Of a stretch of DNA of 64,000 bases, positions 1 to 64,000 are shown one piece after another. Both the position numbers and the translations under genes were made by a program. Source of the stretch: Sulfitobacter sabulilitoris (GTDB lineage: Bacteria; Pseudomonadota; Alphaproteobacteria; Rhodobacterales; Rhodobacteraceae); contig NZ_VANS01000007.1 in assembly GCF_005887615.1 (NCBI RefSeq), positions 1 through 64,000 of the forward strand, given 5' to 3'. The first letter of the stretch is position 1. The number at the start of each line of letters is the position of its first letter. The notes beneath the pieces were generated by a model. That model was not told where the DNA came from, did no database searches, and saw only the letters and a program-made list of their open reading frames with translations.

Positions 1-295
1 CCAGTCGACAGGAAACAGGCCGTTGGCAGAACAACCGGGCAGAGAATTCGCATCTACCTTTCCGACGACGGGAACGCGCGATGCTCCGCTTCCGGCAGAT
101 GCGATGTCTGCAGAAATTCGCCGCCGTTCATGCTTTTGTCTGCAACCACTTCAACCAGGAACGCCACCTCTACACACGTGACGATTTCAAGCTGAACCGC
201 GCCGCCGCCCTCGCCGAGTGGCGCCAGCTTTGTTCGGCATAGGTTCAGACATCTGGCGGTGAACTGAGACTGGTTCGAATTGGTCTGACAGCACC
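1..295 (+). mobile_element. IS6-family element, right end (copy 1), cut by window start
   Basis: This is the right-hand part of an IS6-type insertion sequence. It carries the 3' end of the transposase and about 50 bases of tail ending in a terminal inverted repeat, GTCTGACAGCACC, near 283-295. The tail from 241 is nearly identical to the tail of the element at 31940-32760 (I count three differences over about 54 bases), so these two are sister copies of one subtype. The left part lies outside the window, so I cannot say whether the copy is complete. Confidence 0.75.
3..242 (+). CDS. IS6-family transposase, C-terminal part (partial)
   Basis: An open frame runs from the window edge to a TAG stop. 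It gives about 79 residues matching the end of IS6-family DDE transposases: the block around NNRAENSH contains the catalytic Glu, followed by RRRERAM and the ending WRQLCSA. The same ending occurs in the copy at 32.5-32.7 kb. No stop or frameshift is visible in this part, but the first two catalytic Asp residues lie outside the window. Function is inferred from the family; activity cannot be judged. Confidence 0.75.
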   Translation, partial: SRQETGRWQNNRAENSHLPFRRRERAMLRFRQMRCLQKFAAVHAFVCNHFNQERHLYTRDDFKLNRAAALAEWRQLCSA

Positions 296-568
296 GCCAT
301 TATCCCCATTGCGAACCAGTGACACCGCCCTGACGGTCACGGATTTTTCCGTGTTATCAAAGGGGTTTGCAGGAACTGACCGAACCTCATAGACGCGCTG
401 CCAGGCCGAGGCTGGGCTCAGAATGGCCCTCAGTCTCAGTTTGGGCGAACCTCGCCCGTTGCGGTTAGGTCCTCTTTTTTTACGCATTTTCAATGGCCTG
501 ACTTCGAACCCCGCCAAAACCCAAACGCGCGATCCGAACGACCTCGATGGCGACACAGACGGAACGCG
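296..568. other. Gap between two IS6 fragments; no gene seen
   Basis: I find no supported gene here. Bases about 305-329 contain an inverted, incomplete copy of the IS terminal sequence (CATTGCGAACCAGT), which may be the eroded left end of the next element. A short perfect hairpin, CACGGA-TTTT-TCCGTG, lies at 338-353. Small open frames on both strands in this stretch look like noise. Confidence 0.4.
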
Positions 569-1107
569 CGGTATTCGAACTGGCAGTGGCACTTGGACGA
601 GGTGTTCGTGAAGATCAACGGCGAGATGCACTATCTTTGGCGGGCTGTGGATCACGAAGGGGAGGTCCTGGAAAGCTTTGTCACAAAGCGCCGTGATCGC
701 AAGGCAGCCTTGAAATTTATCAGGAAAACCATGAAACGCCATGGCCGCGCACATATTTTAGTTACTGACATGCTGCGTTCCTATGGCGCGGCGCTGAAGG
801 TCATCGGCAATGTGGACAAACAGGAAACTGGCCGCTGGCTCAACAATCGAGCCGAGAACTCACACCAGCCATTTAGACGACGAGAGCGGGCTATGCTTCG
901 ATTTAGGCGGATGCGAACCTTGCAAAAATTCGTCGCCGTCCATGGCTCAGTCTACAACCATTTCAACGCGGAGCGCCATCTTCACAGCCGATCAAACTTC
1001 AAGCTGAACCGTGCTGCCGCTCTGGACGAGTGGCGCGGCCTCTGCGCAGCCTGACAGATTGAGGTTGCTGAAGAACAGAGACTGGTTCGCATTTGTCTGA
1101 CAGCACC
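565..1107 (+). mobile_element. IS6-family element remnant (copy 2)
   Basis: This remnant comprises the truncated transposase plus a tail ending in the terminal repeat ACTGGTTCGCATTTGTCTGA followed by CAGCACC at 1107. A full element of the usual length of about 820 bases would begin near 288, inside or next to copy 1. That suggests one element inserted beside or into the other, followed by deletion. Confidence 0.6.
569..1054 (+). pseudogene. IS6-family transposase, 5'-truncated (copy 2)
   Basis: About 161 residues of an IS6-family transposase remain. The frame enters at RYSNWQWHLDEVF, which carries the first catalytic Asp, continues through the second Asp in VTDMLRSYGAA and the Glu in NNRAENSH, and ends WRGLCAA. 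The N-terminal DNA-binding part of about 75 residues is missing, because the upstream DNA no longer resembles the family. An open frame can start at TTG 593, but that would be a truncated protein. It is a different subtype from the flanking copies: the tail sequence after the stop differs. It is probably inactive. Confidence 0.75.
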
Positions 1108-1176
1108 ATCGCGGGAGCCTCCCGTTGCCGTCGTGCTGGCCGGACCGATTTCAGGTTGGTGCCGATGGCACAAAGC

Positions 1177-2523
1177 TCATTGGTCGTCGCACGCGGTCAG
1201 ACGCAGAAGCCAGTCGCGTGATCCGTTGAAATTCTGCGACCGTGGCGGTTCCGCGACGAAGTCCTCGCCAAGGCTCAAGGGGGTTTTGGGCACTTGGTAT
1301 TCAGTGCCGTTGCTGGGGTCATACCAGGCCGCGCAAATCGGGCCTGCGGTCAGCGCGCCGGTCTTGAGACGCAGGGTTCCGCCGGATGGCAAATAGGCGA
1401 TCGCGAACGCGCCATTGCGTGCAACGGCGCATTTCACGTCGCTGAGCGATGTGCGCCACCCACAGAGTGCGCCATCGGCGTCGTCCATCAACAACCACCA
1501 GTCTAACGGTTCGAAAAAGGCGCGCATGTGGCTCATGCTCACGGACCCGGCGCCGGACAGTTCTTCCTTCCATCCGCCCGGCGCGTCAAACAGACCACCA
1601 CTGCTGAAATGCCAGATCGGATTGTTGCCGAAGACATATCCCGCGGCGCCCGCCATGATCGCGCCGTAGGCCGCTTCACGCAGGAATTGCTCGGTCGTTC
1701 CGTGTTCGTTTTCGTAAAGGCTCTCTATCATGATCACGGGCAGGGCATATCTGTCCCGCTTCCGCGTCGCGACCTTTTCGAAGACGTCTTGGTAGGTGTA
1801 TGCGGTATCGAGATCGAGCCATGAAGCGTCCTCCCACAGAGCGGCGGTGACGGTGTCGCGACGGGAATGGACAGTCTGCAATGCGTTCGGGTCGGTTGCA
1901 CGGATCCCCTCCGCGATGGCGGAAACCAGCGAAGGATCAGGGGAATCCTCGTCGCCCCCCTGGGTCCAGATGATGTTCTCAAGATCACCGAAACGGCGAC
2001 CGAGATATTGCCCGTAGCTGCGCAGCTGGTCCGGTCCGGCCTTTCTGATCTCGCCGTACCACCCCTGCCCACCGCCGCCGGTGCCGATGTAGGCGGGCGT
2101 CAGGAACACCGCGAACCCCAGTGCCTCGGCGCGCCGGAGCACCCAGTGGACATGATCGAAATAGTCCTCGTTGGTTTCGGCGAAGGGCGTGTCGCCATTG
2201 AAAGGCAGCATACCATAGGCGTTGGCAGGCGGGTTTGAGCTGAACTGGTGTTCGATGATACTCACCAGCAGCGCATTGAAGCCACGCGCCTTGCGATCTT
2301 CCAGATAGAGTTCGACATCTTCCCTTCTCAGCTGAACCATAAGCGACCAGGCCGCATCGCCGACGATCAGCACTGGTCGGCCTTCGGCGTCCAGAAGATG
2401 GCTCTGGTCGGTCGAGACCGACAGCGGAAACACGAGAGATCGCCAGGGAAGGGTGCTGCCGCCCAAGCTGAACAAGGCCACGATCATGGCCAGCGCCATG
2501 AGCGTGCGACCCGTAGGTCCCAT
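1177..2523 (-). CDS. Secreted DUF4038-type glycoside hydrolase-like protein
   Basis: A 448-residue protein with a hydrophobic N-terminal signal segment (about residues 8-25). The body resembles the DUF4038/apiosidase-like TIM-barrel family: an early LLDAEGRPVLIVGDAAW block, a TQGGDED block near the middle, IMIESLYENEH with a candidate catalytic Glu, and a small C-terminal beta domain ending WLLRLTACDDQ. Members cleave glycosidic linkages; the substrate here is unknown. Its ATG overlaps the TGA of the upstream aminotransferase gene (TGATG), so it is the last gene of a three-gene EPS operon. It may trim or process the exported polysaccharide. Confidence is good for the family and low for the substrate. 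Confidence 0.75.
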   Translation of the reverse strand: MGPTGRTLMALAMIVALFSLGGSTLPWRSLVFPLSVSTDQSHLLDAEGRPVLIVGDAAWSLMVQLRREDVELYLEDRKARGFNALLVSIIEHQFSSNPPANAYGMLPFNGDTPFAETNEDYFDHVHWVLRRAEALGFAVFLTPAYIGTGGGGQGWYGEIRKAGPDQLRSYGQYLGRRFGDLENIIWTQGGDEDSPDPSLVSAIAEGIRATDPNALQTVHSRRDTVTAALWEDASWLDLDTAYTYQDVFEKVATRKRDRYALPVIMIESLYENEHGTTEQFLREAAYGAIMAGAAGYVFGNNPIWHFSSGGLFDAPGGWKEELSGAGSVSMSHMRAFFEPLDWWLLMDDADGALCGWRTSLSDVKCAVARNGAFAIAYLPSGGTLRLKTGALTAGPICAAWYDPSNGTEYQVPKTPLSLGEDFVAEPPRSQNFNGSRDWLLRLTACDDQ

Positions 2524-3926
2524 CACGCCCTTTCCGCTCGAACGGCGGCGGCAGGGCCGGGTGGGGTGTTGTAGCTGCGGTAAACGACCTGGGAGGGGCG
2601 GCCGACCAGATACCGTTCGACCCCGTCTTCGAGAGCGTCGCGGTAGACCTTGAGCGCGCCATCGAACGCCGCCACGGTCGCGTCGATGTCCGCCGTTTGA
2701 TGGCTGTAGCTGACCACGAGCGACGGCGCGAGTACGCCGCGCCGGATCGTCTCTTGAAGAAGGAGCGAGCGAAAGGGCTGGGACGCAACGCCCTCCGTAT
2801 CCAGCGTCTGGTAGGCGATACAGCAGTCACGCCCCGTCAGCCGCACATGTGACTGCAATCCGTGCCCTGCGATCGCGTCGTCAAGTCCCCTGCGCAGCGC
2901 CGCACCGATATCGTGCAGATGGTCAATCACCGGCTCGTCACGGTAGACTCGCATCGTCTCCGTCGTCGCGGCCAGAGCGTGAGTCTCCGCTCCGTGGGTC
3001 GTGGACAGCAGGAATACCCGCTTGCGGTCCGTGTGTTCCAGCCCGCCAAGGCGCATGAATTCCCGTTTTCCGCAGAGCGCCGAGACGGAAAAGCCGTTGC
3101 CCATCGCTTTTCCGAAGGTGGCAAGGTCCGGCTCGATTCCATAGACCTGCTGACCGCCGCCGCGGCTCCAGCGAAAACCGGTGATCATCTCGTCCAGAAT
3201 GAAAAGCGCACCGTCGCGGTGCGTGAGATCCCGCAAAGCCGCGAGATAGCCGGGCGCCGGATCCTCCCCCCGCGCGGGTTCGAGAATGACCGCGGCGATG
3301 CGACCGCTGTATCGCGCAAAGAGGGCGCGCGCGTCCGCGATGTCGTCGTAGCGAAAGCTGACCGTCAGATCACGCACGGATTTGGGCACGCCGTCGTTCA
3401 CCGGCGTCGTTCCGATGAACCAGTCGTCCGTCGAGAAGAACGGATGATCCGCGCAGATCGCGATCAACTCCCTTCCGGTATAGGCGCGGGCGAGGCGCAC
3501 CGCCGCGGATGTGGCGTCCGATCCGTCCTTGCAGAATTTGACCATTTCCGCCGCCGGGATGGAGTCGAGAAACATTTCCGCGCAGTCCGTCTCGAACGGC
3601 GTTGGACGGGTGAAGTTGCAACCGAAGTCGAGTGCGCGCCGCGCCGCTTCCACAACGGACGGGTAGCAGTGCCCGAGACCGACCGCCCGGTTTCCCATGC
3701 CGTATTCGATGTATTCGGTGCCATCGACATCCCAGACGCGGCAGCCGTACCCGCGGCGAAGGAAGCCGGGTGCAAGGGCGGGATATTGATCGTCGCCTTT
3801 CGCGTAGGTGTGCGCCCCGCCCGGTATCATGGCGTGTGCACGCTGGCGCAATGCGTCGGATGCGGCAAAGCGCCCCGCGTCCGACTGTGCAAGCCTGCCC
3901 TTAAGTCCGCCGACATGGTTTTTCAT
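2523..3926 (-). CDS. Class III aminotransferase (GSA-aminomutase-like)
   Basis: A 467-residue PLP-dependent aminotransferase of the glutamate-1-semialdehyde 2,1-aminomutase fold. PGGAHTYAKGDDQYP opens the core, DEMITGFRW carries the cofactor-contacting Asp, and FGKAMGNGF carries the Schiff-base lysine. Its place among EPS genes, with a 4-base ATGA overlap with the upstream glycosyltransferase, points to amination of a keto-sugar or of a polysaccharide substituent rather than haem synthesis. The frame stays open upstream well inside the glycosyltransferase gene; I chose the ATG at 3926 because it overlaps that gene's stop and begins the conserved alignment. Confidence 0.85.
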   Translation of the reverse strand: MKNHVGGLKGRLAQSDAGRFAASDALRQRAHAMIPGGAHTYAKGDDQYPALAPGFLRRGYGCRVWDVDGTEYIEYGMGNRAVGLGHCYPSVVEAARRALDFGCNFTRPTPFETDCAEMFLDSIPAAEMVKFCKDGSDATSAAVRLARAYTGRELIAICADHPFFSTDDWFIGTTPVNDGVPKSVRDLTVSFRYDDIADARALFARYSGRIAAVILEPARGEDPAPGYLAALRDLTHRDGALFILDEMITGFRWSRGGGQQVYGIEPDLATFGKAMGNGFSVSALCGKREFMRLGGLEHTDRKRVFLLSTTHGAETHALAATTETMRVYRDEPVIDHLHDIGAALRRGLDDAIAGHGLQSHVRLTGRDCCIAYQTLDTEGVASQPFRSLLLQETIRRGVLAPSLVVSYSHQTADIDATVAAFDGALKVYRDALEDGVERYLVGRPSQVVYRSYNTPPGPAAAVRAERA

Positions 3927-5155
3927 TGCAACCTGCCTTCCGCGCGAAAGCGCAGTTTTAGTCGCTCTTGCGCGACACGCAGCGCGTTCTTGACCGGTCT
4001 TGGCAGATAAGTCCGCAAACCGGGGTGAAGCCCGCGAGGCAGGCGCCATTCTGCGAAGGATACAGGGGGGGCGATGGGAGGCCGGTGCAACTTCAAGGCG
4101 TGGATCAACTTTCCATATTCCTGTCCCATGCGCGCCCCTCCAAAGTGGTCTGCCGCTGTTGCGCGCGCGGCTGCGCTCAGTTCCGCTCGCCAAGCCGGAT
4201 CGGCTCTGAGCGCGTCGAGGGCTTCTGCCGCGGCCGTCGCATTTCCGACCGGGAAAAGCAGTCCGTTGCGTTCGTTTTCGACGATCGTGTTGGTGACACC
4301 GTCGATCCAGGACGCGACGGGAATGCAGCCCATCGCCATCGCTTCGATCAGCGCCATCGGCATGCCTTCGAACCGCGAGGGCATGATCAGCGCATCGTGC
4401 CGCGCAAGGAGTGTCGGCACCTCGGTTTGCGGTGTTGCGCCAATCATCGCGGCGCGGTGTTCCAGCACTGAGAGCGCAATCTTCAGACGTTTCGAGTCCG
4501 GTCCATCGCCCGCTACTGTCAGCGTCACGTCGTCGTGGACGCGTTTCAGTATGGCGGGCAGAAGAAGCACGCCTTTCGACGCATCCTCGATCCGGCCCAG
4601 GAACAGGGTGCGAAGCCCGGTCGCGGTGCCCCGTGCCGGCGTATCGACGCTCAGCTTTGGCATCGTCACAGCGTTGCGAATGACCGAAATCCGATCCGGC
4701 GCAAAGCCGCGACGTCGGCAAAGGTCATCGCGGGCTCGGTCGCAGACGCAGACGATTGCATGAACATGGTCGCGAATTGCGGACGCAGCCGCATAGGTTC
4801 CGGGGGTGATATTGTGCACGATCATGATGCGAAGATACCGCGCCGGAATATGGCGGATGAGATTTGTCGAAGCCTGATCGCTCAGCACGTTCACGAACAC
4901 GCCGTCGTAACCGCCTGCATCGAGCCGCGCGGCCATCTCTCTGGCCTGCGCCTCGCCGGGATCCGCGCCAGAACTGCCGATCGCCTCGCCCGACTTCATT
5001 TCATCGGCCCACCGTGCGTCCGCGAGGAGGGCCCTTTCATCGGCGGGGCCCATCCAGCGCAACTCGATGTCATGGGCGCGCAGTTCCGCGCGAAGACTGG
5101 AGTAGACCGTAAAGGTGCCACCGACATGAGGAGTGACCAAAAATGCGAATTTCAT
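3923..5155 (-). CDS. Glycosyltransferase family 4 (GT-B)
   Basis: A 410-residue GT-B retaining glycosyltransferase. The N-terminal half has an acceptor domain beginning KFAFLVTPHVGGTF, and the C-terminal half has the nucleotide-sugar domain: FLGRIEDASKG, then a MPSRFEGMPMALIEAMAMG block containing the E-x7-E motif. It probably adds one sugar to the lipid-linked EPS repeat at the cytoplasmic membrane. I prefer ATG 5155 over GTG 5161 because a GGGGG Shine-Dalgarno sits about 7 bases before the ATG and would crowd the GTG. It is the first gene of the minus-strand trio down to 1177. Confidence 0.85.
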   Translation of the reverse strand: MKFAFLVTPHVGGTFTVYSSLRAELRAHDIELRWMGPADERALLADARWADEMKSGEAIGSSGADPGEAQAREMAARLDAGGYDGVFVNVLSDQASTNLIRHIPARYLRIMIVHNITPGTYAAASAIRDHVHAIVCVCDRARDDLCRRRGFAPDRISVIRNAVTMPKLSVDTPARGTATGLRTLFLGRIEDASKGVLLLPAILKRVHDDVTLTVAGDGPDSKRLKIALSVLEHRAAMIGATPQTEVPTLLARHDALIMPSRFEGMPMALIEAMAMGCIPVASWIDGVTNTIVENERNGLLFPVGNATAAAEALDALRADPAWRAELSAAARATAADHFGGARMGQEYGKLIHALKLHRPPIAPPVSFAEWRLPRGLHPGLRTYLPRPVKNALRVAQERLKLRFRAEGRLQ

Positions 5156-5312
5156 CGTCACACCCCCAAGAAGATGAACAGCCCGCGCAGCACGCCGAAA
5201 GTCCGTGGACCGAAGGTGCGTTTTCGAAGGTTGCTTTCCCGGAGTTTACCGCGCCGCAGCATCCCCGGTATTGGTGCCTTTGATAGGCGCACAGACGAAA
5301 GCGGTAGCGCGA

Positions 5313-5326
5313 TACCCGATTGGAGT
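5313..5326 (+). promoter_or_regulatory. 14-base motif shared with the promoter at 13741
   Basis: TACCCGATTGGAGT lies about 87 bases before the pyruvyltransferase start, inside the divergent gap 5156-5412. A copy differing at one base (TACCCAATTGGAGT) lies upstream of the methyltransferase operon at 13741-13754, on the same strand relative to its gene. It may be a binding site for a shared EPS regulator. Apart from it I see only the Shine-Dalgarno GAAGGAGG at 5401-5408 in this gap. Confidence 0.35.
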
Positions 5327-5412
5327 AGGCGAGCCATCGAGAAATTCAGGCTGGCCGAGGCTGTTTCGGCTCTCTCATGGTATCAAGGCACTCGTTCCAG
5401 GAAGGAGGCACC

Positions 5413-6606
5413 ATGAGGGTCGCGCTACTCGGTCAGTTTGGGTCCGGAAACTATGGCAATGATGGATCGCTGACGGCAATGGTCGCGTCGCTTCGCAGAT
5501 TGGTGCCGGAGGCTGAACTTTTGTGTATTTGCTCCGGACCGACTGAGGTGCGCAGGCGTCTGGGCGTGCCTTCCGTGTCGATCGGCGCGCCGGCGTTCGT
5601 TTCGGCGCGGGCCCGCGCGTTGGATCGCTACGCCTTCCGGATCCCGAACCGCATACGGGGGCTTTTGGCGGCCTTGTCGGCCTGCCGCGGCGTCGATGCA
5701 GTGATCGTTCCGGGGACGGGGATCCTTGACGATTTCCACGACCGCGCCTCCGGATGGCCATTTGTCCTGTTGCGGTGGTGCATCGCCGCGCGTCTTGCCG
5801 GCGCGCGGATCGCGTTCATCAGTGTCGGCGCCGGTCCAATCCGGGGTCGGCTCAGCCGGCGGTACCTGACCTGGGCCGCTGCTCTGGCCCATCATCGGAC
5901 CTACAGGGACGAAGGTTCGCGGGATTTCATGGTGTCGGTCGGCCTGGACGCAAGTCATGACCTTATTTTTCCTGATCTTGCGCTCGGCCTTTCGCCCCCC
6001 CCGCGCTCTCTCGTGAAGGTTGCTCAGACAACTGTCGCTGTCGGACTGATCAGCTATTTCGGCTGGGTGAAAGACGGCACCGACAGTGAGGCAATCTTTG
6101 AGGCATACCTCGAGAAGATGGTCGCCTTTGTCGAGTGGCTGCGCTGCCAAGGGTGCCATGTTCATCTTCTCGGCGGCGATGACAGCGATGCCCGGGCCGT
6201 CACCGCTTTGCTCGACCGTATCGACGGCGATCAGGCGCTCCGCGGCTCGGGCGCGGTGACCATCGGCACCGGGAGATCGCTCGAGGGCGTGATGGAGGAG
6301 CTGACGCATTGCGACATGGTTGTCGCCTCCCGGTTCCACAATGTGCTCTGCGCCCTTCGGGTCCGCCGCCCGACCCTGTCCATCGGCTATGCCGAGAAGA
6401 ACCGCGCGCTGCTTACAGCCGCTGGGCTTGGTCCGTTCTGTCTGGACATCGACAGCCTGGATCTCGAAACACTCAAGTCGCGGTTTTTGGCGCTCCGCTC
6501 GGAAAAATGCAACCTCATCCCCCGGATCGATGAATTTCTGACGGAAGCGGAGCGTCAGCTCGCCCAGCAGGACGCGAGTTTGCTCCGGTTCCTGAAAGAC
6601 GCCTAG
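5413..6606 (+). CDS. Polysaccharide pyruvyl transferase family protein
   Basis: A 397-residue protein of the polysaccharide pyruvyltransferase family (CsaB/WcaK-like). It begins MRVALLGQFGSGNYGNDGSL, the typical glycine-rich start. The C-terminal half has ASRFHNVLCALRVRRPTLSIGY followed by a Lys/Arg-rich segment, the family's donor-binding signature. These enzymes add pyruvate ketals from PEP to EPS sugars and so make the polymer acidic. The start ATG at 5413 has GAAGGAGG about 5 bases upstream. It is a single-gene unit, convergent with the glycosyltransferase ending at 6657. Confidence 0.85.
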   Translation: MRVALLGQFGSGNYGNDGSLTAMVASLRRLVPEAELLCICSGPTEVRRRLGVPSVSIGAPAFVSARARALDRYAFRIPNRIRGLLAALSACRGVDAVIVPGTGILDDFHDRASGWPFVLLRWCIAARLAGARIAFISVGAGPIRGRLSRRYLTWAAALAHHRTYRDEGSRDFMVSVGLDASHDLIFPDLALGLSPPPRSLVKVAQTTVAVGLISYFGWVKDGTDSEAIFEAYLEKMVAFVEWLRCQGCHVHLLGGDDSDARAVTALLDRIDGDQALRGSGAVTIGTGRSLEGVMEELTHCDMVVASRFHNVLCALRVRRPTLSIGYAEKNRALLTAAGLGPFCLDIDSLDLETLKSRFLALRSEKCNLIPRIDEFLTEAERQLAQQDASLLRFLKDA

Positions 6607-6656
6607 CGATCCTCACGGCAGGACCGAAACCACCGATTCCGACGGCAGGTCTCCCG

Positions 6657-7649
6657 TCAGTCACATCTGGGAGACGTACGCCGCACCACGGCAGCGAGAG
6701 ACTGAGCCAGCCTTGCACGGGCGTCAGGACGCTTGAGCAGGTAGTCGAACGGCGGCAGCACCGCCATCTCCGGCGCCTTGCCGAGAGCATAACGCATGAG
6801 GCTCCAACCGCCGGGATCGCCCCGCGACCATGCCCCGAGTGCCGCCCAGTAGGCGCGTGCGGCAAACCCGCGGCGGGCGAGACGTCGCAGATTGCGGACC
6901 CCGGCAAGCGCAACGCCTTCGCGCGAAAAGAAAGACTCGGCTGCCGCCTCGGTCTGGCGGATATGCAGCACCTGCCGTGCCCGCAGCGTGCCGGAGCGAT
7001 TGTCGGCATGATTGCCGATCATGCCCTGCACGTTGTCCAGCACCGCAACATCACCGAGCAGTGCAAGGCGCAGCCATAGTTCGTAATCGTCACTGTGCAA
7101 AAGCTCCTCGCGGTAATGCCCCGTCTCCTTGTGTGCCGAAGTGCGCGTGACGAGCGTCGGACCGGGGATCTGGAACACGCCCAGGCGACAGAAACGTTCA
7201 ATGAAGTCTTGACCTGACAGCCTGTGCCAGCGCGCCCGCTCCAGACCGGTGGCCAGTTGCGGTACTGGCTGGTCCCGCAGGAAACCGACATCGCGTCCGT
7301 AGCAAAAGGCGAGGGTCGGGTCCTGCGCCAAAACTTCCCCGGCGCGGCGCAGCGCGCCCGGTGACAGCAGGTCATCCGAGCACAGGATCAGGAAGCAATC
7401 GGATGCGGCCCAGTCCACGGCTTCGTTGAAGGATGAATGCGGCCCGAGATTGCGGGGGTGAAGCCGCAATTCGACGCGCGGATCGGCATCGGCGATCTCC
7501 CTTGCAATACGGGCGCTGTCATCAGTGGACGCATTGTCGATGATCAGGATCCGCAGAGCATCGACATCCTGGCTCGCGACGCTGGCCACGCAGTCGTGCA
7601 GATATCGACCGTAATTGTAGTTCGGGATGGCGACATCGAAGCTGGTCAT
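6657..7649 (-). CDS. Glycosyltransferase family 2
   Basis: A 330-residue inverting GT-A glycosyltransferase. The N-terminus reads FDVAIPNYNYGRYLHDCV, followed by IIDNASTDDS (nucleotide binding) and ILCSDDLLSPGAL, with the metal-binding Asp pair. HSDDYELWLRLALLG contains the likely catalytic base. The ATG overlaps the stop of the flippase gene by 4 bases, so the two are cotranscribed from the region near 9124. It probably builds the EPS repeat unit; the sugar is unknown. Confidence 0.85.
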   Translation of the reverse strand: MTSFDVAIPNYNYGRYLHDCVASVASQDVDALRILIIDNASTDDSARIAREIADADPRVELRLHPRNLGPHSSFNEAVDWAASDCFLILCSDDLLSPGALRRAGEVLAQDPTLAFCYGRDVGFLRDQPVPQLATGLERARWHRLSGQDFIERFCRLGVFQIPGPTLVTRTSAHKETGHYREELLHSDDYELWLRLALLGDVAVLDNVQGMIGNHADNRSGTLRARQVLHIRQTEAAAESFFSREGVALAGVRNLRRLARRGFAARAYWAALGAWSRGDPGGWSLMRYALGKAPEMAVLPPFDYLLKRPDARARLAQSLAAVVRRTSPRCD

Positions 7650-9124
7650 CGCCGCGCGCCCGCCCTTAGCGGGGAAATCCCACGCATTTCGTATCCTCTG
7701 TTCCGCATCTGAACACACATCAACTCGACCTCCTTGCGCAGCGGATGGCGACATACCCAAAGTCCCGCAAGCCAGCCCGGAACGGTGAGGACGCCGCAAA
7801 GAACCGCCTCGAGCGGCATCATTCCAAGACCGCTCTCGGACCGCAGGACAAAGGCACACGGCAGAACAAGCGACGAGACGAGCACCGCGGCGTTTCGCAG
7901 TGTTTCCAGCGCCAGTTCGCCCCACGCGAAACCTATCCGCTTTCGCGCGATCCGCAGCGAGATCCAGGCATAGAACGGGAGCGTGATGAACTGGCTGGCG
8001 GCCATCGCCGTCAGGCTGAAAAAGCTTGCTCCCACGATGATCACAGCGCCGAACCCACGCCCGTAAAGGCTTGCAAGAAAGGCCTCCCGGTTCGCGCCGA
8101 GGGCGAAAAGGGTTGGCGTCGTGATGATCATCGGCACCCAGAAGATCGCAGCGACAGAGAGCAACCGCAGGAGCGGTACGACAGGCTCCCAGCCTTCGCC
8201 AAGCGTGAAGGAGACGATGGGATCTGCAATGAGTGCGACAAGGGCGAGCGCCGGGCAATAGACCGCAGCGATATAGCTGAACGCTTTCAAATATGCCGAC
8301 TTCAGGTCGCCGCCTTCCCGAACGCGCGCCGCAAGTGCAGGAAACGTGAACGAGAAAACCGCCGACATCATGAAGCGGTCGGGGATCCCGCTCAGCACGG
8401 TCGATCGGTTGTAGATGCCGACTGCGGCGTGCGACATCGTCCGACCAAGCACGAGCTGGGGGAGCGCCTCGTAGACGCGGTCGATCACGGTCATGGCGCC
8501 CTTGCTCCCGCCGAAGGACAGCACGGCCCGCCATGTGGCAAGGGAGGGGCGGATCGGCAGACGCATCGGTGCCCACGCAACCGACAGAGCCGCTTTCGTC
8601 GCCGCACCGACCGCCTGGCCCCACGCAACGCTGATCAGCCCGAATCCCGCATCGGCGAGAAGGATGGTGGTGCCCGCCGTGGCCACCGCTGCTGCCACAT
8701 TGACGCGAGCCAGAACGGAGAACGCCATCTCTCGACGCAAAAGCGCCTGGGTCGGCGAGGATACGGCGTCGGCGAGGCCGGCCAGGCACATTACATAGAG
8801 AAAGACAGCGATGCCCGGTGCTGCATAGGCGGCCTCAATGAGGCCGGCCGCGCCGAAGAGGATGGCGGAGACCGCCGCGCTGGCCGAGGCCGCGATCGTG
8901 AATGCCGTGTTGATATCGCTTCTGTCGAGCGCGCGGCGTTGAATCAGAAAATCCGCGCTTGCGAACTCTTTCGCCGCGAAGGCGATGGTCGAGACACCGA
9001 TGCCGATCGCCGCAACGCCGATTTCGGCGGCGGTCAGCAATCGCGAAACTGCGGCGATACTCGCCAGACCTACAATCGCAACAATGTATTGTTCGATGCT
9101 CGCGAAAAAAAATGCACGGCGCAT
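7646..9124 (-). CDS. Wzx-type polysaccharide flippase (MOP superfamily)
   Basis: A 492-residue, very hydrophobic protein with about 12-14 predicted membrane segments and the layout of PST/Wzx lipid-linked oligosaccharide flippases. It starts MRRAFFFASIEQYIVAIVG and has the arginine-flanked loop RREMAF plus the GIYNRSTVLSGIPDRFM segment typical of lipopolysaccharide/EPS export members. It would translocate undecaprenyl-linked repeat units to the periplasm. I chose the start at 9124 because GGAGGG lies about 8 bases upstream and upstream in-frame codons have no membrane-protein character. It forms a two-gene operon with the family 2 glycosyltransferase. Confidence 0.85.
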   Translation of the reverse strand: MRRAFFFASIEQYIVAIVGLASIAAVSRLLTAAEIGVAAIGIGVSTIAFAAKEFASADFLIQRRALDRSDINTAFTIAASASAAVSAILFGAAGLIEAAYAAPGIAVFLYVMCLAGLADAVSSPTQALLRREMAFSVLARVNVAAAVATAGTTILLADAGFGLISVAWGQAVGAATKAALSVAWAPMRLPIRPSLATWRAVLSFGGSKGAMTVIDRVYEALPQLVLGRTMSHAAVGIYNRSTVLSGIPDRFMMSAVFSFTFPALAARVREGGDLKSAYLKAFSYIAAVYCPALALVALIADPIVSFTLGEGWEPVVPLLRLLSVAAIFWVPMIITTPTLFALGANREAFLASLYGRGFGAVIIVGASFFSLTAMAASQFITLPFYAWISLRIARKRIGFAWGELALETLRNAAVLVSSLVLPCAFVLRSESGLGMMPLEAVLCGVLTVPGWLAGLWVCRHPLRKEVELMCVQMRNRGYEMRGISPLRAGARR

Positions 9125-9501
9125 CCGGTCCGCCCTCCAATGATGCGCCGCCGGGCGCGCCGACGCGCGTTGCAACAGCGGTGCCGTCACATCCACACGC
9201 TCCGAACCTAGCAGATCCCGGGCAGGGCAGGGCAGCGCCGTTCGGTCAGGTCCTACGCCAAATGGCGGAGAGGGGGCGATTGAATGGCTGATACGGGTCC
9301 ACCGTGAAGGGTGTCGTGAGTGCGCGGCGCGCCCATTTGAACGCGCGGGCGTCAGATCGGCTGAAAGGCTTAGTCGGAGGTTCAAATTGCGGGGTCAGGT
9401 GCCGCCCGCCGCCAGTGCACCGTCCTAGTGGCACACCGCATCGAACGGACGGCGGTAAAAAGGTCAGGCGGATCGCGAATGTTAGACAGGAGGAAGTTGC
9501 G
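9125..9501. other. Divergent promoter region between flippase and galE
   Basis: I see no gene in this 377-base gap. It must hold the promoters for the minus-strand flippase operon and for plus-strand galE. The Shine-Dalgarno AGGAGGAA for galE lies at 9489-9496. Long open frames extend into the gap from both genes, but they have no protein-like character. Confidence 0.5.
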
Positions 9502-10656
9502 TTGACTGCACCGAAACCGATTTCGCCGCTGGTATTGGCGACCGGGGGCGCTGGATTTGTCGGCTCCCACGTCGTCGTCTCGTTGCTGACCTGCGGTTTC
9601 GACGTCGTCGTGCTCGACGATTTCAGCAATTCGCAAGTCGAGGCGGCGCGGCGGATCAACAAACTCGCCGGCGGCCGCAGGGCCAAGTTCGTGCGCGGTG
9701 ACGTTGCCGATCTGCGCACGCTTCGCGACCTCTTCCGGACGCACCGTTTCGACGCGGTCATACATTTTGCCGGATTGAAGGCGGTGGGGGAATCCGTCGC
9801 AGCGCCCGAACGGTACTACGATGTGAATGTCTCGGGATCGGCGCGACTGCTCGCGACGATGGCCGAGCATGATGTGAGCCGTTTTGTCTTTTCATCCTCC
9901 GCGACCGTCTACGGTCTGGCGGAAAAGGTTCCTATTGCGGAAGACGCCCCGCTGGACCCGACCAACCCTTACGGCCGGACAAAGCTCATCGTCGAGACGC
10001 TTCTGGCGGATGTCGCCGCCGCGCGAACGCAGACGCAGATTGTCATGCTGCGTTATTTCAACCCGGTCGGCGCACATCCGAGCGGCATGTTGGGCGAGGA
10101 TCCCATCGGGGAGCCGACAAATCTTTTTCCGCTCATCGCACGCAGCGTGGGACTTGCCGGGCAGCCGCTCAGGATATTCGGCACGGATTATCCGACGCCG
10201 GACGGAACCTGCATTCGCGACTACATCCATGTCCAGGATCTGGCGGATGGTCACATCGCTGCCCTCAGCGCGCTCCTCTCGACGGACCTGGCGCGCGGTG
10301 TCGCGCTTCCGATCAATCTCGGTAACGGTCACGGCGCCAGCGTTCGGCAGGCGGTCGCCGCGTTCGAGGTGGCATCGGGCCGCACCGTGCCGACGATCGA
10401 CGCGCCTCAGCGGCCCGGCGACGTTGCCGCAAGTATTGCCGATCCGTCGCGTGCCGCAGCACTGCTGGGCTGGCGCCCCCGCCGCGATCTGGATGCGATG
10501 TGCCGCGACATGTGGCGGTTTCGTGTCTTGAACCCGCAGGGATATCGCGACGCCGCCGAGGAACATGAGACACCGCGCTTTGCACCATCGCCGCCCCCCG
10601 TGTTGGCAGGCGCGCCGCCCACGTTCACAGATGCCATTCGCGGCGATACGCGATAA
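9502..10656 (+). CDS. galE: UDP-glucose 4-epimerase
   Basis: A 384-residue extended short-chain dehydrogenase. TGGAGFVGSH is the NAD-binding loop, the catalytic set is SSSATVYG followed by NPYGRTK (Ser/Tyr/Lys), and ILRYFNPVGAHPSG-type sequence (MLRYFNPVGAHPSG here) is characteristic of GalE. It interconverts UDP-glucose and UDP-galactose, supplying galactose for EPS. The C-terminus has about 40 extra residues of low complexity. I assign a TTG start at 9502 because a strong AGGAGGAA sits about 7 bases before it and the alignable protein starts 11 residues later. The SDR gene follows after 30 bases. Confidence 0.85.
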   Translation: MTAPKPISPLVLATGGAGFVGSHVVVSLLTCGFDVVVLDDFSNSQVEAARRINKLAGGRRAKFVRGDVADLRTLRDLFRTHRFDAVIHFAGLKAVGESVAAPERYYDVNVSGSARLLATMAEHDVSRFVFSSSATVYGLAEKVPIAEDAPLDPTNPYGRTKLIVETLLADVAAARTQTQIVMLRYFNPVGAHPSGMLGEDPIGEPTNLFPLIARSVGLAGQPLRIFGTDYPTPDGTCIRDYIHVQDLADGHIAALSALLSTDLARGVALPINLGNGHGASVRQAVAAFEVASGRTVPTIDAPQRPGDVAASIADPSRAAALLGWRPRRDLDAMCRDMWRFRVLNPQGYRDAAEEHETPRFAPSPPPVLAGAPPTFTDAIRGDTR

Positions 10657-10686
10657 CGTCATTTACCGTTTAGAAAGGTCCACAAG

Positions 10687-11739
10687 ATGCGTGTTCTCGT
10701 TACCGGAAACCGAGGATATATCGGTTCGCTTATGACTCCAATCCTCAGCAGTGCCGGGCATGATGTCGTCGGGCTGGACGTCGATCTTTACCGGAACTGC
10801 GGCTATGCGCCCGGCGGCGCACTTCCCGATACGCCCACCATCATCAAGGATGTCCGTGACGTTGTCGCGGCCGACCTCCAGGGCTTCGACGCGATCATAC
10901 ACCTCGCAGCGCTGTCGAACGATCCGCTCGGCGATCTGGATGAAAGTGTCACCTACAGTATCAATCACCAGGGCAGCGTTAGACTTGCCAAGCTGGCAAA
11001 GTCGGCCGGCGTCAAGCGGTTCCTCTTTGCATCATCGTGCAGCAATTACGGTCGGGCCGGCGACGGAATGGTCAACGAGGACAGCGCGCTTTCCCCGGTC
11101 ACGGCCTACGGGCGCTCCAAGGTCATGAGCGAACGCGACATCGCGCCCCTGGCGGACGAAACCTTTTGCCCGACGTTCCTGCGGCCCGCGACGGCCTACG
11201 GGCTTTCGCCACGGCTGCGCTTTGACATCGTCTTGAACAACCTGGTCGCCTGGGCGGTGGCGAAGGGGGTCATTCTGCTCAAGTCGGATGGTAGTCCGCT
11301 CAGGCCCATCGTTCATATCGAGGACATCTCGCGTGCTTTCCTCGCAGTGCTGGAGGCACCGGTTGCCAAGGTCTGCGGCGAAGCCTTCAACGTCGGTTCG
11401 ACGACCCAGAACTACCGGATCAAGGATATCGCCGAAATCGTTTCCGAAGTCGTGCCGAACTGCAGGGTGGAATTCGCCGCCGATGCGGGCCCCGACACAC
11501 GGTCGTACCGCGTTGACTTCGGCAAGTTGGAGCGCGTTCTACCGGGCGCGCGTCCGCAGTGGGATGCCCGGTTGGGTGCGCAGGAGCTTTACGCAGCCTA
11601 CAAGACCGCGCCTGCCGACGTCGAGGCGTTCGAGGGTCCGAGGTATCAGCGCATTGGTTGTATTCGGAACCTGATCGCATCCGGCGTGATCGACAAGGAC
11701 CTCCGGTTCAGGGAGTCGGCAGTCACTGCTGCGGTCTGA
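10687..11739 (+). CDS. NAD-dependent epimerase/dehydratase (SDR)
   Basis: A 350-residue extended SDR nucleotide-sugar enzyme: [16 protein letters not shown] (cofactor loop), ASSCSNYG and TAYGRSK giving the Ser-Tyr-Lys catalytic set, then FLRPATAYG. It acts on an activated sugar, but the substrate cannot be read from sequence. It is followed after one base by a DUF4910 gene and lies near RfbC, a C-methyltransferase, RfbF and a PIG-L deacetylase. It may therefore be a dehydratase, epimerase or reductase of a branched or deoxy sugar pathway. Confidence 0.8.
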
Positions 11740-11740
11740 G

Positions 11741-13051
11741 ATGGATTTGACTCCGACCGGGATGGAGAGGGACACCGCCGCACCGACCCTCGGGGCGCGG
11801 ATCCACGCGATCGCTGCCGAGTTGTATCCGATCTGCCGGAGCCTTGCGGGACCCGGCGCGCGCGCGACGCTCGATGTTGTCGAAAGGCAAATTGCGCTGA
11901 AGCGGGTCGAAACGCCGACCGGCACACCGGCGCACGACTGGGCGACACCGCTGGAATGGCGCGTGCACGACGCCTGGATCCGAGATCCTTCCGGGCGCGT
12001 CGTCGTGGATTTCAGCGACTGCAATCTGCATGTTCTGAACTACAGCGTCGCTTTTCGCGGACGGATGACGCTTGATGCCCTGCGCAGCCATATCTTTACC
12101 CTTCCCGAGCAGCCGGACCTGATCCCCTACCGGACATCCTACTACGAAGATCAATGGGGGTTCTGCATGCGGTACGCCGACGTCGAAAAGCTGCCCGCCG
12201 AGGGGCTTTACGACGTCTGCATCGACGCCGAGCATGTCGTCGGCGCGATGAGCCACGGCGAACACCTGATCCGTGGCGACACGGACCGCGAGTTTGTTCT
12301 CACCACGCATATCTGTCATCCGTCACTCGCAAACGACAATTGCTCCGGCATCGCCGTGCTGACCGAACTGGCCAAGACCCTCGCCGGGCGCGATCTGCGT
12401 TGGAGTTATCGTTTTATCTTTGCTCCGGCGACGATCGGGGCGCTTGCCTGGCTGGCGCGAAACCCCGAGGTCGTGGACAGGATCGATCACGGCCTCGTCG
12501 TGTCCTGCCTGGGCGATGCGGGTGGGCCGAATTACAAACGCAGTCGACGCGGCGACGCGCCGATCGACCGCGCGATGGCGCATGTGATGACGGGGGCTGC
12601 TTCAACCGGCACGATCCGCGATTTCGCGCCCGAAGGTTACGACGAAAGGCAGTTCTGTTCCCCCGGGTACGACCTGCCATTCGGCCTTCTACAACGAAGC
12701 ATCCACGCCACTTTTCCGCAATATCACACCTCTGCGGACAATCTCGATTTCATCCGCCCCGAATATCTCGCTGCCTCTCACGACACGATCCTCGAAGCGA
12801 TCGAGATCATCGAGGCAGACTATTGCCCCTTGAACCTGTCGCCGATGGGCGAGCCTCAGCTAGGACGACGAGGTCTTTATGGTCCGGTCGGAGGCGGCGC
12901 GCAGATTTTCGATATCGACGCGATCCGCTGGGTGCTCAACCTCGCTGACGGGTGTCATTCCCTGTTGGACATCGCCGAGCGCTCCGGCCTTCGCTTTCGC
13001 GTGGTGGCCGCCGCCGCAGAGCGGCTTCGGCAGGCCCGGTTGCTCACCTAG
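11741..13051 (+). CDS. DUF4910 aminopeptidase-like protein with winged-helix tail
   Basis: A 436-residue protein of the DUF4910 group found in polysaccharide clusters. It has a zinc-peptidase (M28-like) core: TTHICHPSLANDNCSG carries the His and Asp metal ligands, followed by YDERQFCSPGYDLPFG and YHTSADNLDFI with the last His and Asp. A short winged-helix-like tail (from about residue 385) ends the protein. The true reaction is not established for this family; amide hydrolysis on a sugar substituent is a reasonable inference. It starts one base after the SDR stop and overlaps the convergent rfbC end by 4 bases. Confidence 0.75.
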   Translation: MDLTPTGMERDTAAPTLGARIHAIAAELYPICRSLAGPGARATLDVVERQIALKRVETPTGTPAHDWATPLEWRVHDAWIRDPSGRVVVDFSDCNLHVLNYSVAFRGRMTLDALRSHIFTLPEQPDLIPYRTSYYEDQWGFCMRYADVEKLPAEGLYDVCIDAEHVVGAMSHGEHLIRGDTDREFVLTTHICHPSLANDNCSGIAVLTELAKTLAGRDLRWSYRFIFAPATIGALAWLARNPEVVDRIDHGLVVSCLGDAGGPNYKRSRRGDAPIDRAMAHVMTGAASTGTIRDFAPEGYDERQFCSPGYDLPFGLLQRSIHATFPQYHTSADNLDFIRPEYLAASHDTILEAIEIIEADYCPLNLSPMGEPQLGRRGLYGPVGGGAQIFDIDAIRWVLNLADGCHSLLDIAERSGLRFRVVAAAAERLRQARLLT

Positions 13052-13620
13052 AAGACGGGCTGCGCGCTTTGGGCGGCATCCGCAGGATCGCTGTCACAAA
13101 GACGCGGCCACGACAGATCCTTTTCGCTGATCGCGGTAACGGGTCGTGGCCAAGTGATGCCGATGTCGGAATCGTCGAACCGAATGCCATTGGCAGAACC
13201 GGGCGCGTAGGCGCATGAGATCAGGTAGTGCGTCACCGCATGGTCCGTGAGCGACTGGAAGCCGTGCGCGAAGCCGGCGGGAATATAAAACTGGCGGCCG
13301 TTCTCGGCGCTCAACTCGAACGCGCGCCAGTGGCCATAGCTTTGCGAACCGCTTCTGAGATCGACCGCAACATCCCAGATCGCGCCGGAGACGCAAGAGA
13401 CCAGCTTTACCTCGCCATCGGGGGGGCGCTGAAAATGCAGTCCCCGCAATGTGCCCTTGCGTTTCGACATGGAGCGACTGTGCTGGACGAACTGCGTTTC
13501 CAGGCCGTGCTCGGCGAACTCCCGGGCGCAAAAGGTTCGGGCGAACGCCCCCCGCTCGTCCGTGAAGGGTTCCTGCTCTGTCACGAACAGCCCATCTATT
13601 CCGGTTTCCATGAATTTCAT
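13048..13620 (-). CDS. rfbC: dTDP-4-dehydrorhamnose 3,5-epimerase family protein
   Basis: A 190-residue cupin-fold sugar epimerase. TDERGAFARTFC and LRGLHFQRPPDGEVKLVSC hold the catalytic His, and FYIPAGFAHGFQSL the second conserved His block. Length and order fit RfbC. RfbC acts on 4-keto-6-deoxy nucleotide sugars, but no rfbA, rfbB or rfbD is in the window, so it may act on the CDP-sugar made by the neighbouring RfbF. The frame is open for about 120 codons upstream, but ATG 13620 is the only start that matches the family. It is transcribed toward the DUF4910 gene and divergent from the methyltransferase operon. Confidence 0.85.
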   Translation of the reverse strand: MKFMETGIDGLFVTEQEPFTDERGAFARTFCAREFAEHGLETQFVQHSRSMSKRKGTLRGLHFQRPPDGEVKLVSCVSGAIWDVAVDLRSGSQSYGHWRAFELSAENGRQFYIPAGFAHGFQSLTDHAVTHYLISCAYAPGSANGIRFDDSDIGITWPRPVTAISEKDLSWPRLCDSDPADAAQSAQPVF

Positions 13621-13740
13621 GTCTCGCGCCCTTGCTGTGCACCCGACGTCTGGCAGAACATCATACTGTACCCAAGGGGGCAGAGGCTTCAACTCCTTCC
13701 TCTTAGGAGGGTTGCAATGTCCCAAGGGCGTAGGCCGCCC

Positions 13741-13754
13741 TACCCAATTGGAGT
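13741..13754 (+). promoter_or_regulatory. 14-base motif shared with the promoter at 5313
   Basis: TACCCAATTGGAGT lies in the divergent gap 13621-13874 between rfbC and the methyltransferase operon, about 120 bases before the methyltransferase ATG. It matches the upstream element at 5313-5326 at 13 of 14 positions. The rest of this gap holds no gene; a weak hairpin CTTGA-N7-TCAAG sits near 13830. Confidence 0.35.
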
Positions 13755-13874
13755 TACCCCCCGCCGTATCGCCAAGTTCTGGTGCGCCCGGCCGCACCGT
13801 ACCGTCGGTTGGGTACGGCGCTTGATCACCGGTCAAGCGAAAAGCCGGACGCTGCGGCATAGGGAAAAATATCA

Positions 13875-15164
13875 ATGAACGTTCAAAATGAACTCGGCCA
13901 ATACGCAGATGCGACACATACGTCGCTCTGTCGGCTCTGCGGCGCGGCGCTTCGCCATTCCGTCGTCGACCTCGGAATGTCCCCACCCTGCGAAAGCTTC
14001 CTGCCGCGCGAACTCGTCGACGCCGCCGAGCTCTACTATCCGCTGCATGTGATGGTCTGCGAGGACTGCATGCTTGTCCAGCTTCGCGACTACGTCCAGC
14101 CGGAGGATATCTTTACCGAGTATGCCTATTTCTCCTCCTTCTCGACGAGTTGGGTCGAGCATGCGCGCCAGTTCACGGTCATGGCGACAGAGCGTTTCGG
14201 CCTCGGTCCGCAAAGCTTCGTCGTAGAACTGGCAAGCAACGACGGATACCTTCTCCAGCATTTCGGTCCGCTTGGCGTGCCGGTGCTGGGTGTTGAACCG
14301 GCGGCGAATGTCGCCGCCGCTGCGGAGCGCCGGGGGGTCCCGACCCGTGTCGAATTCTTCGGCACCGCGCTGGCCGACCGGATGCTTGGCGAAGGCCTCG
14401 CGGCGGATCTGATCATCGGCAACAACGTGCTGGCGCAGGTGCCGGATCTGAACGATTTCGTGCAAGGCGCGTCGCGGTTGCTGAAACCCGATGGGGTAGC
14501 GACGTTCGAGTTTCCGCATGTGGGGCGGCTGCTGTCGGAAAACCAGTTCGATACGATCTACCATGAACATTATTCGTACTTCTCTCTTTTGACCATAGAG
14601 CGGATGGCCGCAAATCACGGGCTCCACGTCTTTGACGTCGAGACGCTGCCGACGCATGGTGGCTCGCTGCGCGTGTACCTGGCCAAGATCGGTGCGGCGC
14701 ATGCACCCACCCCTGCCGTGGCCGATTTTCGCGCGTCCGAACGCGCGGAAGGTCTTTATGAACTTGCCACCTACCAGGCATTCGAAGAAAGCGCGCGGCG
14801 CACGAAGCGGGAGCTTCTGGCCTTCCTCATCACGGCGAAAGATCAAGGCAAGACGATCTGCGGCTACGGTGCGCCCGGCAAGGGCAACACGCTTCTCAAT
14901 TACTGCGGCATCGGGACGGATTTCCTCGACTTCACCGTTGATCGCAATCCTTACAAGCATGGCCGGTTCACACCCGGAATGCGGATTCCGATCCAGCCGG
15001 TAGAGGCTATCGACGCGGCAAAGCCGGACTACATCCTGATCCTGCCGTGGAACCTGCGTGACGAGATCGTCTCTCAGATGGGCCATGTCGCGGACTGGGG
15101 CGGTTCGTTCGTTGTGCCAATTCCCCGTGTCGAAATTGTAACTCCTGAAGGGAGATCGCTATGA
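13875..15164 (+). CDS. Zinc-finger sugar C-methyltransferase (TylC3-like)
   Basis: A 429-residue SAM-dependent sugar C-methyltransferase in three parts. An N-terminal zinc-binding domain has Cys pairs in CRLCG (19,22) and CEDCM (62,65). The Rossmann methyltransferase core has FVVELASNDGYLL and IIGNNVLAQVPDL. The C-terminal domain contains ICGYGAPGKGNTLLNYCG. The family adds methyl groups to carbon 3 of 4-keto-deoxy nucleotide sugars, making branched sugars. It is the first of three genes with 4-base overlaps (methyltransferase, rfbF, PIG-L), which strongly suggests a joint pathway. Confidence 0.85.
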   Translation: MNVQNELGQYADATHTSLCRLCGAALRHSVVDLGMSPPCESFLPRELVDAAELYYPLHVMVCEDCMLVQLRDYVQPEDIFTEYAYFSSFSTSWVEHARQFTVMATERFGLGPQSFVVELASNDGYLLQHFGPLGVPVLGVEPAANVAAAAERRGVPTRVEFFGTALADRMLGEGLAADLIIGNNVLAQVPDLNDFVQGASRLLKPDGVATFEFPHVGRLLSENQFDTIYHEHYSYFSLLTIERMAANHGLHVFDVETLPTHGGSLRVYLAKIGAAHAPTPAVADFRASERAEGLYELATYQAFEESARRTKRELLAFLITAKDQGKTICGYGAPGKGNTLLNYCGIGTDFLDFTVDRNPYKHGRFTPGMRIPIQPVEAIDAAKPDYILILPWNLRDEIVSQMGHVADWGGSFVVPIPRVEIVTPEGRSL

Positions 15165-15976
15165 AGGTCGTGCTGTTTTGCGGTGGTCTCGGAACACGGA
15201 TTCGCGAGTATTCCGAAAATGTGCCGAAACCGATGATCCCGATCGGCCATCAGCCGATCATCCGGCATCTCATGCAATATTATTCGGAGCGCGGTCACAC
15301 GGATTTCGTGCTGTGCCTGGGCTACAAGGGGAATGTGATCAAGGATTTCTTCCTCCAGAGCCGACCGCAGACATTCACCGATTGCGTCGTGTCAGCGGGC
15401 GGGCAAAAGGTCGAGGTCCTGGGGGAGGCGGAGCTTGACTGGCGCGTTTCGCTGATCGACACAGGCATCTGGCGCAACATCGGGCAACGCCTCTGGGCGG
15501 TGCGCAGCCAGGTGGAAAAGGAACCGATGTTCCTTGCGAACTACAGCGACGGACTGAGTGACCTCGATCTTGACGGCATGATCCGACGGTTCGAGGAAAG
15601 CGGCAAGGTGGCCTGCTTTCTCGCCGTGCGCCCGCCACTCACCTATCATCTGGTCGATGCGGATGAGGATGGCAGGGTGCGGGAATTCCGGTCTTCGAGT
15701 TCGTCTGATATCTGGATCAATGGCGGCTTCTTCATCTTCCGCTCCGAAATTTTCGACTATATGCGCGATGGCGAAGAACTTGTCCTCGAGCCGTTCACGC
15801 GTCTGATTGCCGAGGATCAGTTGCTTGCCTACAGATACGAAGGATTCTGGCGTTCGATGGACACGCTTCGTGACTGGCAGTCCCTTCAGGACATGGTCGA
15901 GCGCGGCGAGACGCCCTGGCTGACGAAGAACGACGGAGCCCCCGGTAGCCCGGCCCAGAGGGTCGGGTTCTCTTGA
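15161..15976 (+). CDS. rfbF: Glucose-1-phosphate cytidylyltransferase
   Basis: A 271-residue nucleotidyltransferase. LFCGGLGTRIREYSENVPKP is the nucleotide-binding signature, with Lys in the family position, and FLANYSDGLSDLD holds the metal-binding Asp. Length and motifs match RfbF/DdhA, which makes CDP-glucose from glucose-1-phosphate and CTP, the entry to CDP-deoxysugars. The usual next enzyme, CDP-glucose 4,6-dehydratase, is not obvious in the window; the SDR at 10687 could fill that step. It overlaps both neighbours by 4 bases. Confidence 0.85.
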   Translation: MKVVLFCGGLGTRIREYSENVPKPMIPIGHQPIIRHLMQYYSERGHTDFVLCLGYKGNVIKDFFLQSRPQTFTDCVVSAGGQKVEVLGEAELDWRVSLIDTGIWRNIGQRLWAVRSQVEKEPMFLANYSDGLSDLDLDGMIRRFEESGKVACFLAVRPPLTYHLVDADEDGRVREFRSSSSSDIWINGGFFIFRSEIFDYMRDGEELVLEPFTRLIAEDQLLAYRYEGFWRSMDTLRDWQSLQDMVERGETPWLTKNDGAPGSPAQRVGFS

Positions 15977-16626
15977 TCCGGCTGGATCTGCTTGGAGGTC
16001 GTGAACGGCTGTCGCTTCTGTGCATCGGCGCGCACTCGGACGACATTGAGATCGGCGCCGGCGGTCTGATCCTCACGCTGATGCGCGTCGGTGTCCCGGT
16101 CGATGTTCACTGGTGCGTGCTCAGTGCGCAAGGCGTGCGAGGCGAGGAGGCTCGCGCATCTGCTGCGGATTTCCTCGCGGGCGCTGCCTCCCATCATGTC
16201 GATTGCGGTGCATTCCAGGATTCTTTGTTCCCAAGCCAGAGCCCGGCGATCAAATCCTGGCTGATTGACGTGCGAAGTCGATTTTCGCCCGATGTGGTAT
16301 TGGTCCATGGTCGGGACGACGCCCATCAGGATCACCGGGAACTTGCGGCGCTCGCGTGGAACCTGTTCCGCGATCAGGCGATCCTCGAATACGAGATTCC
16401 GAAATGGGACGGCGATCTTGGTCGTCCCAATATCTACGCGGCGATGGAGGCCGCGGTGATGGGTCGCAAGATCGAGTTGTTGGTCCGACATTTTGGCAGC
16501 CAGCGTTCCAAGGACTGGTTCGATCCGGAGACGTTCCGCGGGCTTGCGCGCTTGCGCGGTATGGAATGCCGGGCGCCCGAGCGCTTTGCGGAGGCTTTCG
16601 TCGCTCGGAAACTGCGGATCATCTGA
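15973..16626 (+). CDS. PIG-L family deacetylase
   Basis: A 217-residue zinc-dependent deacetylase of the PIG-L/LmbE fold. GAHSDDIEIGAGG has the His-Asp-Asp ligands near residue 19, and HGRDDAHQDHRE supplies the distal His. Family members remove acetyl from N-acetylglucosamine-type groups on small molecules or glycans. The TTG start overlaps the rfbF stop (TTGA), so translational coupling is likely. In this operon it may deacetylate an amino-sugar intermediate or the nucleotide sugar. Confidence 0.8.
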   Translation: MIRLDLLGGRERLSLLCIGAHSDDIEIGAGGLILTLMRVGVPVDVHWCVLSAQGVRGEEARASAADFLAGAASHHVDCGAFQDSLFPSQSPAIKSWLIDVRSRFSPDVVLVHGRDDAHQDHRELAALAWNLFRDQAILEYEIPKWDGDLGRPNIYAAMEAAVMGRKIELLVRHFGSQRSKDWFDPETFRGLARLRGMECRAPERFAEAFVARKLRII

Positions 16627-16747
16627 ACGCCGGAATTTTATCAAAGCGCGTTGCGCACGCCACAAGCGGCGAACCGACGCTTTAGCTTTGTGCGTGCTAC
16701 CGTTGGATGTTGAATCTGTTCAAAGCGAGAAATGGTATCCGAATGCG

Positions 16748-17470
16748 ATGTCTTTTCATAAACTTCTGACGGCAAAATCAAAACCGATTGTGGAATTCGA
16801 GGCGCTCAACGAATTGCTGGATCGATCCTGAAAATTCCCAGGCGGAGCGTTGATTACTCACGACGATCCTCTCGGCTTGTTGTTTCTCGTCCTCGCAGAA
16901 GGATGGATGGGGCGCTCGACTTCGCTCACCAATAATAGGAGTCAGAAACGGGACATACGTCTGCCGGGTAATTCGTTCTACGCTCACGGATCCGTCGATG
17001 AACACGTCGGCCATGAACTGATTCCGGTCACCGAAGTCGAGGTAAGCGAGTTGCGGAAGCCGACAGACGTCATTCTGCGTCGGAGTTCGCCGGAGGTCGT
17101 CGCGGCCCTGATCCGGGAAGTGGTGCGAGATGCCGGAACCATTTGGGAACATCTTGTCAATATCGGTCGACGTGAACCCAAGGACCAAACGGGGCATCTG
17201 CTTCTTGAGTTGGGCGTACGTCTTTAGTTGATTGGCCTCGGGGGCAGGACGTGTTTCAAATGACCACAGACGCAATGGTTGCGCGCTGATGCGCTCGGAT
17301 TAAACCCGACAAAATTCAATTGTGTGCTCGGCTGGTTGAAAGAATCCGGGCCAGTTGTCTTTCACAATAGTATTTTCGAGATTCAGAATCCGGAAAAGTT
17401 GGTAAAATTTTGCCGATTTCGACTTGTACGATTTTGATCAGATGCGTTGCCTTCGTGTACGGCGGCTCAT
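16748..17470 (+). pseudogene. Crp/Fnr-family regulator, heavily degraded
   Basis: This apparent gap holds a broken Crp/Fnr transcription factor. From ATG 16748 the frame reads an N-terminal stub, an in-frame TGA at about 16829, then a cyclic-nucleotide-like sensor segment ending LVLAEGW, then LPGNSFY, VDEHVGHELIPVTEVEVSEL and NIGRREPKDQTGHLLLELGV, then TAG at 17225-17227. After a frameshift the helix-turn-helix end resumes at 17288 as DALGLNPTKFNCVLGWLKES and FHNSIFEIQNPEKL. A further shift gives the family-like ending ADFDLYDFD. At least three disruptions rule out function. The minus-strand open frame across 16778-17275 is its shadow. The lower GC content of this stretch fits decay. Confidence 0.75.
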
Positions 17471-17952
17471 ATTTGAGCAAATCTCAGATGTATCAAGCTC
17501 AAGGCATAGTCTGACACGGTGAATTTTGCTTCCACCATAAGCCGATCCACGCGAAAATTACCGTTCAAAATCAGTTCAATTTAATGTACTATTATCACAA
17601 ATGGGTATGATAAATGTCATTTTTTTGGGCGAATCTTCGCTTATGCTGATTGTCGCTTATGTTGATTGCCCACGGAGCCTTAAAGACAGCTGTTTGGGTG
17701 ATTTTAATTCTGCGCGAGTTTGTCAAGTCCTGAATTCGTAGAATGCCAAGACTGCAATAATGCAGCTTTGATCTGTCTGGGTAAAGTAGCGGAGTACAAT
17801 TTCTCTGTCGCCGTTTCGGCGATATCCAGAGGCATGTGAAAAAGTTTCTATAATTTTGAGTAAGTCGTCGGAGATCTGGAGGGAATGGGGCATTTCTGTC
17901 TATCGGCAAGATTAACTTTTCATTCGAGTTAAAATTTATGTGGGGGCATAAA
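17471..17952. other. AT-rich upstream region of the EPS regulator gene
   Basis: I see no gene. This stretch is markedly more AT-rich than the rest of the window and carries the tandem repeat at 17637-17668. It presumably contains the promoter of the LuxR-type gene; the Shine-Dalgarno GGGGGC lies at 17942-17947. Confidence 0.5.
17637..17668 (+). repeat. Tandem 16-base repeat, candidate operator
   Basis: TCGCTTATGCTGATTG is followed directly by TCGCTTATGTTGATTG, two 16-base units with one mismatch, about 285-315 bases upstream of the LuxR-type gene. Spacing of one and a half helical turns per unit could suit tandem binding of a regulator. No other copy was noticed in the window. Confidence 0.4.
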
Positions 17953-18708
17953 ATGACTTATTCTAAGGTCGGTTTTCCGCGACATGATACGGCGGAAATC
18001 GTGAGTAATAAAAACGGAGCGTTCCACCAAATCAAAGACCGAAATGTGCCTGGGGATGCGCTGACAGCGGAACTGATCGAACCGCGGACATTTGAGCGTG
18101 AGTGCTTTGAATGCTCGGTCAGATCGTTCGCGTCGGACATGATATTCGAAACATTCGAGTCGGTGGATGAGTGGAAGTCGGCCGAGCGGTCCGATGGGAC
18201 TTCGCGGGTGGTGCTTTTCAATATCGGCGGCCAAAGGATCGGCGACGCATCCGTTCGTGCCGACCTGACCAATCTTGTTCGGCTGGCCGGCAAGACACCC
18301 GTGATCGTTCTGGCGATATCCGAAATTCTGGAAGATATGCTGGATGCGGTGGAATACGGTGCCAAAGGCTACATTCCCGCAAGCGTCGGGGTCGCCGTAA
18401 TGCTTGACGCGACCAGACTGGCGGCGAGTGGTGGCGTTTTCCTGCCGGCGATGGCGGTCTGTGCAATGCGCGAACAGCTCAGGGCCGCCGCCGACGATCA
18501 CGCCAACGAAGGCGCGATGTTCACCAAGCGTCAGGCCTCGGTGGCGGATGCATTGCGGCGGGGCAAGGCCAACAAGGTCATCGCCTACGAATTGGGTATG
18601 TGTGAAAGCACGGTCAAGGTTCACATTCGAACGATCATGAAGCGATTGAAAGCAAGCAATCGAACCGAAGCGGCCTACAAGCTCCATGAAATGCAGAATG
18701 GCCAATAA
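17953..18708 (+). CDS. LuxR-family regulator with degenerate receiver domain
   Basis: A 251-residue regulator. Residues about 50-165 have the shape of a response-regulator receiver, ending in AVEYGAKGYIPAS. The strand that should carry the phospho-acceptor Asp reads VVLFNIGG, with Asn90 in its place, so phosphorylation is unlikely. Residues about 188-245 form a LuxR helix-turn-helix: FTKRQASVADALRRGKANKV, then STVKVHIRTIMKRL. The layout resembles VpsT/CsgD-type EPS regulators. ATG 17953 is chosen over 17938 because GGGGGC lies about 6 bases before it. It sits just before the export genes and probably controls them. Confidence 0.8.
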   Translation: MTYSKVGFPRHDTAEIVSNKNGAFHQIKDRNVPGDALTAELIEPRTFERECFECSVRSFASDMIFETFESVDEWKSAERSDGTSRVVLFNIGGQRIGDASVRADLTNLVRLAGKTPVIVLAISEILEDMLDAVEYGAKGYIPASVGVAVMLDATRLAASGGVFLPAMAVCAMREQLRAAADDHANEGAMFTKRQASVADALRRGKANKVIAYELGMCESTVKVHIRTIMKRLKASNRTEAAYKLHEMQNGQ

Positions 18709-18760
18709 GACATTCTGATGCTCGAAATTGAATGAGTCCTTATGGATCTTGGGGGTTAAT

Positions 18761-20899
18761 ATGATCATGCCGTCTACCAATGAATCCGAAGATGGTATTT
18801 CGAATTTCCTTCGTTGGGCATGGGAATGGAAATTTACCCTTCTCACTCCGACGCTGATCAGCGTGTTTCTTGCGATCACATCTTTTACCTACGTGCCTCC
18901 ACAATATACGTCGCAGGCGGTCCTCATAATGGACGTTCGTCAGCGGCAGGTATTGCCGGGAGAATCCTTTATTTCTCCGCTGATAAAGGACAATCCGGTC
19001 ATTAAGACCGAACTTGACATAATCTCGTCCCGAAATACGGCCGCTTACGTCGTTGATCTGCTTTCGGATCGCGGTATCGAGGTGACGCCGCCGTCCGAAA
19101 AGGTCAGTCCCTTCGTTCTGCTGGGGCGCGCGATTGGCGACATCATTGGCGCCTCCACGGCCTCGGCCCAGCCGATCGGCCAAATGCCTTCGAAAACTCG
19201 GCTGACCGCTGAAAGCGACCGCTCCAAGATCGACGATCTTCTCGCGGGCTTGCGGGTCTCCAACGACGGCAGATCCTACACAATGTTCATCGAATATGTT
19301 TCGCCCGACAGGGTGTTCGCCGCAGAGGCTGCTAACGCTTTCGCGGACGCCTATCTGCATAAACAGCTTGAAATCTACAACGACGCCGCCGCGAAGGCCC
19401 GTGATTTTCTGGGGCCGCGCGTCGAGAGCCTTCGCGCCCAGCTCGAGCAAGCGGAACTCAATCGCCAGGATCGCCGCCAAAAGGCAGGGTTGACGCCGGC
19501 CGGGGATGGAACGCTCCTCGTGCAGCGGCTCGCCGATCTCAGCAAGGAACTGGCAGCGGTGCGCGCAGCGGTCGCTGAGGCGCGCGCGCGCCTCGAAACG
19601 GCCAGAAACAGCTCGCCCGCGGCGGGGACGAGTGTCGATTCTCCGCAAATCCAGGCATTGGTGGTCGAAAAATCCAACCTTGAGCGCGAGCGCGCCAATC
19701 TGATCCAACACGGCGCTCTGAGAAGCCAGACACTGGTCGAGATCGAACGGAGCCTCAATGCCGTCGATGAGAAGATGAACGAAGAATTCCTGAGGATATT
19801 GGGCCGTTTCGAACAGGAGATCGTGGTACAGGAGCGCAAGAAGACAATCATCGAAGCAGAGATTGAACGGATGCGCGACGCGTTGGAGAGAAACGCCGGT
19901 TTCGTGATCGAGGTGGCGCAACTTGACCGCGAAGTAGAGGCATCCAGCGCCATCTACGAAAGCTACCTGTCGCGCTACAAGGAGACGATCGAACAGGATG
20001 GCATAGCGGTTCCCGACGCGCGCCTGATCTCTGCCGCAGAGCCGGGCGTACGGGACGGGGCCGGAAGACTGGCGAAATGGCTGATGGCCAGCGTTGTGAT
20101 CGGGGCGTCGGTTGGCGGTGTCGGCGCGCTTGGCCGCAGCGCGATCGACGCAAAGAAGGCGAGCCCGGAAGGGGTCGTCGCCGAAACCGGCGCCGCGGTT
20201 CTCGGGTTCATTCCGCGGCTTTCTGCTGCAAAGCTGCGTCAGTCGAGCGCCGCCTGGAGTTCGGCATTTTCCCTCATTCAGATGAATTCCATGCTGCCTC
20301 TCAAGAACAAGGCTTGTTCGGTCGTCGCCATCACATCCTTGGCGAAGGGCGACGGCAAGACCACCGTTTCGAACGGTCTGGCGCAGGCCCTTGCGACCTC
20401 GGGCGTGCGTTCCCTGCTGGTAGACTGCTGCACACGAGAGCCGCAAATCTCGCCCAGCCATCGCGTTTCCGGTCAGAAGGCGTCGGTGAAATCGAATGCC
20501 GACGCGCCTATGCTTACTCCCGAGAACCTCAAGAAGACGCCTTGGAATGATGATGTTCTGAGGCTTGGAAATACCGATGCGCCGGTGTCGTTCTCGGTTC
20601 AGATACGCCAAATCAAGGCGGTGATACAGGAGGCGCGCGAAAAATACGACGTCGTCATCCTGGATTGTCCGGCCATGGGCGATCACCCCGAAACGACACA
20701 TTTGGCGGCCCTGTCCGATCTTGCGATCCAGGTTGTGCGCTGGCCCCGTTCGCGGATGTCCGATGTCCGGACCGCGCTTGCACAATTGGCGACGATCGTT
20801 CCCGAGCAGCGGGTGGGCACCGTGTTCGTGGGGTTGGATCATGACAATCACCCGTTCCGGGTTATGAACGGCAATACCGGACAGCTAGCGGAGGTCTGA
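18761..20899 (+). CDS. Wzz/BY-kinase-like polysaccharide co-polymerase
   Basis: A 712-residue inner-membrane protein. It has a first membrane helix (about 25-45), a Wzz periplasmic domain with long coiled coils (about 200-400), a second helix (about 438-457), and a C-terminal CpsD-like ATPase domain with SLAKGDGKTT (Walker A, about 526-535) and VVILDCPA (Walker B, about 631-638). It sets chain length and links to the outer-membrane exporter. The ATPase is degenerate: Walker A' reads LLVDCCTREP, without the second Asp, and the C-terminus has no tyrosine cluster. ATG 18761 follows GGGGG by about 6 bases. The export gene follows after 4 bases. Confidence 0.85.
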   Translation: MIMPSTNESEDGISNFLRWAWEWKFTLLTPTLISVFLAITSFTYVPPQYTSQAVLIMDVRQRQVLPGESFISPLIKDNPVIKTELDIISSRNTAAYVVDLLSDRGIEVTPPSEKVSPFVLLGRAIGDIIGASTASAQPIGQMPSKTRLTAESDRSKIDDLLAGLRVSNDGRSYTMFIEYVSPDRVFAAEAANAFADAYLHKQLEIYNDAAAKARDFLGPRVESLRAQLEQAELNRQDRRQKAGLTPAGDGTLLVQRLADLSKELAAVRAAVAEARARLETARNSSPAAGTSVDSPQIQALVVEKSNLERERANLIQHGALRSQTLVEIERSLNAVDEKMNEEFLRILGRFEQEIVVQERKKTIIEAEIERMRDALERNAGFVIEVAQLDREVEASSAIYESYLSRYKETIEQDGIAVPDARLISAAEPGVRDGAGRLAKWLMASVVIGASVGGVGALGRSAIDAKKASPEGVVAETGAAVLGFIPRLSAAKLRQSSAAWSSAFSLIQMNSMLPLKNKACSVVAITSLAKGDGKTTVSNGLAQALATSGVRSLLVDCCTREPQISPSHRVSGQKASVKSNADAPMLTPENLKKTPWNDDVLRLGNTDAPVSFSVQIRQIKAVIQEAREKYDVVILDCPAMGDHPETTHLAALSDLAIQVVRWPRSRMSDVRTALAQLATIVPEQRVGTVFVGLDHDNHPFRVMNGNTGQLAEV

Positions 20900-20903
20900 T
20901 GAA

Positions 20904-22172
20904 ATGCGGCAGATATACGGATTCATCATCGGGCGGCCTTTGCAGAACCGCTGTCCCTTGATCTTGTCGGCCAAGATGATTGCAATCGTCCTGCTCGCGA
21001 TCTGCCCGCTGATCGGACGCGCGGTCGCCGCAGAGGCGACATATCGCGTACACCAGGGCGACCGCATCGGGATCGCGATCTTGGGCGAACCCGATATTTC
21101 GGGCGAATATGCGGTCAATATCGACGGGACGCTGACGCATCCTTTGGCCGGAGATGTGGTGGCAGTAGGGCAAACACTGGATGAACTTCGTGCCGAACTG
21201 TCCGAGCGACTTGGCGCATATTTGCCCAGCCCCACACTCACCGTCGGCATCACGGCCTATTCGCCGGTCTTCGTTGTCGGCGATGTCGAGCGCAACGGTG
21301 AATATGCCTTTCGACCGGGCATGACAGCGCTGCAACTTCTCGCGATGTCCGGCGGTCCGAGACGGGAAATCAGACCCGACCGCGAAGGTGTCTTTGCCAT
21401 CATCGCCGCAGAGCGTGATTACGCCGAATTCTCACTGAGATTGTTCAGCAGCCAAGTGGCGCTGGCCCGGTACAGGGCCGAGCTCAACTCCGGAGATTTC
21501 GAATTCGATGCAACGCCGCCCCGTGTTGTCGCCAAGGCGGACTCCGACTTCATCGTTCAGAACGAGCGCAAGCTGTTCGACCTACGCGTTGCAGCGCGGC
21601 TGTCCGAGGACGCCGGATTGGAAGCACAGGTCCAAAGCTATCAGGGCGAGATAGATCTGTTGGAACAAGGCATCTCGCTTCATGATGAGGAACTGGAACT
21701 CCTTGCGGAAGACGTGCAAGCGGTGGCGCAACTGGTCGAGCGTGGGCTGTCTACGCCGACGCGGCTGCGCGATGTCCAAAGGACGCAATCCGCAACACGG
21801 CGCGACGCTCTGGACCTGCAGGCTGCCCTTGCGCGCGCCCGGCAGGGAAGTCTTGATGTCCAGCGCCGCAGGAACGATGCGGCCGCGGCCTTCCGGAGCG
21901 CGGCCGGTGAGGGACTGCGTCAGACGGAGCTTCAGATTGCGTCGTTGCAACTCGCCCTCGACGTCGTTGAAAAGACACTTGCGACCTATGCCGGGGTGCC
22001 GGATACGTCCCGCGCTGCCCCAGGCACGCCAGACCTCGAACTGAGCGTCCTGCGCGCGGGCGACGACGGGCTGGTGGAACGGATCGTGTCGGAAAACGCG
22101 CAGTTGGAACCGGGGGATGTCCTGCGGGTCGAACGGCGGGTTCTGACGACCCTCAGCCAGCAGCTGCAGTGA
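20904..22172 (+). CDS. Polysaccharide export outer-membrane (Wza-like) protein
   Basis: A 422-residue OPX protein. An N-terminal signal segment (about 22-42, ending RAVAAEA) is followed by the Poly_export domain starting YRVHQGDRIGIAILGEPDIS and a SLBB-like domain at VFVVGDVERNGEYAFRPGMT. The C-terminal half is a long coiled coil (about 205-345). No lipobox Cys is evident near the cleavage site, unlike Wza. It would form the export channel working with the upstream co-polymerase. The start at 20904 follows GGAGG by about 9 bases. Its 3' end overlaps the convergent fcl gene by 20 bases. Confidence 0.85.
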   Translation: MRQIYGFIIGRPLQNRCPLILSAKMIAIVLLAICPLIGRAVAAEATYRVHQGDRIGIAILGEPDISGEYAVNIDGTLTHPLAGDVVAVGQTLDELRAELSERLGAYLPSPTLTVGITAYSPVFVVGDVERNGEYAFRPGMTALQLLAMSGGPRREIRPDREGVFAIIAAERDYAEFSLRLFSSQVALARYRAELNSGDFEFDATPPRVVAKADSDFIVQNERKLFDLRVAARLSEDAGLEAQVQSYQGEIDLLEQGISLHDEELELLAEDVQAVAQLVERGLSTPTRLRDVQRTQSATRRDALDLQAALARARQGSLDVQRRRNDAAAAFRSAAGEGLRQTELQIASLQLALDVVEKTLATYAGVPDTSRAAPGTPDLELSVLRAGDDGLVERIVSENAQLEPGDVLRVERRVLTTLSQQLQ

Positions 22173-23157
22173 TATGATGTGTATCTGCGCTGGACATGGT
22201 TTCGACGCGGGACAACCAGTGAGCGTGCAGTTCGCTCACGCCTTGTCTGAGCGAAACGCGCGGTCGCCATCCAAGGGACCTCAGGCGCGATGCGTCGATC
22301 TTCTTGCGTGGCGCGCCGTCCGGCTTTGAGCGGTCAAAGATGATTTCGCCTTCGAAGCCAGCCACTTCGGCAATCAGCCTCGCAAGTCCCCCGATGGAGA
22401 TTTCCTCGCCCGAGCCGATATTCATCAGATCCTCGCCCTCGTAGACTTCCGCCAGAAACACGCAGGCTCTCGCAAGATCGTCCACATGCAGGAACTCCCG
22501 CAACGGCGTACCACTGCCCCAGATCGTCACGGTTTCTGCCCCGGTGCGGGACGCTTCGGCGAACCGTCGAACCAGCGCCGGCATCACATGTGACGTCACC
22601 GTGTCGAAATTGTCATTCGGACCGTAAAGATTGGTGGGCATCAGACCGATGTACCGACGGCCATACTGCCGCGCGTAAAACTGTCCGAGTTTCAGCGCAG
22701 CGACCTTGGCGACGGCATATCCTTCGTTGGTCGGCTCGAACGGCCCCGTCAGCAAGGCGCATTCTGCCATCGGCTGGGCCGCATCGCGCGGGTAGATGCA
22801 GCTCGATCCGAGGATGACCACCTTCTCGACGTCACATTCATGCGCCGCGGAAATGATGTTGGCGTTGATCATCAGGTTTTCGTAAAGGAAATCCGCCGGT
22901 GCCGCGCTGTTTCCCATGATCCCGCCAACCTTCCCGGCGGCGATAAAGATGACTTCTGGCCGGTGCTTGCGCATCCAGGTCTCGACCTGTGCCTGACGCA
23001 GCAGGTCAAGTTCACCTCTGTCCGCCGTGATCGGATCACAGCCGCGCCGCCGCAGTTCCCGCGCAATTGCGGAACCGACGAGGCCCCGATGACCGGCGAT
23101 CCACACCAGCTTTTCCGCAACCTTGCAGCGCGTTCGCGCCTTTTCAACACTCGGCAT
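22153..23157 (-). CDS. fcl: GDP-L-fucose synthase
   Basis: A 334-residue SDR. WIAGHRGLVGSAI is the NADP loop, ILGSSCIYPRDAAQPMAE and EGYAVAKVAALK give the Ser-Tyr-Lys triad, and PTNLYGPNDNFD and REFLHVDDLARA are strongly characteristic of Fcl. It converts GDP-4-keto-6-deoxymannose to GDP-L-fucose. All key residues are present. However, the gene that should supply its substrate, gmd, directly upstream with a 14-base overlap, is internally deleted, so Fcl here depends on another Gmd elsewhere or has no substrate. Confidence 0.9.
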   Translation of the reverse strand: MPSVEKARTRCKVAEKLVWIAGHRGLVGSAIARELRRRGCDPITADRGELDLLRQAQVETWMRKHRPEVIFIAAGKVGGIMGNSAAPADFLYENLMINANIISAAHECDVEKVVILGSSCIYPRDAAQPMAECALLTGPFEPTNEGYAVAKVAALKLGQFYARQYGRRYIGLMPTNLYGPNDNFDTVTSHVMPALVRRFAEASRTGAETVTIWGSGTPLREFLHVDDLARACVFLAEVYEGEDLMNIGSGEEISIGGLARLIAEVAGFEGEIIFDRSKPDGAPRKKIDASRLRSLGWRPRVSLRQGVSELHAHWLSRVETMSSADTHHITAAAG

Positions 23158-23743
23158 GGAGGGTTCCTTTCATTGCTTGTCGCGCCGATGCAAGGTCCGC
23201 CTCGACCATTTCGGCGACCAGACAGTCGAGCGAGATTTTCGGCTGCCAGCCGAATTTGTCGCGCGCCTTGTCCGCGCAGCCCTGCGAGAAATCGACCTTC
23301 GTCGGTCGGAAATGGCTTGGGTCAAAAACGATGATCGCTTCGCCTGAGCGTTTGCGACGATCGAACTTTTCCACGTCGTTTCCGTCCCATTCCAGGGAAG
23401 TACCGGTGATTTCAAAGAAACGCTCGACGACGTCGCGGACGGTTTGGCATTCCCCCGGTGCAAGCACATAGTCCTCGGGTTCGTCCTGCGGCAGGATGCA
23501 CCAATTTTCGTCGACATAGTCGCTGGCGTGGCCCCCGTCCTGCTGGGCGCTCAGAGTGCCAAGCCTGAGATGATTCTGGAATCCGCGGGTGATCGCGGCA
23601 ACGCCGCAAGTGATCTTGGGGGGCACCGAAGTCCCGCCGCGCAATGGACTTTCTTGGTTGAAAAGGATCCAGTTCGAAGCGTGCATGCCGTATGCTCCGT
23701 CCTGACCGGTCACGCTGATGGTCAACGCCGTCTTTCCGCTCAT
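23144..23743 (-). pseudogene. gmd: GDP-mannose 4,6-dehydratase with large internal deletion
   Basis: The 199-residue frame begins like Gmd (SGKTALTISVTGQDGAYG, the NADP loop) and then jumps directly to the C-terminal half (ASNWILFNQESPLRGGTSVP, GHASDYVDENW, EDYVLAPGE, FRPTKVDFS). A normal Gmd has about 150 or more residues between these blocks, including the catalytic Thr/Ser-Glu and Tyr-x3-Lys. The reading frame survives the deletion, but positions usually conserved are also changed (for example NWILF for NGILF, and TCGVAA), as expected of decay. The product cannot catalyse dehydration. The overlap with fcl shows the original gmd-fcl operon. Confidence 0.85.
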
Positions 23744-24004
23744 GCCTCGACCTCCGGTTTATGCCAACTCACGATCCGGTTGCACAATGGCGTCCCTGTC
23801 GGCGACGGCCATCTGAATGCTGTGCAAGCATGGCGCGAAGTGCGGCAGCCAAGGCACCCTCCATTTGAGCGGGAAATAGGCAGATCGGATGAGGGGTTCA
23901 TCAATTTGCCGATCTGCGCCGTTCGCCCTTATGGCTTCAATTTGAAAGAGAACGTGCACCTTCCCCGCCGCCGGTTCAACGGACCAAGTACAGAAGGGAT
24001 TCTG

Positions 24005-25264
24005 ATGAAGATCGTATTCGTCAACCGCTACTTCCATCCGGACCAATCCGCGACAAGTCGCATGGTTTCCAATCTCGCCTTCATGCTCGCGGCGGAAGGG
24101 TACAAGGTTGCCGCGCTGAGCGGGCAGGGTCGGCGCGACGGTGCGCCCGAATTGTCCCCCGTACGCGAGTGTATCCAGGGCGTGGACGTCGTTCGCGTGC
24201 CGTCCACCGGTTTCGATCGCAACCACCTGCTCGGACGACTTGTCGACGATGTGCTGTTCCATGTCCTGACGGCGTTTCGGCTGGCCCTGATCACGCGGCG
24301 CGGGGACATTTGCGTCGTCTGCACCGATCCGCCTCTGCACAGCGTGAGCGCGGCACCGGCGATTGCGCTCCGCGGGGGCAGAATGGTGAATTGGGTCATG
24401 GATCTCTTTCCGGAAGTCGCCATCGAACTTGGACTTGTCGGTCGTCGCGGCATCGCAACGCGTGTCGCGCTGGCGCTTCGGGACGCATCCTTGCGCGCCG
24501 CAGCACTCATCGTCTGTCCGATCGGGGCCATGAAGGATCGGCTTGCGGCGCAGGGCTGCGATCCCGCGCGCCTCGCCGTGGTGCGACACTGGTCGGACGA
24601 GAACGAAATCGCTCCCGTGGCGCGCGCCGACAATGCGCTTCGCCGGGAATGGGGATTCGGCGATGAGCTGGTCGTCGGATATTCGGGCAATTTTGGCCGC
24701 GCCCACGACTTCACCACCCTGATCGATGCGGCGCAGGCGCTGGCCACCGCGCGGGATATCAAGTTCCTCCTGATCGGCGATGGTGCGAGGCGTGCGAGCG
24801 TCGAAGCCGAAGTCGCGCGACGGAGCCTGGACAACGTCATCTTCAAGCCCCTGCAACCACGCGATGTTCTGAGCCAGAGCATGTGCGCCGCGGACGTGCA
24901 TGTCGTGTCCCTGTTGCCGAAGCTTGAATCCTGCATCGTGCCGAGCAAGTTCTATGGCGTTCTGGCCGCCGGTCGCCCGACCCTGTTCATCGGCGACTGT
25001 CGTGGCGAGGTCGCGCGGGTCGCCGACACGGCGGAATGCGGCGCGAGCATCGAGATCGGCGATGCGCCGGGCCTCGTCGAGCAGATCCTCCTGCTGCGGG
25101 ATGACGTCGCTCTCCGAGAGGGGATGGGCCACCGCGCGCGTCGGCTTTTCATGGCTGAATATCGCGGATGCAGGGGGTTGTCGGAATGGCGCTCCGTTAT
25201 CGCGATGCTGACAGACGGCAGGGATGCGGCACCCGCGTCCTCGGGAGCGAGGCCGGTGTCATGA
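24005..25264 (+). CDS. Glycosyltransferase family 4 (WbuB-like)
   Basis: A 419-residue GT-B glycosyltransferase. It opens MKIVFVNRYFHPDQSATSRM, the form seen in WbuB/colanic-acid type fucosaminyl- and related transferases. The donor domain has VVGYSGNFGRAHDF and KLESCIVPSKFYGVLAAGRP with the conserved Glu/Lys positions. It starts a three-gene glycosyltransferase operon with 4-base overlaps. ATG 24005 is the family start; the frame is open upstream across the promoter gap 23744-24004, where I see no gene. Confidence 0.85.
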   Translation: MKIVFVNRYFHPDQSATSRMVSNLAFMLAAEGYKVAALSGQGRRDGAPELSPVRECIQGVDVVRVPSTGFDRNHLLGRLVDDVLFHVLTAFRLALITRRGDICVVCTDPPLHSVSAAPAIALRGGRMVNWVMDLFPEVAIELGLVGRRGIATRVALALRDASLRAAALIVCPIGAMKDRLAAQGCDPARLAVVRHWSDENEIAPVARADNALRREWGFGDELVVGYSGNFGRAHDFTTLIDAAQALATARDIKFLLIGDGARRASVEAEVARRSLDNVIFKPLQPRDVLSQSMCAADVHVVSLLPKLESCIVPSKFYGVLAAGRPTLFIGDCRGEVARVADTAECGASIEIGDAPGLVEQILLLRDDVALREGMGHRARRLFMAEYRGCRGLSEWRSVIAMLTDGRDAAPASSGARPVS

Positions 25265-26526
25265 GCGCGGATGTCATCGTCAGTCAACTCGGCGCGCGGA
25301 TGCATTATGCCTTGCCGCGAATCCTCGCTTCGGCCGGCCGGCTGTCGCGGTTCTATACGGATATCTGTGCGACGGACGGATGGACATCGCAGATCGGCAA
25401 GCTTCCGTTCGGCAATGCCATTCCCGCGATCACCCGGCTCGCGGGGCGCATTCCCGAAGGTGTTCCGAAGGACCGGATCGTCACCTTTCCTTGGTTTGGC
25501 CTGCGTTCGGCGCTGATCCGACTGCGCAATCACGACGATGCCGCGGTCACCCGGCACGCTCTTTGGGCCGGGCGGCGGTTTTCGATGCTTGTCGCGCGCC
25601 GCGGGTACGCGGGGGCGTCTGGGCTCTACACTTTCGCGGGTGACGGGCTCGAACAGATCGAAGCGGCGAAACATAAAGGGCTTTGGGTGGCGGTGGAGCA
25701 GATGAACGCCCCCCGAGAGGTGCTTGACGTCCTCGTCAATCGCGAGCAGGCGCGTTTCCCGGACTGGGTCGCGGGCATACCCGAATCCAGTAGATTCGCC
25801 GAAGCGTTCGCACAACGCGAGCGTGCCGAATGGGCGCTTGCGGATCTTATCGTGTGCCCGTCGGACTTCGTGCTCGAAAGCGTGCGTACCTGCGGTGGGC
25901 CGGTCGAAAAATGTGTCGTGGTTCCCTATGGTGTCGATCCTGGTGACGCACCGCCCGAGCGGGGGCCAAGAACAGGGCCGTTGCGGGTCCTGACGGCGGG
26001 TGCGATCGGTTTGCGGAAAGGATCACCCTACGTCCTTGAAGCAGCCGAGAAGATGCGCGGGACGGCGAGCTTTCGCCTTGTGGGACCCCGGGCTATTCCG
26101 AACGCGCAGCTTCGCAGGCTCGACAGCGTGGCCGAGGCACCGGGGGTCCTTCCGCGAAGCGCGATGCGCGCACAGTACGAATGGGCAGATGTCTTTCTCC
26201 TTCCATCCGTTTGCGAGGGGTCGGCGACCGTCGTCTACGAAGCGCTTGCGGCCGGCCTGCCGGCGGTCGTGACTTCGAGCACGGGCAGCGTCGTGCGCAA
26301 CGGCGAGGAAGGGTTCGTGACGCCGCCTGGCGACACGGCCACCATCATCGAGAAGCTGAACCTGCTCGCGTCGGATTCCGATCTTGTCAAGGCGATGAGC
26401 ATACGGGCGCGACGCCGGGCACTGGAGTTCAGCGTCGAACGCTACGGCGATCGGCTCCTCGCGGCACTGCCGCCACCCCGGCGCAAGACATCGAGCCCCC
26501 GCGGTCCGGCGAATCCGGTCCGATGA
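25261..26526 (+). CDS. Glycosyltransferase family 4
   Basis: A 421-residue GT-B protein. The C-terminal half carries VLTAGAIGLRKGSPYVLEAA and the donor-site segment LLPSVCEGSATVVYEALAAG with the E-x7-E motif, then GEEGFVTPPGD. The N-terminal half (VIVSQLGARMHYALPRIL) is the acceptor domain and diverges more. Its ATG overlaps the preceding stop (ATGA), as does its own stop with the next gene. It is likely to add a sugar to the EPS repeat; the substrate is not predictable. Confidence 0.85.
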   Translation: MSADVIVSQLGARMHYALPRILASAGRLSRFYTDICATDGWTSQIGKLPFGNAIPAITRLAGRIPEGVPKDRIVTFPWFGLRSALIRLRNHDDAAVTRHALWAGRRFSMLVARRGYAGASGLYTFAGDGLEQIEAAKHKGLWVAVEQMNAPREVLDVLVNREQARFPDWVAGIPESSRFAEAFAQRERAEWALADLIVCPSDFVLESVRTCGGPVEKCVVVPYGVDPGDAPPERGPRTGPLRVLTAGAIGLRKGSPYVLEAAEKMRGTASFRLVGPRAIPNAQLRRLDSVAEAPGVLPRSAMRAQYEWADVFLLPSVCEGSATVVYEALAAGLPAVVTSSTGSVVRNGEEGFVTPPGDTATIIEKLNLLASDSDLVKAMSIRARRRALEFSVERYGDRLLAALPPPRRKTSSPRGPANPVR

Positions 26527-27716
26527 AGGTTCTTCACGTCATTGAGTCGATCGATCCCAGCCAAGGCGGTCCCCAATGCAGCATCCTGCATCATGCGGCT
26601 GCGCAGGGTATGCTGGACGCGGATGTCGGGATCGCAAGCTACATGGACGATGCGGCCAAGGCCCACGTGGCCGAAGAACTTGACGGGACCCCGGCTCATG
26701 CACGTTTTTCCCTTCACCCCTTGCCGCGGGAAAGCGCTGTCGGAAGACCGTTCGCGCTTGCCGCCGCCCGGGCGCTCGGTCCGCTGATCGCGCATGCGGA
26801 TTTCGTGCATCTGCACGGTGTCTGGGAACCTGTCCTGCTCCAGGCTGCACGGATCGCCCGCCGCCTCGGCAAGCCCTATTGCCTGACGGCGCACGGCATG
26901 CTCGATCCGTGGAGCCTCAGTCAGAAGCGCCTGAAGAAGCGGATCGCCCTCTTCGCGACCCACCGGCGGATGTTGCATGGCGCCTGCTTTCTGCACATGC
27001 TGAACAGCGACGAACGCGCCCTGATTGCGCCGCTTGGCTTGAACTCGTCGATGGTGACGATTGCGAACGGCGTAAACCTCGGAGATATCATCGCGCGCGC
27101 GGTTCCCGGGCGGTTCAGGGCGTCGTTCCCGGCCCTTGGCGATCGTTCCTTTGTCCTGTTCTTGTCCCGTCTCCATCGCAAGAAGGGCTTGGATGTTCTG
27201 GCTTCGGCCTTCGCCGAGGTCACCAAGAACCGCCCGGATGTGGATCTGGTCGTGATCGGGCCCGACGGTGGAGCAGAGCAGGACTTTCGCGCCCGGATCG
27301 CGGCTTCGGGGCTCGGCTCCAGGGTTCATCTGCTGGGACCGGTGTTCGGCGCAAGGAAGTTTGAGGCGATGGCGGATTGTGCCTGTTTCTGCCTTCCCAG
27401 CCGTCAGGAGGGGTTCAGTGTCGCGATCATCGAGGCGCTTGCCTGCGGCGCTCCGGCCCTCATCTCGGAGGGCTGCCATTTTCCGCAGGTCGGAGCTGCC
27501 CGCGCCGGGCGCGTCCTGCCGCTTGACGCGGACGCCTTTGCCAACGCGATGGGAGAGGTCCTCGACGATCCGGAGGCGGCGGCGGCAATGGGTGCCGCGG
27601 GGCGCCAACTGGTCCACGAGCGCTACACCTGGCCCGCGATTGCAGCCATGATGCTACGCGCGTACAGCGAGGCCACGGTCGCGAAACGGGCCTCGGCGCT
27701 GCGGGCGGCGCTGTGA
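26523..27716 (+). CDS. Glycosyltransferase family 4
   Basis: A 397-residue GT-B glycosyltransferase. MKVLHVIESIDPSQGGPQ is the typical start, HLHGVWEP the acceptor-domain His motif, LFLSRLHRKKGLDVL the donor-domain start, and LPSRQEGFSVAIIEALACG the E-x7-E nucleotide-sugar motif. It is the last gene of the 24005-27716 operon, and its stop abuts the convergent acetyltransferase stop. Confidence 0.85.
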   Translation: MKVLHVIESIDPSQGGPQCSILHHAAAQGMLDADVGIASYMDDAAKAHVAEELDGTPAHARFSLHPLPRESAVGRPFALAAARALGPLIAHADFVHLHGVWEPVLLQAARIARRLGKPYCLTAHGMLDPWSLSQKRLKKRIALFATHRRMLHGACFLHMLNSDERALIAPLGLNSSMVTIANGVNLGDIIARAVPGRFRASFPALGDRSFVLFLSRLHRKKGLDVLASAFAEVTKNRPDVDLVVIGPDGGAEQDFRARIAASGLGSRVHLLGPVFGARKFEAMADCACFCLPSRQEGFSVAIIEALACGAPALISEGCHFPQVGAARAGRVLPLDADAFANAMGEVLDDPEAAAAMGAAGRQLVHERYTWPAIAAMMLRAYSEATVAKRASALRAAL

Positions 27717-28292
27717 TCAGGCGATCCCACGCTTTCTGATCGCCCGCGCCGGATTGCCGCCATAAATCGTCCAGGGATCAAGCTTCGTGACAGCGACGCC
27801 GCGCGCGCCAAGCACGGCACCCGCGCCGACGCTCACTCCCGGCCCAACATATGCTTCCGCCGCGATCCAAGCCCCTTCGCCGATCGTGATCGGGTTTGGC
27901 CGAAGCGGGAACTCCGGGTCATCGACGTCGTGGCCGGCAGCGCACAAATGGGCTCGCTGGGATACGATCGCCCCGTCACCCAGTGAGACCGGAGCGACAT
28001 TGTAGCAGATGACGTCGGGCCCGATCGAGGCATGCGCCCCCATGGACAGATGCCCGGGCCACCAGATCCGCGCGCCTCCGCGAACCATGGCGGTGGGATG
28101 AATCCGCGCGCCGAACGCCGTCAGCACCAACCGACGGAACGGCATCCAGGGCGGCGGCGTCCATGCGGCCAATATTGCCCAGGTCACGCGCCATATCACC
28201 CGCTTGAGGCGGTGGCTGAACGCGAATGTCGGGCCACCGTTTATCGGCAACGGCGCTTCGATGTCTTTCGCTTGAGCGAAGCGGGAGTCCAT
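27717..28292 (-). CDS. Hexapeptide-repeat acetyltransferase (WcaF-like)
   Basis: A 191-residue left-handed beta-helix acyltransferase. The N-terminal part has a hydrophobic WRVTWAILAAWTPPPWMPFR segment as in WcaF/colanic acid acetyltransferases. From about residue 60 come hexapeptide turns (ARIHPTAMVRGGARIWWPG, IGEGAWIAAEAYVGPGVSVG), the catalytic His in HLCAAGHDVDD, and the typical tail WTIYGGNPARAIRKR. It O-acetylates EPS sugars using acetyl-CoA. Its ATG overlaps the stop of the upstream polymerase gene. Confidence 0.85.
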   Translation of the reverse strand: MDSRFAQAKDIEAPLPINGGPTFAFSHRLKRVIWRVTWAILAAWTPPPWMPFRRLVLTAFGARIHPTAMVRGGARIWWPGHLSMGAHASIGPDVICYNVAPVSLGDGAIVSQRAHLCAAGHDVDDPEFPLRPNPITIGEGAWIAAEAYVGPGVSVGAGAVLGARGVAVTKLDPWTIYGGNPARAIRKRGIA

Positions 28293-29587
28293 CACGGTTC
28301 CTTTCGCATTTCCGCTCCTGGCAGCAGGGTCGCGCGACGGGCCGTCGTGGCGAACGTCGTCAGGGTCGGTCGAATCCGGGCATAGGCGAACACCGGAATG
28401 CAGAAGAATATCATGTGGGTCCATGCAGACATCACCCAGTCGGTCGTATGCGAAAATGCGTGCATGGCGGGAACCGCGCTCAGCATATAAAGAAACTGGC
28501 CAAGCACCTGGCCCTCGATCGCAGAGTTCCAAAGCCGCCTCAGGACATAAGCGAGAAGAAAGAACTTCGCGGCCCCCAGATACCAGAATGACCGGAACGC
28601 ATCGACCATCCCGGTCATCGTCGTTCCGGTAAGCGGATTGAAATCCCGCGGATCTTTCGGCGTCTTGAACATCAGCGCCTCCTTGAAGGCGGCACCGGTA
28701 AGGCCGGTCGGCACGTAGTTGCGGATCACCTGATTCCAGTGGAATGCGCCATAGTCGAATTGGGCGGTCCGGTCCGTGTCGCTGATCAGCACGATCGCAT
28801 TTCGCATTTCCGGCCCGCCCTTCTTCAGCAAATCGACCAAATTTCCTCCGGGATCGATCTCTGCGATCTCGCTCCATACGAACGAGCTGTGTTCGCGGGT
28901 TACCTGTCTGTAATCGGACATGCTGGTGGACCCGATTATCGCAGCCACGAAACCCAGCACGAGAAAACCGCGCGGAATCGTCCATCCGCGCGTGAACCAG
29001 AAGGCGAGCGCGAAGATCAGCAGGAGTTCGGCGGCCTCTGCACGTTTTCCGGTCACTACGATCCTGTCGAAGTAAAAGGCAAGATCGAACAGGATAACCA
29101 GGAGCATCCACTGGCAGGGACGCCGCGCGTAACACAGGCAGGCAATGGCGAGGCTATAGGTCAGAAGGCGGCCGAAAAAGAGATAGACCACCGGCGCACC
29201 TGAGATTTGCACGCCGACGATCTGATCGCCCGGAAGCTGTGAAAGCGCGTAATAGAAATACGATCCGACGATCGCGAAAGCAGTCGCAACGATGTTCAAG
29301 CGTCGCTCGCTGAATTGCACGCGCAGAACGGCGACTGGCGCACTGGTCGCCCGCCAACCCAGCATTGCACAGGCGAGGCAAAGGCACGTCATCAGAACCG
29401 TTTTTTTGTAGCCACCCTGCGGCAGGAACGGCGCATTCATGAGGCTCGGCAGCTGAGGCAGCACGAAAGACAGGACAATCAGACCGGCAAGAAAGGGAAA
29501 GGTGTAGGCTTTCTGCGGCTTGACGACCCCCCAAAGCAAACAGCCCGCGGTCATGGCAAAAAGAACGGCTGTCAGGACCTCGTTCAT
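28292..29587 (-). CDS. Wzy-like O-antigen/EPS polymerase
   Basis: A 431-residue integral membrane protein with about 10-12 hydrophobic segments and a large hydrophilic stretch (about residues 230-330) between the later helices, the layout of Wzy polymerases. There is little family-wide sequence identity in Wzy proteins, so the call rests on topology and location between a glycosyltransferase and an acetyltransferase in a locus that otherwise lacks a polymerase. It would join repeat units in the periplasm. It is transcribed with the genes 31564-27717. Confidence 0.7.
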   Translation of the reverse strand: MNEVLTAVLFAMTAGCLLWGVVKPQKAYTFPFLAGLIVLSFVLPQLPSLMNAPFLPQGGYKKTVLMTCLCLACAMLGWRATSAPVAVLRVQFSERRLNIVATAFAIVGSYFYYALSQLPGDQIVGVQISGAPVVYLFFGRLLTYSLAIACLCYARRPCQWMLLVILFDLAFYFDRIVVTGKRAEAAELLLIFALAFWFTRGWTIPRGFLVLGFVAAIIGSTSMSDYRQVTREHSSFVWSEIAEIDPGGNLVDLLKKGGPEMRNAIVLISDTDRTAQFDYGAFHWNQVIRNYVPTGLTGAAFKEALMFKTPKDPRDFNPLTGTTMTGMVDAFRSFWYLGAAKFFLLAYVLRRLWNSAIEGQVLGQFLYMLSAVPAMHAFSHTTDWVMSAWTHMIFFCIPVFAYARIRPTLTTFATTARRATLLPGAEMRKEP

Positions 29588-29603
29588 TCGGTTGCGTCGC
29601 CGA

Positions 29604-30437
29604 TCATATCGGCAACCCTTCGTCCCGCCGACGGCGCTCCTCCGTCTTGATTTCGATCATCAGTTCGTAACTTGCGATCATCCGGCAATAGGTATAGCCG
29701 GCCCAACCGTCGAGGAACCCACCGCGCAACAGATACATGTACACAAAGCGCAAGGTCGGGCGAAACGGCAGACGTGCGGCAATCGCCTTGATGCTGGCAC
29801 GCCGGTCCGCCGGATCGCCGGAGACCAGGCCCTCCCATGCGATACGCGGGTGGTTTCCTTGCGAAAGAGCCAGCGACGCTTCGACTGAGGAATAGCGATT
29901 GTGCTTGTCGTACCAGGCGCTTAGCCCCTTGTTGAAGCTATAGTGGATGAAATGCGACTTCAGGCGTCCGGTGGGGTGATCACTGACACAGCGGGAATGG
30001 ACCTTGCGTTCAAATCGCACCAATTCGGGCCGGACCATGCGCGTGATCCATGTCGGATAAAGGGAACTGCGCCTTATCCAGCGGCCCATGAACATATTCT
30101 TGTAGCGCGCCTGAAAAATCGCCTCCCGGCGCGTCGGGTCCGCGCTGATCGCCAGCATTTCCTCACGCAGATCGTCTGGAGTGACCTCGTCCGCATCGGG
30201 CGTGTAGACCCAATTATGCCGAAACTCGATCTGCGTAAGACCGAACATCCGCTGTTCCAGTTCACTTTCATACGCGTGTTGGACGACGCGCGCTCCGGCG
30301 GCGCGGGCGATCTCGACGGTGCGGTCGGTGCTGCAGGAATCCAGCACCACGATATCATCGCACCACTTGAGGGAGTCGAGACACCGGCCCAGGTTCTCTT
30401 CCTCGTTCAGCGTCATGATCAACGTCGAGATGCTCAC
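29604..30437 (-). CDS. Glycosyltransferase family 2 (WaaE/KdtX-like)
   Basis: A 277-residue GT-A glycosyltransferase. LIMTLNEEENLGRCLDSLKW, VVLDSCSTDRTVEIA and YTPDADEVTPDDL form the WaaE/KdtX-type signature with the metal-binding Asp set; the C-terminal half is a basic amphipathic region (FRPTLRFVYMYLLRGGFLDG). It likely adds the second sugar to the lipid carrier. It overlaps the upstream initiating-transferase gene by 4 bases. Confidence 0.85.
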   Translation of the reverse strand: MSISTLIMTLNEEENLGRCLDSLKWCDDIVVLDSCSTDRTVEIARAAGARVVQHAYESELEQRMFGLTQIEFRHNWVYTPDADEVTPDDLREEMLAISADPTRREAIFQARYKNMFMGRWIRRSSLYPTWITRMVRPELVRFERKVHSRCVSDHPTGRLKSHFIHYSFNKGLSAWYDKHNRYSSVEASLALSQGNHPRIAWEGLVSGDPADRRASIKAIAARLPFRPTLRFVYMYLLRGGFLDGWAGYTYCRMIASYELMIEIKTEERRRRDEGLPI

Positions 30438-31564
30438 GGCCAGTTCCCCCGAACGATCATCCGGCTTTCTTTGCGCAGAACGGGGGGCGCGCCCAGTTTC
30501 CGCGACGCGTTGACCTGCGCAAGATGGTCCGAAAGGCGCGAGCGGGTGTCAGTCCGGGCGGCGAGGACGATCAGGCTGTGTGCCCCGATCGGGACCAGAA
30601 GGGCCAGCGCCATGACAGTCGCGGAAGCGCCGTACAAGACGCCGAGGAACCCGACGGCGCCACACAGGCCCGCCGCAGCTGTGATCAACGCGGTTGTCAG
30701 CGCGGGCGAGAATCCGAAGTCCAGCAGAAGATGGTGAAGGTGCCACCTGTCTCCCGAGAAAGGGCTCCTGCTCGCCATTATTCGGCGCACGATCAGGCTG
30801 CCCATATCGATCAGCGGCACCGCGACAAGCCAGATCAGGGCAGGCAGATGCGCCCCCTCCGGCCGCGAGGCGATGGCTAGGATCAGGACGGCAAGCGTTG
30901 CGCCAAGCGCTGTGCTGCCGGCATCCCCAAGAAAGACCACCGCGCGGCTCCGCCAGGGGTGGCGAAGATTGAACACCAAAAACCCCGCGGTCGCCGCCAT
31001 CGCGATCATCGCATCCGAGGCCACGCCGAAGTCGCCGGTGACATGCGCGATTGCTGCCAGCCAGAACAGCCCCGCCAGCGTCACGGCGCCAGCCAGGCCG
31101 TCGACGCCGTCGATGAGATTGAGGCTGTTGACCAGTCCGACCGTGAAAAACAGGCTGATTGCCGCACCGCAGACCAAAAGAAACACGCCGGCGCCGATGG
31201 AGAATTCACCCAGGTTCGGGACTGCGTATCGGGTCGACAACAACAACATCGCAGCCGCTAGGAACTGCGCGGCGAGCCGGATCCGAGGACTGAGGCAGTG
31301 CCGGTCGTCCAGCGCGCCAAGGCTGGCGATGAGCGCCACCCAGATGCAGGCGATTGCCGGAGAAGAGATCACGCCCAAGGCGACGGCGACGGCCAGCGCC
31401 GCCGCGATCGCCAACCCGCCGCAACTGGGCGTCGCCTCTGCATGAAATTTGATGGCCCCCGGCGCGTCGATGAATCCAAAGCGCGGTGCAAGCGGCCGAA
31501 GAATCTGAACCGCGACCAGTGTTACAAAAAACACGAGCAGAAGATCGAATGGCTGCACGTTCAT
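30434..31564 (-). CDS. WecA/MraY-type sugar-1-phosphate transferase
   Basis: A 376-residue polytopic protein of the polyprenyl-phosphate N-acetylhexosamine-1-phosphate transferase family. Diagnostic motifs are GALDDRH, NLIDGVDGLAG and FLGDAGSTALG (Asp-rich, Mg binding), and the late cytoplasmic loop DRWHLHHLLLDFG (HxHHL-type). It would start EPS repeat synthesis by moving a sugar phosphate to undecaprenyl phosphate. ATG 31564 follows GGAGGGG by about 4 bases. It leads a four-gene operon: initiating transferase, GT2, polymerase, acetyltransferase. Confidence 0.85.
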   Translation of the reverse strand: MNVQPFDLLLVFFVTLVAVQILRPLAPRFGFIDAPGAIKFHAEATPSCGGLAIAAALAVAVALGVISSPAIACIWVALIASLGALDDRHCLSPRIRLAAQFLAAAMLLLSTRYAVPNLGEFSIGAGVFLLVCGAAISLFFTVGLVNSLNLIDGVDGLAGAVTLAGLFWLAAIAHVTGDFGVASDAMIAMAATAGFLVFNLRHPWRSRAVVFLGDAGSTALGATLAVLILAIASRPEGAHLPALIWLVAVPLIDMGSLIVRRIMASRSPFSGDRWHLHHLLLDFGFSPALTTALITAAAGLCGAVGFLGVLYGASATVMALALLVPIGAHSLIVLAARTDTRSRLSDHLAQVNASRKLGAPPVLRKESRMIVRGNWP

Positions 31565-31939
31565 GATACCCCTCCGACTTGGAACAGATGCTGACAAGGT
31601 CCTGCGCAGCCGCGCTTCGCCTCAAAGCACTGGTGTCGAAATTGTCCGTTCCGACAGGTCGATGCTGATGCCGCATCGTGAAGAACCGGGCCTATCAATT
31701 CGTTTGATCGCGTCGATGGGAGGGCCGCAGGCATCCGCCTTGCGCACGCGGGGTCATCCAAAAGGCCATCGCGAATACCAAAAAGGTAGATTGCGCATCC
31801 CATGCGTCACCAAACATGCAACTCCCGTCCGGCCTGATCGGGCAAGGCGGTGAGCGGTGCCGTCATTTGTGGACGACGCCTTTTTTGCCAGGGTAGATTT
31901 GAGCTGCAATTGATCGTCGCAGGTTGCAGTCATTTGTCC
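31565..31939. other. Gap between initiating-transferase gene and IS copy 3
   Basis: I see no gene in these 375 bases. The promoter of the minus-strand operon starting at 31564 should lie here. Short open frames on both strands lack recognisable protein features. Confidence 0.5.
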
Positions 31940-32760
31940 GGGCTTTGTCAGACGGGTTTGAGTTGAGGCGGGCAGGGTGGTTTCGTGGCCTTTGCAGATG
32001 ACGAAAACAGACCCTTTCAAGGGCTGTCACAGTAGCCCCGAGGTCATCCGACCGGCGGTCATGGTGCATGTTCGATCTCCGTTTTCGCACCGCAACGTCG
32101 AGGACCTGCCGCACGAGCGCGGCACCGACATCAGGCACGAAACCGAGTGCTTTTGGTGGAACAGATTCGGACCGATGTTCGCGGCAGAGATCCGCAGAAA
32201 CATTGTCAGTCGGATGTGTGCATACTCGAACTGGCAAAGGCGCCTGGACGAGGTTTTTCGTGAGGATCAACGGCGCGCGACGCTTTCTGTGGCGGGCCGT
32301 GAGTCACGAGGGAGAGGTGCTGGCGTCCTTCGCCACAAAGCGACGGGATCGCATAGCAGCATTGAAATTCCTCAAGAATTCAATGAAGCGATACGGCAAT
32401 CCGGACGTAATCGTGACCGACAAGCTCCGCTCCTATGGTGCCGCGATGAAGGTCATCGGCAATTCTGACCGCCAGGAAACGGGATGCTGGACAAATAATC
32501 GCGCGGAGAATTCGCACCTGCCGTTTCGGCGACGGGAACGGGCCATGCCGCGGTTCCGGAGCATGCGAAGTTTACACAAATGCGCCGCCGTTCATACCTC
32601 CGTCCGCACCCATTTCAATCAGGAGCGCGCTTTCTACAGCAGAGACAATTTCAAGCTCAACCGCACCGCCGCCCTTGCCGAGTGGCGCCAGCTTTGTTCG
32701 GCATAGGTTCAGGCATCTGCCGGTGAACTGAGACTGGTTCGCATTGGTCTGACAGCACCC
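31940..32760 (+). mobile_element. IS6-family element, near-complete (copy 3)
   Basis: About 821 bases, the normal length for IS6-family elements. The left end GGGCTTTGTCAGAC (31940-31953) and the inverted right end GTCTGACAGCACCC (to 32760) match at 12 of 14 positions. I see no 8-base target duplication. It lies in the same orientation as copy 1 at the window start and shares its tail sequence, so the two directly repeated copies bracket the EPS locus. Confidence 0.75.
31998..32706 (+). pseudogene. IS6-family transposase with frameshift
   Basis: The transposase begins at ATG 31998 (MTKTDPFKGCHSSPEVIRP) and runs through the N-terminal helix-turn-helix region to RLDEVF, where the first catalytic Asp lies. 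There a run of five T's (about 32252-32256) shifts the frame, and the rest continues in another frame from FVRINGARRFLWRAV through VTDKLRSYGAA and NNRAENSH to WRQLCSA. One fewer T would restore the family sequence. I call it a disabled transposase; programmed slippage is possible but not usual in IS6. Confidence 0.75.
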
Positions 32761-32786
32761 TATCCAGAATTGCCGAGAGTGGTCTT

Positions 32787-35700
32787 TCACTTGGTTTTCA
32801 GGATCTCGATTCCGCTCCAGTCGTCGGGCGCACCCTTTTCCGCCAGCCGAGACGCTCTCTCGGCCAATCGCTTCGCACCTGCATCCAATGGGTTTTGATC
32901 AGCGATGCGAGCAAACTGTTCGGCCGCTCGACCAAAGCGCGCGTTCCTCAGGTCAGCATGGGCACCCTCGAACGCGTCCCGGGTCGCGGCCTTGAGGCGT
33001 GCGCTTTCCGGTGGGTCGGCAGCGAAAACCTCATAAACGACCACAGGAAGCTCGCGCCCGATCACCCGCACTGTATCAAGCATGCGATGCGGATACCGGT
33101 CTGGCTCGGACATGGCCGAAATGACATCTTCCGAGACTGCAATGCCAGCGCCGTAAATGGCGGTCACCCCCTCCAGCCGGGACGCCAGGTTGACCGCGTC
33201 CGAAATGACATTTCCGTTCAAGCGGTGGGCATCGCCGATAATACCCATGATCAGATCCCCGGTGTGCAATCCGATGCCGGTGCCCACGGGCGAATGCCTC
33301 ACCGCCTCTCGGTCGACATTGATGCGACGGATCTCGCGCTGGATCTCCACCGCCGCCTTGACCCCTTCGTCAGGATTGCCGGGGAAAAGCGACATCATGC
33401 CATCGCCGAGGAACTGGTTGACCACGCCGTTGTTGGCCTTCACCACCGGCCCGACCCGCCCGAAATAGTCGTTGAGAAAACGGAAGGTTTCCGACGGGTT
33501 GGATTTTTCAGCAATGCTTGTGAACCCCCGGATGTCCGAGAACATCACGGTCATGCGGCGCGCGACGTTGTCGCCCAGGCCGATATCCAGAATGCTGTCG
33601 CGATCGAGGAATTTCAGGAACTCCACCGGCACGAACCGCTCGTAGGCGGTCGAGACACGGGCCAGTTCGATATGCGCATGCATCCGGGCCGACAGTTCCT
33701 CGCGCGAGAAGGGTTTGGCCAGGTAATCCGTGGCGCCCGCGGCGAACCCCGCGCGCAGGTCTTCGACCTGGTTCTTCGCTGTCAGCATGACCACAGGCAA
33801 GGACGCTGCCGGGCGCGCGGTGCGGATCGCCCGGCAGACTTCGTAGCCTGACATGCCCGGCATCATGACATCCAGTAGCACGATGTCGGGATCATACCCT
33901 TCCTCCATCCGTCGCAGCCCCTCGCGGCCGTCGCGGGCAAGCTCGACCTCGAACCCGTCCATCTCAAGGTAGTTGCGCAAGACCTCAAGGTTGATCGGAT
34001 CGTCGTCGATCACCAACGTGGAATAGCGGTGCTGGTCAGAGAGGGGCATCTGCGCCTTGATCAGTTGCCCCGAGACGTCGACCCGCGCAACCTCGCCCGG
34101 CTTGAACAGGCCGGGACCTGCGGTGGCTGTGCCAAGGCCGGATATGGGGCCGCGATCGCGATGATCCGCCAACCGCGCGATCCCGCGCAGGTTTTGCTCG
34201 GGCGCGGCGGTCGTCAACAGCAGGTCGAAGGTAAAGGCCGCGCCCTTGCCCGTGTCAGAGAGCACGGTGATCTTGCCGCCGTGCATTTCGACCAGGCTCT
34301 TGGTGATGGCCAGGCCCAGGCCGACCCCCTGGAAGCCGCTCGTGTCCGAGGCGTCGACTTTCTCGAAACTGTTGAATATTCGCGCCTGTGCCTCCTCGGG
34401 GATGCCGATGCCGGTATCGCTGACAGTGACGTGAACCCGGTCCTCCCGCAGCGCCGTGGACACCGTCACCTGTCCGCCTTCGGAGAATTTCATGGCATTG
34501 TCGACGAGGTTGAAAAGGATCTGCTGCAAACGGTTCTCGTCTGCCAGAACATTCGACCCTTCCTTGGGCACGAGGTTTCGCAAGTCGATTTCGTCCTGCA
34601 ACGCGCGGGGCTCCATCAGGGCAAAGACCACATCGACCACAGTGTGCAGGTCCAGCGGACGATTTTGCAGTTCCAACTCGCCCTCGCGCAGACGCGACAG
34701 GTCCAGGATGTCGGTCACGAGGGACGACAGCCGCTGGCCGGACGAGGCGATCAGCGAAAGCGTCGCCTTCACGGGCGCGGGCACCTCTCCCTTGGCTCCG
34801 CCGATCAATGCGTCTGCCAGTCCGATTATGCCGTTCAGCGGGGTGCGCAGTTCATGGCTGGTATTGGCCAGGAATTCGTCTTTCAGGCGGTTGACGCGGG
34901 CCAGTTCCTCGCTGGCACGTTTTTCCAGCTTCAGCGCCTCGCTCTGCCGGGCATAAAGCTGCGCGTTCGACAGGGAAATCGCGGCCAGGGACACCAGCGT
35001 CGTGAGGATCTCCTGCCGCTCGGCGGTAAACACGCCCTCTACAAGCGAATTTTCCAGGTGCAGAACGGCCTGCAAACCGCGCGAGCCGGTCACAGGCAGG
35101 CACATGAGCGATTTTGGTGCGCGGGCTTCGATATACCTCAGCCGGAAAAAGCGCGGGGCCGCACGCGCGTCTGCCAGAATGACCGGATCAAGCGAGGCAG
35201 CCACCTGCGAGACGATCTCGCGCGGGTGGTCGGAGGGTTTGAGCGTGGTCAGCGCAGGGCCATCGCGGAACACCGTCACCTTCGCATCGACGCCCTGTTT
35301 GATCCCCTCGGCGGCCAGGCGCAGGTTGCCATCCTCGCCCACCAGATAGAGTGACCCGACATCCGCGCCGGCGTTTTCGAGGGTGATCTGCATCAACCGC
35401 GTCAGCAGGGTATCCAGATTGGTGACCTCGAGGATGATCTGGCTTGCCTTGATGATCGAGGTGACATCCAGCGCATCGTCGCCTGCCGCGTCGGCCTTGG
35501 TATCGGTCCCGGCGGGTGCGAGGTCCGGCCAGTCGCGTTCGATCATCCGGACCTTGTTGGTGGCGCCCCAGGCCGCATAGGCGGCATGCGCCCGTTCGAT
35601 GAACCCGGCCTGGGCCGTGGCATCGCCCGCGTCCGCGCTGAGCGCCGCCGCGCATTCGCAGGCGATCCCGGCATAGCTCCAGACCCGTTCATCCTCGGCC

Positions 35701-38700
35701 TTGCGGATGGCCTCTTCGTAAAGCGCCATCGCCGCTTCGGTCTTGCCGGCCAGACGGGCGCATTCGGCGCCAAGCAATGGATACTGGAACCGGTGGTTGG
35801 TCGGATATTTCTCGGCCATCTTGCGCAGGGTCGCGAGATGTTTTTTCAGATGGGATCTGCGTTTCCGCTCCGATTGCGCCCCCAGTTGCGCCGATGCCCG
35901 CGTCAGGCTGAGACCCAAAAGCAGGTGATAGTCGACGAATTCCGGACCCAGTGTCGCAAAACCCTCCTGCGCGCGAAGCTTTCCGGAAAGCTCCTCGACC
36001 ATCGCCCAGTCGCCAAAGACATGGGTCAGCAGCAATTCGGTGGTGCAGAACGTCCCGACCGAGGCTTCGCCGGTCATGCTCTCTTCGATCAGGCGATCGT
36101 CCTGGGTCCAGAGCGGCGAGACCTCCGGATTGGTCAACCGATCGACGGCGCGGGTATAGATCTCGACAATCGAGCTCAGCACCTTGTTGCGCAGCCGCTT
36201 GTCATAGCGTTCAAATTCACCGAGCTGATCCGCCACCCTGTCGAGCGGGTCGCACAACAGCCAAGAGTATTTCAGGATGCTGTAGTAGTAATAACCGACA
36301 TATTCGAGATCGGCGGCCGTCCAGCTTTGAACCAGCCCTTTGCTCAGCAGGTCGCGCAATTCGCCATAGCGCCGGAAATGCCAGGCAACCACGACGCTGT
36401 AGGTATAGATGAACCGCCCTTGAACCAGCGGGCTGATATCGCGCGGTTCGAGCAGGTCGAACAGGTTGGTGCCGATCTTGTAGGCCTTGTCGACGGACTT
36501 GAAGGCCAGATAGATCACGATGGCGTAGTTCTGGATCGAAAACACTCCGGCGCTGGTCAGGCCCTTGCTCAGGGTCAGCCGCAACATGCGCAACGAGATC
36601 AGGACGAACAGGTCCTTGTTCTGCAGGAATGCCGGGGTCGAGACGATCATCAGCATCTCGATGAGCTGCTCGGCCTGCGGATCGTCCATATCCGGCAGGA
36701 TCGAGAAGTCGAAGACGTCATGACGGCGCAGTTCCAACTGGGTCGCGGTGAGCTGTGCCAGGATTTTTGGACCGGGCGCGCCGGACAGGTTCACACCCAG
36801 CAGTTTCAACCCCTCGACGCCCAGTTCGATGGCGCGGACATAGTCAGACCGCGCGGTGTGCAGGGTGACCAGGACCTGGTAGACCGACGCCTTCTGCGCA
36901 TTTGTGTCCAGATGGGCGATCAGATCGTCGAAATACGCTTTTGCCGCAGGAAACCCTCCGGTCATGAAGGCGATCTCCATCGCTTCCATCGTCAGTTCCT
37001 GAGTGATCTCGGGCTCGGTGTCCCAATTGATCCCGGTCACCTTTGCCGGCATGCTTTCGACCAGCGCCAGATAGCGTTGGGCGATGTCGTAGGCGGCGAC
37101 CGTCTTGGCCCGCCGCGCGCCGAAAATGGCGCCGCGTGTGACCAGTCGGCCGATCCCCGGTTCGTCGATCAGGTCGGCGCCCAAGGCGATCTGGTCCATC
37201 GCGCCGAACAGGCGGTCGTCGGTCGCCGGGTCTCGGATGTCCTTCAGAAGATAGGAGCCGATGCTGAAATGCCGCCGGGACCGTTCGGCCTCGGGCAATG
37301 AATGATAGGCCGCGTTGCGCACCATGTCATGGCCAAAGCGGTACATGCCCGCATCGCCGCCCAAAACCGGGATCACGAAACCTTCGGCCGCCGCTTCATT
37401 CAGGTTGCGCATGATCTCGTCATCGCTCATGTCGAGCACGATCCGAAGGGACGGGGCCAGAAACCGGGTTCCAAAGATCGCGGCGACGCGCAGCGTCTCG
37501 ACGGCAGGGGCCGAAAGCTGCTTGATCCGTTCGGTCATCAACTGGGCCACATCGGCTTCGACGACGCGTTCGGTCAGCGCGTCCATCACCCATTGCCACT
37601 GTCCGGTGCGCACATCGAAACGGATTGCGCCCTCGCTGTACAGTTCGGTCAACAGGCGCCTGACATAGAGCGGATTGCCAAGGGTCTTGGACTGGATCAC
37701 CTTGGCCAGATCATCCACCTTGACCTGCGATTCCAGATGCATCGTGTCGACGATCATCTGGCGTGTGTCCTCGATCGAAAGCGGCATCGCCTCGATCAAT
37801 GTCGTGCCGATCCGGCTGTCTTGCAGGCTGTCGAACAGGCGCCGGAGGCGGTGGTTTTCCCCGACCTCGGTGTCGCGGAAGGCGCCGACGATCATCAAAT
37901 GTGACAGTGACGCGCTCACCAGCAGGTCCTCGATCAGCGAAATCGAAGCGCCGTCGGCCCATTGCAGGTCGTCCAGAAACAGGATGAGCGGCGCCTCAGC
38001 GTCCGACAGCACCTCGAAGAACGCTTGCATGGCCAGGCGGAAGCGTTGGTTGGTTTCGGTCTGGTCACCCTTGCGGGCCGGGCCGGTATCGCCGACGAGG
38101 TGCTGCAATTCGGGAATGAAATCGGTCAGCACCGCCAGATTGTCGCCCAATCCCTCGCGCAGTCTCTGCCGCAGGCGATTGACCTCGTCGCCGTCGCGGG
38201 CCAGTTTTTCCAGCACATAGTCGCGCAAGGCCTGCACCAGGCCCAGATAGGGAAATCCCTGAATTTCGTCGTACTTCCCCGAGGCAAAGACGGGATCTGC
38301 ATCACCCTGCCGCATGTCACGCAGTTTTTCCGCGATGGTCGACTTGCCCGACCCCGAAGGTCCGCTCACCAGCAGCAACTCGACCTCGCCGGTAGCGATG
38401 TTTCCATAAAGGCGTTCGAGTTTCTGAAAGATCCGGTCCCGGCCGTACGGTTTGTCGGGAATGCGGAACGTGGCCTGCGCGTCACGCGCGCCCAGATCAA
38501 AATCCGGGATCGCCCGGTCGCGGGCGTATGCATCGCGGCACAATCTGAGGTCTGCCAAAAGGCCAAAGGCCGTCTGATACCGGCTTCCCGGCGCTTTCTC
38601 GAGCAGCTTTTGCAGGATCTTGACCACCATCGGCGGAATGTCGGCGCGCAGTTCGGTCACGTCGGGCGGCGGCACGGCAAGGTGAAGATGCAGCAACTCC

Positions 38701-39314
38701 AGCTTGTCGATACTCTCAAAGGGCGGGGCGCCGGTCAGCATCTCGTGAAACACGACGCCCAAAGCATAGAGATCGGCGCGCAGGTCGGCGACCGCGTCGG
38801 TCCGTCCGCTCTGCTCTGGCGCGCAATACAGGATTTCCGCGATGTCGCGCCCCTCGATTCCCGACGGCCGCTCGGCCGGCCGGGTCAGACAGTCCGGATG
38901 CAGTGCAAGGCGCAGCGTGCGTTTCTCGGTATTCACGAAAAAGGCGGCGGGCGACAAATGCCCGTGCGCGGTTTGCCGGTTGTGCAGCAGTTCGACGGCT
39001 TCGGCCATCTGCATCGCGAAGCCGAGGAATTGATCCGCCCGCTGCCGTCCGACGCGGATGAGCCGGCCAAGACTGCTGCCCGAAGGGTACTCCATCAGAA
39101 GTTTCACGGCGTCCTTGTTGCGTTCGAACGCCACGGGGCGGGCAAGGTACGGGCTGGGATGGTCCTGAAACAGGGCAAGGCGCGCGGCGATCCGTTCGGA
39201 TACGTCCCCCTGCGCCTGCGACGCCTCCCAGATCAGGACCGATGTGCCGTCGGGCCCGCCATCGGTCCGGTAAAGTCCGGGAGCCGAGGCTTCGTCCTGC
39301 TGGTGCGGTGTCAT
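32787..39314 (-). CDS. Giant sensor: pseudokinase, AAA, GAF, HisKA, REC, cyclase
   Basis: A 2175-residue cytoplasmic signalling protein. Residues 1-270 are a Ser/Thr-kinase-like domain with HGHLSP instead of HRDLKP, no DFG and no clear ATP lysine, so a pseudokinase. Residues 290-600 are an AAA/STAND ATPase (GPSGSGKST 318-326; LFLDDLQWAD 445-454). Residues 700-1250 are helical, TPR-like. A GAF domain lies at about 1290-1450, then HisKA with His1487 (SHELRTPLNG), HATPase with DTGIGIP and GVGLGLAI, and a receiver with Asp1815 (LLDVMMPG). A class III nucleotide cyclase domain at 1920-2095 keeps both metal Asp residues (FSDIRGFT 1925-1932; GDG 1970-1972). There are no membrane helices. The start overlaps the upstream gene by 4 bases. 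Confidence 0.85.
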   Translation of the reverse strand: MTPHQQDEASAPGLYRTDGGPDGTSVLIWEASQAQGDVSERIAARLALFQDHPSPYLARPVAFERNKDAVKLLMEYPSGSSLGRLIRVGRQRADQFLGFAMQMAEAVELLHNRQTAHGHLSPAAFFVNTEKRTLRLALHPDCLTRPAERPSGIEGRDIAEILYCAPEQSGRTDAVADLRADLYALGVVFHEMLTGAPPFESIDKLELLHLHLAVPPPDVTELRADIPPMVVKILQKLLEKAPGSRYQTAFGLLADLRLCRDAYARDRAIPDFDLGARDAQATFRIPDKPYGRDRIFQKLERLYGNIATGEVELLLVSGPSGSGKSTIAEKLRDMRQGDADPVFASGKYDEIQGFPYLGLVQALRDYVLEKLARDGDEVNRLRQRLREGLGDNLAVLTDFIPELQHLVGDTGPARKGDQTETNQRFRLAMQAFFEVLSDAEAPLILFLDDLQWADGASISLIEDLLVSASLSHLMIVGAFRDTEVGENHRLRRLFDSLQDSRIGTTLIEAMPLSIEDTRQMIVDTMHLESQVKVDDLAKVIQSKTLGNPLYVRRLLTELYSEGAIRFDVRTGQWQWVMDALTERVVEADVAQLMTERIKQLSAPAVETLRVAAIFGTRFLAPSLRIVLDMSDDEIMRNLNEAAAEGFVIPVLGGDAGMYRFGHDMVRNAAYHSLPEAERSRRHFSIGSYLLKDIRDPATDDRLFGAMDQIALGADLIDEPGIGRLVTRGAIFGARRAKTVAAYDIAQRYLALVESMPAKVTGINWDTEPEITQELTMEAMEIAFMTGGFPAAKAYFDDLIAHLDTNAQKASVYQVLVTLHTARSDYVRAIELGVEGLKLLGVNLSGAPGPKILAQLTATQLELRRHDVFDFSILPDMDDPQAEQLIEMLMIVSTPAFLQNKDLFVLISLRMLRLTLSKGLTSAGVFSIQNYAIVIYLAFKSVDKAYKIGTNLFDLLEPRDISPLVQGRFIYTYSVVVAWHFRRYGELRDLLSKGLVQSWTAADLEYVGYYYYSILKYSWLLCDPLDRVADQLGEFERYDKRLRNKVLSSIVEIYTRAVDRLTNPEVSPLWTQDDRLIEESMTGEASVGTFCTTELLLTHVFGDWAMVEELSGKLRAQEGFATLGPEFVDYHLLLGLSLTRASAQLGAQSERKRRSHLKKHLATLRKMAEKYPTNHRFQYPLLGAECARLAGKTEAAMALYEEAIRKAEDERVWSYAGIACECAAALSADAGDATAQAGFIERAHAAYAAWGATNKVRMIERDWPDLAPAGTDTKADAAGDDALDVTSIIKASQIILEVTNLDTLLTRLMQITLENAGADVGSLYLVGEDGNLRLAAEGIKQGVDAKVTVFRDGPALTTLKPSDHPREIVSQVAASLDPVILADARAAPRFFRLRYIEARAPKSLMCLPVTGSRGLQAVLHLENSLVEGVFTAERQEILTTLVSLAAISLSNAQLYARQSEALKLEKRASEELARVNRLKDEFLANTSHELRTPLNGIIGLADALIGGAKGEVPAPVKATLSLIASSGQRLSSLVTDILDLSRLREGELELQNRPLDLHTVVDVVFALMEPRALQDEIDLRNLVPKEGSNVLADENRLQQILFNLVDNAMKFSEGGQVTVSTALREDRVHVTVSDTGIGIPEEAQARIFNSFEKVDASDTSGFQGVGLGLAITKSLVEMHGGKITVLSDTGKGAAFTFDLLLTTAAPEQNLRGIARLADHRDRGPISGLGTATAGPGLFKPGEVARVDVSGQLIKAQMPLSDQHRYSTLVIDDDPINLEVLRNYLEMDGFEVELARDGREGLRRMEEGYDPDIVLLDVMMPGMSGYEVCRAIRTARPAASLPVVMLTAKNQVEDLRAGFAAGATDYLAKPFSREELSARMHAHIELARVSTAYERFVPVEFLKFLDRDSILDIGLGDNVARRMTVMFSDIRGFTSIAEKSNPSETFRFLNDYFGRVGPVVKANNGVVNQFLGDGMMSLFPGNPDEGVKAAVEIQREIRRINVDREAVRHSPVGTGIGLHTGDLIMGIIGDAHRLNGNVISDAVNLASRLEGVTAIYGAGIAVSEDVISAMSEPDRYPHRMLDTVRVIGRELPVVVYEVFAADPPESARLKAATRDAFEGAHADLRNARFGRAAEQFARIADQNPLDAGAKRLAERASRLAEKGAPDDWSGIEILKTK

Positions 39315-40342
39315 TCTTCAGTCAGCCTTTCTTGGCCTTCATGTTCGGGTCGCATGCTCTCGAAATCAGGCGTCGCAACGAGAGAGAAATAAGCTTTGGC
39401 TTCGATTTTCCGCACGCCAGCCTCACCGTCGGTTTTCAGCTTAATGTGATTGAGACCAAAGTCCAAACGTTCCGCGCCTGCGGGCCCGGTTTTGGGTCCG
39501 ATCGTCCTGCGCGGGGTCAGCTTGTTCAGGGCCTTTGCCTTGTCGCCGCTGGCCAGTCCGGCTGCGTGCAGGTCTTGGCCTGCGGTATGGTCCGCGCAGA
39601 AGCTGCTGCAAGGAAGCTCGACCCCCAGCGACGGGGCGAGCCCGTTGCCGAGATCCACATCGATCCTGCACGGTCCGGCGCGTACATGACGGTCCGCGAA
39701 GCCGGCCAAGCCGTGCGCGACATCGTCATGGCCGGGCCAGCGCAGGCGGCGGAGCACCTCCCGAACGCCATCGCCGGGAACACCGTCGAGCACCAGCCGC
39801 AGGCATGGTCCGTCGGCGGCGTCGCGGCTGGCCATGACCCCCGCCTGCCTCAAGAACACCCCGGAGGGAAGCTTGCGAAGCAAGGCGGTCACGTCGGGGG
39901 CATCGATCCCGGGCCAGATCGCACCGAACAGGGACCGAGCCATCGAGGCCGCCGCCTCCGGATCCGGAGACGCAGACCCCACGAAGAAGCTGGGAAGGCT
40001 CATGCCGCCGTGCCGCTCCATATCGAATTCGAGCCAGAGAACATCAGCCAGGGCAAGATCAGTATCGATCAGCGAAAGAACCTGCGCTGTCTTTCCAAGG
40101 TTGGCTGAACCGGAGAGCAGGGCCTCGTGGAGGCGGGCAAATGACGGCCCGCGCCGCAGCAGCGCAATGGAATAATCCATGCGGCCCGGAGGGCCGTTCA
40201 ACGCACATTCAAGAATGTGCCCGACGGCCGCATCGGGCAGCCCGCGGGAAAACCCGGTCAGCCCCACGACGCCCGCAGCCGTCGCAAACTCCGGGATCAA
40301 CGAATGAACAGCGTGAGTGAGCGTCTCTTGCCGGCAGATCAC
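39311..40342 (-). CDS. Conserved-looking protein of unknown function
   Basis: A 343-residue protein I do not recognise. It is soluble with no signal peptide. Notable stretches are VLWLEFDMER (102-111), SLPSFFVGSA (115-124), a Cys-containing segment ELPCSSFCADH (242-252) and a C-terminal LNHIKLK...EAKAYFSL (298-321) that look like conserved core elements. Start is GTG 40342; an in-frame stop lies about 10 codons upstream, so little alternative exists. It overlaps the giant sensor gene by 4 bases (translational coupling) and begins 34 bases after the 78-residue gene. It may be an enzyme or partner acting on that small protein, which is a guess from linkage only. Confidence 0.7.
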   Translation of the reverse strand: MICRQETLTHAVHSLIPEFATAAGVVGLTGFSRGLPDAAVGHILECALNGPPGRMDYSIALLRRGPSFARLHEALLSGSANLGKTAQVLSLIDTDLALADVLWLEFDMERHGGMSLPSFFVGSASPDPEAAASMARSLFGAIWPGIDAPDVTALLRKLPSGVFLRQAGVMASRDAADGPCLRLVLDGVPGDGVREVLRRLRWPGHDDVAHGLAGFADRHVRAGPCRIDVDLGNGLAPSLGVELPCSSFCADHTAGQDLHAAGLASGDKAKALNKLTPRRTIGPKTGPAGAERLDFGLNHIKLKTDGEAGVRKIEAKAYFSLVATPDFESMRPEHEGQERLTEE

Positions 40343-40376
40343 AGAGGTTTCCGACGCGGTGCGCGATCTTTATGGC

Positions 40377-40613
40377 CTACCAAAGATAGTCGCAGACGTT
40401 CTTTCCAATGAACAGGTTCAGATCGTTGCCCTGCTTTTTGCTGACGTCCTCCGCCAGCTTGGCCGGCATGCCCAGCTTTTCCAGATAGGCCTGAGCGGCC
40501 TCGGGGCTTTCGCCATACGCGTCCATGAATTCCTTCCGGGTCTCGTCGTTGACGAAACACTTGGTGATCACCTCACACGTATAAAAGGCCGGATTGCGAT
40601 CTGTGGCGTCCAT
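40377..40613 (-). CDS. 78-residue three-cysteine small protein, unknown
   Basis: A small soluble acidic protein with Cys13, Cys19 and Cys74, helix-forming middle (ETRKEFMDAYGESPEAAQAY) and the C-terminal end NVCDYLW. No signal peptide and no membrane segment are seen. The Shine-Dalgarno AAAGGAA lies about 6 bases before ATG 40613. It sits between the cytochrome-like gene (56-base gap) and the unknown 343-residue gene (34-base gap). Size and placement would fit a precursor peptide, a redox or metal carrier, or an adaptor; none is demonstrated by the sequence. Confidence 0.7.
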   Translation of the reverse strand: MDATDRNPAFYTCEVITKCFVNDETRKEFMDAYGESPEAAQAYLEKLGMPAKLAEDVSKKQGNDLNLFIGKNVCDYLW

Positions 40614-40669
40614 GGGATGTTCCTTTTCTGTTTTGTTATTATAGGTTTGTCGAAATTGCGTGTCTGGGG

Positions 40670-42127
40670 TCATTTGTTGCCTTGAACAGGAGACGAGCGT
40701 TGCAGAACATCCCTGTTGAAGGAAAAGATGAAATCGAGTGTCTCGCGCGCCGCACCCGGTTGATCGGGGCGCGCAAAGGAATGGCAGGACTGACAGCTTG
40801 ATGTGTTCTGCGTGTAGGTTTCCATGGTCGCGTTGCCCAGGATCTCGGGCAATAGGCGCCCGTTGGAATCCAGCAACTCCCACTGGGTGCCGTGCAGGCG
40901 ATAGTTCCGCAAAGGGCTGTTGGCGAACCCGCTCTTGAGCCGCGCGTTGATGCAACGGAAGTTCTGGTCATAGGCGGAACATTCCTTGACCGCGACGCCG
41001 ATCGGCTCGGCATAGTAACCCGGCGGGTAAAAGGCGACGACACGGGAGGGTATCCCTGCGGCGGCATGTTTGGGCGGGGTGTTCAGCTTGGCGGCGCCGT
41101 CCTGATCGCGGGAATAGAAGAGCCATTGCGGCACCGACGCGCCATCGGCATAGACACCGGCGGCGGTGTCGCCAACCTCTGCCCAAGTTGGAGCGACGGT
41201 ATCGTGCTCGAACGTGCCCCAGCCCCATTTCTTGAATTGGTCCGTCTTGTAGATCACGTGCAGGCCAACCAACCCGACCGGGCGAAGTGCGCAGTCATGG
41301 GTCACCTTGCCGTTCTCGACCAAGGGGGTGATATAGGCCCAGGCCTTGTGAAAGCGCATCGGATCGTGCTTTGCATCCAGCACCATCCATGATGATTTAA
41401 GGACAATCGCCCCGCGCTGCTTGCCGTTCGCGGGGGCGATCCAAAACCCTTTTGGCATCGACAGTTTGCCGTTCTTGTGCAGAAAGCCTTCCAGGCCACG
41501 CGCGTCAAAAAGCTTGTTCTCGACCGTGTAGTCATAAGCTTGCTTGTTGAAGATCACATCATAGCGAACCGGCACGCCGTTTCGGTCCAAAAGCGCACGG
41601 CCCTCCGGGTTCAAATACTCGTCCAGCAGGCGTGGCTGCATGGTCATGGGAATGTCTGCGGCATAGGGGACCGAAGCCATTGCGGCTTCCAGGTCAAGCT
41701 CGGCGCAGGCGGCGGGCAGGGGATAGGCGGTGCTGTCCCAGGGCAGCGGCGGCTGGTCGCCCCGAAAAATCTGGTTGGTGCTTTTCCAGGTCTCCCAGAC
41801 CGCGGTCCATGAGCCATCAAGCTTGGCCTGATAGTCTGGAACGCCCGGCATCGCCTTGCCATTTTCATCAAGCTTCACCGGCCAATTGATGGCTGCGAAT
41901 ATCTTGGCCGTGAAACCGTCGGCCTGATTGGCCGTGATGGTGTTCACATCACCGATGAAACAGGCATTGACTGTGTTGTTGACTGGTTTGACGGCGGCGG
42001 TCTTGCACGAACAGGCCAGTTGATCGATCGGGTCGCACTCTGACGCCGATTGCGCCTGTACCGCACCGCCGCCCAAACATACGCTGACGGCGGTTATCAA
42101 CAAACGCCGGGAAATTCGATTGATCAT
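40670..42127 (-). CDS. Secreted monoheme cytochrome-like protein
   Basis: A 485-residue protein with a signal peptide (residues 1 to about 25, ending GGGAVQAQSA). A Cys-rich segment follows (CDPIDQLACSCK). A single c-type heme site, CQSCH, lies at 445-449 close to the C-terminus, within a domain that begins RLHGTQWELLDSNGRLLP. The large middle domain is unfamiliar. Export plus heme points to a periplasmic redox protein or redox sensor. It is the first gene of the four-gene operon ending with the giant sensor, so it could provide the extracytoplasmic input; that is inferred from linkage. Confidence 0.75.
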   Translation of the reverse strand: MINRISRRLLITAVSVCLGGGAVQAQSASECDPIDQLACSCKTAAVKPVNNTVNACFIGDVNTITANQADGFTAKIFAAINWPVKLDENGKAMPGVPDYQAKLDGSWTAVWETWKSTNQIFRGDQPPLPWDSTAYPLPAACAELDLEAAMASVPYAADIPMTMQPRLLDEYLNPEGRALLDRNGVPVRYDVIFNKQAYDYTVENKLFDARGLEGFLHKNGKLSMPKGFWIAPANGKQRGAIVLKSSWMVLDAKHDPMRFHKAWAYITPLVENGKVTHDCALRPVGLVGLHVIYKTDQFKKWGWGTFEHDTVAPTWAEVGDTAAGVYADGASVPQWLFYSRDQDGAAKLNTPPKHAAAGIPSRVVAFYPPGYYAEPIGVAVKECSAYDQNFRCINARLKSGFANSPLRNYRLHGTQWELLDSNGRLLPEILGNATMETYTQNTSSCQSCHSFARPDQPGAARETLDFIFSFNRDVLQRSSPVQGNK

Positions 42128-42217
42128 CTTGCGTGTTCCCCGAAATAGCCCAAAAAAATATCAGCGAAAAAATGCGTACTCCGACCTTGGTTGAAGGCTA
42201 GCTTAAGGCCAACTGAC

Positions 42218-42240
42218 GAATTCGCAAAAGGAATTCGCAA
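42218..42240. repeat. Tandem 10-base repeat upstream of the cytochrome operon
   Basis: GAATTCGCAA occurs at 42218-42227 and again at 42231-42240, a 13-base period, about 90-115 bases before the cytochrome gene start. This is a plausible operator for the four-gene operon. The surrounding gap 42128-42261 holds no other feature I can support. Confidence 0.35.
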
Positions 42241-42261
42241 GCAAACGCATTTCGGCAAAGC

Positions 42262-42381
42262 CTAAATCCTGTTGAGCGAGGCCATCCTGGGGGCGGGCAG
42301 GCCAAGTCGGGCAAGCTGCGCCTTGTAAACCCGCATGAGACCGGCGGCCGGCGCCAATTCGACTTGCAGATCGAGCGGCAT
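42262..42381 (-). CDS. Possible 39-residue small ORF
   Basis: A short open frame (MPLDLQVELAPAAGLMRVYK, ending ASLNRI) has GC-rich third positions like its neighbours and lies 35 bases after the end of the formylglycine-enzyme gene on the same strand. No strong ribosome binding site or family match is apparent. It may be a real small gene at the operon end or a chance frame. Confidence 0.2.
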   Translation of the reverse strand: MPLDLQVELAPAAGLMRVYKAQLARLGLPAPRMASLNRI

Positions 42382-42416
42382 TGAAGTGGCCCCGCTTCGA
42401 TGCACCGATAGGCCGT

Positions 42417-43424
42417 TCAATCGTGGCTTGCGTGATACACCAACCGGAACCCGATATGAGAGGTGGAAGTGTCCGGTGACGTGCTGTTGCGCGCGGCGAT
42501 GCGGTAGCGATAGCAATAGCTGCGGTGGCATAGAAATGATCCGCCCTTGCTGAGCTTGTATCCCGTCTTGCCGGCATGTGCCGCAGCAACTGCCTTTTTG
42601 AGGGATTGAACCTTGAAGGTTTCGCTGGTCAACTCCCAGACATTGCCGACCATGTTGTAAAGCCCGTAGCCATTCGGGTCGAAGGATCGCGCGGGCGCTG
42701 TCCCGAGGTAGCCGTCGCGCGCGGTGTTTTGCCGTGGAAACTGCCCCTGCCAGATGTTGCAGGGGAAAAACCCGCTGTCATCGGGTTCGGTATCGCCCCA
42801 GGGAAAGGGATGGTCGCCCAAACCGCCGCGCGCTGCGTGTTCCCATTCCGCCTCGGTCGGCAGGCGACCACCGGCCCATTGCGCAAAGGCGGTCGCATCG
42901 TTCCAGGACACATGCGTGACCGGATGATCCATGTCGGGGCGCTCCGCGCTGCCCGGCCCGAACGGAGTGCGCCAGTTCGCACCTTCGATCACCCGCCACC
43001 AGGGCGTCTCCGCGATGGCGCGGCTGGGCGGTGACCCCTTGGGCAGAAGGCCCTGAAACACCAGCGAATCCCCCATGCGTTCTGCATCGGTGACATATCC
43101 GGTTTCGGCCACGAAAGCCTGAAACCGGGCGGTCGTGACGGCTGCCGTATCCACGCTGAACGCCTTGATTTTCTTCCTGCGCAGCGGGCCTTCGCCATCA
43201 AGCGGAAAGACCGGGCGATTGGTCCCGACAAGCGCCTGCCCGCCGGGAATGACCGCGACATGCCGCTCTACGACTGCCTTGCCTGGTTGCACGGGTCGGG
43301 GCGTCGGCGCTGCCGCGTCTGTCGGCGCCTTTCGGCTGGGTGAGCAACAGGATTTCACGGCTCGGCAATGCTCCGTTCGGCCAGGACGCGACCCATCTTG
43401 ATCGGCTTGGGGGCGGTCCGCCAC
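42417..43424 (-). CDS. Formylglycine-generating enzyme
   Basis: About 335 residues from GTG 43424, directly after the sulfatase stop. The core starts near residue 55 (HVAVIPGGQALVGTN) and has the FGE-sulfatase fold: HPVTHVSWNDATAFAQWAGG, LPTEAEWEHAARGG, NMVGNVWELTSE. The end block GGSFLCHRSYCYRYRIAAR contains both active-site cysteines (299 and 304), which separates true formylglycine enzymes from look-alikes. It oxidises the CxPSR cysteine of sulfatases to formylglycine and here surely matures the adjacent one. The first 50 residues look unstructured, so the true start may be further in. Confidence 0.9.
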   Translation of the reverse strand: MADRPQADQDGSRPGRTEHCRAVKSCCSPSRKAPTDAAAPTPRPVQPGKAVVERHVAVIPGGQALVGTNRPVFPLDGEGPLRRKKIKAFSVDTAAVTTARFQAFVAETGYVTDAERMGDSLVFQGLLPKGSPPSRAIAETPWWRVIEGANWRTPFGPGSAERPDMDHPVTHVSWNDATAFAQWAGGRLPTEAEWEHAARGGLGDHPFPWGDTEPDDSGFFPCNIWQGQFPRQNTARDGYLGTAPARSFDPNGYGLYNMVGNVWELTSETFKVQSLKKAVAAAHAGKTGYKLSKGGSFLCHRSYCYRYRIAARNSTSPDTSTSHIGFRLVYHASHD

Positions 43425-44987
43425 TTATTTCTTGGCGTGCCTTGGGTGTTGCGGCGGCGTGACGGGAACATAGGGAAAGCGCCCGCGCTGTTTGGTGGCG
43501 GTCGTGCTGGGGTCGCTGCCACCGCGCACATAGACCTTGGCGGGATCATAGTGCGGTCCGAAATCCCACGACGGGAAGCGGCCGTGTTTCATCGCGGATT
43601 GCACAAAGATACGCTTGCGCTGCGATGCCCTGATGCGCCGATCCAGATCGTCTTCGTCCCACCGGGCCATCATCTCGGCGAACAGGGCGTCCAATTCACG
43701 TCGGTAAGCGGGATCGGCTGCCAGGTTATTGAGCTCAAGCGGATCCTCTGCGAGGTCGAAGAGCATCTTGGGGTCGGTGCGGCTGTGCACCAGCTTCATG
43801 TTGCCCCTGATCAGGATCAGGGCAGGGGCATAGAGCCCTTCGCCGTTGAATTCGATGAATATCCTGTCCTCCGGGCTGCCGCGTTCGGGCAGGTTCAGCA
43901 GGCTGCGCCCATCGTGGGGAGCGGCGTAGCCATCGAAGGTTCCGTCGCTGGCGATATCGGTGAAGGTCGGCAGAAGGTCCACTAGAGACGCCAGCGCCTC
44001 TTCGCGGTGCCCGGCCCTGAATTTCGGCCCCTGCGCGATCAGCGGCACGCGGATCGAGGCCTCGAAAGGGTTGAACTTGAACCACATGCCGCGCTCGCCG
44101 AGCATTTCGCCGTGGTCGGACGTGATGAAGATATAGGTGTTGTCCAGCTGACCGATGCTTTGCAGTGTTTCGATCAGTCCGCCGACCAGTTCGTCGAAAT
44201 GGGTGACCATCGCGAAATAGCCGCGCCGGGCTTTGTAAAGCTGCTCGGGCGTGATGTCGAATTCGTCCTGCCGGATGGTCAGGTAATAGCGCTGCGCCCA
44301 GGGGTCGCGGTCCTCATAGGGGATATGGGCCACCTGCGGTTCGGGGATATCGACGCCTTCGTACATGTCCCAGTATTTCCTGCCGGCGACAAAGGGGTTG
44401 TGCGGCTGGGTAAAGGATACATGCAGCATGAAGGGGCGGTCGTCGGTCGACCGGGCGTGATTGTACATTTCCTGCTTGGCGGCGGCGAAGACCTCTTCGT
44501 CATAGTCGATCTGGAGGTTGCGTTCGCAATGGCCTGCTTCGACCACGCTCAGCAGGCTCATGACCGATGGGGCGTAGGGCTCGTCGGTCTGGTCCCAATC
44601 GGCGGTCCAGGCGAAATCCGAGGGGTAGATGTCCGTGGTCACACGTTCCTCGAAGCCGTGCAGCTGGTCGGGGCCGACGAAATGCATCTTGCCCGACAGG
44701 GTGGTCTTGTAGCCAAGCGCGCGCAGGTAGTGGGCGAATGTCGGCTCCGACGGCAGGAATTCCGCGCCGTTGTCGTAGACGCCCACGTCTGACGGCAGCC
44801 GCCCGGTCATCATCGAGGCGCGCGAGGGGCCGCACACCGGGTTGTTGCAGTAGCTGTTGGTGAAGGTCGTGCCATTCTCGGCCAGCTTGTCGATATTGGG
44901 GGTGATGGCGTAGGGCTTGCCATAGGCCGACAGGCAAAGCGCGGTCATCTGATCGGCTTGAATGACAAGGATATTGGGGCGGGACAT
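43425..44987 (-). CDS. betC: Choline-sulfatase-like type I sulfatase
   Basis: A 520-residue cytoplasmic sulfatase without signal peptide. The metal site NILVIQADQM and the sulfatase signature CGPSR with Cys52, the formylglycine position, are followed by TGRLPSDVGVYDNGAEF, ITSDHGEMLGERGMWFK and a C-terminal extension (DDLDRRIRASQRKRIFVQSA, WDFGPHYDPAKVYVRG) like that of BetC choline-sulfatases. It would hydrolyse choline-O-sulfate or a similar small sulfate ester taken up by the linked TRAP system. ATG 44987 has GAGGAA about 5 bases upstream. Substrate assignment is by resemblance; betA/betB are not in the window. Confidence 0.8.
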   Translation of the reverse strand: MSRPNILVIQADQMTALCLSAYGKPYAITPNIDKLAENGTTFTNSYCNNPVCGPSRASMMTGRLPSDVGVYDNGAEFLPSEPTFAHYLRALGYKTTLSGKMHFVGPDQLHGFEERVTTDIYPSDFAWTADWDQTDEPYAPSVMSLLSVVEAGHCERNLQIDYDEEVFAAAKQEMYNHARSTDDRPFMLHVSFTQPHNPFVAGRKYWDMYEGVDIPEPQVAHIPYEDRDPWAQRYYLTIRQDEFDITPEQLYKARRGYFAMVTHFDELVGGLIETLQSIGQLDNTYIFITSDHGEMLGERGMWFKFNPFEASIRVPLIAQGPKFRAGHREEALASLVDLLPTFTDIASDGTFDGYAAPHDGRSLLNLPERGSPEDRIFIEFNGEGLYAPALILIRGNMKLVHSRTDPKMLFDLAEDPLELNNLAADPAYRRELDALFAEMMARWDEDDLDRRIRASQRKRIFVQSAMKHGRFPSWDFGPHYDPAKVYVRGGSDPSTTATKQRGRFPYVPVTPPQHPRHAKK

Positions 44988-45061
44988 GGCAGGTTCCTCG
45001 GTTCGGAAATCTTTCATCCGGGCTGCGTTCCCGGCAACCCGGATGGCGGGCGAATGTGCGG

Positions 45062-46036
45062 TCAGCCGCCGGTTCTGGCGACGAAGTCTTCGATGCCCGG
45101 CACGCCGATTTCGCGGTAGTAGCGCAACGCACCCGGATGCAGGGGCGACCCGAAACCGTTCAGGATCGTGTCGGCGGACATGTTGCCGAATGCAGGGTGG
45201 ATACCGGCCAGCGTATCCAGGTTCTCCATGATCGCCTTGGTCATCAGATAGACCCGTTCCTCGGGCACGTCGGCCGAAATGACCAAGCCGTTGGCCAGGC
45301 CGAATGTCGGCGTGTCCACCGTCACGTCCTCGTAGGTGCCGGCGGGGATGGTCAGCCGGAAGTACGGCGGATATTCGGCGCGCAACGCCTCAAAGAAATC
45401 GTCCTCGACCGGGATCAGTTTCATGTCGCGTTGCGCACTCAGCTTGATGACCGGCGGCAGCGGGAACGATCCGTTCCACAGGGCCGCGTCAAGGTTGCCG
45501 TCGCTCAGCCCGTCGATCATGTCGCCCAGGCGAATGCGGAAGGGTTCGAAGTCATCCCCCGCGATCATGTTCATCACCACGTTGGCGTCCAGCATGGACA
45601 CGCCGCCGGGTTGGCCCATGCCGACCCGCTTGCCCTTGAGGTCCTCCATGGTGTTGATCGGCCCGCCATCGAGCGCGATGATGTGCATGGCGACCGGCGC
45701 AATCGCCATCCAGGCCATGATCTTGCCCGGCTCGGTCCCGGCATAGTTGCCGGTGGCGGTGTAGGCCTCGTAGGCAGAGAGCGAAGTGGCCATCGACGCT
45801 TCCAGCTCGCCGCCCTGCATCAGCGCGATATTGGCGACATAGCCCTTGGTTTCCTCGGCGGTGGCCTCCACGCCGTCGACGTTCTTGTTGATGACATCCG
45901 CGATGCCCGCCGACCAGGTGTAGGCGGCGCATCCCACCGGGCAGGACCCGATCGACAGGTAGTCGGCGGCCTGCGCCAGTGCGGGCGCAACGAGCGTCGC
46001 GGCTGCGAACAGCGTGTGTCTCAGATTTGGTCTCAT
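45062..46036 (-). CDS. TRAP transporter TAXI-family solute-binding protein
   Basis: A 324-residue periplasmic binding protein with a signal peptide (MRPNLRHTLFAAATLVAPALAQA). The TAXI-type fold shows in YLSIGSCPVGCAAYTWSAGIADVINK and the block LKGKRVGMGQPGGVSMLDA. It captures a small, usually anionic, substrate and passes it to the fused TRAP permease, whose gene overlaps by 4 bases. The linked sulfatase suggests a sulfate ester as the ligand. Confidence 0.85.
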   Translation of the reverse strand: MRPNLRHTLFAAATLVAPALAQAADYLSIGSCPVGCAAYTWSAGIADVINKNVDGVEATAEETKGYVANIALMQGGELEASMATSLSAYEAYTATGNYAGTEPGKIMAWMAIAPVAMHIIALDGGPINTMEDLKGKRVGMGQPGGVSMLDANVVMNMIAGDDFEPFRIRLGDMIDGLSDGNLDAALWNGSFPLPPVIKLSAQRDMKLIPVEDDFFEALRAEYPPYFRLTIPAGTYEDVTVDTPTFGLANGLVISADVPEERVYLMTKAIMENLDTLAGIHPAFGNMSADTILNGFGSPLHPGALRYYREIGVPGIEDFVARTGG

Positions 46037-47982
46037 TCTCTCTCTCCCTGATGAATGGTCTTTGCCGGATCCTGTCCGGACATCGTTTCGGTGATGTCTT
46101 TCGCTGCGGTGCCGCGCCTTGACCAGAACACCAAGGCCGCCATCAAGGCAAAGGCGGCAAGGTCGATCCGCCAGTCCGAGTTCATGAACAAGATGGCGGT
46201 GCCCGCGAAAAGCAGCCGTTCCAGAAGGTTCAGGCGGTTGCTGAAATAGCCCAGCATCGCCGCGCTTGCGCAAATGCCCCCCAGGATGGCGGTGACGAAG
46301 GACGCGGCGATTTCGGCGTAGGTCACGTCGATCCCGAGAATGGCGGGGTCGTAGACAAAGAAATACGGGACCGCGAATGCGGCCATCCCGAACTGGCAGG
46401 CCAGCACCGCGATCTTGAGCGGATTGCCATTGGCGATCGAAGCCGCCGCATAGGCTGCCAGCGCCACCGGGGGCGTGATCGATGAAAGCATCGCCGAATA
46501 GAGCACGAAAAGATGCGCCGCCAGCAGGCTGACCCCGAGATCCACAAGGGCAGGGGCCACCAGTGTCGCCACGAGGATATACGCGGCTGCCGTCGGCAAC
46601 CCCATGCCAAGGACCAGGCAGGTCAGCATGGTCAGAACCAGCGCCAGCGGCAGCGATCCGTTCGACAACAGAACCACGAGGGTCGAAAATTTCAACCCGA
46701 CCCCCGTCAGCGTGATGATCCCGATGATCACCCCCGCGGCGGCGCAGGCCAGTGCCACGGGAATGACGGCATGCGCGGCGGCGATGCAGGTCTCGACCAT
46801 GCGCCGTGGTGTCAGGGCGGATGCACGGTTCAGGTAGCTGACCAGCGTCGAGGCGACGATTGCCCAGAAAGACGACAGCATGATCGAATAGCCGTTCAGC
46901 AGCATGCTGATGAACACCGGCAGCGGGATCAGGAGATAGGAGCTGCGCAAGATCGATCCCCAGTCCGTCACCGAGCCCGCGTCCCGCAGGATCGGGATCT
47001 TTCGGCTGGCCGCTTCGAAATGGACCATCGCCAGCAGCACCGCATAAAAGATCACGGCCGGCAGGAAGGCCGCCTTGGCAATCGTCAGATAGGAGGTCTC
47101 GGTGAACTCGGCCATGATGAACGCGGCGGCGCCCATGACCGGCGGCATGAGCTGACCACCGGTCGAGGCGACGGCCTCGATCGCGCCCGCCGCTTCCTTG
47201 CGGTAGCCGCTTTTGCGCATCAGCGGGATCGAGATCGGGCCGGTCGTCAGAACATTGGCCACTGCCGTGCCCGAGATCATGCCCATCAGGCTTGATCCCA
47301 CCACTGCCGCCTTGGCAGGACCACCCCGCATCCGGCCCGTCAGGGCGGTGGCGAAATCCATCAACACCTGTCCCGCGCCGGTTTTTTCCAGCAAGGCGCC
47401 CAACACGACCACGCCGGTCACGAATGTTGCGCTGACCCCCAGTGGCGTGCCGAAAATGCCGCCGCCGCCCAGGTATATCTGCGACGCGACCCGTTTCAGG
47501 GAATAGCCCCGGTGCGCGATCGGATCGGGCAGGTAGGCCCCGAACAGACCATAGCATATGAACAGGCTGGCCAGGATGACGATCGGCCAGCCGATGGTCC
47601 TGCGGCAGGCATCGAACAGCGCCACGACCAGGAAAGCGCCAAAGACGATCTCGTAGGATGTGATCGACCCATAGCGGTCGTTGATCGCATCGAAATTGAA
47701 CAGCTGATGACCCGTGGCGACCGCGCCACCCGTTGCCGCAGCGATCACCCAGACCCTGCGCATGATGAGCGTCAGTCCGCCGCGCGCCTGCGTCTCGGAG
47801 GCGAGCGTCGATTGAAAGGCCATGGCAAAGACCATGATCATCACCAGCAGCAGATGCGCACTGCGTTGCAGCCCATCCGGGAAGACGCCGAAGAATGCAG
47901 TATAAAGCGTCAAGGCGACCAGTGCGACCGCGCAGGCGGCTATGACCAGGGGAAGCAGCCTCGACCGCAGCGCGTTACCCAT
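46033..47982 (-). CDS. TRAP transporter fused 4TM/12TM permease
   Basis: A 649-residue integral membrane protein. The N-terminal about 190 residues hold four or so helices (small subunit part) and the rest is a DctM-like large subunit: GGPAKAAVVGSSLMGMISGTAVANV, ASTGGQLMPPVMGAAAFIMAE and TCLVLGMGLPTAAAYIL are family landmarks. It is an ion-gradient driven importer working with the TAXI protein. I chose ATG 47982 with AGGGTG about 7 bases before it; the frame runs further upstream inside the ROK gene. It overlaps the ROK 3' end by 8 bases. Confidence 0.85.
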   Translation of the reverse strand: MGNALRSRLLPLVIAACAVALVALTLYTAFFGVFPDGLQRSAHLLLVMIMVFAMAFQSTLASETQARGGLTLIMRRVWVIAAATGGAVATGHQLFNFDAINDRYGSITSYEIVFGAFLVVALFDACRRTIGWPIVILASLFICYGLFGAYLPDPIAHRGYSLKRVASQIYLGGGGIFGTPLGVSATFVTGVVVLGALLEKTGAGQVLMDFATALTGRMRGGPAKAAVVGSSLMGMISGTAVANVLTTGPISIPLMRKSGYRKEAAGAIEAVASTGGQLMPPVMGAAAFIMAEFTETSYLTIAKAAFLPAVIFYAVLLAMVHFEAASRKIPILRDAGSVTDWGSILRSSYLLIPLPVFISMLLNGYSIMLSSFWAIVASTLVSYLNRASALTPRRMVETCIAAAHAVIPVALACAAAGVIIGIITLTGVGLKFSTLVVLLSNGSLPLALVLTMLTCLVLGMGLPTAAAYILVATLVAPALVDLGVSLLAAHLFVLYSAMLSSITPPVALAAYAAASIANGNPLKIAVLACQFGMAAFAVPYFFVYDPAILGIDVTYAEIAASFVTAILGGICASAAMLGYFSNRLNLLERLLFAGTAILFMNSDWRIDLAAFALMAALVFWSRRGTAAKDITETMSGQDPAKTIHQGERE

Positions 47983-49228
47983 AAGTTTCACCCTGAGATT
48001 GCTCGGCGACGCGGGCAAAGCGATCGTAGTCAAGCCGGTCGGAGTAGCACAGGGAATGCAACGCAAGCAAAGCGGCCGCTTCAACCGATGATATCGTCCC
48101 TCTGACCAACCTGAAGGAGGTCTTTGGGTTGTGATCGAACTGCGTCGCCAATGTTGTCTTGACGGACCGGTAGTAGTCCTTGTTTGCACCCAGGTATCCG
48201 CTCAGGACAATCATCGTGGGCCTGAGCAGATTGCCGATGCAGTCCAGCGCGGGCGCGAGCTGTGCGCCGGCCTCTGCCACCAGGTCGGCCGCAGTTTCGT
48301 CTTCGAGCGCGGCCAGAAGCGAATCCGCATAGAATGTCAGTTTCGACGTATCGAAGGTGAGGTGGTCCAGTTGTCCCATCCGCGACAGGATGCCGAAACC
48401 GGCGGCAGACAGGTTGAGGCAGTCGCGTCGCCCACAGGTGCAGATCAGCGGCCGTTCGTCGGATCGGAAATGCCCCAGGCGACCGGATACGTTGGTATCG
48501 CCTCGCACCAGCCTGTGGCCGGAGACGATGCCGGCACCGACAAATGTTGCGACATGGATCAGCGTGAAATCGGCAACGTCCCGCGCGGCGCCAAACCGCA
48601 TTTCAGCGATTGCCAGTGCGTTGCTGATGTTTTCGATTTCGACGGGCAGGTGGATGATCTGCTGGATTTCCCGGCAGAACTGCCCTTGGTCGTTCGCCCA
48701 GCCAAAATACTCCGACGCGACGATCTCTCCGCGTTCCGGGGCCGTGATGGCCGACAGCGCCACGCCCACGCCCACGATGAGATCGACGTTCACACCGGAC
48801 GAAACGATCAGATCGCGCAGGGCCTTCGCATAGAACTGGGCGGCTTCGGAAACGCTGTCGAGCGAGACATTCTCAAGCCGGTCGCTGGCACAAAGCCGGC
48901 CGTCCGCGTCGCAGATCGATACCTCGGAGTGATAGGCCGACACGGTAATGCCAACGGCAAACAACCCGTCCTTTCTGATCCGCAGGCCGGTCTTGGGCCT
49001 GCCGATGTGTTTCTTGGCGGCTTTGCCCTTGGCGTTGGATTCCTCGATTATATTGGCAGTCAGCAGCTCTCTGACGATGCGGGTCGCGGCCATTTCGGAA
49101 AAGCCGCACATACGCGCAAGCTCGGCTCTTGAGATGCCCGGTTCCGACTGGATGCGCGACAGGATCATGCCGCGGTGCGTTTTCCGCAGGCTGGCAGGGG
49201 TCGCGCTGGAGTTTGAGTTAATAACCAT
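47975..49228 (-). CDS. ROK-family transcriptional regulator
   Basis: A 417-residue repressor-type ROK protein. The N-terminal winged helix (ILSRIQSEPGISRAELARMC, TRIVRELLTANIIEE) precedes a ROK domain with AVGITVSAYHSEV, HVATFVGAGIV and the zinc motif CTCGRRDCLN. The usual sugar-kinase catalytic and ATP residues look incomplete, consistent with a pure regulator. It is the first gene of the TRAP-sulfatase operon and probably senses the substrate and represses the operon, itself included. Confidence 0.85.
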   Translation of the reverse strand: MVINSNSSATPASLRKTHRGMILSRIQSEPGISRAELARMCGFSEMAATRIVRELLTANIIEESNAKGKAAKKHIGRPKTGLRIRKDGLFAVGITVSAYHSEVSICDADGRLCASDRLENVSLDSVSEAAQFYAKALRDLIVSSGVNVDLIVGVGVALSAITAPERGEIVASEYFGWANDQGQFCREIQQIIHLPVEIENISNALAIAEMRFGAARDVADFTLIHVATFVGAGIVSGHRLVRGDTNVSGRLGHFRSDERPLICTCGRRDCLNLSAAGFGILSRMGQLDHLTFDTSKLTFYADSLLAALEDETAADLVAEAGAQLAPALDCIGNLLRPTMIVLSGYLGANKDYYRSVKTTLATQFDHNPKTSFRLVRGTISSVEAAALLALHSLCYSDRLDYDRFARVAEQSQGETYG

Positions 49229-49242
49229 CTGTTAGTTAATAA
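49216..49242. promoter_or_regulatory. Direct repeat overlapping the ROK start codon
   Basis: AGTTAATAA occurs at 49216-49224 and 49234-49242, 18 bases apart, flanked by CCAT/ATGG. The first copy lies inside the beginning of the ROK coding sequence (codons 2-4) and the second just upstream, so a bound protein would block the promoter or the ribosome site. This fits autorepression by the ROK protein. Confidence 0.5.
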
Positions 49243-49470
49243 ATGGTATCGCATGAGTCGCGCAAGCCTTTTGTTGGCCTGGCGAACAGGGCACTGCTGC
49301 GCCTTCAACTTCGCCGGGCGGTCTGAACCATGAGGTCTAGAGGGCCCGCGTCTTCCTCTCTTGCACGCTCCGCCGGCACGCTCGGGACAGCCGGGGGCCA
49401 CGGGCGGTCGTCACAAGACCGAAGTCCGACGTTGCATGCTCCGCCGCCGGGCGCAGTCGCGATCGGTCGA

Positions 49471-50394
49471 TCAGGACTGGTCGCGGTCCTGCCGGCTGAC
49501 TTCGGCCCGTTTGACGATACGGTTGCTCAATGTTCCGATGCCCTCGATCGTCAGGTCCATCCTGTCGCCGTCGTCGAGGTATCGACCCAGTTCCAGCCCG
49601 CAGCCGGTGCCGACGGTCCCGGATCCGATGACCTCACCGGGATGCAGCGTTTCGCTGGCCGATACATGGGCGATGATCCGGGCGAAATCGTGGTGCATGT
49701 CACGGGAATTGCCACCGCCCCAAAGCGTACCGTTCACCGACACCCGCATATCCAGCGCCGCCGGGTGTGGCACCTCGTCCGCGGTCAGGATGAAGGGGCC
49801 AAGGATGTTGCCGGTGTCGAAATCCTTGCCCTTGGCGGGGCCAAGCTGCCCGGCCATTTCGGCCATCTGCGCATCGCGCGCGGTCATGTCGTTGAAGATC
49901 GTGTAGCCGAAGATGTGATCCGGTGCCCGCGCCTCGCTGATGTCGCGGCCGCCCTTGCCGATCACCACGGCCAGTTCCAGTTCGAGGTCCATCATCCGGC
50001 TGTAGCCGGGCCAGATCACGTCCTGACCGTGACCGATCACCGAAAACCGGTTGGATTTGTAATAGATCGGCTGCTCGTACCAGACCGGGGGAATGTCGAA
50101 GGCGCGGCCCGTCAACTTGCGAGCCTGCGCAAAGGCGTTCAGCAGATGCGCCTCGAAAGCAAGGCAGTCGCGCAGCTGCGCCGGTTGCAGCGGGGCGCGG
50201 AACTCTGCCGAGGCGATGTCGATCCGGGGGGCCTGTGCCATCGCCGCGCGGGCGGCGTCAAGCGCGGCACCGCCGCCGTCGATCACCGCCATCATGTCTG
50301 CAAATCCGCAGGCCCCGGTCAGATCGACCAGACCGTCCCTTGTCGCGGCGACCACGATCTGCCGTCCGTCGCGAACCACCGTGCCCAGCCGCAT
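49471..50394 (-). CDS. Fumarylacetoacetate hydrolase family protein
   Basis: A 307-residue FAH-superfamily enzyme. The metal site is visible as DLELELAVVIGKGG (E-x-E) with a following Asp-rich strand, then GYTIFNDMTARDAQ and the substrate-side SETLHPGEVIGSGTVGTG block. Family members hydrolyse or decarboxylate acylpyruvates and related ring-opened diacids. The upstream cyclase ends one base before its start region (50396), so the two are cotranscribed. The exact substrate is unknown. Confidence 0.85.
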   Translation of the reverse strand: MRLGTVVRDGRQIVVAATRDGLVDLTGACGFADMMAVIDGGGAALDAARAAMAQAPRIDIASAEFRAPLQPAQLRDCLAFEAHLLNAFAQARKLTGRAFDIPPVWYEQPIYYKSNRFSVIGHGQDVIWPGYSRMMDLELELAVVIGKGGRDISEARAPDHIFGYTIFNDMTARDAQMAEMAGQLGPAKGKDFDTGNILGPFILTADEVPHPAALDMRVSVNGTLWGGGNSRDMHHDFARIIAHVSASETLHPGEVIGSGTVGTGCGLELGRYLDDGDRMDLTIEGIGTLSNRIVKRAEVSRQDRDQS

Positions 50395-50395
50395 C

Positions 50396-51190
50396 TCAAG
50401 CCTCTTCGATGATGGCGACAGCGCGGGTGAAGCCGGCGGAGGCGCGTTTGATCTTGTAGGGAAAGCACGAAATTTCGAAGCCGTGATCGGGCAGCCGGTC
50501 GAGGTTGGCGAGCTTTTCCATGTGGCAATAGCCGATTTCGATCGATGCGCGGTGCCCCTCCCAGATGATCGACGGATCGTGATCGCGCGCCCATCGCGCC
50601 GCGGTCAGCGAGAACGGCGCGTCCCAGGACCACGCGTCCGTGCCCGTGACCCGCACGCCGCGCTCCAGCAGCCAAAGCGTCGCGTCTAGGCCCATGCCGC
50701 ATCCGCGGTGGATGTAATCGTCCTGCCCGTAATGCGCGGCGGCGCAGGTATTGACCACCACGATGTCAAGCGGCGCGATGTCGTGGCCGATGCGTTTCAG
50801 CTCGGCTTCGACGTCGCCGGGCGTCGCGACATAGCCATCTGGAAAATGCCGGAAATCCAGTTTGACGCCGTTCGAAAAACACCATTCCAGCGGCACCTCA
50901 TCGATGGTGGCGGCGGGCTCGCCACCCTCGGTCAAGGCGCGGTTCATCGTCGAATGATGGTGGTAGGGCGCATCAAGATGGGTGCCGTTATGAGTCGCGA
51001 TCCGAAGCCTTTCGATGGCCCAGCCTTCGCCGTCGGGCAGTTGATCGCGGCGCAGGCCCGGAAAGAACGAGGCCACCTGATCGCCGGTCTGACGATGGTC
51101 GAGGTATTCGATGTCGGGTTGGATCATTGGCGGGTCGGATATCAGGTCTGCATCCAGCGCGACGGAGATGTCGATGAATTGGCGGGGCAT
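50396..51190 (-). CDS. Metal-dependent cyclase/hydrolase (KynB-like fold)
   Basis: A 264-residue protein of the cyclase/kynurenine formamidase family. THNGTHLDAPYHHHSTMN is the family's HxGTHxDxPxH zinc motif, followed by PLEWCFSNGVKLDF and a C-terminal EISCFPYKIKRASAGFTRAV. It hydrolyses an amide or lactone-type small molecule. Paired with the FAH enzyme it suggests a two-step degradative route. Start ATG 51190 has a purine-rich AAAGGAAGG upstream. Confidence 0.85.
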   Translation of the reverse strand: MPRQFIDISVALDADLISDPPMIQPDIEYLDHRQTGDQVASFFPGLRRDQLPDGEGWAIERLRIATHNGTHLDAPYHHHSTMNRALTEGGEPAATIDEVPLEWCFSNGVKLDFRHFPDGYVATPGDVEAELKRIGHDIAPLDIVVVNTCAAAHYGQDDYIHRGCGMGLDATLWLLERGVRVTGTDAWSWDAPFSLTAARWARDHDPSIIWEGHRASIEIGYCHMEKLANLDRLPDHGFEISCFPYKIKRASAGFTRAVAIIEEA

Positions 51191-51353
51191 GTCACGCCTT
51201 CCTTTCGGTGGTGTTCGGGGTGGGGGCCGCCCGCAGGCGGCGCGCGCCCTCACGGGCGTGGGCGCACCGCGTGCCCCGATGGCCGATCGGCTGCTGGCCC
51301 ATCCCCCGCGCGGTCAGCGTCATCGCGGCATGCCCGCCGCGCAGCGGGCGGGA

Positions 51354-51392
51354 TCCGGACCGTGCGGGGCCGCGCGCGGCCCCCTGTCCGGA
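51354..51392. repeat. Nested GC-rich inverted repeat
   Basis: An outer 7-base stem TCCGGAC/GTCCGGA (51354-51360 with 51386-51392) encloses an 18-base perfect palindrome GGGGCCGCGCGCGGCCCC (51366-51383). No T-tract follows on either strand, so it is not a classic intrinsic terminator. Confidence 0.5.
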
Positions 51393-51471
51393 TGCGTCAG
51401 CGGCGGGCTGGCTGTCTTGCGACAGATCGCCGGCAGAGTGAAAAAGCGGGGGTCGGCGGGCATCGGGTCAC

Positions 51472-51505
51472 AATCGGTTTTGGAGGGTAGGATAAGATAC
51501 CGATT
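51472..51505. promoter_or_regulatory. Inverted repeat AATCGGT-N20-ACCGATT
   Basis: A perfect 7-base inverted repeat with a 20-base AT-richer spacer (51472-51478 and 51499-51505), in the gap upstream of the cyclase-FAH pair. It may be an operator for that operon. The distance to the cyclase start, about 280 bases, is large. Confidence 0.3.
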
Positions 51506-51779
51506 AGTAACTTGAACACAGCCGATTGTGCAAGGGCAACGCGGGGTTGCTGTCGCCGGTCTGGCCGATCGGGCCTGAGACGGGCGGAGCGGTGAAATAG
51601 CTTGTCGTAATGGCGCAGCGCAGGCCGTTTCTCTGCGCAAAGCCCCCGTCGAGAGCAATTTGCGCGGCGCTCAGCCTGCCGGCGACGCGCCGCCGCGTTT
51701 GTGCCGGGCGGTCGCAGCCCAGGTGCACGGGTCGCGTCGTCCACCGGCGGCGGGTGGCGTCAATCGGTGCTCAAAGGGG

Positions 51780-51807
51780 CATGCGCGCCAGCAACCCGGC
51801 GCGCATG
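51780..51807 (-). terminator. Hairpin after cynS
   Basis: A perfect 10-base stem CATGCGCGCC/GGCGCGCATG with an 8-base loop lies 11 bases beyond the cynS stop. In the minus-strand transcript it is followed by CCCCUUUGA, a weak U-tract. It is likely the terminator of the cyanate uptake and cyanase operon. Confidence 0.6.
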
Positions 51808-51818
51808 AGATCGCTGAC

Positions 51819-52289
51819 CTACCAGGAATTGTACCCAAGGTACTTCCCCGACATCTCGATCTTGACGCGGTCGCCCTTGGGATGTTCGACGCGTGTGATC
51901 TGCATGTCGAAATCGATCGCCGACATGATCCCGTCGCCGAATTTTTCCTGGATGATCGCCTTGATCGTCGGTCCGTACACGCCCACGATCTCGTAGAGGC
52001 GGTAAATGCACGGGTCTGTCGGTACGGCCTGCTCCCAGATTTTCGTCGGGCTTTCCGCCAGCACAAGCGCGGCCTCCTGCGGCAGGCCCATCACACTCGA
52101 CAGGGCCTCGGCCTTGTCCTTGGGCATCGCGTTCATGCCCATCGCGGCGGAATGGGTCCAGACCGGCGACATGTCGATTTTCGCGGCGATGTCCTCCCAG
52201 GTCATGCCAGAACTGCGTTTGGCGGACAGGATCATCGCGGTGACATCTTCCTTGGTCATCATGTCGGTCATCTCAACGGCATCTTTCAT
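51819..52289 (-). CDS. cynS: Cyanate hydratase (cyanase)
   Basis: A 156-residue cyanase. The N-terminal helical domain precedes the catalytic domain with CIYRLYEIVGVYGPTIKAII and FGDGIMSAIDF, which supply Arg97, Glu100 and Ser123, the catalytic triad known as Arg96/Glu99/Ser122 in E. coli CynS. It converts cyanate and bicarbonate to ammonia and CO2. It lies last in an operon with an NrtABD-type importer, so the cell imports cyanate (or a related anion) as nitrogen source. GAGAGGTAAG upstream of ATG 52289 is the ribosome site. Confidence 0.95.
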   Translation of the reverse strand: MKDAVEMTDMMTKEDVTAMILSAKRSSGMTWEDIAAKIDMSPVWTHSAAMGMNAMPKDKAEALSSVMGLPQEAALVLAESPTKIWEQAVPTDPCIYRLYEIVGVYGPTIKAIIQEKFGDGIMSAIDFDMQITRVEHPKGDRVKIEMSGKYLGYNSW

Positions 52290-52330
52290 TGGTGGTCTTA
52301 CCTCTCGGTCTTGGATGTGTGCGCAGGTAA

Positions 52331-53236
52331 TCAGGTGTTCACGGCGCGCAGGTTTCGGGGGGTATCGGGATCGCCTGTCCCGGAAGGTTGGGTCGTGTCG
52401 ATCCTGATGGTCTGGGGGGCGTTCGACCGGTCATCGTTCTGGCCCGCCAGTTCTTTCGAGCGTTCGGCCAAAAAGTGCACCAGGTGATTTCGGATCGCGT
52501 AGTAATTCGGGTGCTCGACGATCTGGCTGCGGACACGGGGCCGTGGAATGGTGATTTCAACCGATTCCGCCACGCGCGCATAGGGGCCGTTGGTCATCAG
52601 CAGGATGCGGTCGGCCAGCAGAATAGCCTCGTCGATGTCATGGGTGATCATGAACACCGTCTGCTCCGTGCCGCTCCAGATCTTGAGCAGCTCATCCTGA
52701 ATGGTGCCCCGCGTCAGGGCATCCAGCGCCCCGAACGGTTCGTCGAGCAGCAGCAGCTCGGGGTGATTGGCAAAGGCCCGCGCGATGGACACACGCTGGC
52801 GCATGCCGCCCGACAACTGGCTTGGTTTGCGGTAAACCACGTCCCCTTCCAGCCCGACCAGCGCGAGGAATGTCTTGGAGTGATCGATCACCTGCTGCCG
52901 GGACCAGTCGGGATGGCGTGCCGACACGCCGAAAGTCACGTTTTTCAACGTCGATAGCCACGGCAGCAGGGAATAGTTCTGAAACACCACGCCGCGGTCC
53001 AGGCTGGGCCCCGACACTTCGTAGCCGTTCATCTTGACCACGCCGCTGGTTGGGTCGGCCAGTCCCGCCAGGATGTTCATGATCGTGGATTTGCCGCAGC
53101 CGGAGTGGCCGAGGATGACGACGAACTCACCCTTTTCCACGCCGAATGTGGCGTTTTCAAACACGGTCATCTGACCGCCCTGACCGTCAGGATAGACTTG
53201 GGTCAGGTTCTCGATGCTGAGGAAAGGTTTGGGCAT
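52331..53236 (-). CDS. ABC transporter ATPase (NrtD/CmpD/CynD-like)
   Basis: A 301-residue nucleotide-binding protein of the nitrate/sulfonate/taurine importer class: GHSGCGKST (43-51), LSGGMRQRVSIARA, LLLLDEPFGALD, and the switch His in MITHDIDEA. It powers the permease and binding protein encoded just upstream (gaps of 8 and 3 bases). The tail after the ATPase core is unusually hydrophilic (about 45 residues). Substrate by context: cyanate. Confidence 0.9.
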   Translation of the reverse strand: MPKPFLSIENLTQVYPDGQGGQMTVFENATFGVEKGEFVVILGHSGCGKSTIMNILAGLADPTSGVVKMNGYEVSGPSLDRGVVFQNYSLLPWLSTLKNVTFGVSARHPDWSRQQVIDHSKTFLALVGLEGDVVYRKPSQLSGGMRQRVSIARAFANHPELLLLDEPFGALDALTRGTIQDELLKIWSGTEQTVFMITHDIDEAILLADRILLMTNGPYARVAESVEITIPRPRVRSQIVEHPNYYAIRNHLVHFLAERSKELAGQNDDRSNAPQTIRIDTTQPSGTGDPDTPRNLRAVNT

Positions 53237-53244
53237 GACTGCTC

Positions 53245-54078
53245 CTATTCAACGTAGGACACGGCGCGCTGGAGCAGGCCAAAGGCCGAATCCAGAGCCA
53301 TGCCGACGACGCCGATCATGAAGATTGAAAAGATGACTGAGGTAAGATCGAGGTTGTTCCACTCGTTCCACACGTAATAGCCGATCCCGGTTCCCCCAAC
53401 GAGCATCTCGGCGGCGACGATCACCAGCCACGCGATCCCGATGGAAATGCGCATGCCGGTCACGATGGTGGGCGCCGCGGCCGGCAGGATGACCAGAAAG
53501 GCCGTGCGCAAGTGGCCCAGTTCATGGGTTCTGGCGACATTCACCCAGTCCGACCTGACCGCCGCCACGCCAAAGGCGGTGTTGAGCAGCATCGGCCAGA
53601 TCGAACAGATGAAGATCACGAATATCGCGGAGGCCTCGCTGTCCTGGATGATGAAAAGCGCCAGCGGCATCCACGCCAGCGGCGAGATGGGCCGCAGAAC
53701 CTGGATGAACGGGTTCAGCGCCTTGTACGCGACCGGCGACATGCCGATGAGAAAGCCCAGCGGAATAGCCAGCGCCGCGGCGAGGATGTATCCCGACAGC
53801 ACCCGGTAGATCGAGTACCCGATCTGGATCCCGATGCCCTTGTCGTTGGGGCCCGCGTCGTAGAACGGATTGGAGAGCTGCTCCCAGGCCTTGGCGATCA
53901 CCTGGCTCGGGGGCGGCACACCGGCTTTGGGCTGACCGCCCCCGGTCAGTCTTTCGTATTCCGTCAACTCGCCGACCGCTTTCTGCGCCGGGATGGAAAG
54001 CTCCCATACAAGGAGCCCCACCACCAGCATCAGGATGGACAGGATCGCCGCGCGTTGGTTGAGTGACAACCGTTCCAT
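53245..54078 (-). CDS. ABC transporter permease (NrtB-like)
   Basis: A 277-residue inner-membrane permease with about 6 helices. The EAA-like cytoplasmic loop lies in ELGHLRTAFLVILPAAAPTIVTGMRISIG, and the extended loop with YERLTGGGQPKAGVPPPSQV is typical of NrtB/CmpB. It forms the channel of the importer with the neighbouring ATPase and binding protein. Confidence 0.9.
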   Translation of the reverse strand: MERLSLNQRAAILSILMLVVGLLVWELSIPAQKAVGELTEYERLTGGGQPKAGVPPPSQVIAKAWEQLSNPFYDAGPNDKGIGIQIGYSIYRVLSGYILAAALAIPLGFLIGMSPVAYKALNPFIQVLRPISPLAWMPLALFIIQDSEASAIFVIFICSIWPMLLNTAFGVAAVRSDWVNVARTHELGHLRTAFLVILPAAAPTIVTGMRISIGIAWLVIVAAEMLVGGTGIGYYVWNEWNNLDLTSVIFSIFMIGVVGMALDSAFGLLQRAVSYVE

Positions 54079-54081
54079 GGG

Positions 54082-55473
54082 TCAGCCCTTTCCTATCGCA
54101 AAGCTTTTCACGTAGTCTTCGGGCGTTGCCGGATCGAAGGTCTTGCCCATGATCGTGTGCGACTTGTAGGTGACGTCGGGCGCGTCGTAGCCCAAGTCTT
54201 CCATCACCTTCTTGGCGTCCGCGGCAAGGTACACCTGCTCGGCCACGCTCTTGTAATCCACATCCCCCTCGATATAGCCCCACCGCTTCATCTGGGTCAG
54301 GATCCACACCCCCATGGAGTGCCAGGGGAAGGGATCGAAATCGATCCGGTCGGGCACCTGCTTCACTTCGCCCAACCCGTCCGCATAGGTCCCGGTCAGG
54401 ACCTGTTCGATCACGGTCACCGGCTGGTTCAGGTAGTTGGTCGGCGCGATGGCTTCCGAGATTTCCTTGCGGTTTTCGGCCTTGGAGGCGTATTGCGTCG
54501 CGTCGATGATCGACTTGAGCAGCGCGCCGTAGGTGTTGGGCAATTCGGTCGCAAAGCTCAGGGGCGCGGCGAATGCGCAGCACGGGTGGCCCTCCCAGAT
54601 CTCCTTGGTCAGGATGTGCAGGAAGCCGATGCCCTCGTAGACCGCGCGCTGGTTGAAGGGATCGGGCGACAGATACCCGTCGAGGTTCCCGGCGCGCAGG
54701 TTCGCGACCATCTCGGGCGGCGGCACGACGCGGATCTGGATATCGACATCCGGGTCCAGGCCGAATTCGGCCACGTAGTAGCGCAACAGGAAGTTGTGCA
54801 TCGAATATTCGAACGGCACGCCGAAGGTGAAGCCTTTCCACTGCTTGGGGTCGCGCTTGTCCAGATGCTCGTTCGACAGGACGATGGCCTGACCGTTGAT
54901 GTTCTCGACGGCGGGCATGATGTAGGGCTCGGCGACCGATCCCGCACCCAGCGTCATCGCCAGCGGCATCGGTGTCAGCATGTGACTGGCGTCGTATTCG
55001 CCCGCCAGCGACTTGTCTCGGGCCACGGCCCAGCCAGCAGTCTTGATGACCTGTGCATTCAGGCCGTAGCGTTCGTAAAAGCCGAGCGGCTGCGCCATGA
55101 TGATCGGCGTGGCGCAGGTGATCGGAACGAAGCCGATGTTCAGGTCGGTCTTTTCGGGCGGCCCAAGATTGTCGAGGATCGCCGCCTTGGCCGCGTCCAT
55201 GGGAAAGACCGACGCCAGCGCCGCGGCCACCGTGGTTCCGCCCATCATGCCCATGAACGACCGGCGCCCGATGTCGCTGTGGCCGAAAACCGACCGGACG
55301 ATCGCGCTTTCGACGGCGCGTTCCAGCATGCCTTCGCGTGTGGCCAGGTCCGGGCCGGCGGCGGATGTGGCATGCGTGCCGCCGCCCGCGCAAGACGAAC
55401 ATCCACATTCCGCGCCATGGCGCAGGTCGGTTTTTTCGGAATAGGGATTACCCAAGCTTTTCGACGACATCAT
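54082..55473 (-). CDS. Tat-exported NrtA/CmpA-like solute-binding protein
   Basis: A 463-residue binding protein of the nitrate/cyanate/bicarbonate class. A long N-terminal region precedes a twin-arginine signal (GRRSFMGMMGGTTVAAALAS, around residues 69-88), so it is exported folded. The extension contains a Cys cluster (ECGCSSCAGG, about 22-31), which is unusual and may bind metal. The mature part (LNIGFVPITCATPIIMAQPL, FTFGVPFEYSMHNFLLRYY) matches NrtA-type two-lobed proteins. AGGAGA lies about 5 bases before ATG 55473. It is the first gene of the operon ending with cynS. Confidence 0.85.
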   Translation of the reverse strand: MMSSKSLGNPYSEKTDLRHGAECGCSSCAGGGTHATSAAGPDLATREGMLERAVESAIVRSVFGHSDIGRRSFMGMMGGTTVAAALASVFPMDAAKAAILDNLGPPEKTDLNIGFVPITCATPIIMAQPLGFYERYGLNAQVIKTAGWAVARDKSLAGEYDASHMLTPMPLAMTLGAGSVAEPYIMPAVENINGQAIVLSNEHLDKRDPKQWKGFTFGVPFEYSMHNFLLRYYVAEFGLDPDVDIQIRVVPPPEMVANLRAGNLDGYLSPDPFNQRAVYEGIGFLHILTKEIWEGHPCCAFAAPLSFATELPNTYGALLKSIIDATQYASKAENRKEISEAIAPTNYLNQPVTVIEQVLTGTYADGLGEVKQVPDRIDFDPFPWHSMGVWILTQMKRWGYIEGDVDYKSVAEQVYLAADAKKVMEDLGYDAPDVTYKSHTIMGKTFDPATPEDYVKSFAIGKG

Positions 55474-55603
55474 CCATCTCCTGTTGTGCTTGCCGCCAAT
55501 GGTGTGGCAGCGAGCCGTCAGAGGAAAGAGGGAAGTGAAAAATCTTCGTCAATGTTAACTATCTGTAATTATGAGATAAAGTGAACTCGCCTTTGAGAAA
55601 ATA

Positions 55604-55636
55604 TTACGATATTTCGTAACTTACGATATTTCGTAT
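55604..55636. promoter_or_regulatory. Two tandem near-palindromes in the divergent cyn promoter
   Basis: TTACGATATTTCGTAA (55604-55619) and TTACGATATTTCGTAT (55621-55636) are near-palindromic units with a 17-base period. They lie 35-67 bases before the regulator gene and 131-163 bases before the binding-protein gene of the cyn operon. They are a strong candidate operator, most simply for the adjacent regulator. Confidence 0.6.
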
Positions 55637-55670
55637 TGAAGTCTGAGCCTTCGACAGACACTCTGACCCC

Positions 55671-57527
55671 ATGGGTGCGGCATCGATAAACACCGATTCA
55701 CTGATTGGGCTGAACGTTGCGCCGGCGCTGATCCTCGATCTTGAGCATGACAGGATCACGGCGGCCAACCCGCAAGCCGTGCATCTGTTCCAGGCGCCCG
55801 CGCTGGATGGTCGGCCCTTCGTCCCTTTCCTCGACGACGCGCTTCAGGGCATGCTGCTTTTTCTTGAGGAAATCCTGTACCGGGGCACCGCCTGGACGCG
55901 CAGCGTGGATCTCAGGACGGCAGGCGGCCAGTCTTTGCACTGCGAAATCAGGGGCGCAAAGCTGTCTGAGCGCGAAGACAGGGTCATGCTTGTCTTTCTC
56001 GACCTCGATCAGCTCGACCGTCGGGCGCGGCGGATGGAAGATGCGAAGATACAACGCGGCGGCCTGATGGAGTGGCAGCGCGCGCAGGTGTTTTTCTCCG
56101 AACTCGAACATCAGAATCAATTGATCCTGAACGCCGCCGGAGAGGGGATCTATGGCGTGAACGCGGATGGCAAGACCACGTTCGTCAACCGGGCGGCCCA
56201 GGAAATGCTGGGATGGACCGTCGACGATCTGCTCGGGCGCGACATCCATTCCATGATCCATCACCATCACCTGAACGGCGATCACTACCCCTCGCACGAT
56301 TGCCCGATCTATCAATCCTTCCGCCACGAGGAAGTCAGCCGCATCGAGGACGAGGTGTTCTGGCGCAAGGACGGCAAACCCATCCGGGTCGAATACGTGT
56401 CCACGCCGATCTACGACCACGCCCAGCTTGCCGGGGCCGTCGTGATCTTTCGCGATATCACGGAACGCAAGGAAAACGAACGGCGTCTGCGCGAAGCGAT
56501 GGACGAGGTTGCCGCGCTGCGCGACCAGCTTGAACAGGAGAACACCTATCTTCAGGAGGCGATCAGCATCGAGCGGGCCCATCACGACATCGTTGGCGGG
56601 TCTCCGGCGACGCGCGCCCTGCTGGCGCGGGTTGAACTGGTGTCCCGGACGTCGGCCAACATCCTGATCACCGGAGAGCCGGGCACCGGAAAGTCGCTTG
56701 TGGCCTCGGCGATCCATAAAGACAGCGATCTGCGGCGCAGGCCGCTCATTCACTTCCAATGCGGTTCCGTCACCCACGACATGACCGAAGTCGAGCTTTT
56801 CGGGCATGTCCGCGGCGCCAACGCCAATGCCCGCCAGGACAAGGCGGGCGCGTTGGAGCTGGCAAATGGCGGCACGCTGTTTCTGGACGAGGTGACGGAG
56901 ATCCCCCTGGAGGTTCAGGGCAAGCTGCTGACCGCGTTGCAGTCTCACGAGGTCAGCCGCCTTGGCGACACCCGGTCGCGCGACGTCAACGTGCGTGTCA
57001 TCGCCTCGACCAGCCGCAATCTGGAGCGCGAAGTGCAGGCGGGCCGCTTCCGGCAGGACCTGTTCTTCTACCTGTCGGTGTTCCCCATACACTGCACCCC
57101 GCTGCGCGATCGTCCCGACGACATCCCGCCGCTTTGCGCGCATTTGCTCGGCCTGGCCTGCAAGCGCCTGAACCGCGCGCCCCCGTCCATCACCGAAGGC
57201 ACGATACGGCGCCTCAAGAAATACGACTGGCCGGGAAATGTGCGTGAACTGGCCAACGTGATCGAACGCGGCGCCATCGTCTCGACCGTCGACAAGCTCA
57301 AGGTTGAAATCAATGTCGCCCCCGTCGCCAGCAACCGCAGCCGCAGCACGCTGCTGACCCAAGCGGACATTGACGGCATCATGATCGCGAACCTCATCGC
57401 CTGCCTGCGCGAAACCGGCGGCAAGGTCGCGGGAGAAGATGGCGCCGCCGCGCTTCTCGGCATTCAGGCGACCACGCTGTATTCGCGGATCAAGAAGCTG
57501 GGGCTGACCTCGGCGGACTGGGCATAG
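55671..57527 (+). CDS. PAS/AAA+/Fis regulator lacking GAFTGA
   Basis: A 618-residue regulator: PAS-like domain (10-115), second PAS domain (145-268, with a His-rich MIHHHHLNGDHYP loop), coiled coil (268-300), AAA+ domain with GEPGTGKS (335-342) and GGTLFLDE (400-407), then a Fis-type helix-turn-helix (about 575-612, KVAGEDGAAALLGIQATTLY). The loop that contacts sigma-54, normally GAFTGA, reads GANANA (382-387). It may therefore act with sigma-70, as TyrR-type relatives do. It is divergent from the cyanase operon and likely controls it. ATG 55671 follows no strong ribosome site. Confidence 0.85.
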   Translation: MGAASINTDSLIGLNVAPALILDLEHDRITAANPQAVHLFQAPALDGRPFVPFLDDALQGMLLFLEEILYRGTAWTRSVDLRTAGGQSLHCEIRGAKLSEREDRVMLVFLDLDQLDRRARRMEDAKIQRGGLMEWQRAQVFFSELEHQNQLILNAAGEGIYGVNADGKTTFVNRAAQEMLGWTVDDLLGRDIHSMIHHHHLNGDHYPSHDCPIYQSFRHEEVSRIEDEVFWRKDGKPIRVEYVSTPIYDHAQLAGAVVIFRDITERKENERRLREAMDEVAALRDQLEQENTYLQEAISIERAHHDIVGGSPATRALLARVELVSRTSANILITGEPGTGKSLVASAIHKDSDLRRRPLIHFQCGSVTHDMTEVELFGHVRGANANARQDKAGALELANGGTLFLDEVTEIPLEVQGKLLTALQSHEVSRLGDTRSRDVNVRVIASTSRNLEREVQAGRFRQDLFFYLSVFPIHCTPLRDRPDDIPPLCAHLLGLACKRLNRAPPSITEGTIRRLKKYDWPGNVRELANVIERGAIVSTVDKLKVEINVAPVASNRSRSTLLTQADIDGIMIANLIACLRETGGKVAGEDGAAALLGIQATTLYSRIKKLGLTSADWA

Positions 57528-57535
57528 CGACCGGC

Positions 57536-57569
57536 GGCGCAGGACCCTTCGGGGGTGGATCGCTGCGCC
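57536..57569. terminator. Hairpin between convergent regulator and ligase genes
   Basis: The stem GGCGCAG/CTGCGCC (57536-57542 with 57563-57569) encloses an inner ACCC-TTCG-GGGT hairpin between two convergent genes only 60 bases apart. It could serve both strands. No T-tract is present, so confidence is limited. Confidence 0.35.
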
Positions 57570-57587
57570 AGCCTGGGCCCGGCGCCG

Positions 57588-59234
57588 TCAGCCCGCGAAT
57601 GCGCGCGCCTGTTCGCGCAGGGCGAATTTCTGGATCTTGCCGGTCGATGTCCTGGGGATCTGCATGAACACGAAATGACCGGGGACCTTGTAGTGCGCCA
57701 GATGCTCCCGGCACCAGTCGCGCAGCATGTTCGCATCCGCCTGCACACCGACGGCAAGTTCGACAAAGGCGCAAGGCGCTTCGCCCCATTTATCATGGGG
57801 CATGGCTACGACCGCCGCGACCTCCACGGCGCGATGCCGGTAAAGCACCTCTTCCACCTCGATGGAGGAAATATTCTCTCCGCCGGAGATGATGATGTCT
57901 TTCGATCGGTCCTTGAGCTGGATGTAGCCGTCGGGATGCATCACGCCAAGGTCGCCGGAGTGAAACCAGCCGCCCGCAAAGGCCTCCTGCGTCGCCTTGG
58001 GATTGCGGAAATAGCCTTTCATCACGACGTTTCCGCGAAACATGACCTCGCCCATCGTCGTGCCGTCGCGCGGCACCGGGCGCATCGTTTCGGGGTCGAG
58101 CACGTCAAGTTGTTCCAGTGGCAGATAGCGCACGCCCTGCCGGGATTTCAGCGTGGCCTGCGCGGCGGGCGCCAGATCGGACCAGCTTTCGTGCCAGTCG
58201 TTGACGACGGCGGGGCCATAGGTTTCGGTCAGCCCGTAGAGATGGGTGACGTCAAAGCCCGCGGCCTTCATGTCCGCCAGAAGCTTTTCGGGCGGTGGCG
58301 CGGCCGCGGTAAAGACCTGCACGCTGCGGTCGAGGTCGCGTTTGACGGCAGCGGGCGCCGAGATCATCAGCGACATCACGATCGGCGCACCGCACAGGTG
58401 GGTCACGCCTTCGTCTGCCAGCGCGTTCCAGATCGGTTCGGCCCGCACCTGGCGCAGGCAGACATGGGTGCCGACGATCGCGGACAGCGTCCAGGGAAAA
58501 CACCATCCGTTGCAGTGAAACATCGGCAGCGTCCAAAGGTACACGGCATGTTTGCGCATCGACGTCGTCAGCGCGTTGCCCTGCGCCAGCAGGTACGCGC
58601 CACGGTGATGCGACACGACGCCCTTGGGGTCGCCAGTGGTGCCGGAGGTGTAGTTGATCGAAATCGCGTCCCATTCATCCTCGGGCATGAGCCAGGCGAA
58701 ATCAGGGTCGCCCCCGGACAGGAACGCCTCGTAGTCGGGCGCGCTGCGGCCTGTGTCGGGTCCGGTGAATTCAGGATCATCGTATTGGATGACAAGGGGG
58801 GCGACACTGACACGCGCCAGCGCCTCGTCCAACACGGGCATGAATTCCCGATCCACGATCACGATCCTCGACCGCGCATGATCGAGCTGGAACGCGATGG
58901 TCTTGGCATCCAGGCGGGTGTTGATCGAATGCAGGACCGCGCCGCACATCGGCACGCCGTAATGACACTCCAGCATCGCGGGCGTGTTCGCCAGCAGCGC
59001 GGACACCGTGTCGCCGCGTCCGATGCCTGCTTGCGTCAGGGCGGAGCCAAGCTGTCGCGACCGGCGGTAGAAATCGGCGTAGCGGCGGCGCATCGCGCCA
59101 TGCACGATCGCGATGTGGTCTGGAAAGACGCTGGCCGCCCGTTCGAGGAAGGTCAGCGGCGTCAGGGGCTGAAAATTCGCGGGGGTGCGATCCAGCCCGG
59201 TGTTGTAGGGGTTCGTCTCCATCGGGTCAGGCAT
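57588..59234 (-). CDS. AMP-forming acyl-CoA ligase (DmdB-like)
   Basis: A 548-residue acyl-adenylate-forming enzyme: YTSGTTGDPKGVVSHHRG (P-loop), GLTETYGPAVV, GWFHSGDLGVMHPDGYIQLKDRSKDII (Asp and hinge) and the terminal catalytic Lys in TSTGKIQKFALRE. The N-terminus NPYNTGLDRTPANFQPLTPL is typical of the alphaproteobacterial acyl-CoA synthetase group that includes 3-methylmercaptopropionyl-CoA ligase DmdB. With the DmdA-like gene and enoyl-CoA hydratase upstream, a role in DMSP or related short acid breakdown is plausible. It overlaps the hydratase gene by 8 bases. Confidence 0.85.
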   Translation of the reverse strand: MPDPMETNPYNTGLDRTPANFQPLTPLTFLERAASVFPDHIAIVHGAMRRRYADFYRRSRQLGSALTQAGIGRGDTVSALLANTPAMLECHYGVPMCGAVLHSINTRLDAKTIAFQLDHARSRIVIVDREFMPVLDEALARVSVAPLVIQYDDPEFTGPDTGRSAPDYEAFLSGGDPDFAWLMPEDEWDAISINYTSGTTGDPKGVVSHHRGAYLLAQGNALTTSMRKHAVYLWTLPMFHCNGWCFPWTLSAIVGTHVCLRQVRAEPIWNALADEGVTHLCGAPIVMSLMISAPAAVKRDLDRSVQVFTAAAPPPEKLLADMKAAGFDVTHLYGLTETYGPAVVNDWHESWSDLAPAAQATLKSRQGVRYLPLEQLDVLDPETMRPVPRDGTTMGEVMFRGNVVMKGYFRNPKATQEAFAGGWFHSGDLGVMHPDGYIQLKDRSKDIIISGGENISSIEVEEVLYRHRAVEVAAVVAMPHDKWGEAPCAFVELAVGVQADANMLRDWCREHLAHYKVPGHFVFMQIPRTSTGKIQKFALREQARAFAG

Positions 59235-60027
59235 CCTGCCAGTGGGGCGCGCGTTTCTCGATGAAAGCGCCGATGCCTTCCTCGGCGTCGCGCGTCAGCA
59301 TGTTCTCGACCATCACGGCCGAAGCGTGGACGTAGGCCTCGGCCAGCGGCAATTCGCGCTGCGCATGAAAGGCGCGTTTGCCGGTGGCCAGTGTCATGCT
59401 GGATTTCGATGCGATCTTGCGCGCCATTTCCTCGGTGGTATCGCGCAGGGCGTCGGCGGGGACCGCCTCGTTGATCAGCCCGATGTCCGCCGCGCGTTTC
59501 GCCGGGATCATGTCGCCGGTCAGCAGCATTTCCATCGCGTGCTTGTTGCCGACGTTGCGCGACAGCGCGACCATGGGCGTGGAGCAGAACAACCCGATGT
59601 GCACCCCCGGCGTGCTGAAGTGCGCGGTCTGCGCCGCGACGGCCAGATCGCAACTGGCGACAAGCTGGCAACCTGCCGCGGTCGCGACCCCCGCGACCTC
59701 GGCGATGACCGGTTTCGGGCACCTGACCACCGCTTGCATGACGCCCGAGCATTGCGCCATGACCCGCGTGAAATAGGCCCGGCCGCCGTCAGGGGCCGCG
59801 CGGCCCGCCGTCATCTCCCTGAGGTCGTGGCCCGCACAGAAGGCCGGGCCAACGGCGGCCAGGATGACGACACGGACCGCCGCGTCCGCGCCGGCCTCGG
59901 CCAGGGCCGCGCCCAATTGCGTCATCATCGCCTCGGACAGGGCATTGCGCCTTGGGGTGTCGTTCAGGGTAAGGCGCAGGATGCCGTCGCCATCAAGATG
60001 GCGAAGCAGGATGTCGCTGGTAACCAT
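59227..60027 (-). CDS. Enoyl-CoA hydratase/isomerase family protein
   Basis: A 266-residue crotonase-fold enzyme: FCAGHDLREM (oxyanion hole), AGVATAAGCQLVASCDLAVA (second oxyanion segment), and HFSTPGVHIGLFCSTPMVAL. In this family the segment around the active-site Glu pair is variable; here it does not show the two canonical hydratase Glu residues clearly, so isomerase, hydrolase or hydratase chemistry is open. In DMSP demethylation clusters a crotonase (DmdD) hydrolyses methylthioacryloyl-CoA. ATG 60027 is chosen by family alignment; OsmC ends 22 bases upstream. Confidence 0.8.
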   Translation of the reverse strand: MVTSDILLRHLDGDGILRLTLNDTPRRNALSEAMMTQLGAALAEAGADAAVRVVILAAVGPAFCAGHDLREMTAGRAAPDGGRAYFTRVMAQCSGVMQAVVRCPKPVIAEVAGVATAAGCQLVASCDLAVAAQTAHFSTPGVHIGLFCSTPMVALSRNVGNKHAMEMLLTGDMIPAKRAADIGLINEAVPADALRDTTEEMARKIASKSSMTLATGKRAFHAQRELPLAEAYVHASAVMVENMLTRDAEEGIGAFIEKRAPHWQDA

Positions 60028-60049
60028 CGGGTCCGGTCCTTTGATGAGG

Positions 60050-60499
60050 TTACAGGATGTTGATTTCAACGCTGTCGGCCAGGGTGTTGGCGATGAAGCA
60101 GTAGCGGTGCGCGCGGTGTTGCATCTTGTCCAGTTCGCCGCCATCGGGCGAAAACCCGGTGTCGAAGCGCACGATCGGATGCAGGTCGATACGGGTCACC
60201 GACATTTGCCCCCGCGCGTTCTTGCCCAGGTGCGCGACCGCGTGATCGCTGTATCCCGCCACCGGCCAGCCGGCCTTTGCCGCGAGCGCCAGAAAGGTCA
60301 TCATGTGACAGCTCGACAATGCCGACGCGAGGGCCTGTTCGGGGTTGGTGTTGGCCGGGTTGCCGCCCCAATCGGGGGCGGCATCGACCTGGACATCGTA
60401 GGCATCGTTGAACTGCACGGTGTGGGCATTCGAATATTTACCGCTGTGCAGAACGGGTTCGGATCGCTGCCAGTGCAACTGGATCGAAAGGTCGGACAT
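60050..60499 (-). CDS. OsmC-family peroxiredoxin-like protein
   Basis: A 149-residue OsmC-fold protein with the two reactive cysteines in SSCHMMTFLALAAKAG (about residue 64) and HRYCFIAN (about 134). OsmC/Ohr proteins reduce organic hydroperoxides in the cytoplasm. The N-terminal strand block YSNAHTVQFNDAYDVQVDA fits. It lies 29 bases after the DmdA-like gene in the same operon, perhaps handling reactive by-products of methyl-sulfur metabolism. Confidence 0.85.
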   Translation of the reverse strand: MSDLSIQLHWQRSEPVLHSGKYSNAHTVQFNDAYDVQVDAAPDWGGNPANTNPEQALASALSSCHMMTFLALAAKAGWPVAGYSDHAVAHLGKNARGQMSVTRIDLHPIVRFDTGFSPDGGELDKMQHRAHRYCFIANTLADSVEINIL

Positions 60500-60528
60500 C
60501 TGTCGGGTCTCCGGATCGGCTCGGGCGC

Positions 60529-61668
60529 TCAGGCCGCGGCCAGCTGCTTCTTGGGGTCGTAGAACGGACGCTCGACAACGGTCGCCCGCGTCGGACCCGA
60601 GGGCGTCACGACCTCGATCTCCGCGCCGATATGCGCGAAATCCACCGCAACCATGGCCAACGCGATGTTCCGCTCCAGCCGGGGCGAATAGACCGCCGAG
60701 GTGACCTTGCCGATGGTCGTCCCGTCCTTGTTGATCGGCCAGAAGGTCGTGTTCGGGCCTTTCAGCGGCGCGCAGTCGATGATCAGACCGACCTGCTTTT
60801 TGCTGACACCCTGCTCGCGGATGCGGTGCAGCGCGGCCTTGCCGATAAAGTCGGCCTCCATGTCGAGGTTCACCAGCCGGTCCAGTCCAAGCTCGTAGGG
60901 ATTGGTGTTGATGTCAGCGTCGGCGTGATACGACAGCATGCCGCCTTCGATCCGGCGGATGGAGGACGTGTGGCCGGGCTTCAGGCCGAATTCCATCCCT
61001 GTCGCCATGATGCGTTCCCACAGCGCGTCGCCCTGGGCGCTGTCGCGCAGATAGATCTCGTAGCCCAGTTCGCTCGACCAGCCGGTGCGCGACACGATCA
61101 GCGGAATACCGTCGAGATCAAGCTCGCGCAGCCAGTAGTACCGCAGGTCCATGATGCTGTCGCCGAACAGCGCCTGCATGATCGCGCCCGATTTCGGGCC
61201 CTGCAACTGCAAGGGCGACACGTCCGGTTCGGTGATCGCGACGTCGAGCCCCGAATGAACCGCGACGCCCTGCGCCCAAAGCAGGATGTCGCTGTCGGCC
61301 AAGGAGATCCAGAAGTGGTTATCCGCCAGCCGCAGGAGGATCGGATCGTTGAGAATACCGCCCTGCGCATTCGTGATCAGGATGTACTTGCACTGCCCCA
61401 CGGCCATCTTTGACAAATCGCGCGGGGTCAGCATCTGAACAAAGCGCGCGGCATCCGGGCCGGTGATTTCGACCTGCCGCTCGACGGCGACGTCGCACAG
61501 GATGGCGTCGTTGACGAGGGACCAGAAGTTCTGCTCCGGATTGCCGAAATCGCGCGGGATATACATGTGGTTGTAGACGGAAAACCCTTGCGCGCCCCAC
61601 CGGACGGTGGCGTCGAAATAGGGTGATTTCCGGATCTGCGTCCCAAAGCCGAAGTCATCTGCGTGCAT
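60529..61668 (-). CDS. GcvT/DmdA-like folate-dependent demethylase
   Basis: A 379-residue aminomethyltransferase-fold protein. FSVYNHMYIPRDFG, VERQVEITGPDAARFVQML, NDPILLRLADNHFWISLADS and VSPLQLQGPKSG closely follow the pattern of DMSP demethylase DmdA, and the ISLADSD block with Leu/Trp neighbours differs from glycine-cleavage GcvT. DmdA moves a methyl from DMSP to tetrahydrofolate, giving 3-methylmercaptopropionate. It heads an operon with OsmC, a crotonase and a DmdB-like ligase. Other methylated substrates remain possible, as roseobacters carry several paralogues. ATG 61668 is the likely start. Confidence 0.75.
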   Translation of the reverse strand: MHADDFGFGTQIRKSPYFDATVRWGAQGFSVYNHMYIPRDFGNPEQNFWSLVNDAILCDVAVERQVEITGPDAARFVQMLTPRDLSKMAVGQCKYILITNAQGGILNDPILLRLADNHFWISLADSDILLWAQGVAVHSGLDVAITEPDVSPLQLQGPKSGAIMQALFGDSIMDLRYYWLRELDLDGIPLIVSRTGWSSELGYEIYLRDSAQGDALWERIMATGMEFGLKPGHTSSIRRIEGGMLSYHADADINTNPYELGLDRLVNLDMEADFIGKAALHRIREQGVSKKQVGLIIDCAPLKGPNTTFWPINKDGTTIGKVTSAVYSPRLERNIALAMVAVDFAHIGAEIEVVTPSGPTRATVVERPFYDPKKQLAAA

Positions 61669-61830
61669 CTTTTTCGCCCTTGCTTGTCGCCGGCCGCATT
61701 GGCCGGAGAGTGATTGAACCTGGCGCATATCTAGATCCGAAACGGCCGGCGGTGCGGACTGAATTTCGGCCTGCTTCGGGCTGAACGGGCTGTTTTACGG
61801 GCCGGTTTCGGACCGTTCGGTCGCGGTGCG

Positions 61831-62322
61831 TCAACCGGCGGTCTTGGCCGCCAGCCGGGCAAGGTTGGGCCGGCTGTCCTTGACGGTCCGGGTCGCGATG
61901 TACGTCATGTACCGATCGACCCCGAGTTCGGCATCCAGCATCGCCTGCATCAGGGTCTGAAACGACCCCAGGGTCGCGCTGACCACCTTGAGCACGTAAT
62001 CCATGCCGCCGCCCGTGGCGATGCATTCCGTGATCTCGTCGTGCTGTTTCACGAATGCCTCGAAGCGGTCGAAGTCGGGCTTGCGGTGATGCGCCAGCGA
62101 GACCGTGACAATGACCTGCGTCACGTCGCAGATACGCTCGAGCGCGATGTCGGCGTGGTATCCCCGAATGAAGCCCGCCGCCTTGAGCCGGTCCAGGCGC
62201 GCCCAGCAGGGCGTCGCAGAGATATTGGCGATCTCGGCCAGCCGGGTCTTGCTCAGTTGCCCATGCTGCTGCACCGCGCAGAGGATGCGAATATCGGTCG
62301 CATCGAGGCCAAATCTTTTCAT
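61831..62322 (-). CDS. Lrp/AsnC-family transcriptional regulator
   Basis: A 163-residue Lrp-type regulator: N-terminal helix-turn-helix (LDATDIRILCAVQQHGQLSK, ISATPCWARLDRLKAAGFI) and a C-terminal RAM ligand domain (VTVSLAHHRKPDFDRFEAFV, TGGGMDYVLKVVS). It could regulate the DmdA-like operon starting 162 bases downstream on the same strand, or the divergent Orn/Lys/Arg decarboxylase gene, or both. The ligand is probably an amino acid. Confidence 0.85.
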   Translation of the reverse strand: MKRFGLDATDIRILCAVQQHGQLSKTRLAEIANISATPCWARLDRLKAAGFIRGYHADIALERICDVTQVIVTVSLAHHRKPDFDRFEAFVKQHDEITECIATGGGMDYVLKVVSATLGSFQTLMQAMLDAELGVDRYMTYIATRTVKDSRPNLARLAAKTAG

Positions 62323-62837
62323 CTGTCCGCGTCCCTCGCTCGTCTGTATCCGGGCGGGGCCATGCTGCGCGCCGCTTGGGGCGATCCTACGTCGCAAACC
62401 TCGGCGCGGTAACGGATTTTGCGACCAGTTCTCTTTCGGTGGCGGCAGGGTCGGCGTGTTTACGGCTCCGGCGCGGGGCAAAATCACCAGGCGCGCAAGG
62501 CGACGCAGCGTCAAAGCCGCCGGATGCCGTGGTGATTGCGCCAAGTCGCGGCAAAACGAATCGCGGCAAGGGGGCTGGTCCGGCGCGGTCGGGGGCGGGC
62601 TCCGTCCCTGTCGGGGGCCGCGGACCTCTCGCACGGTCGGTGCCCCGGCGCGGGCTGCCCCGGCGCGGCGCGGCCGTACAGGGGCAATCGGGGTGGGCGG
62701 CGCGCGGTGGCCCTGCGGACGTATGGACACTGCGCCGAAAATATCAGCATAGTCCGGCCATCCTGCGGTCCGGACATCGCGGCAATCTCAATCGTGATGT
62801 GCCGTCGTCCCTGCCGCTCGTCCGTAAGGAGAAAGAT
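62323..62837. other. Divergent gap between lrp and decarboxylase genes
   Basis: I see no gene in these 515 very GC-rich bases. A 13-base direct repeat, TGCCCCGGCGCGG, occurs at 62641 and 62656. The promoters of both flanking genes should be here. The decarboxylase ribosome site AAGGAGAAAG lies at 62826-62835. Confidence 0.5.
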
Positions 62838-64000
62838 ATGAAGTTCCGTTTCCCGATCGTTATCATCGACGAAGACTTCCGATCCGAAAACTCGTCGGGT
62901 CTGGGTATTCGCGCCCTGGCACAGGCCATCGAGACCGAAGGCTTCGAAGTGTTGGGGGTGACCAGCTACGGGGATCTGTCGCAGTTCGCGCAGCAGCAGT
63001 CGCGCGCCAGCGCCTTTTTGCTGTCGATCGACGACGAGGAGTTCAGCCCCGGCCCGGATCTCGATCCGGCGGTGCTGAACCTGCGTAATTTCATCGAGGA
63101 AGTGCGTTGGAAGAACGCCGACGTGCCGATCTATATCTATGGCGAGACCAAGACCAGCCGCCACCTGCCCAACGACATCCTGCGCGAGCTTCACGGCTTC
63201 ATCCACATGTTCGAGGACACGCCCGAATTCGTCGCGCGCCACATCATCCGCGAGGCCAAGAGCTATCTCGAAGGGATCCAGCCGCCGTTCTTCAAGGCGC
63301 TGCTGGATTACGCCGAAGACGGGTCGTATTCCTGGCATTGTCCGGGGCATTCAGGGGGCGTGGCCTTCCTCAAAAGCCCGATCGGGCAGATGTATCACCA
63401 GTTCTACGGCGAAAACATGCTGCGCGCGGACGTGTGCAATTCGGTCGAGGAGCTGGGCCAGCTTCTGGATCACAACGGCGCCATCGGCGCGTCCGAGCGC
63501 AACGCCGCGCGGATCTTCAATGCCGATCACTGCTATTTCGTGACCAACGGCACCTCGACCAGCAACAAGATGGTCTGGCACCACACGGTGGCCCCCGGCG
63601 ACGTGGTCGTGGTGGACCGCAATTGCCACAAATCCATCTTGCACAGCATCATCATGACGGGCGCGGTGCCGGTGTTCCTCAAGCCGACGCGCAACCACTA
63701 CGGCATCATCGGCCCGATCCCGAAGGCCGAATTCGAAATCGACTCGATCAAGGCCAAGATCCGCGCCAATCCGCTGCTTGAGGGCATCGACGCCGATACG
63801 GTCAAGCCGCGGATCATGACGCTCACGCAATCCACCTACGATGGCGTGCTCTACAACACCGAAGCGATCAAGGATGTCCTGGATGGCTATGTGGACAATT
63901 TGCACTTTGACGAGGCCTGGCTGCCGCATGCCGCCTTTCATCCATTCTACGGCAGCTTTCATGCCATGGGGCGCAGGCGCGAGCGGCCGATGCAATCGGT
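62838..64000 (+). CDS. Orn/Lys/Arg decarboxylase, cut by window end
   Basis: The first 387 codons of a large PLP-dependent basic amino acid decarboxylase. An N-terminal receiver-like (wing) domain (about 1-125; FPIVIIDEDFRSENSSGLGI) is followed by the core: SYSWHCPGHSGGVAFLKSP, FYGENMLRADV, FVTNGTSTSNKMVWH, VDRNCHKSILHS and HFDEAWLPHAAFHPFYG, where the Asp contacts the PLP ring. The Schiff-base Lys lies beyond the window. It decarboxylates arginine, lysine or ornithine, for polyamine synthesis or acid resistance; the first half does not decide which. ATG 62838 follows AAGGAGA closely. Confidence 0.9.
   Translation, partial: MKFRFPIVIIDEDFRSENSSGLGIRALAQAIETEGFEVLGVTSYGDLSQFAQQQSRASAFLLSIDDEEFSPGPDLDPAVLNLRNFIEEVRWKNADVPIYIYGETKTSRHLPNDILRELHGFIHMFEDTPEFVARHIIREAKSYLEGIQPPFFKALLDYAEDGSYSWHCPGHSGGVAFLKSPIGQMYHQFYGENMLRADVCNSVEELGQLLDHNGAIGASERNAARIFNADHCYFVTNGTSTSNKMVWHHTVAPGDVVVVDRNCHKSILHSIIMTGAVPVFLKPTRNHYGIIGPIPKAEFEIDSIKAKIRANPLLEGIDADTVKPRIMTLTQSTYDGVLYNTEAIKDVLDGYVDNLHFDEAWLPHAAFHPFYGSFHAMGRRRERPMQS

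Follow-up and report, generated by a model that had tools for sequence, protein, structure and literature searches.

A four-gene block of Sulfitobacter sabulilitoris as a putative mobile RiPP-type peptide-signalling cassette

Four genes, here termed CYT, SMALL, MID and HK, form a self-contained cassette that is inherited jointly among marine bacteria. They were characterized in a window of 64,000 nucleotides of Sulfitobacter sabulilitoris (the whole stretch of DNA analysed). We consider, with a probability slightly above even, that the cassette serves modified-peptide (RiPP-type) signalling, in which SMALL would be prenylated by MID and sensed by HK. The features are detailed in Table 1.

Table 1. 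Features of the four-gene block in the window; functional assignments are predicted or proposed.
Feature	Location	Strand	Basis
CYT, 485 aa, secreted, monohaem cytochrome-like	40670..42127	-	sequence, hydrophobic N-terminus
SMALL, 78 aa, putative precursor peptide, ends N-[V/I]-C-x-Y-L-W-stop	40377..40613	-	6-copy comparison
SMALL tail codons and stop, residues 72-78 NVCDYLW, proposed core; Trp78 proposed prenylation site	40377..40400	-	conservation
MID, 343 aa, GTG start, predicted ABBA prenyltransferase fold	39311..40342	-	model, fold matches, conserved residues
HK, 2175 aa, sensor without clear membrane helix	32787..39314	-	Pfam, motifs and hydropathy in 6 copies
HK pseudokinase-like domain	residues 41-247		
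HK AAA_16 ATPase	residues 289-476		Pfam
HK GAF	residues 1299-1448		Pfam
HK HisKA	residues 1478-1545		Pfam
HK HATPase_c	residues 1592-1700		Pfam
HK receiver, fused	residues 1767-1877		Pfam
HK class III cyclase	residues 1920-2087		Pfam

The four minus-strand open reading frames of the window follow the order CYT, SMALL, MID, HK with gaps of 56, 34 and -4 bases, and the coordinates given for them in an earlier sequence-only reading of this DNA were confirmed. The linkage of the genes put forward in that reading was borne out, since the other three genes accompany all six full-length copies of the 343-residue protein, that of the window among them, in the same order (window, Seohaeicola, Shimia, two Sulfitobacter records and one further genome). 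This recurrence of gene order is far beyond chance, and chance proximity was thus ruled out. The flanks around the block differed from locus to locus. With the other loci included, the gap was 43-56 bases at the CYT/SMALL junction and 21-34 bases at the SMALL/MID junction; an overlap of -89 for Shimia was a product of taking the longest HK start. Loci L029 and L031 match the contigs of G137 and G317 in length (30948 and 267584), were taken as the same contigs, and were each counted once.

Three genomes of a 390-genome order-level set carried SMALL, and these three were also the ones with full-length MID and with CYT of the cassette type (E < 1e-200). In the search of these genomes with the window MID profile, six matches with E between 1e-3 and 1e-2 were left uncounted. 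From a separate search, the weak G023 match (E 9e-4) was left out and judged to be due to chance, because it covers 61 residues within a longer unrelated open frame (L003). In another search for relatives, every match except G000 and G164 was left out of the counts. Mantel comparisons with HK distances gave r 0.83 for CYT, 0.67 for SMALL and 0.71 for MID, values reached by 2, 7 and 14 of 720 permutations, respectively. MID and SMALL distances were uncorrelated (r 0.17, 168/720 permutations as high), and those of MID and CYT were weakly correlated (r 0.53, 86/720). No exporter or leader protease was recognisable among the four cassette genes, nor was a common one detected across the ten flanking proteins scanned. 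The window contained neither Rfam families nor tRNA genes.

The GTG start of MID was supported by the same start position in the five other full-length copies, which read M-I-C there or, in L028, GTG again. An in-frame TAG within the Seohaeicola MID was discarded, as it is the stop codon of the gene itself and the match had run beyond it. The structure model (pLDDT 86, pTM 0.87) showed a helix-helix-strand-strand unit repeated five times, the topology of an ABBA barrel. In fold comparison, 132 of 997 aligned chains reached Z >= 8, and the best 50 listed were all ABBA-fold prenyltransferases. The best match among those listed was MpnD (Z 18.2, rmsd 3.7, 289 aligned), with CymD, IptA, PriB and FgaPT2 within Z 1 of it; all five are Trp/indole prenyltransferases. 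By predicted fold, MID would thus belong to the ABBA-fold prenyltransferase superfamily, and prenyl transfer may be its activity. In an alignment of 15 sequences, in which the other 14 share 18-40% identity with the window copy, 12 residues were invariant (E45, D56, E105, D107, G168, R173, R182, G240, H299, K301, K316 and Y318). Ten of them are charged, His or Tyr, and predicted strands carry 11 of the 12. Four acidic positions are invariant in 15/15 and two more are kept in 14/15, so the pocket of MID may differ from a simple diphosphate pocket.

At the level of sequence, MID had rightly been called unrecognised: no Pfam or NCBIfam model, cyanobactin F-family included, reached its cut-off with the window copy, and the named ABBA families of NCBIfam gave no match for any of the nine MID members scanned. 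Sequence-only searches for solved relatives of MID, CYT and SMALL gave none that was convincing, and PHROGs returned nothing for these three proteins. No MID relative was detected in viral contigs. With window MID as query no plasmid matched, and three to four plasmid records match distant MID relatives.

All seven distant MID relatives found by sequence fall in RiPP clusters, whose gene content comprises NHLM exporters, Nif11/NHLP precursors, and LanM, YcaO or rSAM enzymes. These seven are L025-L027, obtained with the window MID profile, and L060-L063, obtained with L025 and L027 as queries. L115, L117 and L122 were reached via NHLP searches, and their RiPP context, not being independent, was kept outside this count. 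L025 and L026 belong to the same genus, and the stretches read for them yielded no precursor; the neighbours of L026 were assigned by matching gene lengths alone. At E <= 1e-3, relatives of HK, CYT or SMALL were absent from the examined stretches of these ten loci. The ten NHLP/Nif11 clusters are like the cassette in carrying a MID-family protein and unlike it in that several carry exporters, LanM, YcaO or rSAM enzymes.

In Azospirillum, Trp ends seven of the eight NHLP precursors that adjoin a MID relative, with different cores, compared with 6/309 among long open frames. Of the eight leader-bearing precursors counted at L063, seven are Trp-ended; the exception, at 2794-3153, has QQ as its last residues. 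Near distant MID relatives, 9/19 precursors were Trp-ended, yet in only 3/8 loci (L060, L063, L117); none was present at L027, L061, L062 (0/5), L115 or L122. A 32-aa annotated Nif11 fragment at L060 was excluded from these counts. MID-free clusters had 4/21 Trp-ended precursors in six loci, all four within the Nif11 cluster L119. The MID-free count includes six Nif11 genes of L118 and L121, which the four-sequence leader models missed and the NCBIfam model detects; these were read directly and none is Trp-ended. The tie between the MID family and Trp-ended precursors is suggestive, not clean.

The 78-residue protein with three Cys described previously was recovered as SMALL, and only Cys74 is kept in 6/6 copies. 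All six end in N-[V/I]-C-x-Y-L-W, with W78 followed by the stop, and F68, G70, N72, C74, Y76, L77 and W78 are invariant. Invariant columns are concentrated in the last 11 (7/11) compared with the first 68 (11/68; Fisher p = 0.002). No convincing family or leader emerged for SMALL from scans that admitted matches up to E 10. The NCBIfam NHLP leader model had no match at E <= 10 for the six members, nor did it match where SMALL lies in any of the four cassette genomes scanned with it. In profile comparisons, the NHLP leader gave Prob 5 (1/100 column shuffles as high) and the Nif11 leader Prob 6 (0/100); neither was taken as homology. SMALL looks like a precursor peptide for MID, with Trp78 as the putative target. 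It had been suggested to be a carrier, an adaptor or a peptide; the peptide option gains ground, and the carrier or adaptor is kept as a rival.

The expectation of a sensor with both phosphorelay and cyclase outputs was upheld, as the H-box, the receiver Asp and the cyclase metal Asp residues are intact in HK. At the cyclase position that we take to be the residue choosing the substrate, usually Lys, Gln or Asn was found in 6/6 copies. The N-terminal kinase-like domain is probably a pseudokinase, because the lysine, HRD Asp and DFG motifs are absent in 6/6. No Pfam model covers a region of about 800 residues after AAA_16. The highest 19-residue hydropathy was 1.54-2.02 across the six copies, which gives no clear membrane helix. 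The window and Seohaeicola copies of HK are 55% identical. HK may be the receptor of a modified peptide.

CYT agrees with its previous description as a secreted CxxCH protein, having a hydrophobic N-terminus in the window copy and a single CxxCH, CQSCH (residues 445-449), near the C-terminus. This motif is kept in 6/6 copies, and a conserved Cys cluster is present at the N-terminus. Pfam gave no family for CYT and its structure model was poor (pLDDT 50). These traits may indicate a c-type cytochrome-like exported protein with putative haem binding. CYT may be an accessory in peptide signalling, or it may have a role that this scheme leaves unexplained.

Under the preferred reading, the block would be a mobile RiPP-type peptide-signalling cassette. 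SMALL would be a ribosomal precursor with an N-terminal recognition part and the C-terminal tail N-V-C-x-Y-L-W. MID would prenylate this tail with a prenyl diphosphate as donor, likeliest on the C-terminal Trp, and the modified tail, perhaps cleaved, would be the ligand of HK. The region of HK not covered by models is guessed to consist of helical repeats that would bind the peptide intracellularly, with output via the histidine kinase and receiver and perhaps also the cyclase. CYT would act outside the cell, where it might take part in electron transfer with the exported peptide.

The statement that no described system has this gene set was too strong, as two analogous sets are known. In PalPXQ of Paenibacillus alvei, a histidine kinase, a Trp-ended precursor and a peptide prenyltransferase adjoin, as proposed here (PMC10853753, available text). 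PalX, the NHLP precursor of this triad, ends in DNVRRFFW and its C-terminal Trp is prenylated, according to the same source. This tail resembles NVCxYLW of SMALL (N-V-x-x-aromatic-x-W), in a stretch so short that the likeness may be due to chance. PalQ is of the trans-isoprenyl-diphosphate-synthase type, whereas MID has a predicted ABBA fold; PalX has an NHLP leader, whereas that of SMALL matches no known family (for PalQ and PalX, PMC10853753, as far as available). In comparison with PalPXQ, HK adds AAA, GAF, receiver and cyclase domains and the cassette adds the cytochrome-like CYT. ComQXPA of Bacillus encodes on one strand a prenyltransferase, a Trp-prenylated prepeptide, a histidine kinase and a receiver (PMC4008528, PMC5331326, in the accessible portions). 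ComQ has the all-helical isoprenoid synthase fold and MID a predicted ABBA barrel; ComP is a membrane kinase with the separate regulator ComA, whereas HK lacks a clear membrane helix and carries the receiver as a fused domain; the modified Trp is internal in ComX and Trp78 of SMALL is C-terminal. A putative precursor and a predicted prenyltransferase beside a histidine kinase is the layout of 6/6 cassette loci, both functions being putative. PalPXQ and ComQXPA are from Gram-positive bacteria, whereas the hosts of the cassette are Gram-negative, and a 2014 census, in its available text, gave no comQXPA-like locus outside Firmicutes (PMC4008528).

ABBA barrels working on ribosomal peptides are described, in the accessible parts of the sources, for the cyanobactin F-family (PagF, KgpF, LimF) and NctPC, the target being Trp for KgpF and NctPC (PMC13290415, PMC7253389). 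Such enzymes are known from natural-product pathways, whereas MID sits with a sensor kinase. MpnD, CymD, IptA, PriB and FgaPT2 share the predicted fold of MID (Z 17.5-18.2 over 280-293 residues), but their identity to it is 9-12% and their substrates are small molecules. An indole prenyltransferase gene is annotated within a thioamidated RiPP cluster (PMC8120280, available text); the combination of a prenyltransferase and a RiPP cluster is not new in itself. In the open literature, nothing was found on prenyltransferase RiPPs in Rhodobacteraceae quorum sensing, on a Gram-negative prenylated RiPP pheromone with a histidine kinase, or, besides one cyanobactin study, on roseobacter RiPP prenyltransferases.

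A periplasmic redox or haem signal had been placed at the core of the system. The predicted ABBA fold of MID and the RiPP-cluster relatives instead favour a modified peptide as the signal. That CYT serves as the sensor of a redox or gaseous ligand, relayed via SMALL to cytoplasmic HK, appears very improbable. CYT is indeed encoded first and conserved in 6/6, and electron transfer is plausible, as two of the six distant CYT relatives with surroundings examined adjoin GMC dehydrogenases (L054, L055). Nevertheless, this relay has no part for an ABBA-fold protein of a RiPP-associated family, and HK, having no clear membrane helix, offers no path by which CYT would reach it. It is unlikely, although less so, that MID makes a prenylated small molecule, e.g. 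a prenylated indole, with SMALL as a carrier or adaptor for HK. The nearest folds do act on free Trp, indolactam or cyclic dipeptides, and SMALL has no match to known leader families; against this, the conservation of SMALL peaks at the extreme C-terminus, ending in Trp, and RiPP clusters house all the distant MID relatives found by sequence.

Two further alternatives keep a modified or bound peptide, and each receives a similarly small share of our confidence. The cassette could produce a RiPP natural product, e.g. an antimicrobial, in which case MID-modified SMALL would hit other cells and HK would control production only. Exporters or several tailoring enzymes in the clusters of MID relatives fit such a product, but in the cassette a single candidate modifying enzyme accompanies a single precursor and no exporter gene is recognisable, and a tail that hardly varies across 6/6 copies would suit the ligand of one conserved receptor more than a weapon. 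MID could also retain the ABBA fold and catalyse another peptide reaction, or merely bind the peptide. Its conserved acidic residues point that way, and no sequence model ties it to known prenyltransferases. However, the basic and Tyr residues of the barrel strands (R182, H299, K301, K316, Y318) are invariant in 15/15, and in cyanobactin ABBA enzymes the diphosphate is held by one or two Mg2+ (PMC13290415, available text), an arrangement that would itself require acidic residues.

The MID family, for which Pfam and NCBIfam have no model, comprises proteins of predicted ABBA fold. Its members turn up repeatedly in proteobacterial and cyanobacterial clusters of the NHLP, Nif11, lanthipeptide and YcaO kinds, where the family could account for a gene product so far called a "hypothetical protein". 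More tentatively than the signalling role itself, and at less than an even chance, the cassette may be a Gram-negative prenylated-peptide pheromone system convergent with ComQXPA and PalPXQ. In it, an enzyme of a new ABBA family would prenylate the C-terminal Trp of a precursor whose leader is of a new type, and a soluble hybrid kinase-cyclase with an ATPase domain would sense the peptide intracellularly, giving both phosphorelay and cyclic nucleotide output. If the signalling role holds, prenyl-peptide signalling would reach the Alphaproteobacteria, with another enzyme fold and another receptor.

The four minus-strand open reading frames described in the sequence-only reading were all present, with gaps of 56, 34 and -4 bases between them. 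In a protein search of 149 genomes of the family, the sole further full-length relative of MID was that of G137, surrounded by all four genes in unchanged order; a third match was judged to be a chance one. Scanning of genome contigs yielded four loci, from Sulfitobacter (L028, L030), Seohaeicola zhoushanensis (L029) and Shimia aestuarii (L031), genera assigned to Roseobacteraceae by NCBI. Among 390 order-level genomes, additional full-length MID relatives were found in G317 and G450, and distant ones in G358, G380 and G164. SMALL, full-length MID and CYT (E below 1e-200) occurred in the same 3 of the 390; 15 further genomes contained distant CYT relatives only (E ≤ 1e-5).

Features of the window and of the compared loci
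Feature	Locus	Coordinates	Strand	Length	Remarks
CYT	window	40670-42127	minus	485 aa	cytochrome-like; secreted, single CxxCH
SMALL	window	40377-40613	minus	78 aa	putative precursor peptide
MID	window	39311-40342	minus	343 aa	predicted ABBA prenyltransferase fold
HK	window	32787-39314	minus	2175 aa	sensor
IS240-type DDE transposase gene (fragment)	window	32068-32706			directly behind HK
IS240-type transposase	L024	5180-5602			adjoins Shimia cassette
Choline-sulfatase and FGE-like (sulfatase-modifying) gene	window	42417-45017	minus		upstream of CYT, 289 bases away
MID-like domain protein	L060, Pseudanabaena galeata plasmid pPg_03	6983-8776		597 aa	domain at residues 10-363, N-terminal part
Eight NHLP-type precursors	L063, Azospirillum sp. 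B510 plasmid pAB510a	41-6009	one strand		diverged cores
Nif11-type precursors, five detected	L119 (G760:C66)	13985-16539			four end in KKW or KQW
NHLP precursor, MID relative, SagD-type YcaO protein	L117 (G929:C23)	6037-12660			adjoining; precursor ends in LCCCW

When each locus was entered once (L029 with G137 and L031 with G317 as one), the order CYT-SMALL-MID-HK on one strand was kept in 6/6 loci with full-length MID, those of the window, Seohaeicola, Shimia, two Sulfitobacter records and G450, bearing out the co-inheritance first proposed. Gaps at the first junction were 43-56 bases and at the second 21-34 bases. Over the six loci, distances correlated with those of HK for CYT (r 0.83; 2/720 permutations as high), SMALL (0.67; 7/720) and MID (0.71; 14/720), and between SMALL and CYT (0.78; 3/720); the correlation was weak for MID-CYT (0.53; 86/720) and not present for MID-SMALL (0.17; 168/720).

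No Pfam or NCBIfam model at cut-off and no PHROG matched MID. Its structural model, built from nine aligned sequences (pLDDT 86, pTM 0.87), repeats helix-helix-strand-strand, the order of the ABBA barrel, and the 50 Foldseek matches listed against the PDB were prenyltransferases of the ABBA kind, including AmbP3, which we take to be of this type, the title of its row being silent on this. VIA-align placed the model against MpnD with Z 18.2 (rmsd 3.7, 289 aligned), CymD (17.8), IptA (17.6), PriB (17.5) and FgaPT2 (17.5), at identities of 6-14% among the matches listed; since rows within Z 1 count as tied, no single enzyme is the closest fold. All 15 aligned MID sequences, the other 14 sharing 18-40% identity with that of the window, keep E45, D56, E105, D107, G168, R173, R182, G240, H299, K301, K316 and Y318; D230 and E242 are kept in 14/15. 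Predicted strands carry 11 of the 12 invariant residues, which suggests that these may form the active site in the model. MID almost certainly has the ABBA fold and is probably a prenyltransferase. In a review of peptide prenylation (PMC13290415), cyanobactin ABBA enzymes are described as having one or two Mg2+ ions; the review also classes NctPC as a low-similarity ABBA enzyme.

All seven distant MID relatives found with MID queries sit in RiPP clusters, L026 being judged from gene lengths. L025, L026 and L027 were found with the MID profile of the window, and the plasmid loci L060-L063 with L025 and L027 as queries. In L025, the NHLM secretion genes are joined by YcaO, TfuA and a PoyD-like epimerase whose match falls just below cut-off; L026, of the same genus, matches it in gene lengths and order. 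Nif11 precursors accompany LanM in L027 and L060, an rSAM methyltransferase in L061 (one precursor each in L027 and L061), and NHLP precursors with a PoyD-type enzyme in L062; L063 combines NHLP precursors with LanM. MID relatives are also contained in L115, L117 and L122, reached via NHLP searches. No relatives of HK, CYT or SMALL were detected at E ≤ 1e-3 in the stretches read of these ten loci. The 597-aa protein of L060 is annotated as a 2OG-Fe(II) oxygenase and is possibly a fusion. In L117, a protein near the MID relative, without NCBIfam match, may resemble a flavin halogenase, as judged by eye. A survey describes one thioamidated-RiPP cluster type that includes an indole prenyltransferase gene (PMC8120280).

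SMALL ends in Trp followed by the stop codon in 6/6 copies; F68, G70, N72, C74, Y76, L77 and W78 are invariant in all six, and invariant columns number 7/11 in the last 11 versus 11/68 elsewhere (Fisher p = 0.002). The background of Trp ends was 6/309 long open frames. In the L063 array, which adjoins a MID relative and LanM, 7/8 precursors end in Trp, and L060 and L117 have one Trp-ended precursor each. The association of MID with such precursors is not clean: with MID, 9/19 precursors (8 loci) end in Trp, with any such end in 3/8 loci; without MID, 4/21 (6 loci) do, all four from L119, whose whole 42.7-kb contig carries no MID relative. In L061 and L122, Trp lies at the second- and third-last precursor position, and none of the five in L062 has a terminal one. 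L114 (G894:C42) presents seven NHLP-type precursors, most with Trp near the core start and none Trp-ended; no MID relative lay within the stretch read. SMALL is likely the substrate of MID, with Trp78 somewhat favoured as the prenylation site.

HK shows Pfam domains of protein-kinase-like, AAA_16, GAF, HisKA, HATPase_c, receiver and class III cyclase type, and no clear membrane helix. ATP lysine, HRD and DFG are hallmark motifs of protein kinases; in 6/6 loci the kinase-like domain lacks the lysine and DFG, and HGH replaces HRD. The term kinase, as applied initially to this sensor, therefore fits its histidine-kinase part alone. The H-box, the receiver Asp and both metal-binding Asp of the cyclase are kept, and its substrate-choosing Lys is Gln or Asn in 6/6, so that the cyclase product is uncertain. 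The region behind the ATPase, with a sole Pfam match at E 0.17, would be, at a guess, a ligand-binding helical repeat; whether HK is the receptor stands evenly balanced.

The CxxCH and several Cys of CYT are conserved in 6/6. Its distant relatives form a family of CxxCH proteins without Pfam model. Surroundings were read for six of the 15 genomes with such relatives: those of L054 and L055 adjoin GMC dehydrogenases, one also with a weak FAD-SLDH-like small subunit, and L058 has a tyrosinase two genes away. A role of CYT in electron transfer is plausible; at a guess, it would act on the exported peptide.

Flanks vary between loci (ten flanking proteins scanned), with an ABC-transporter ATPase in L023 and an enolase-superfamily gene in L028; L030 has rsfS plus a SPOUT methyltransferase at one end of the cassette and an aminotransferase at its other end. 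No relative of the choline-sulfatase or FGE-like gene was marked in L023, L024, L028 or L030, or read in L005. The cassette is self-contained and patchy, and probably mobile, with which the IS240-type transposase genes beside the window and Shimia copies agree.

PalPXQ of Paenibacillus (PMC10853753) comprises a histidine kinase, the NHLP precursor PalX, whose core DNVRRFFW closes with a conserved C-terminal Trp, and an enzyme of isoprenoid-synthase type, PalQ. PalQ prenylates this Trp, and residues added behind it abolish activity. The cassette shares this layout but is not a member, because enzyme fold, leader and receptor, each tested, differ. For ComQXPA, a pheromone system of Bacillus (PMC5331326), a census records none outside Firmicutes (PMC4008528). 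No printed description of the present cassette was found in the open-access literature. The haem-sensor reading initially proposed, with a periplasmic redox or ligand signal, a small carrier, adaptor or peptide, and a kinase-cyclase as integrator, was given up in favour of prenyl-peptide signalling. The full detailed chain of such signalling is less probable than its general form, in which the cassette would, by a slight preference, serve modified-peptide signalling.
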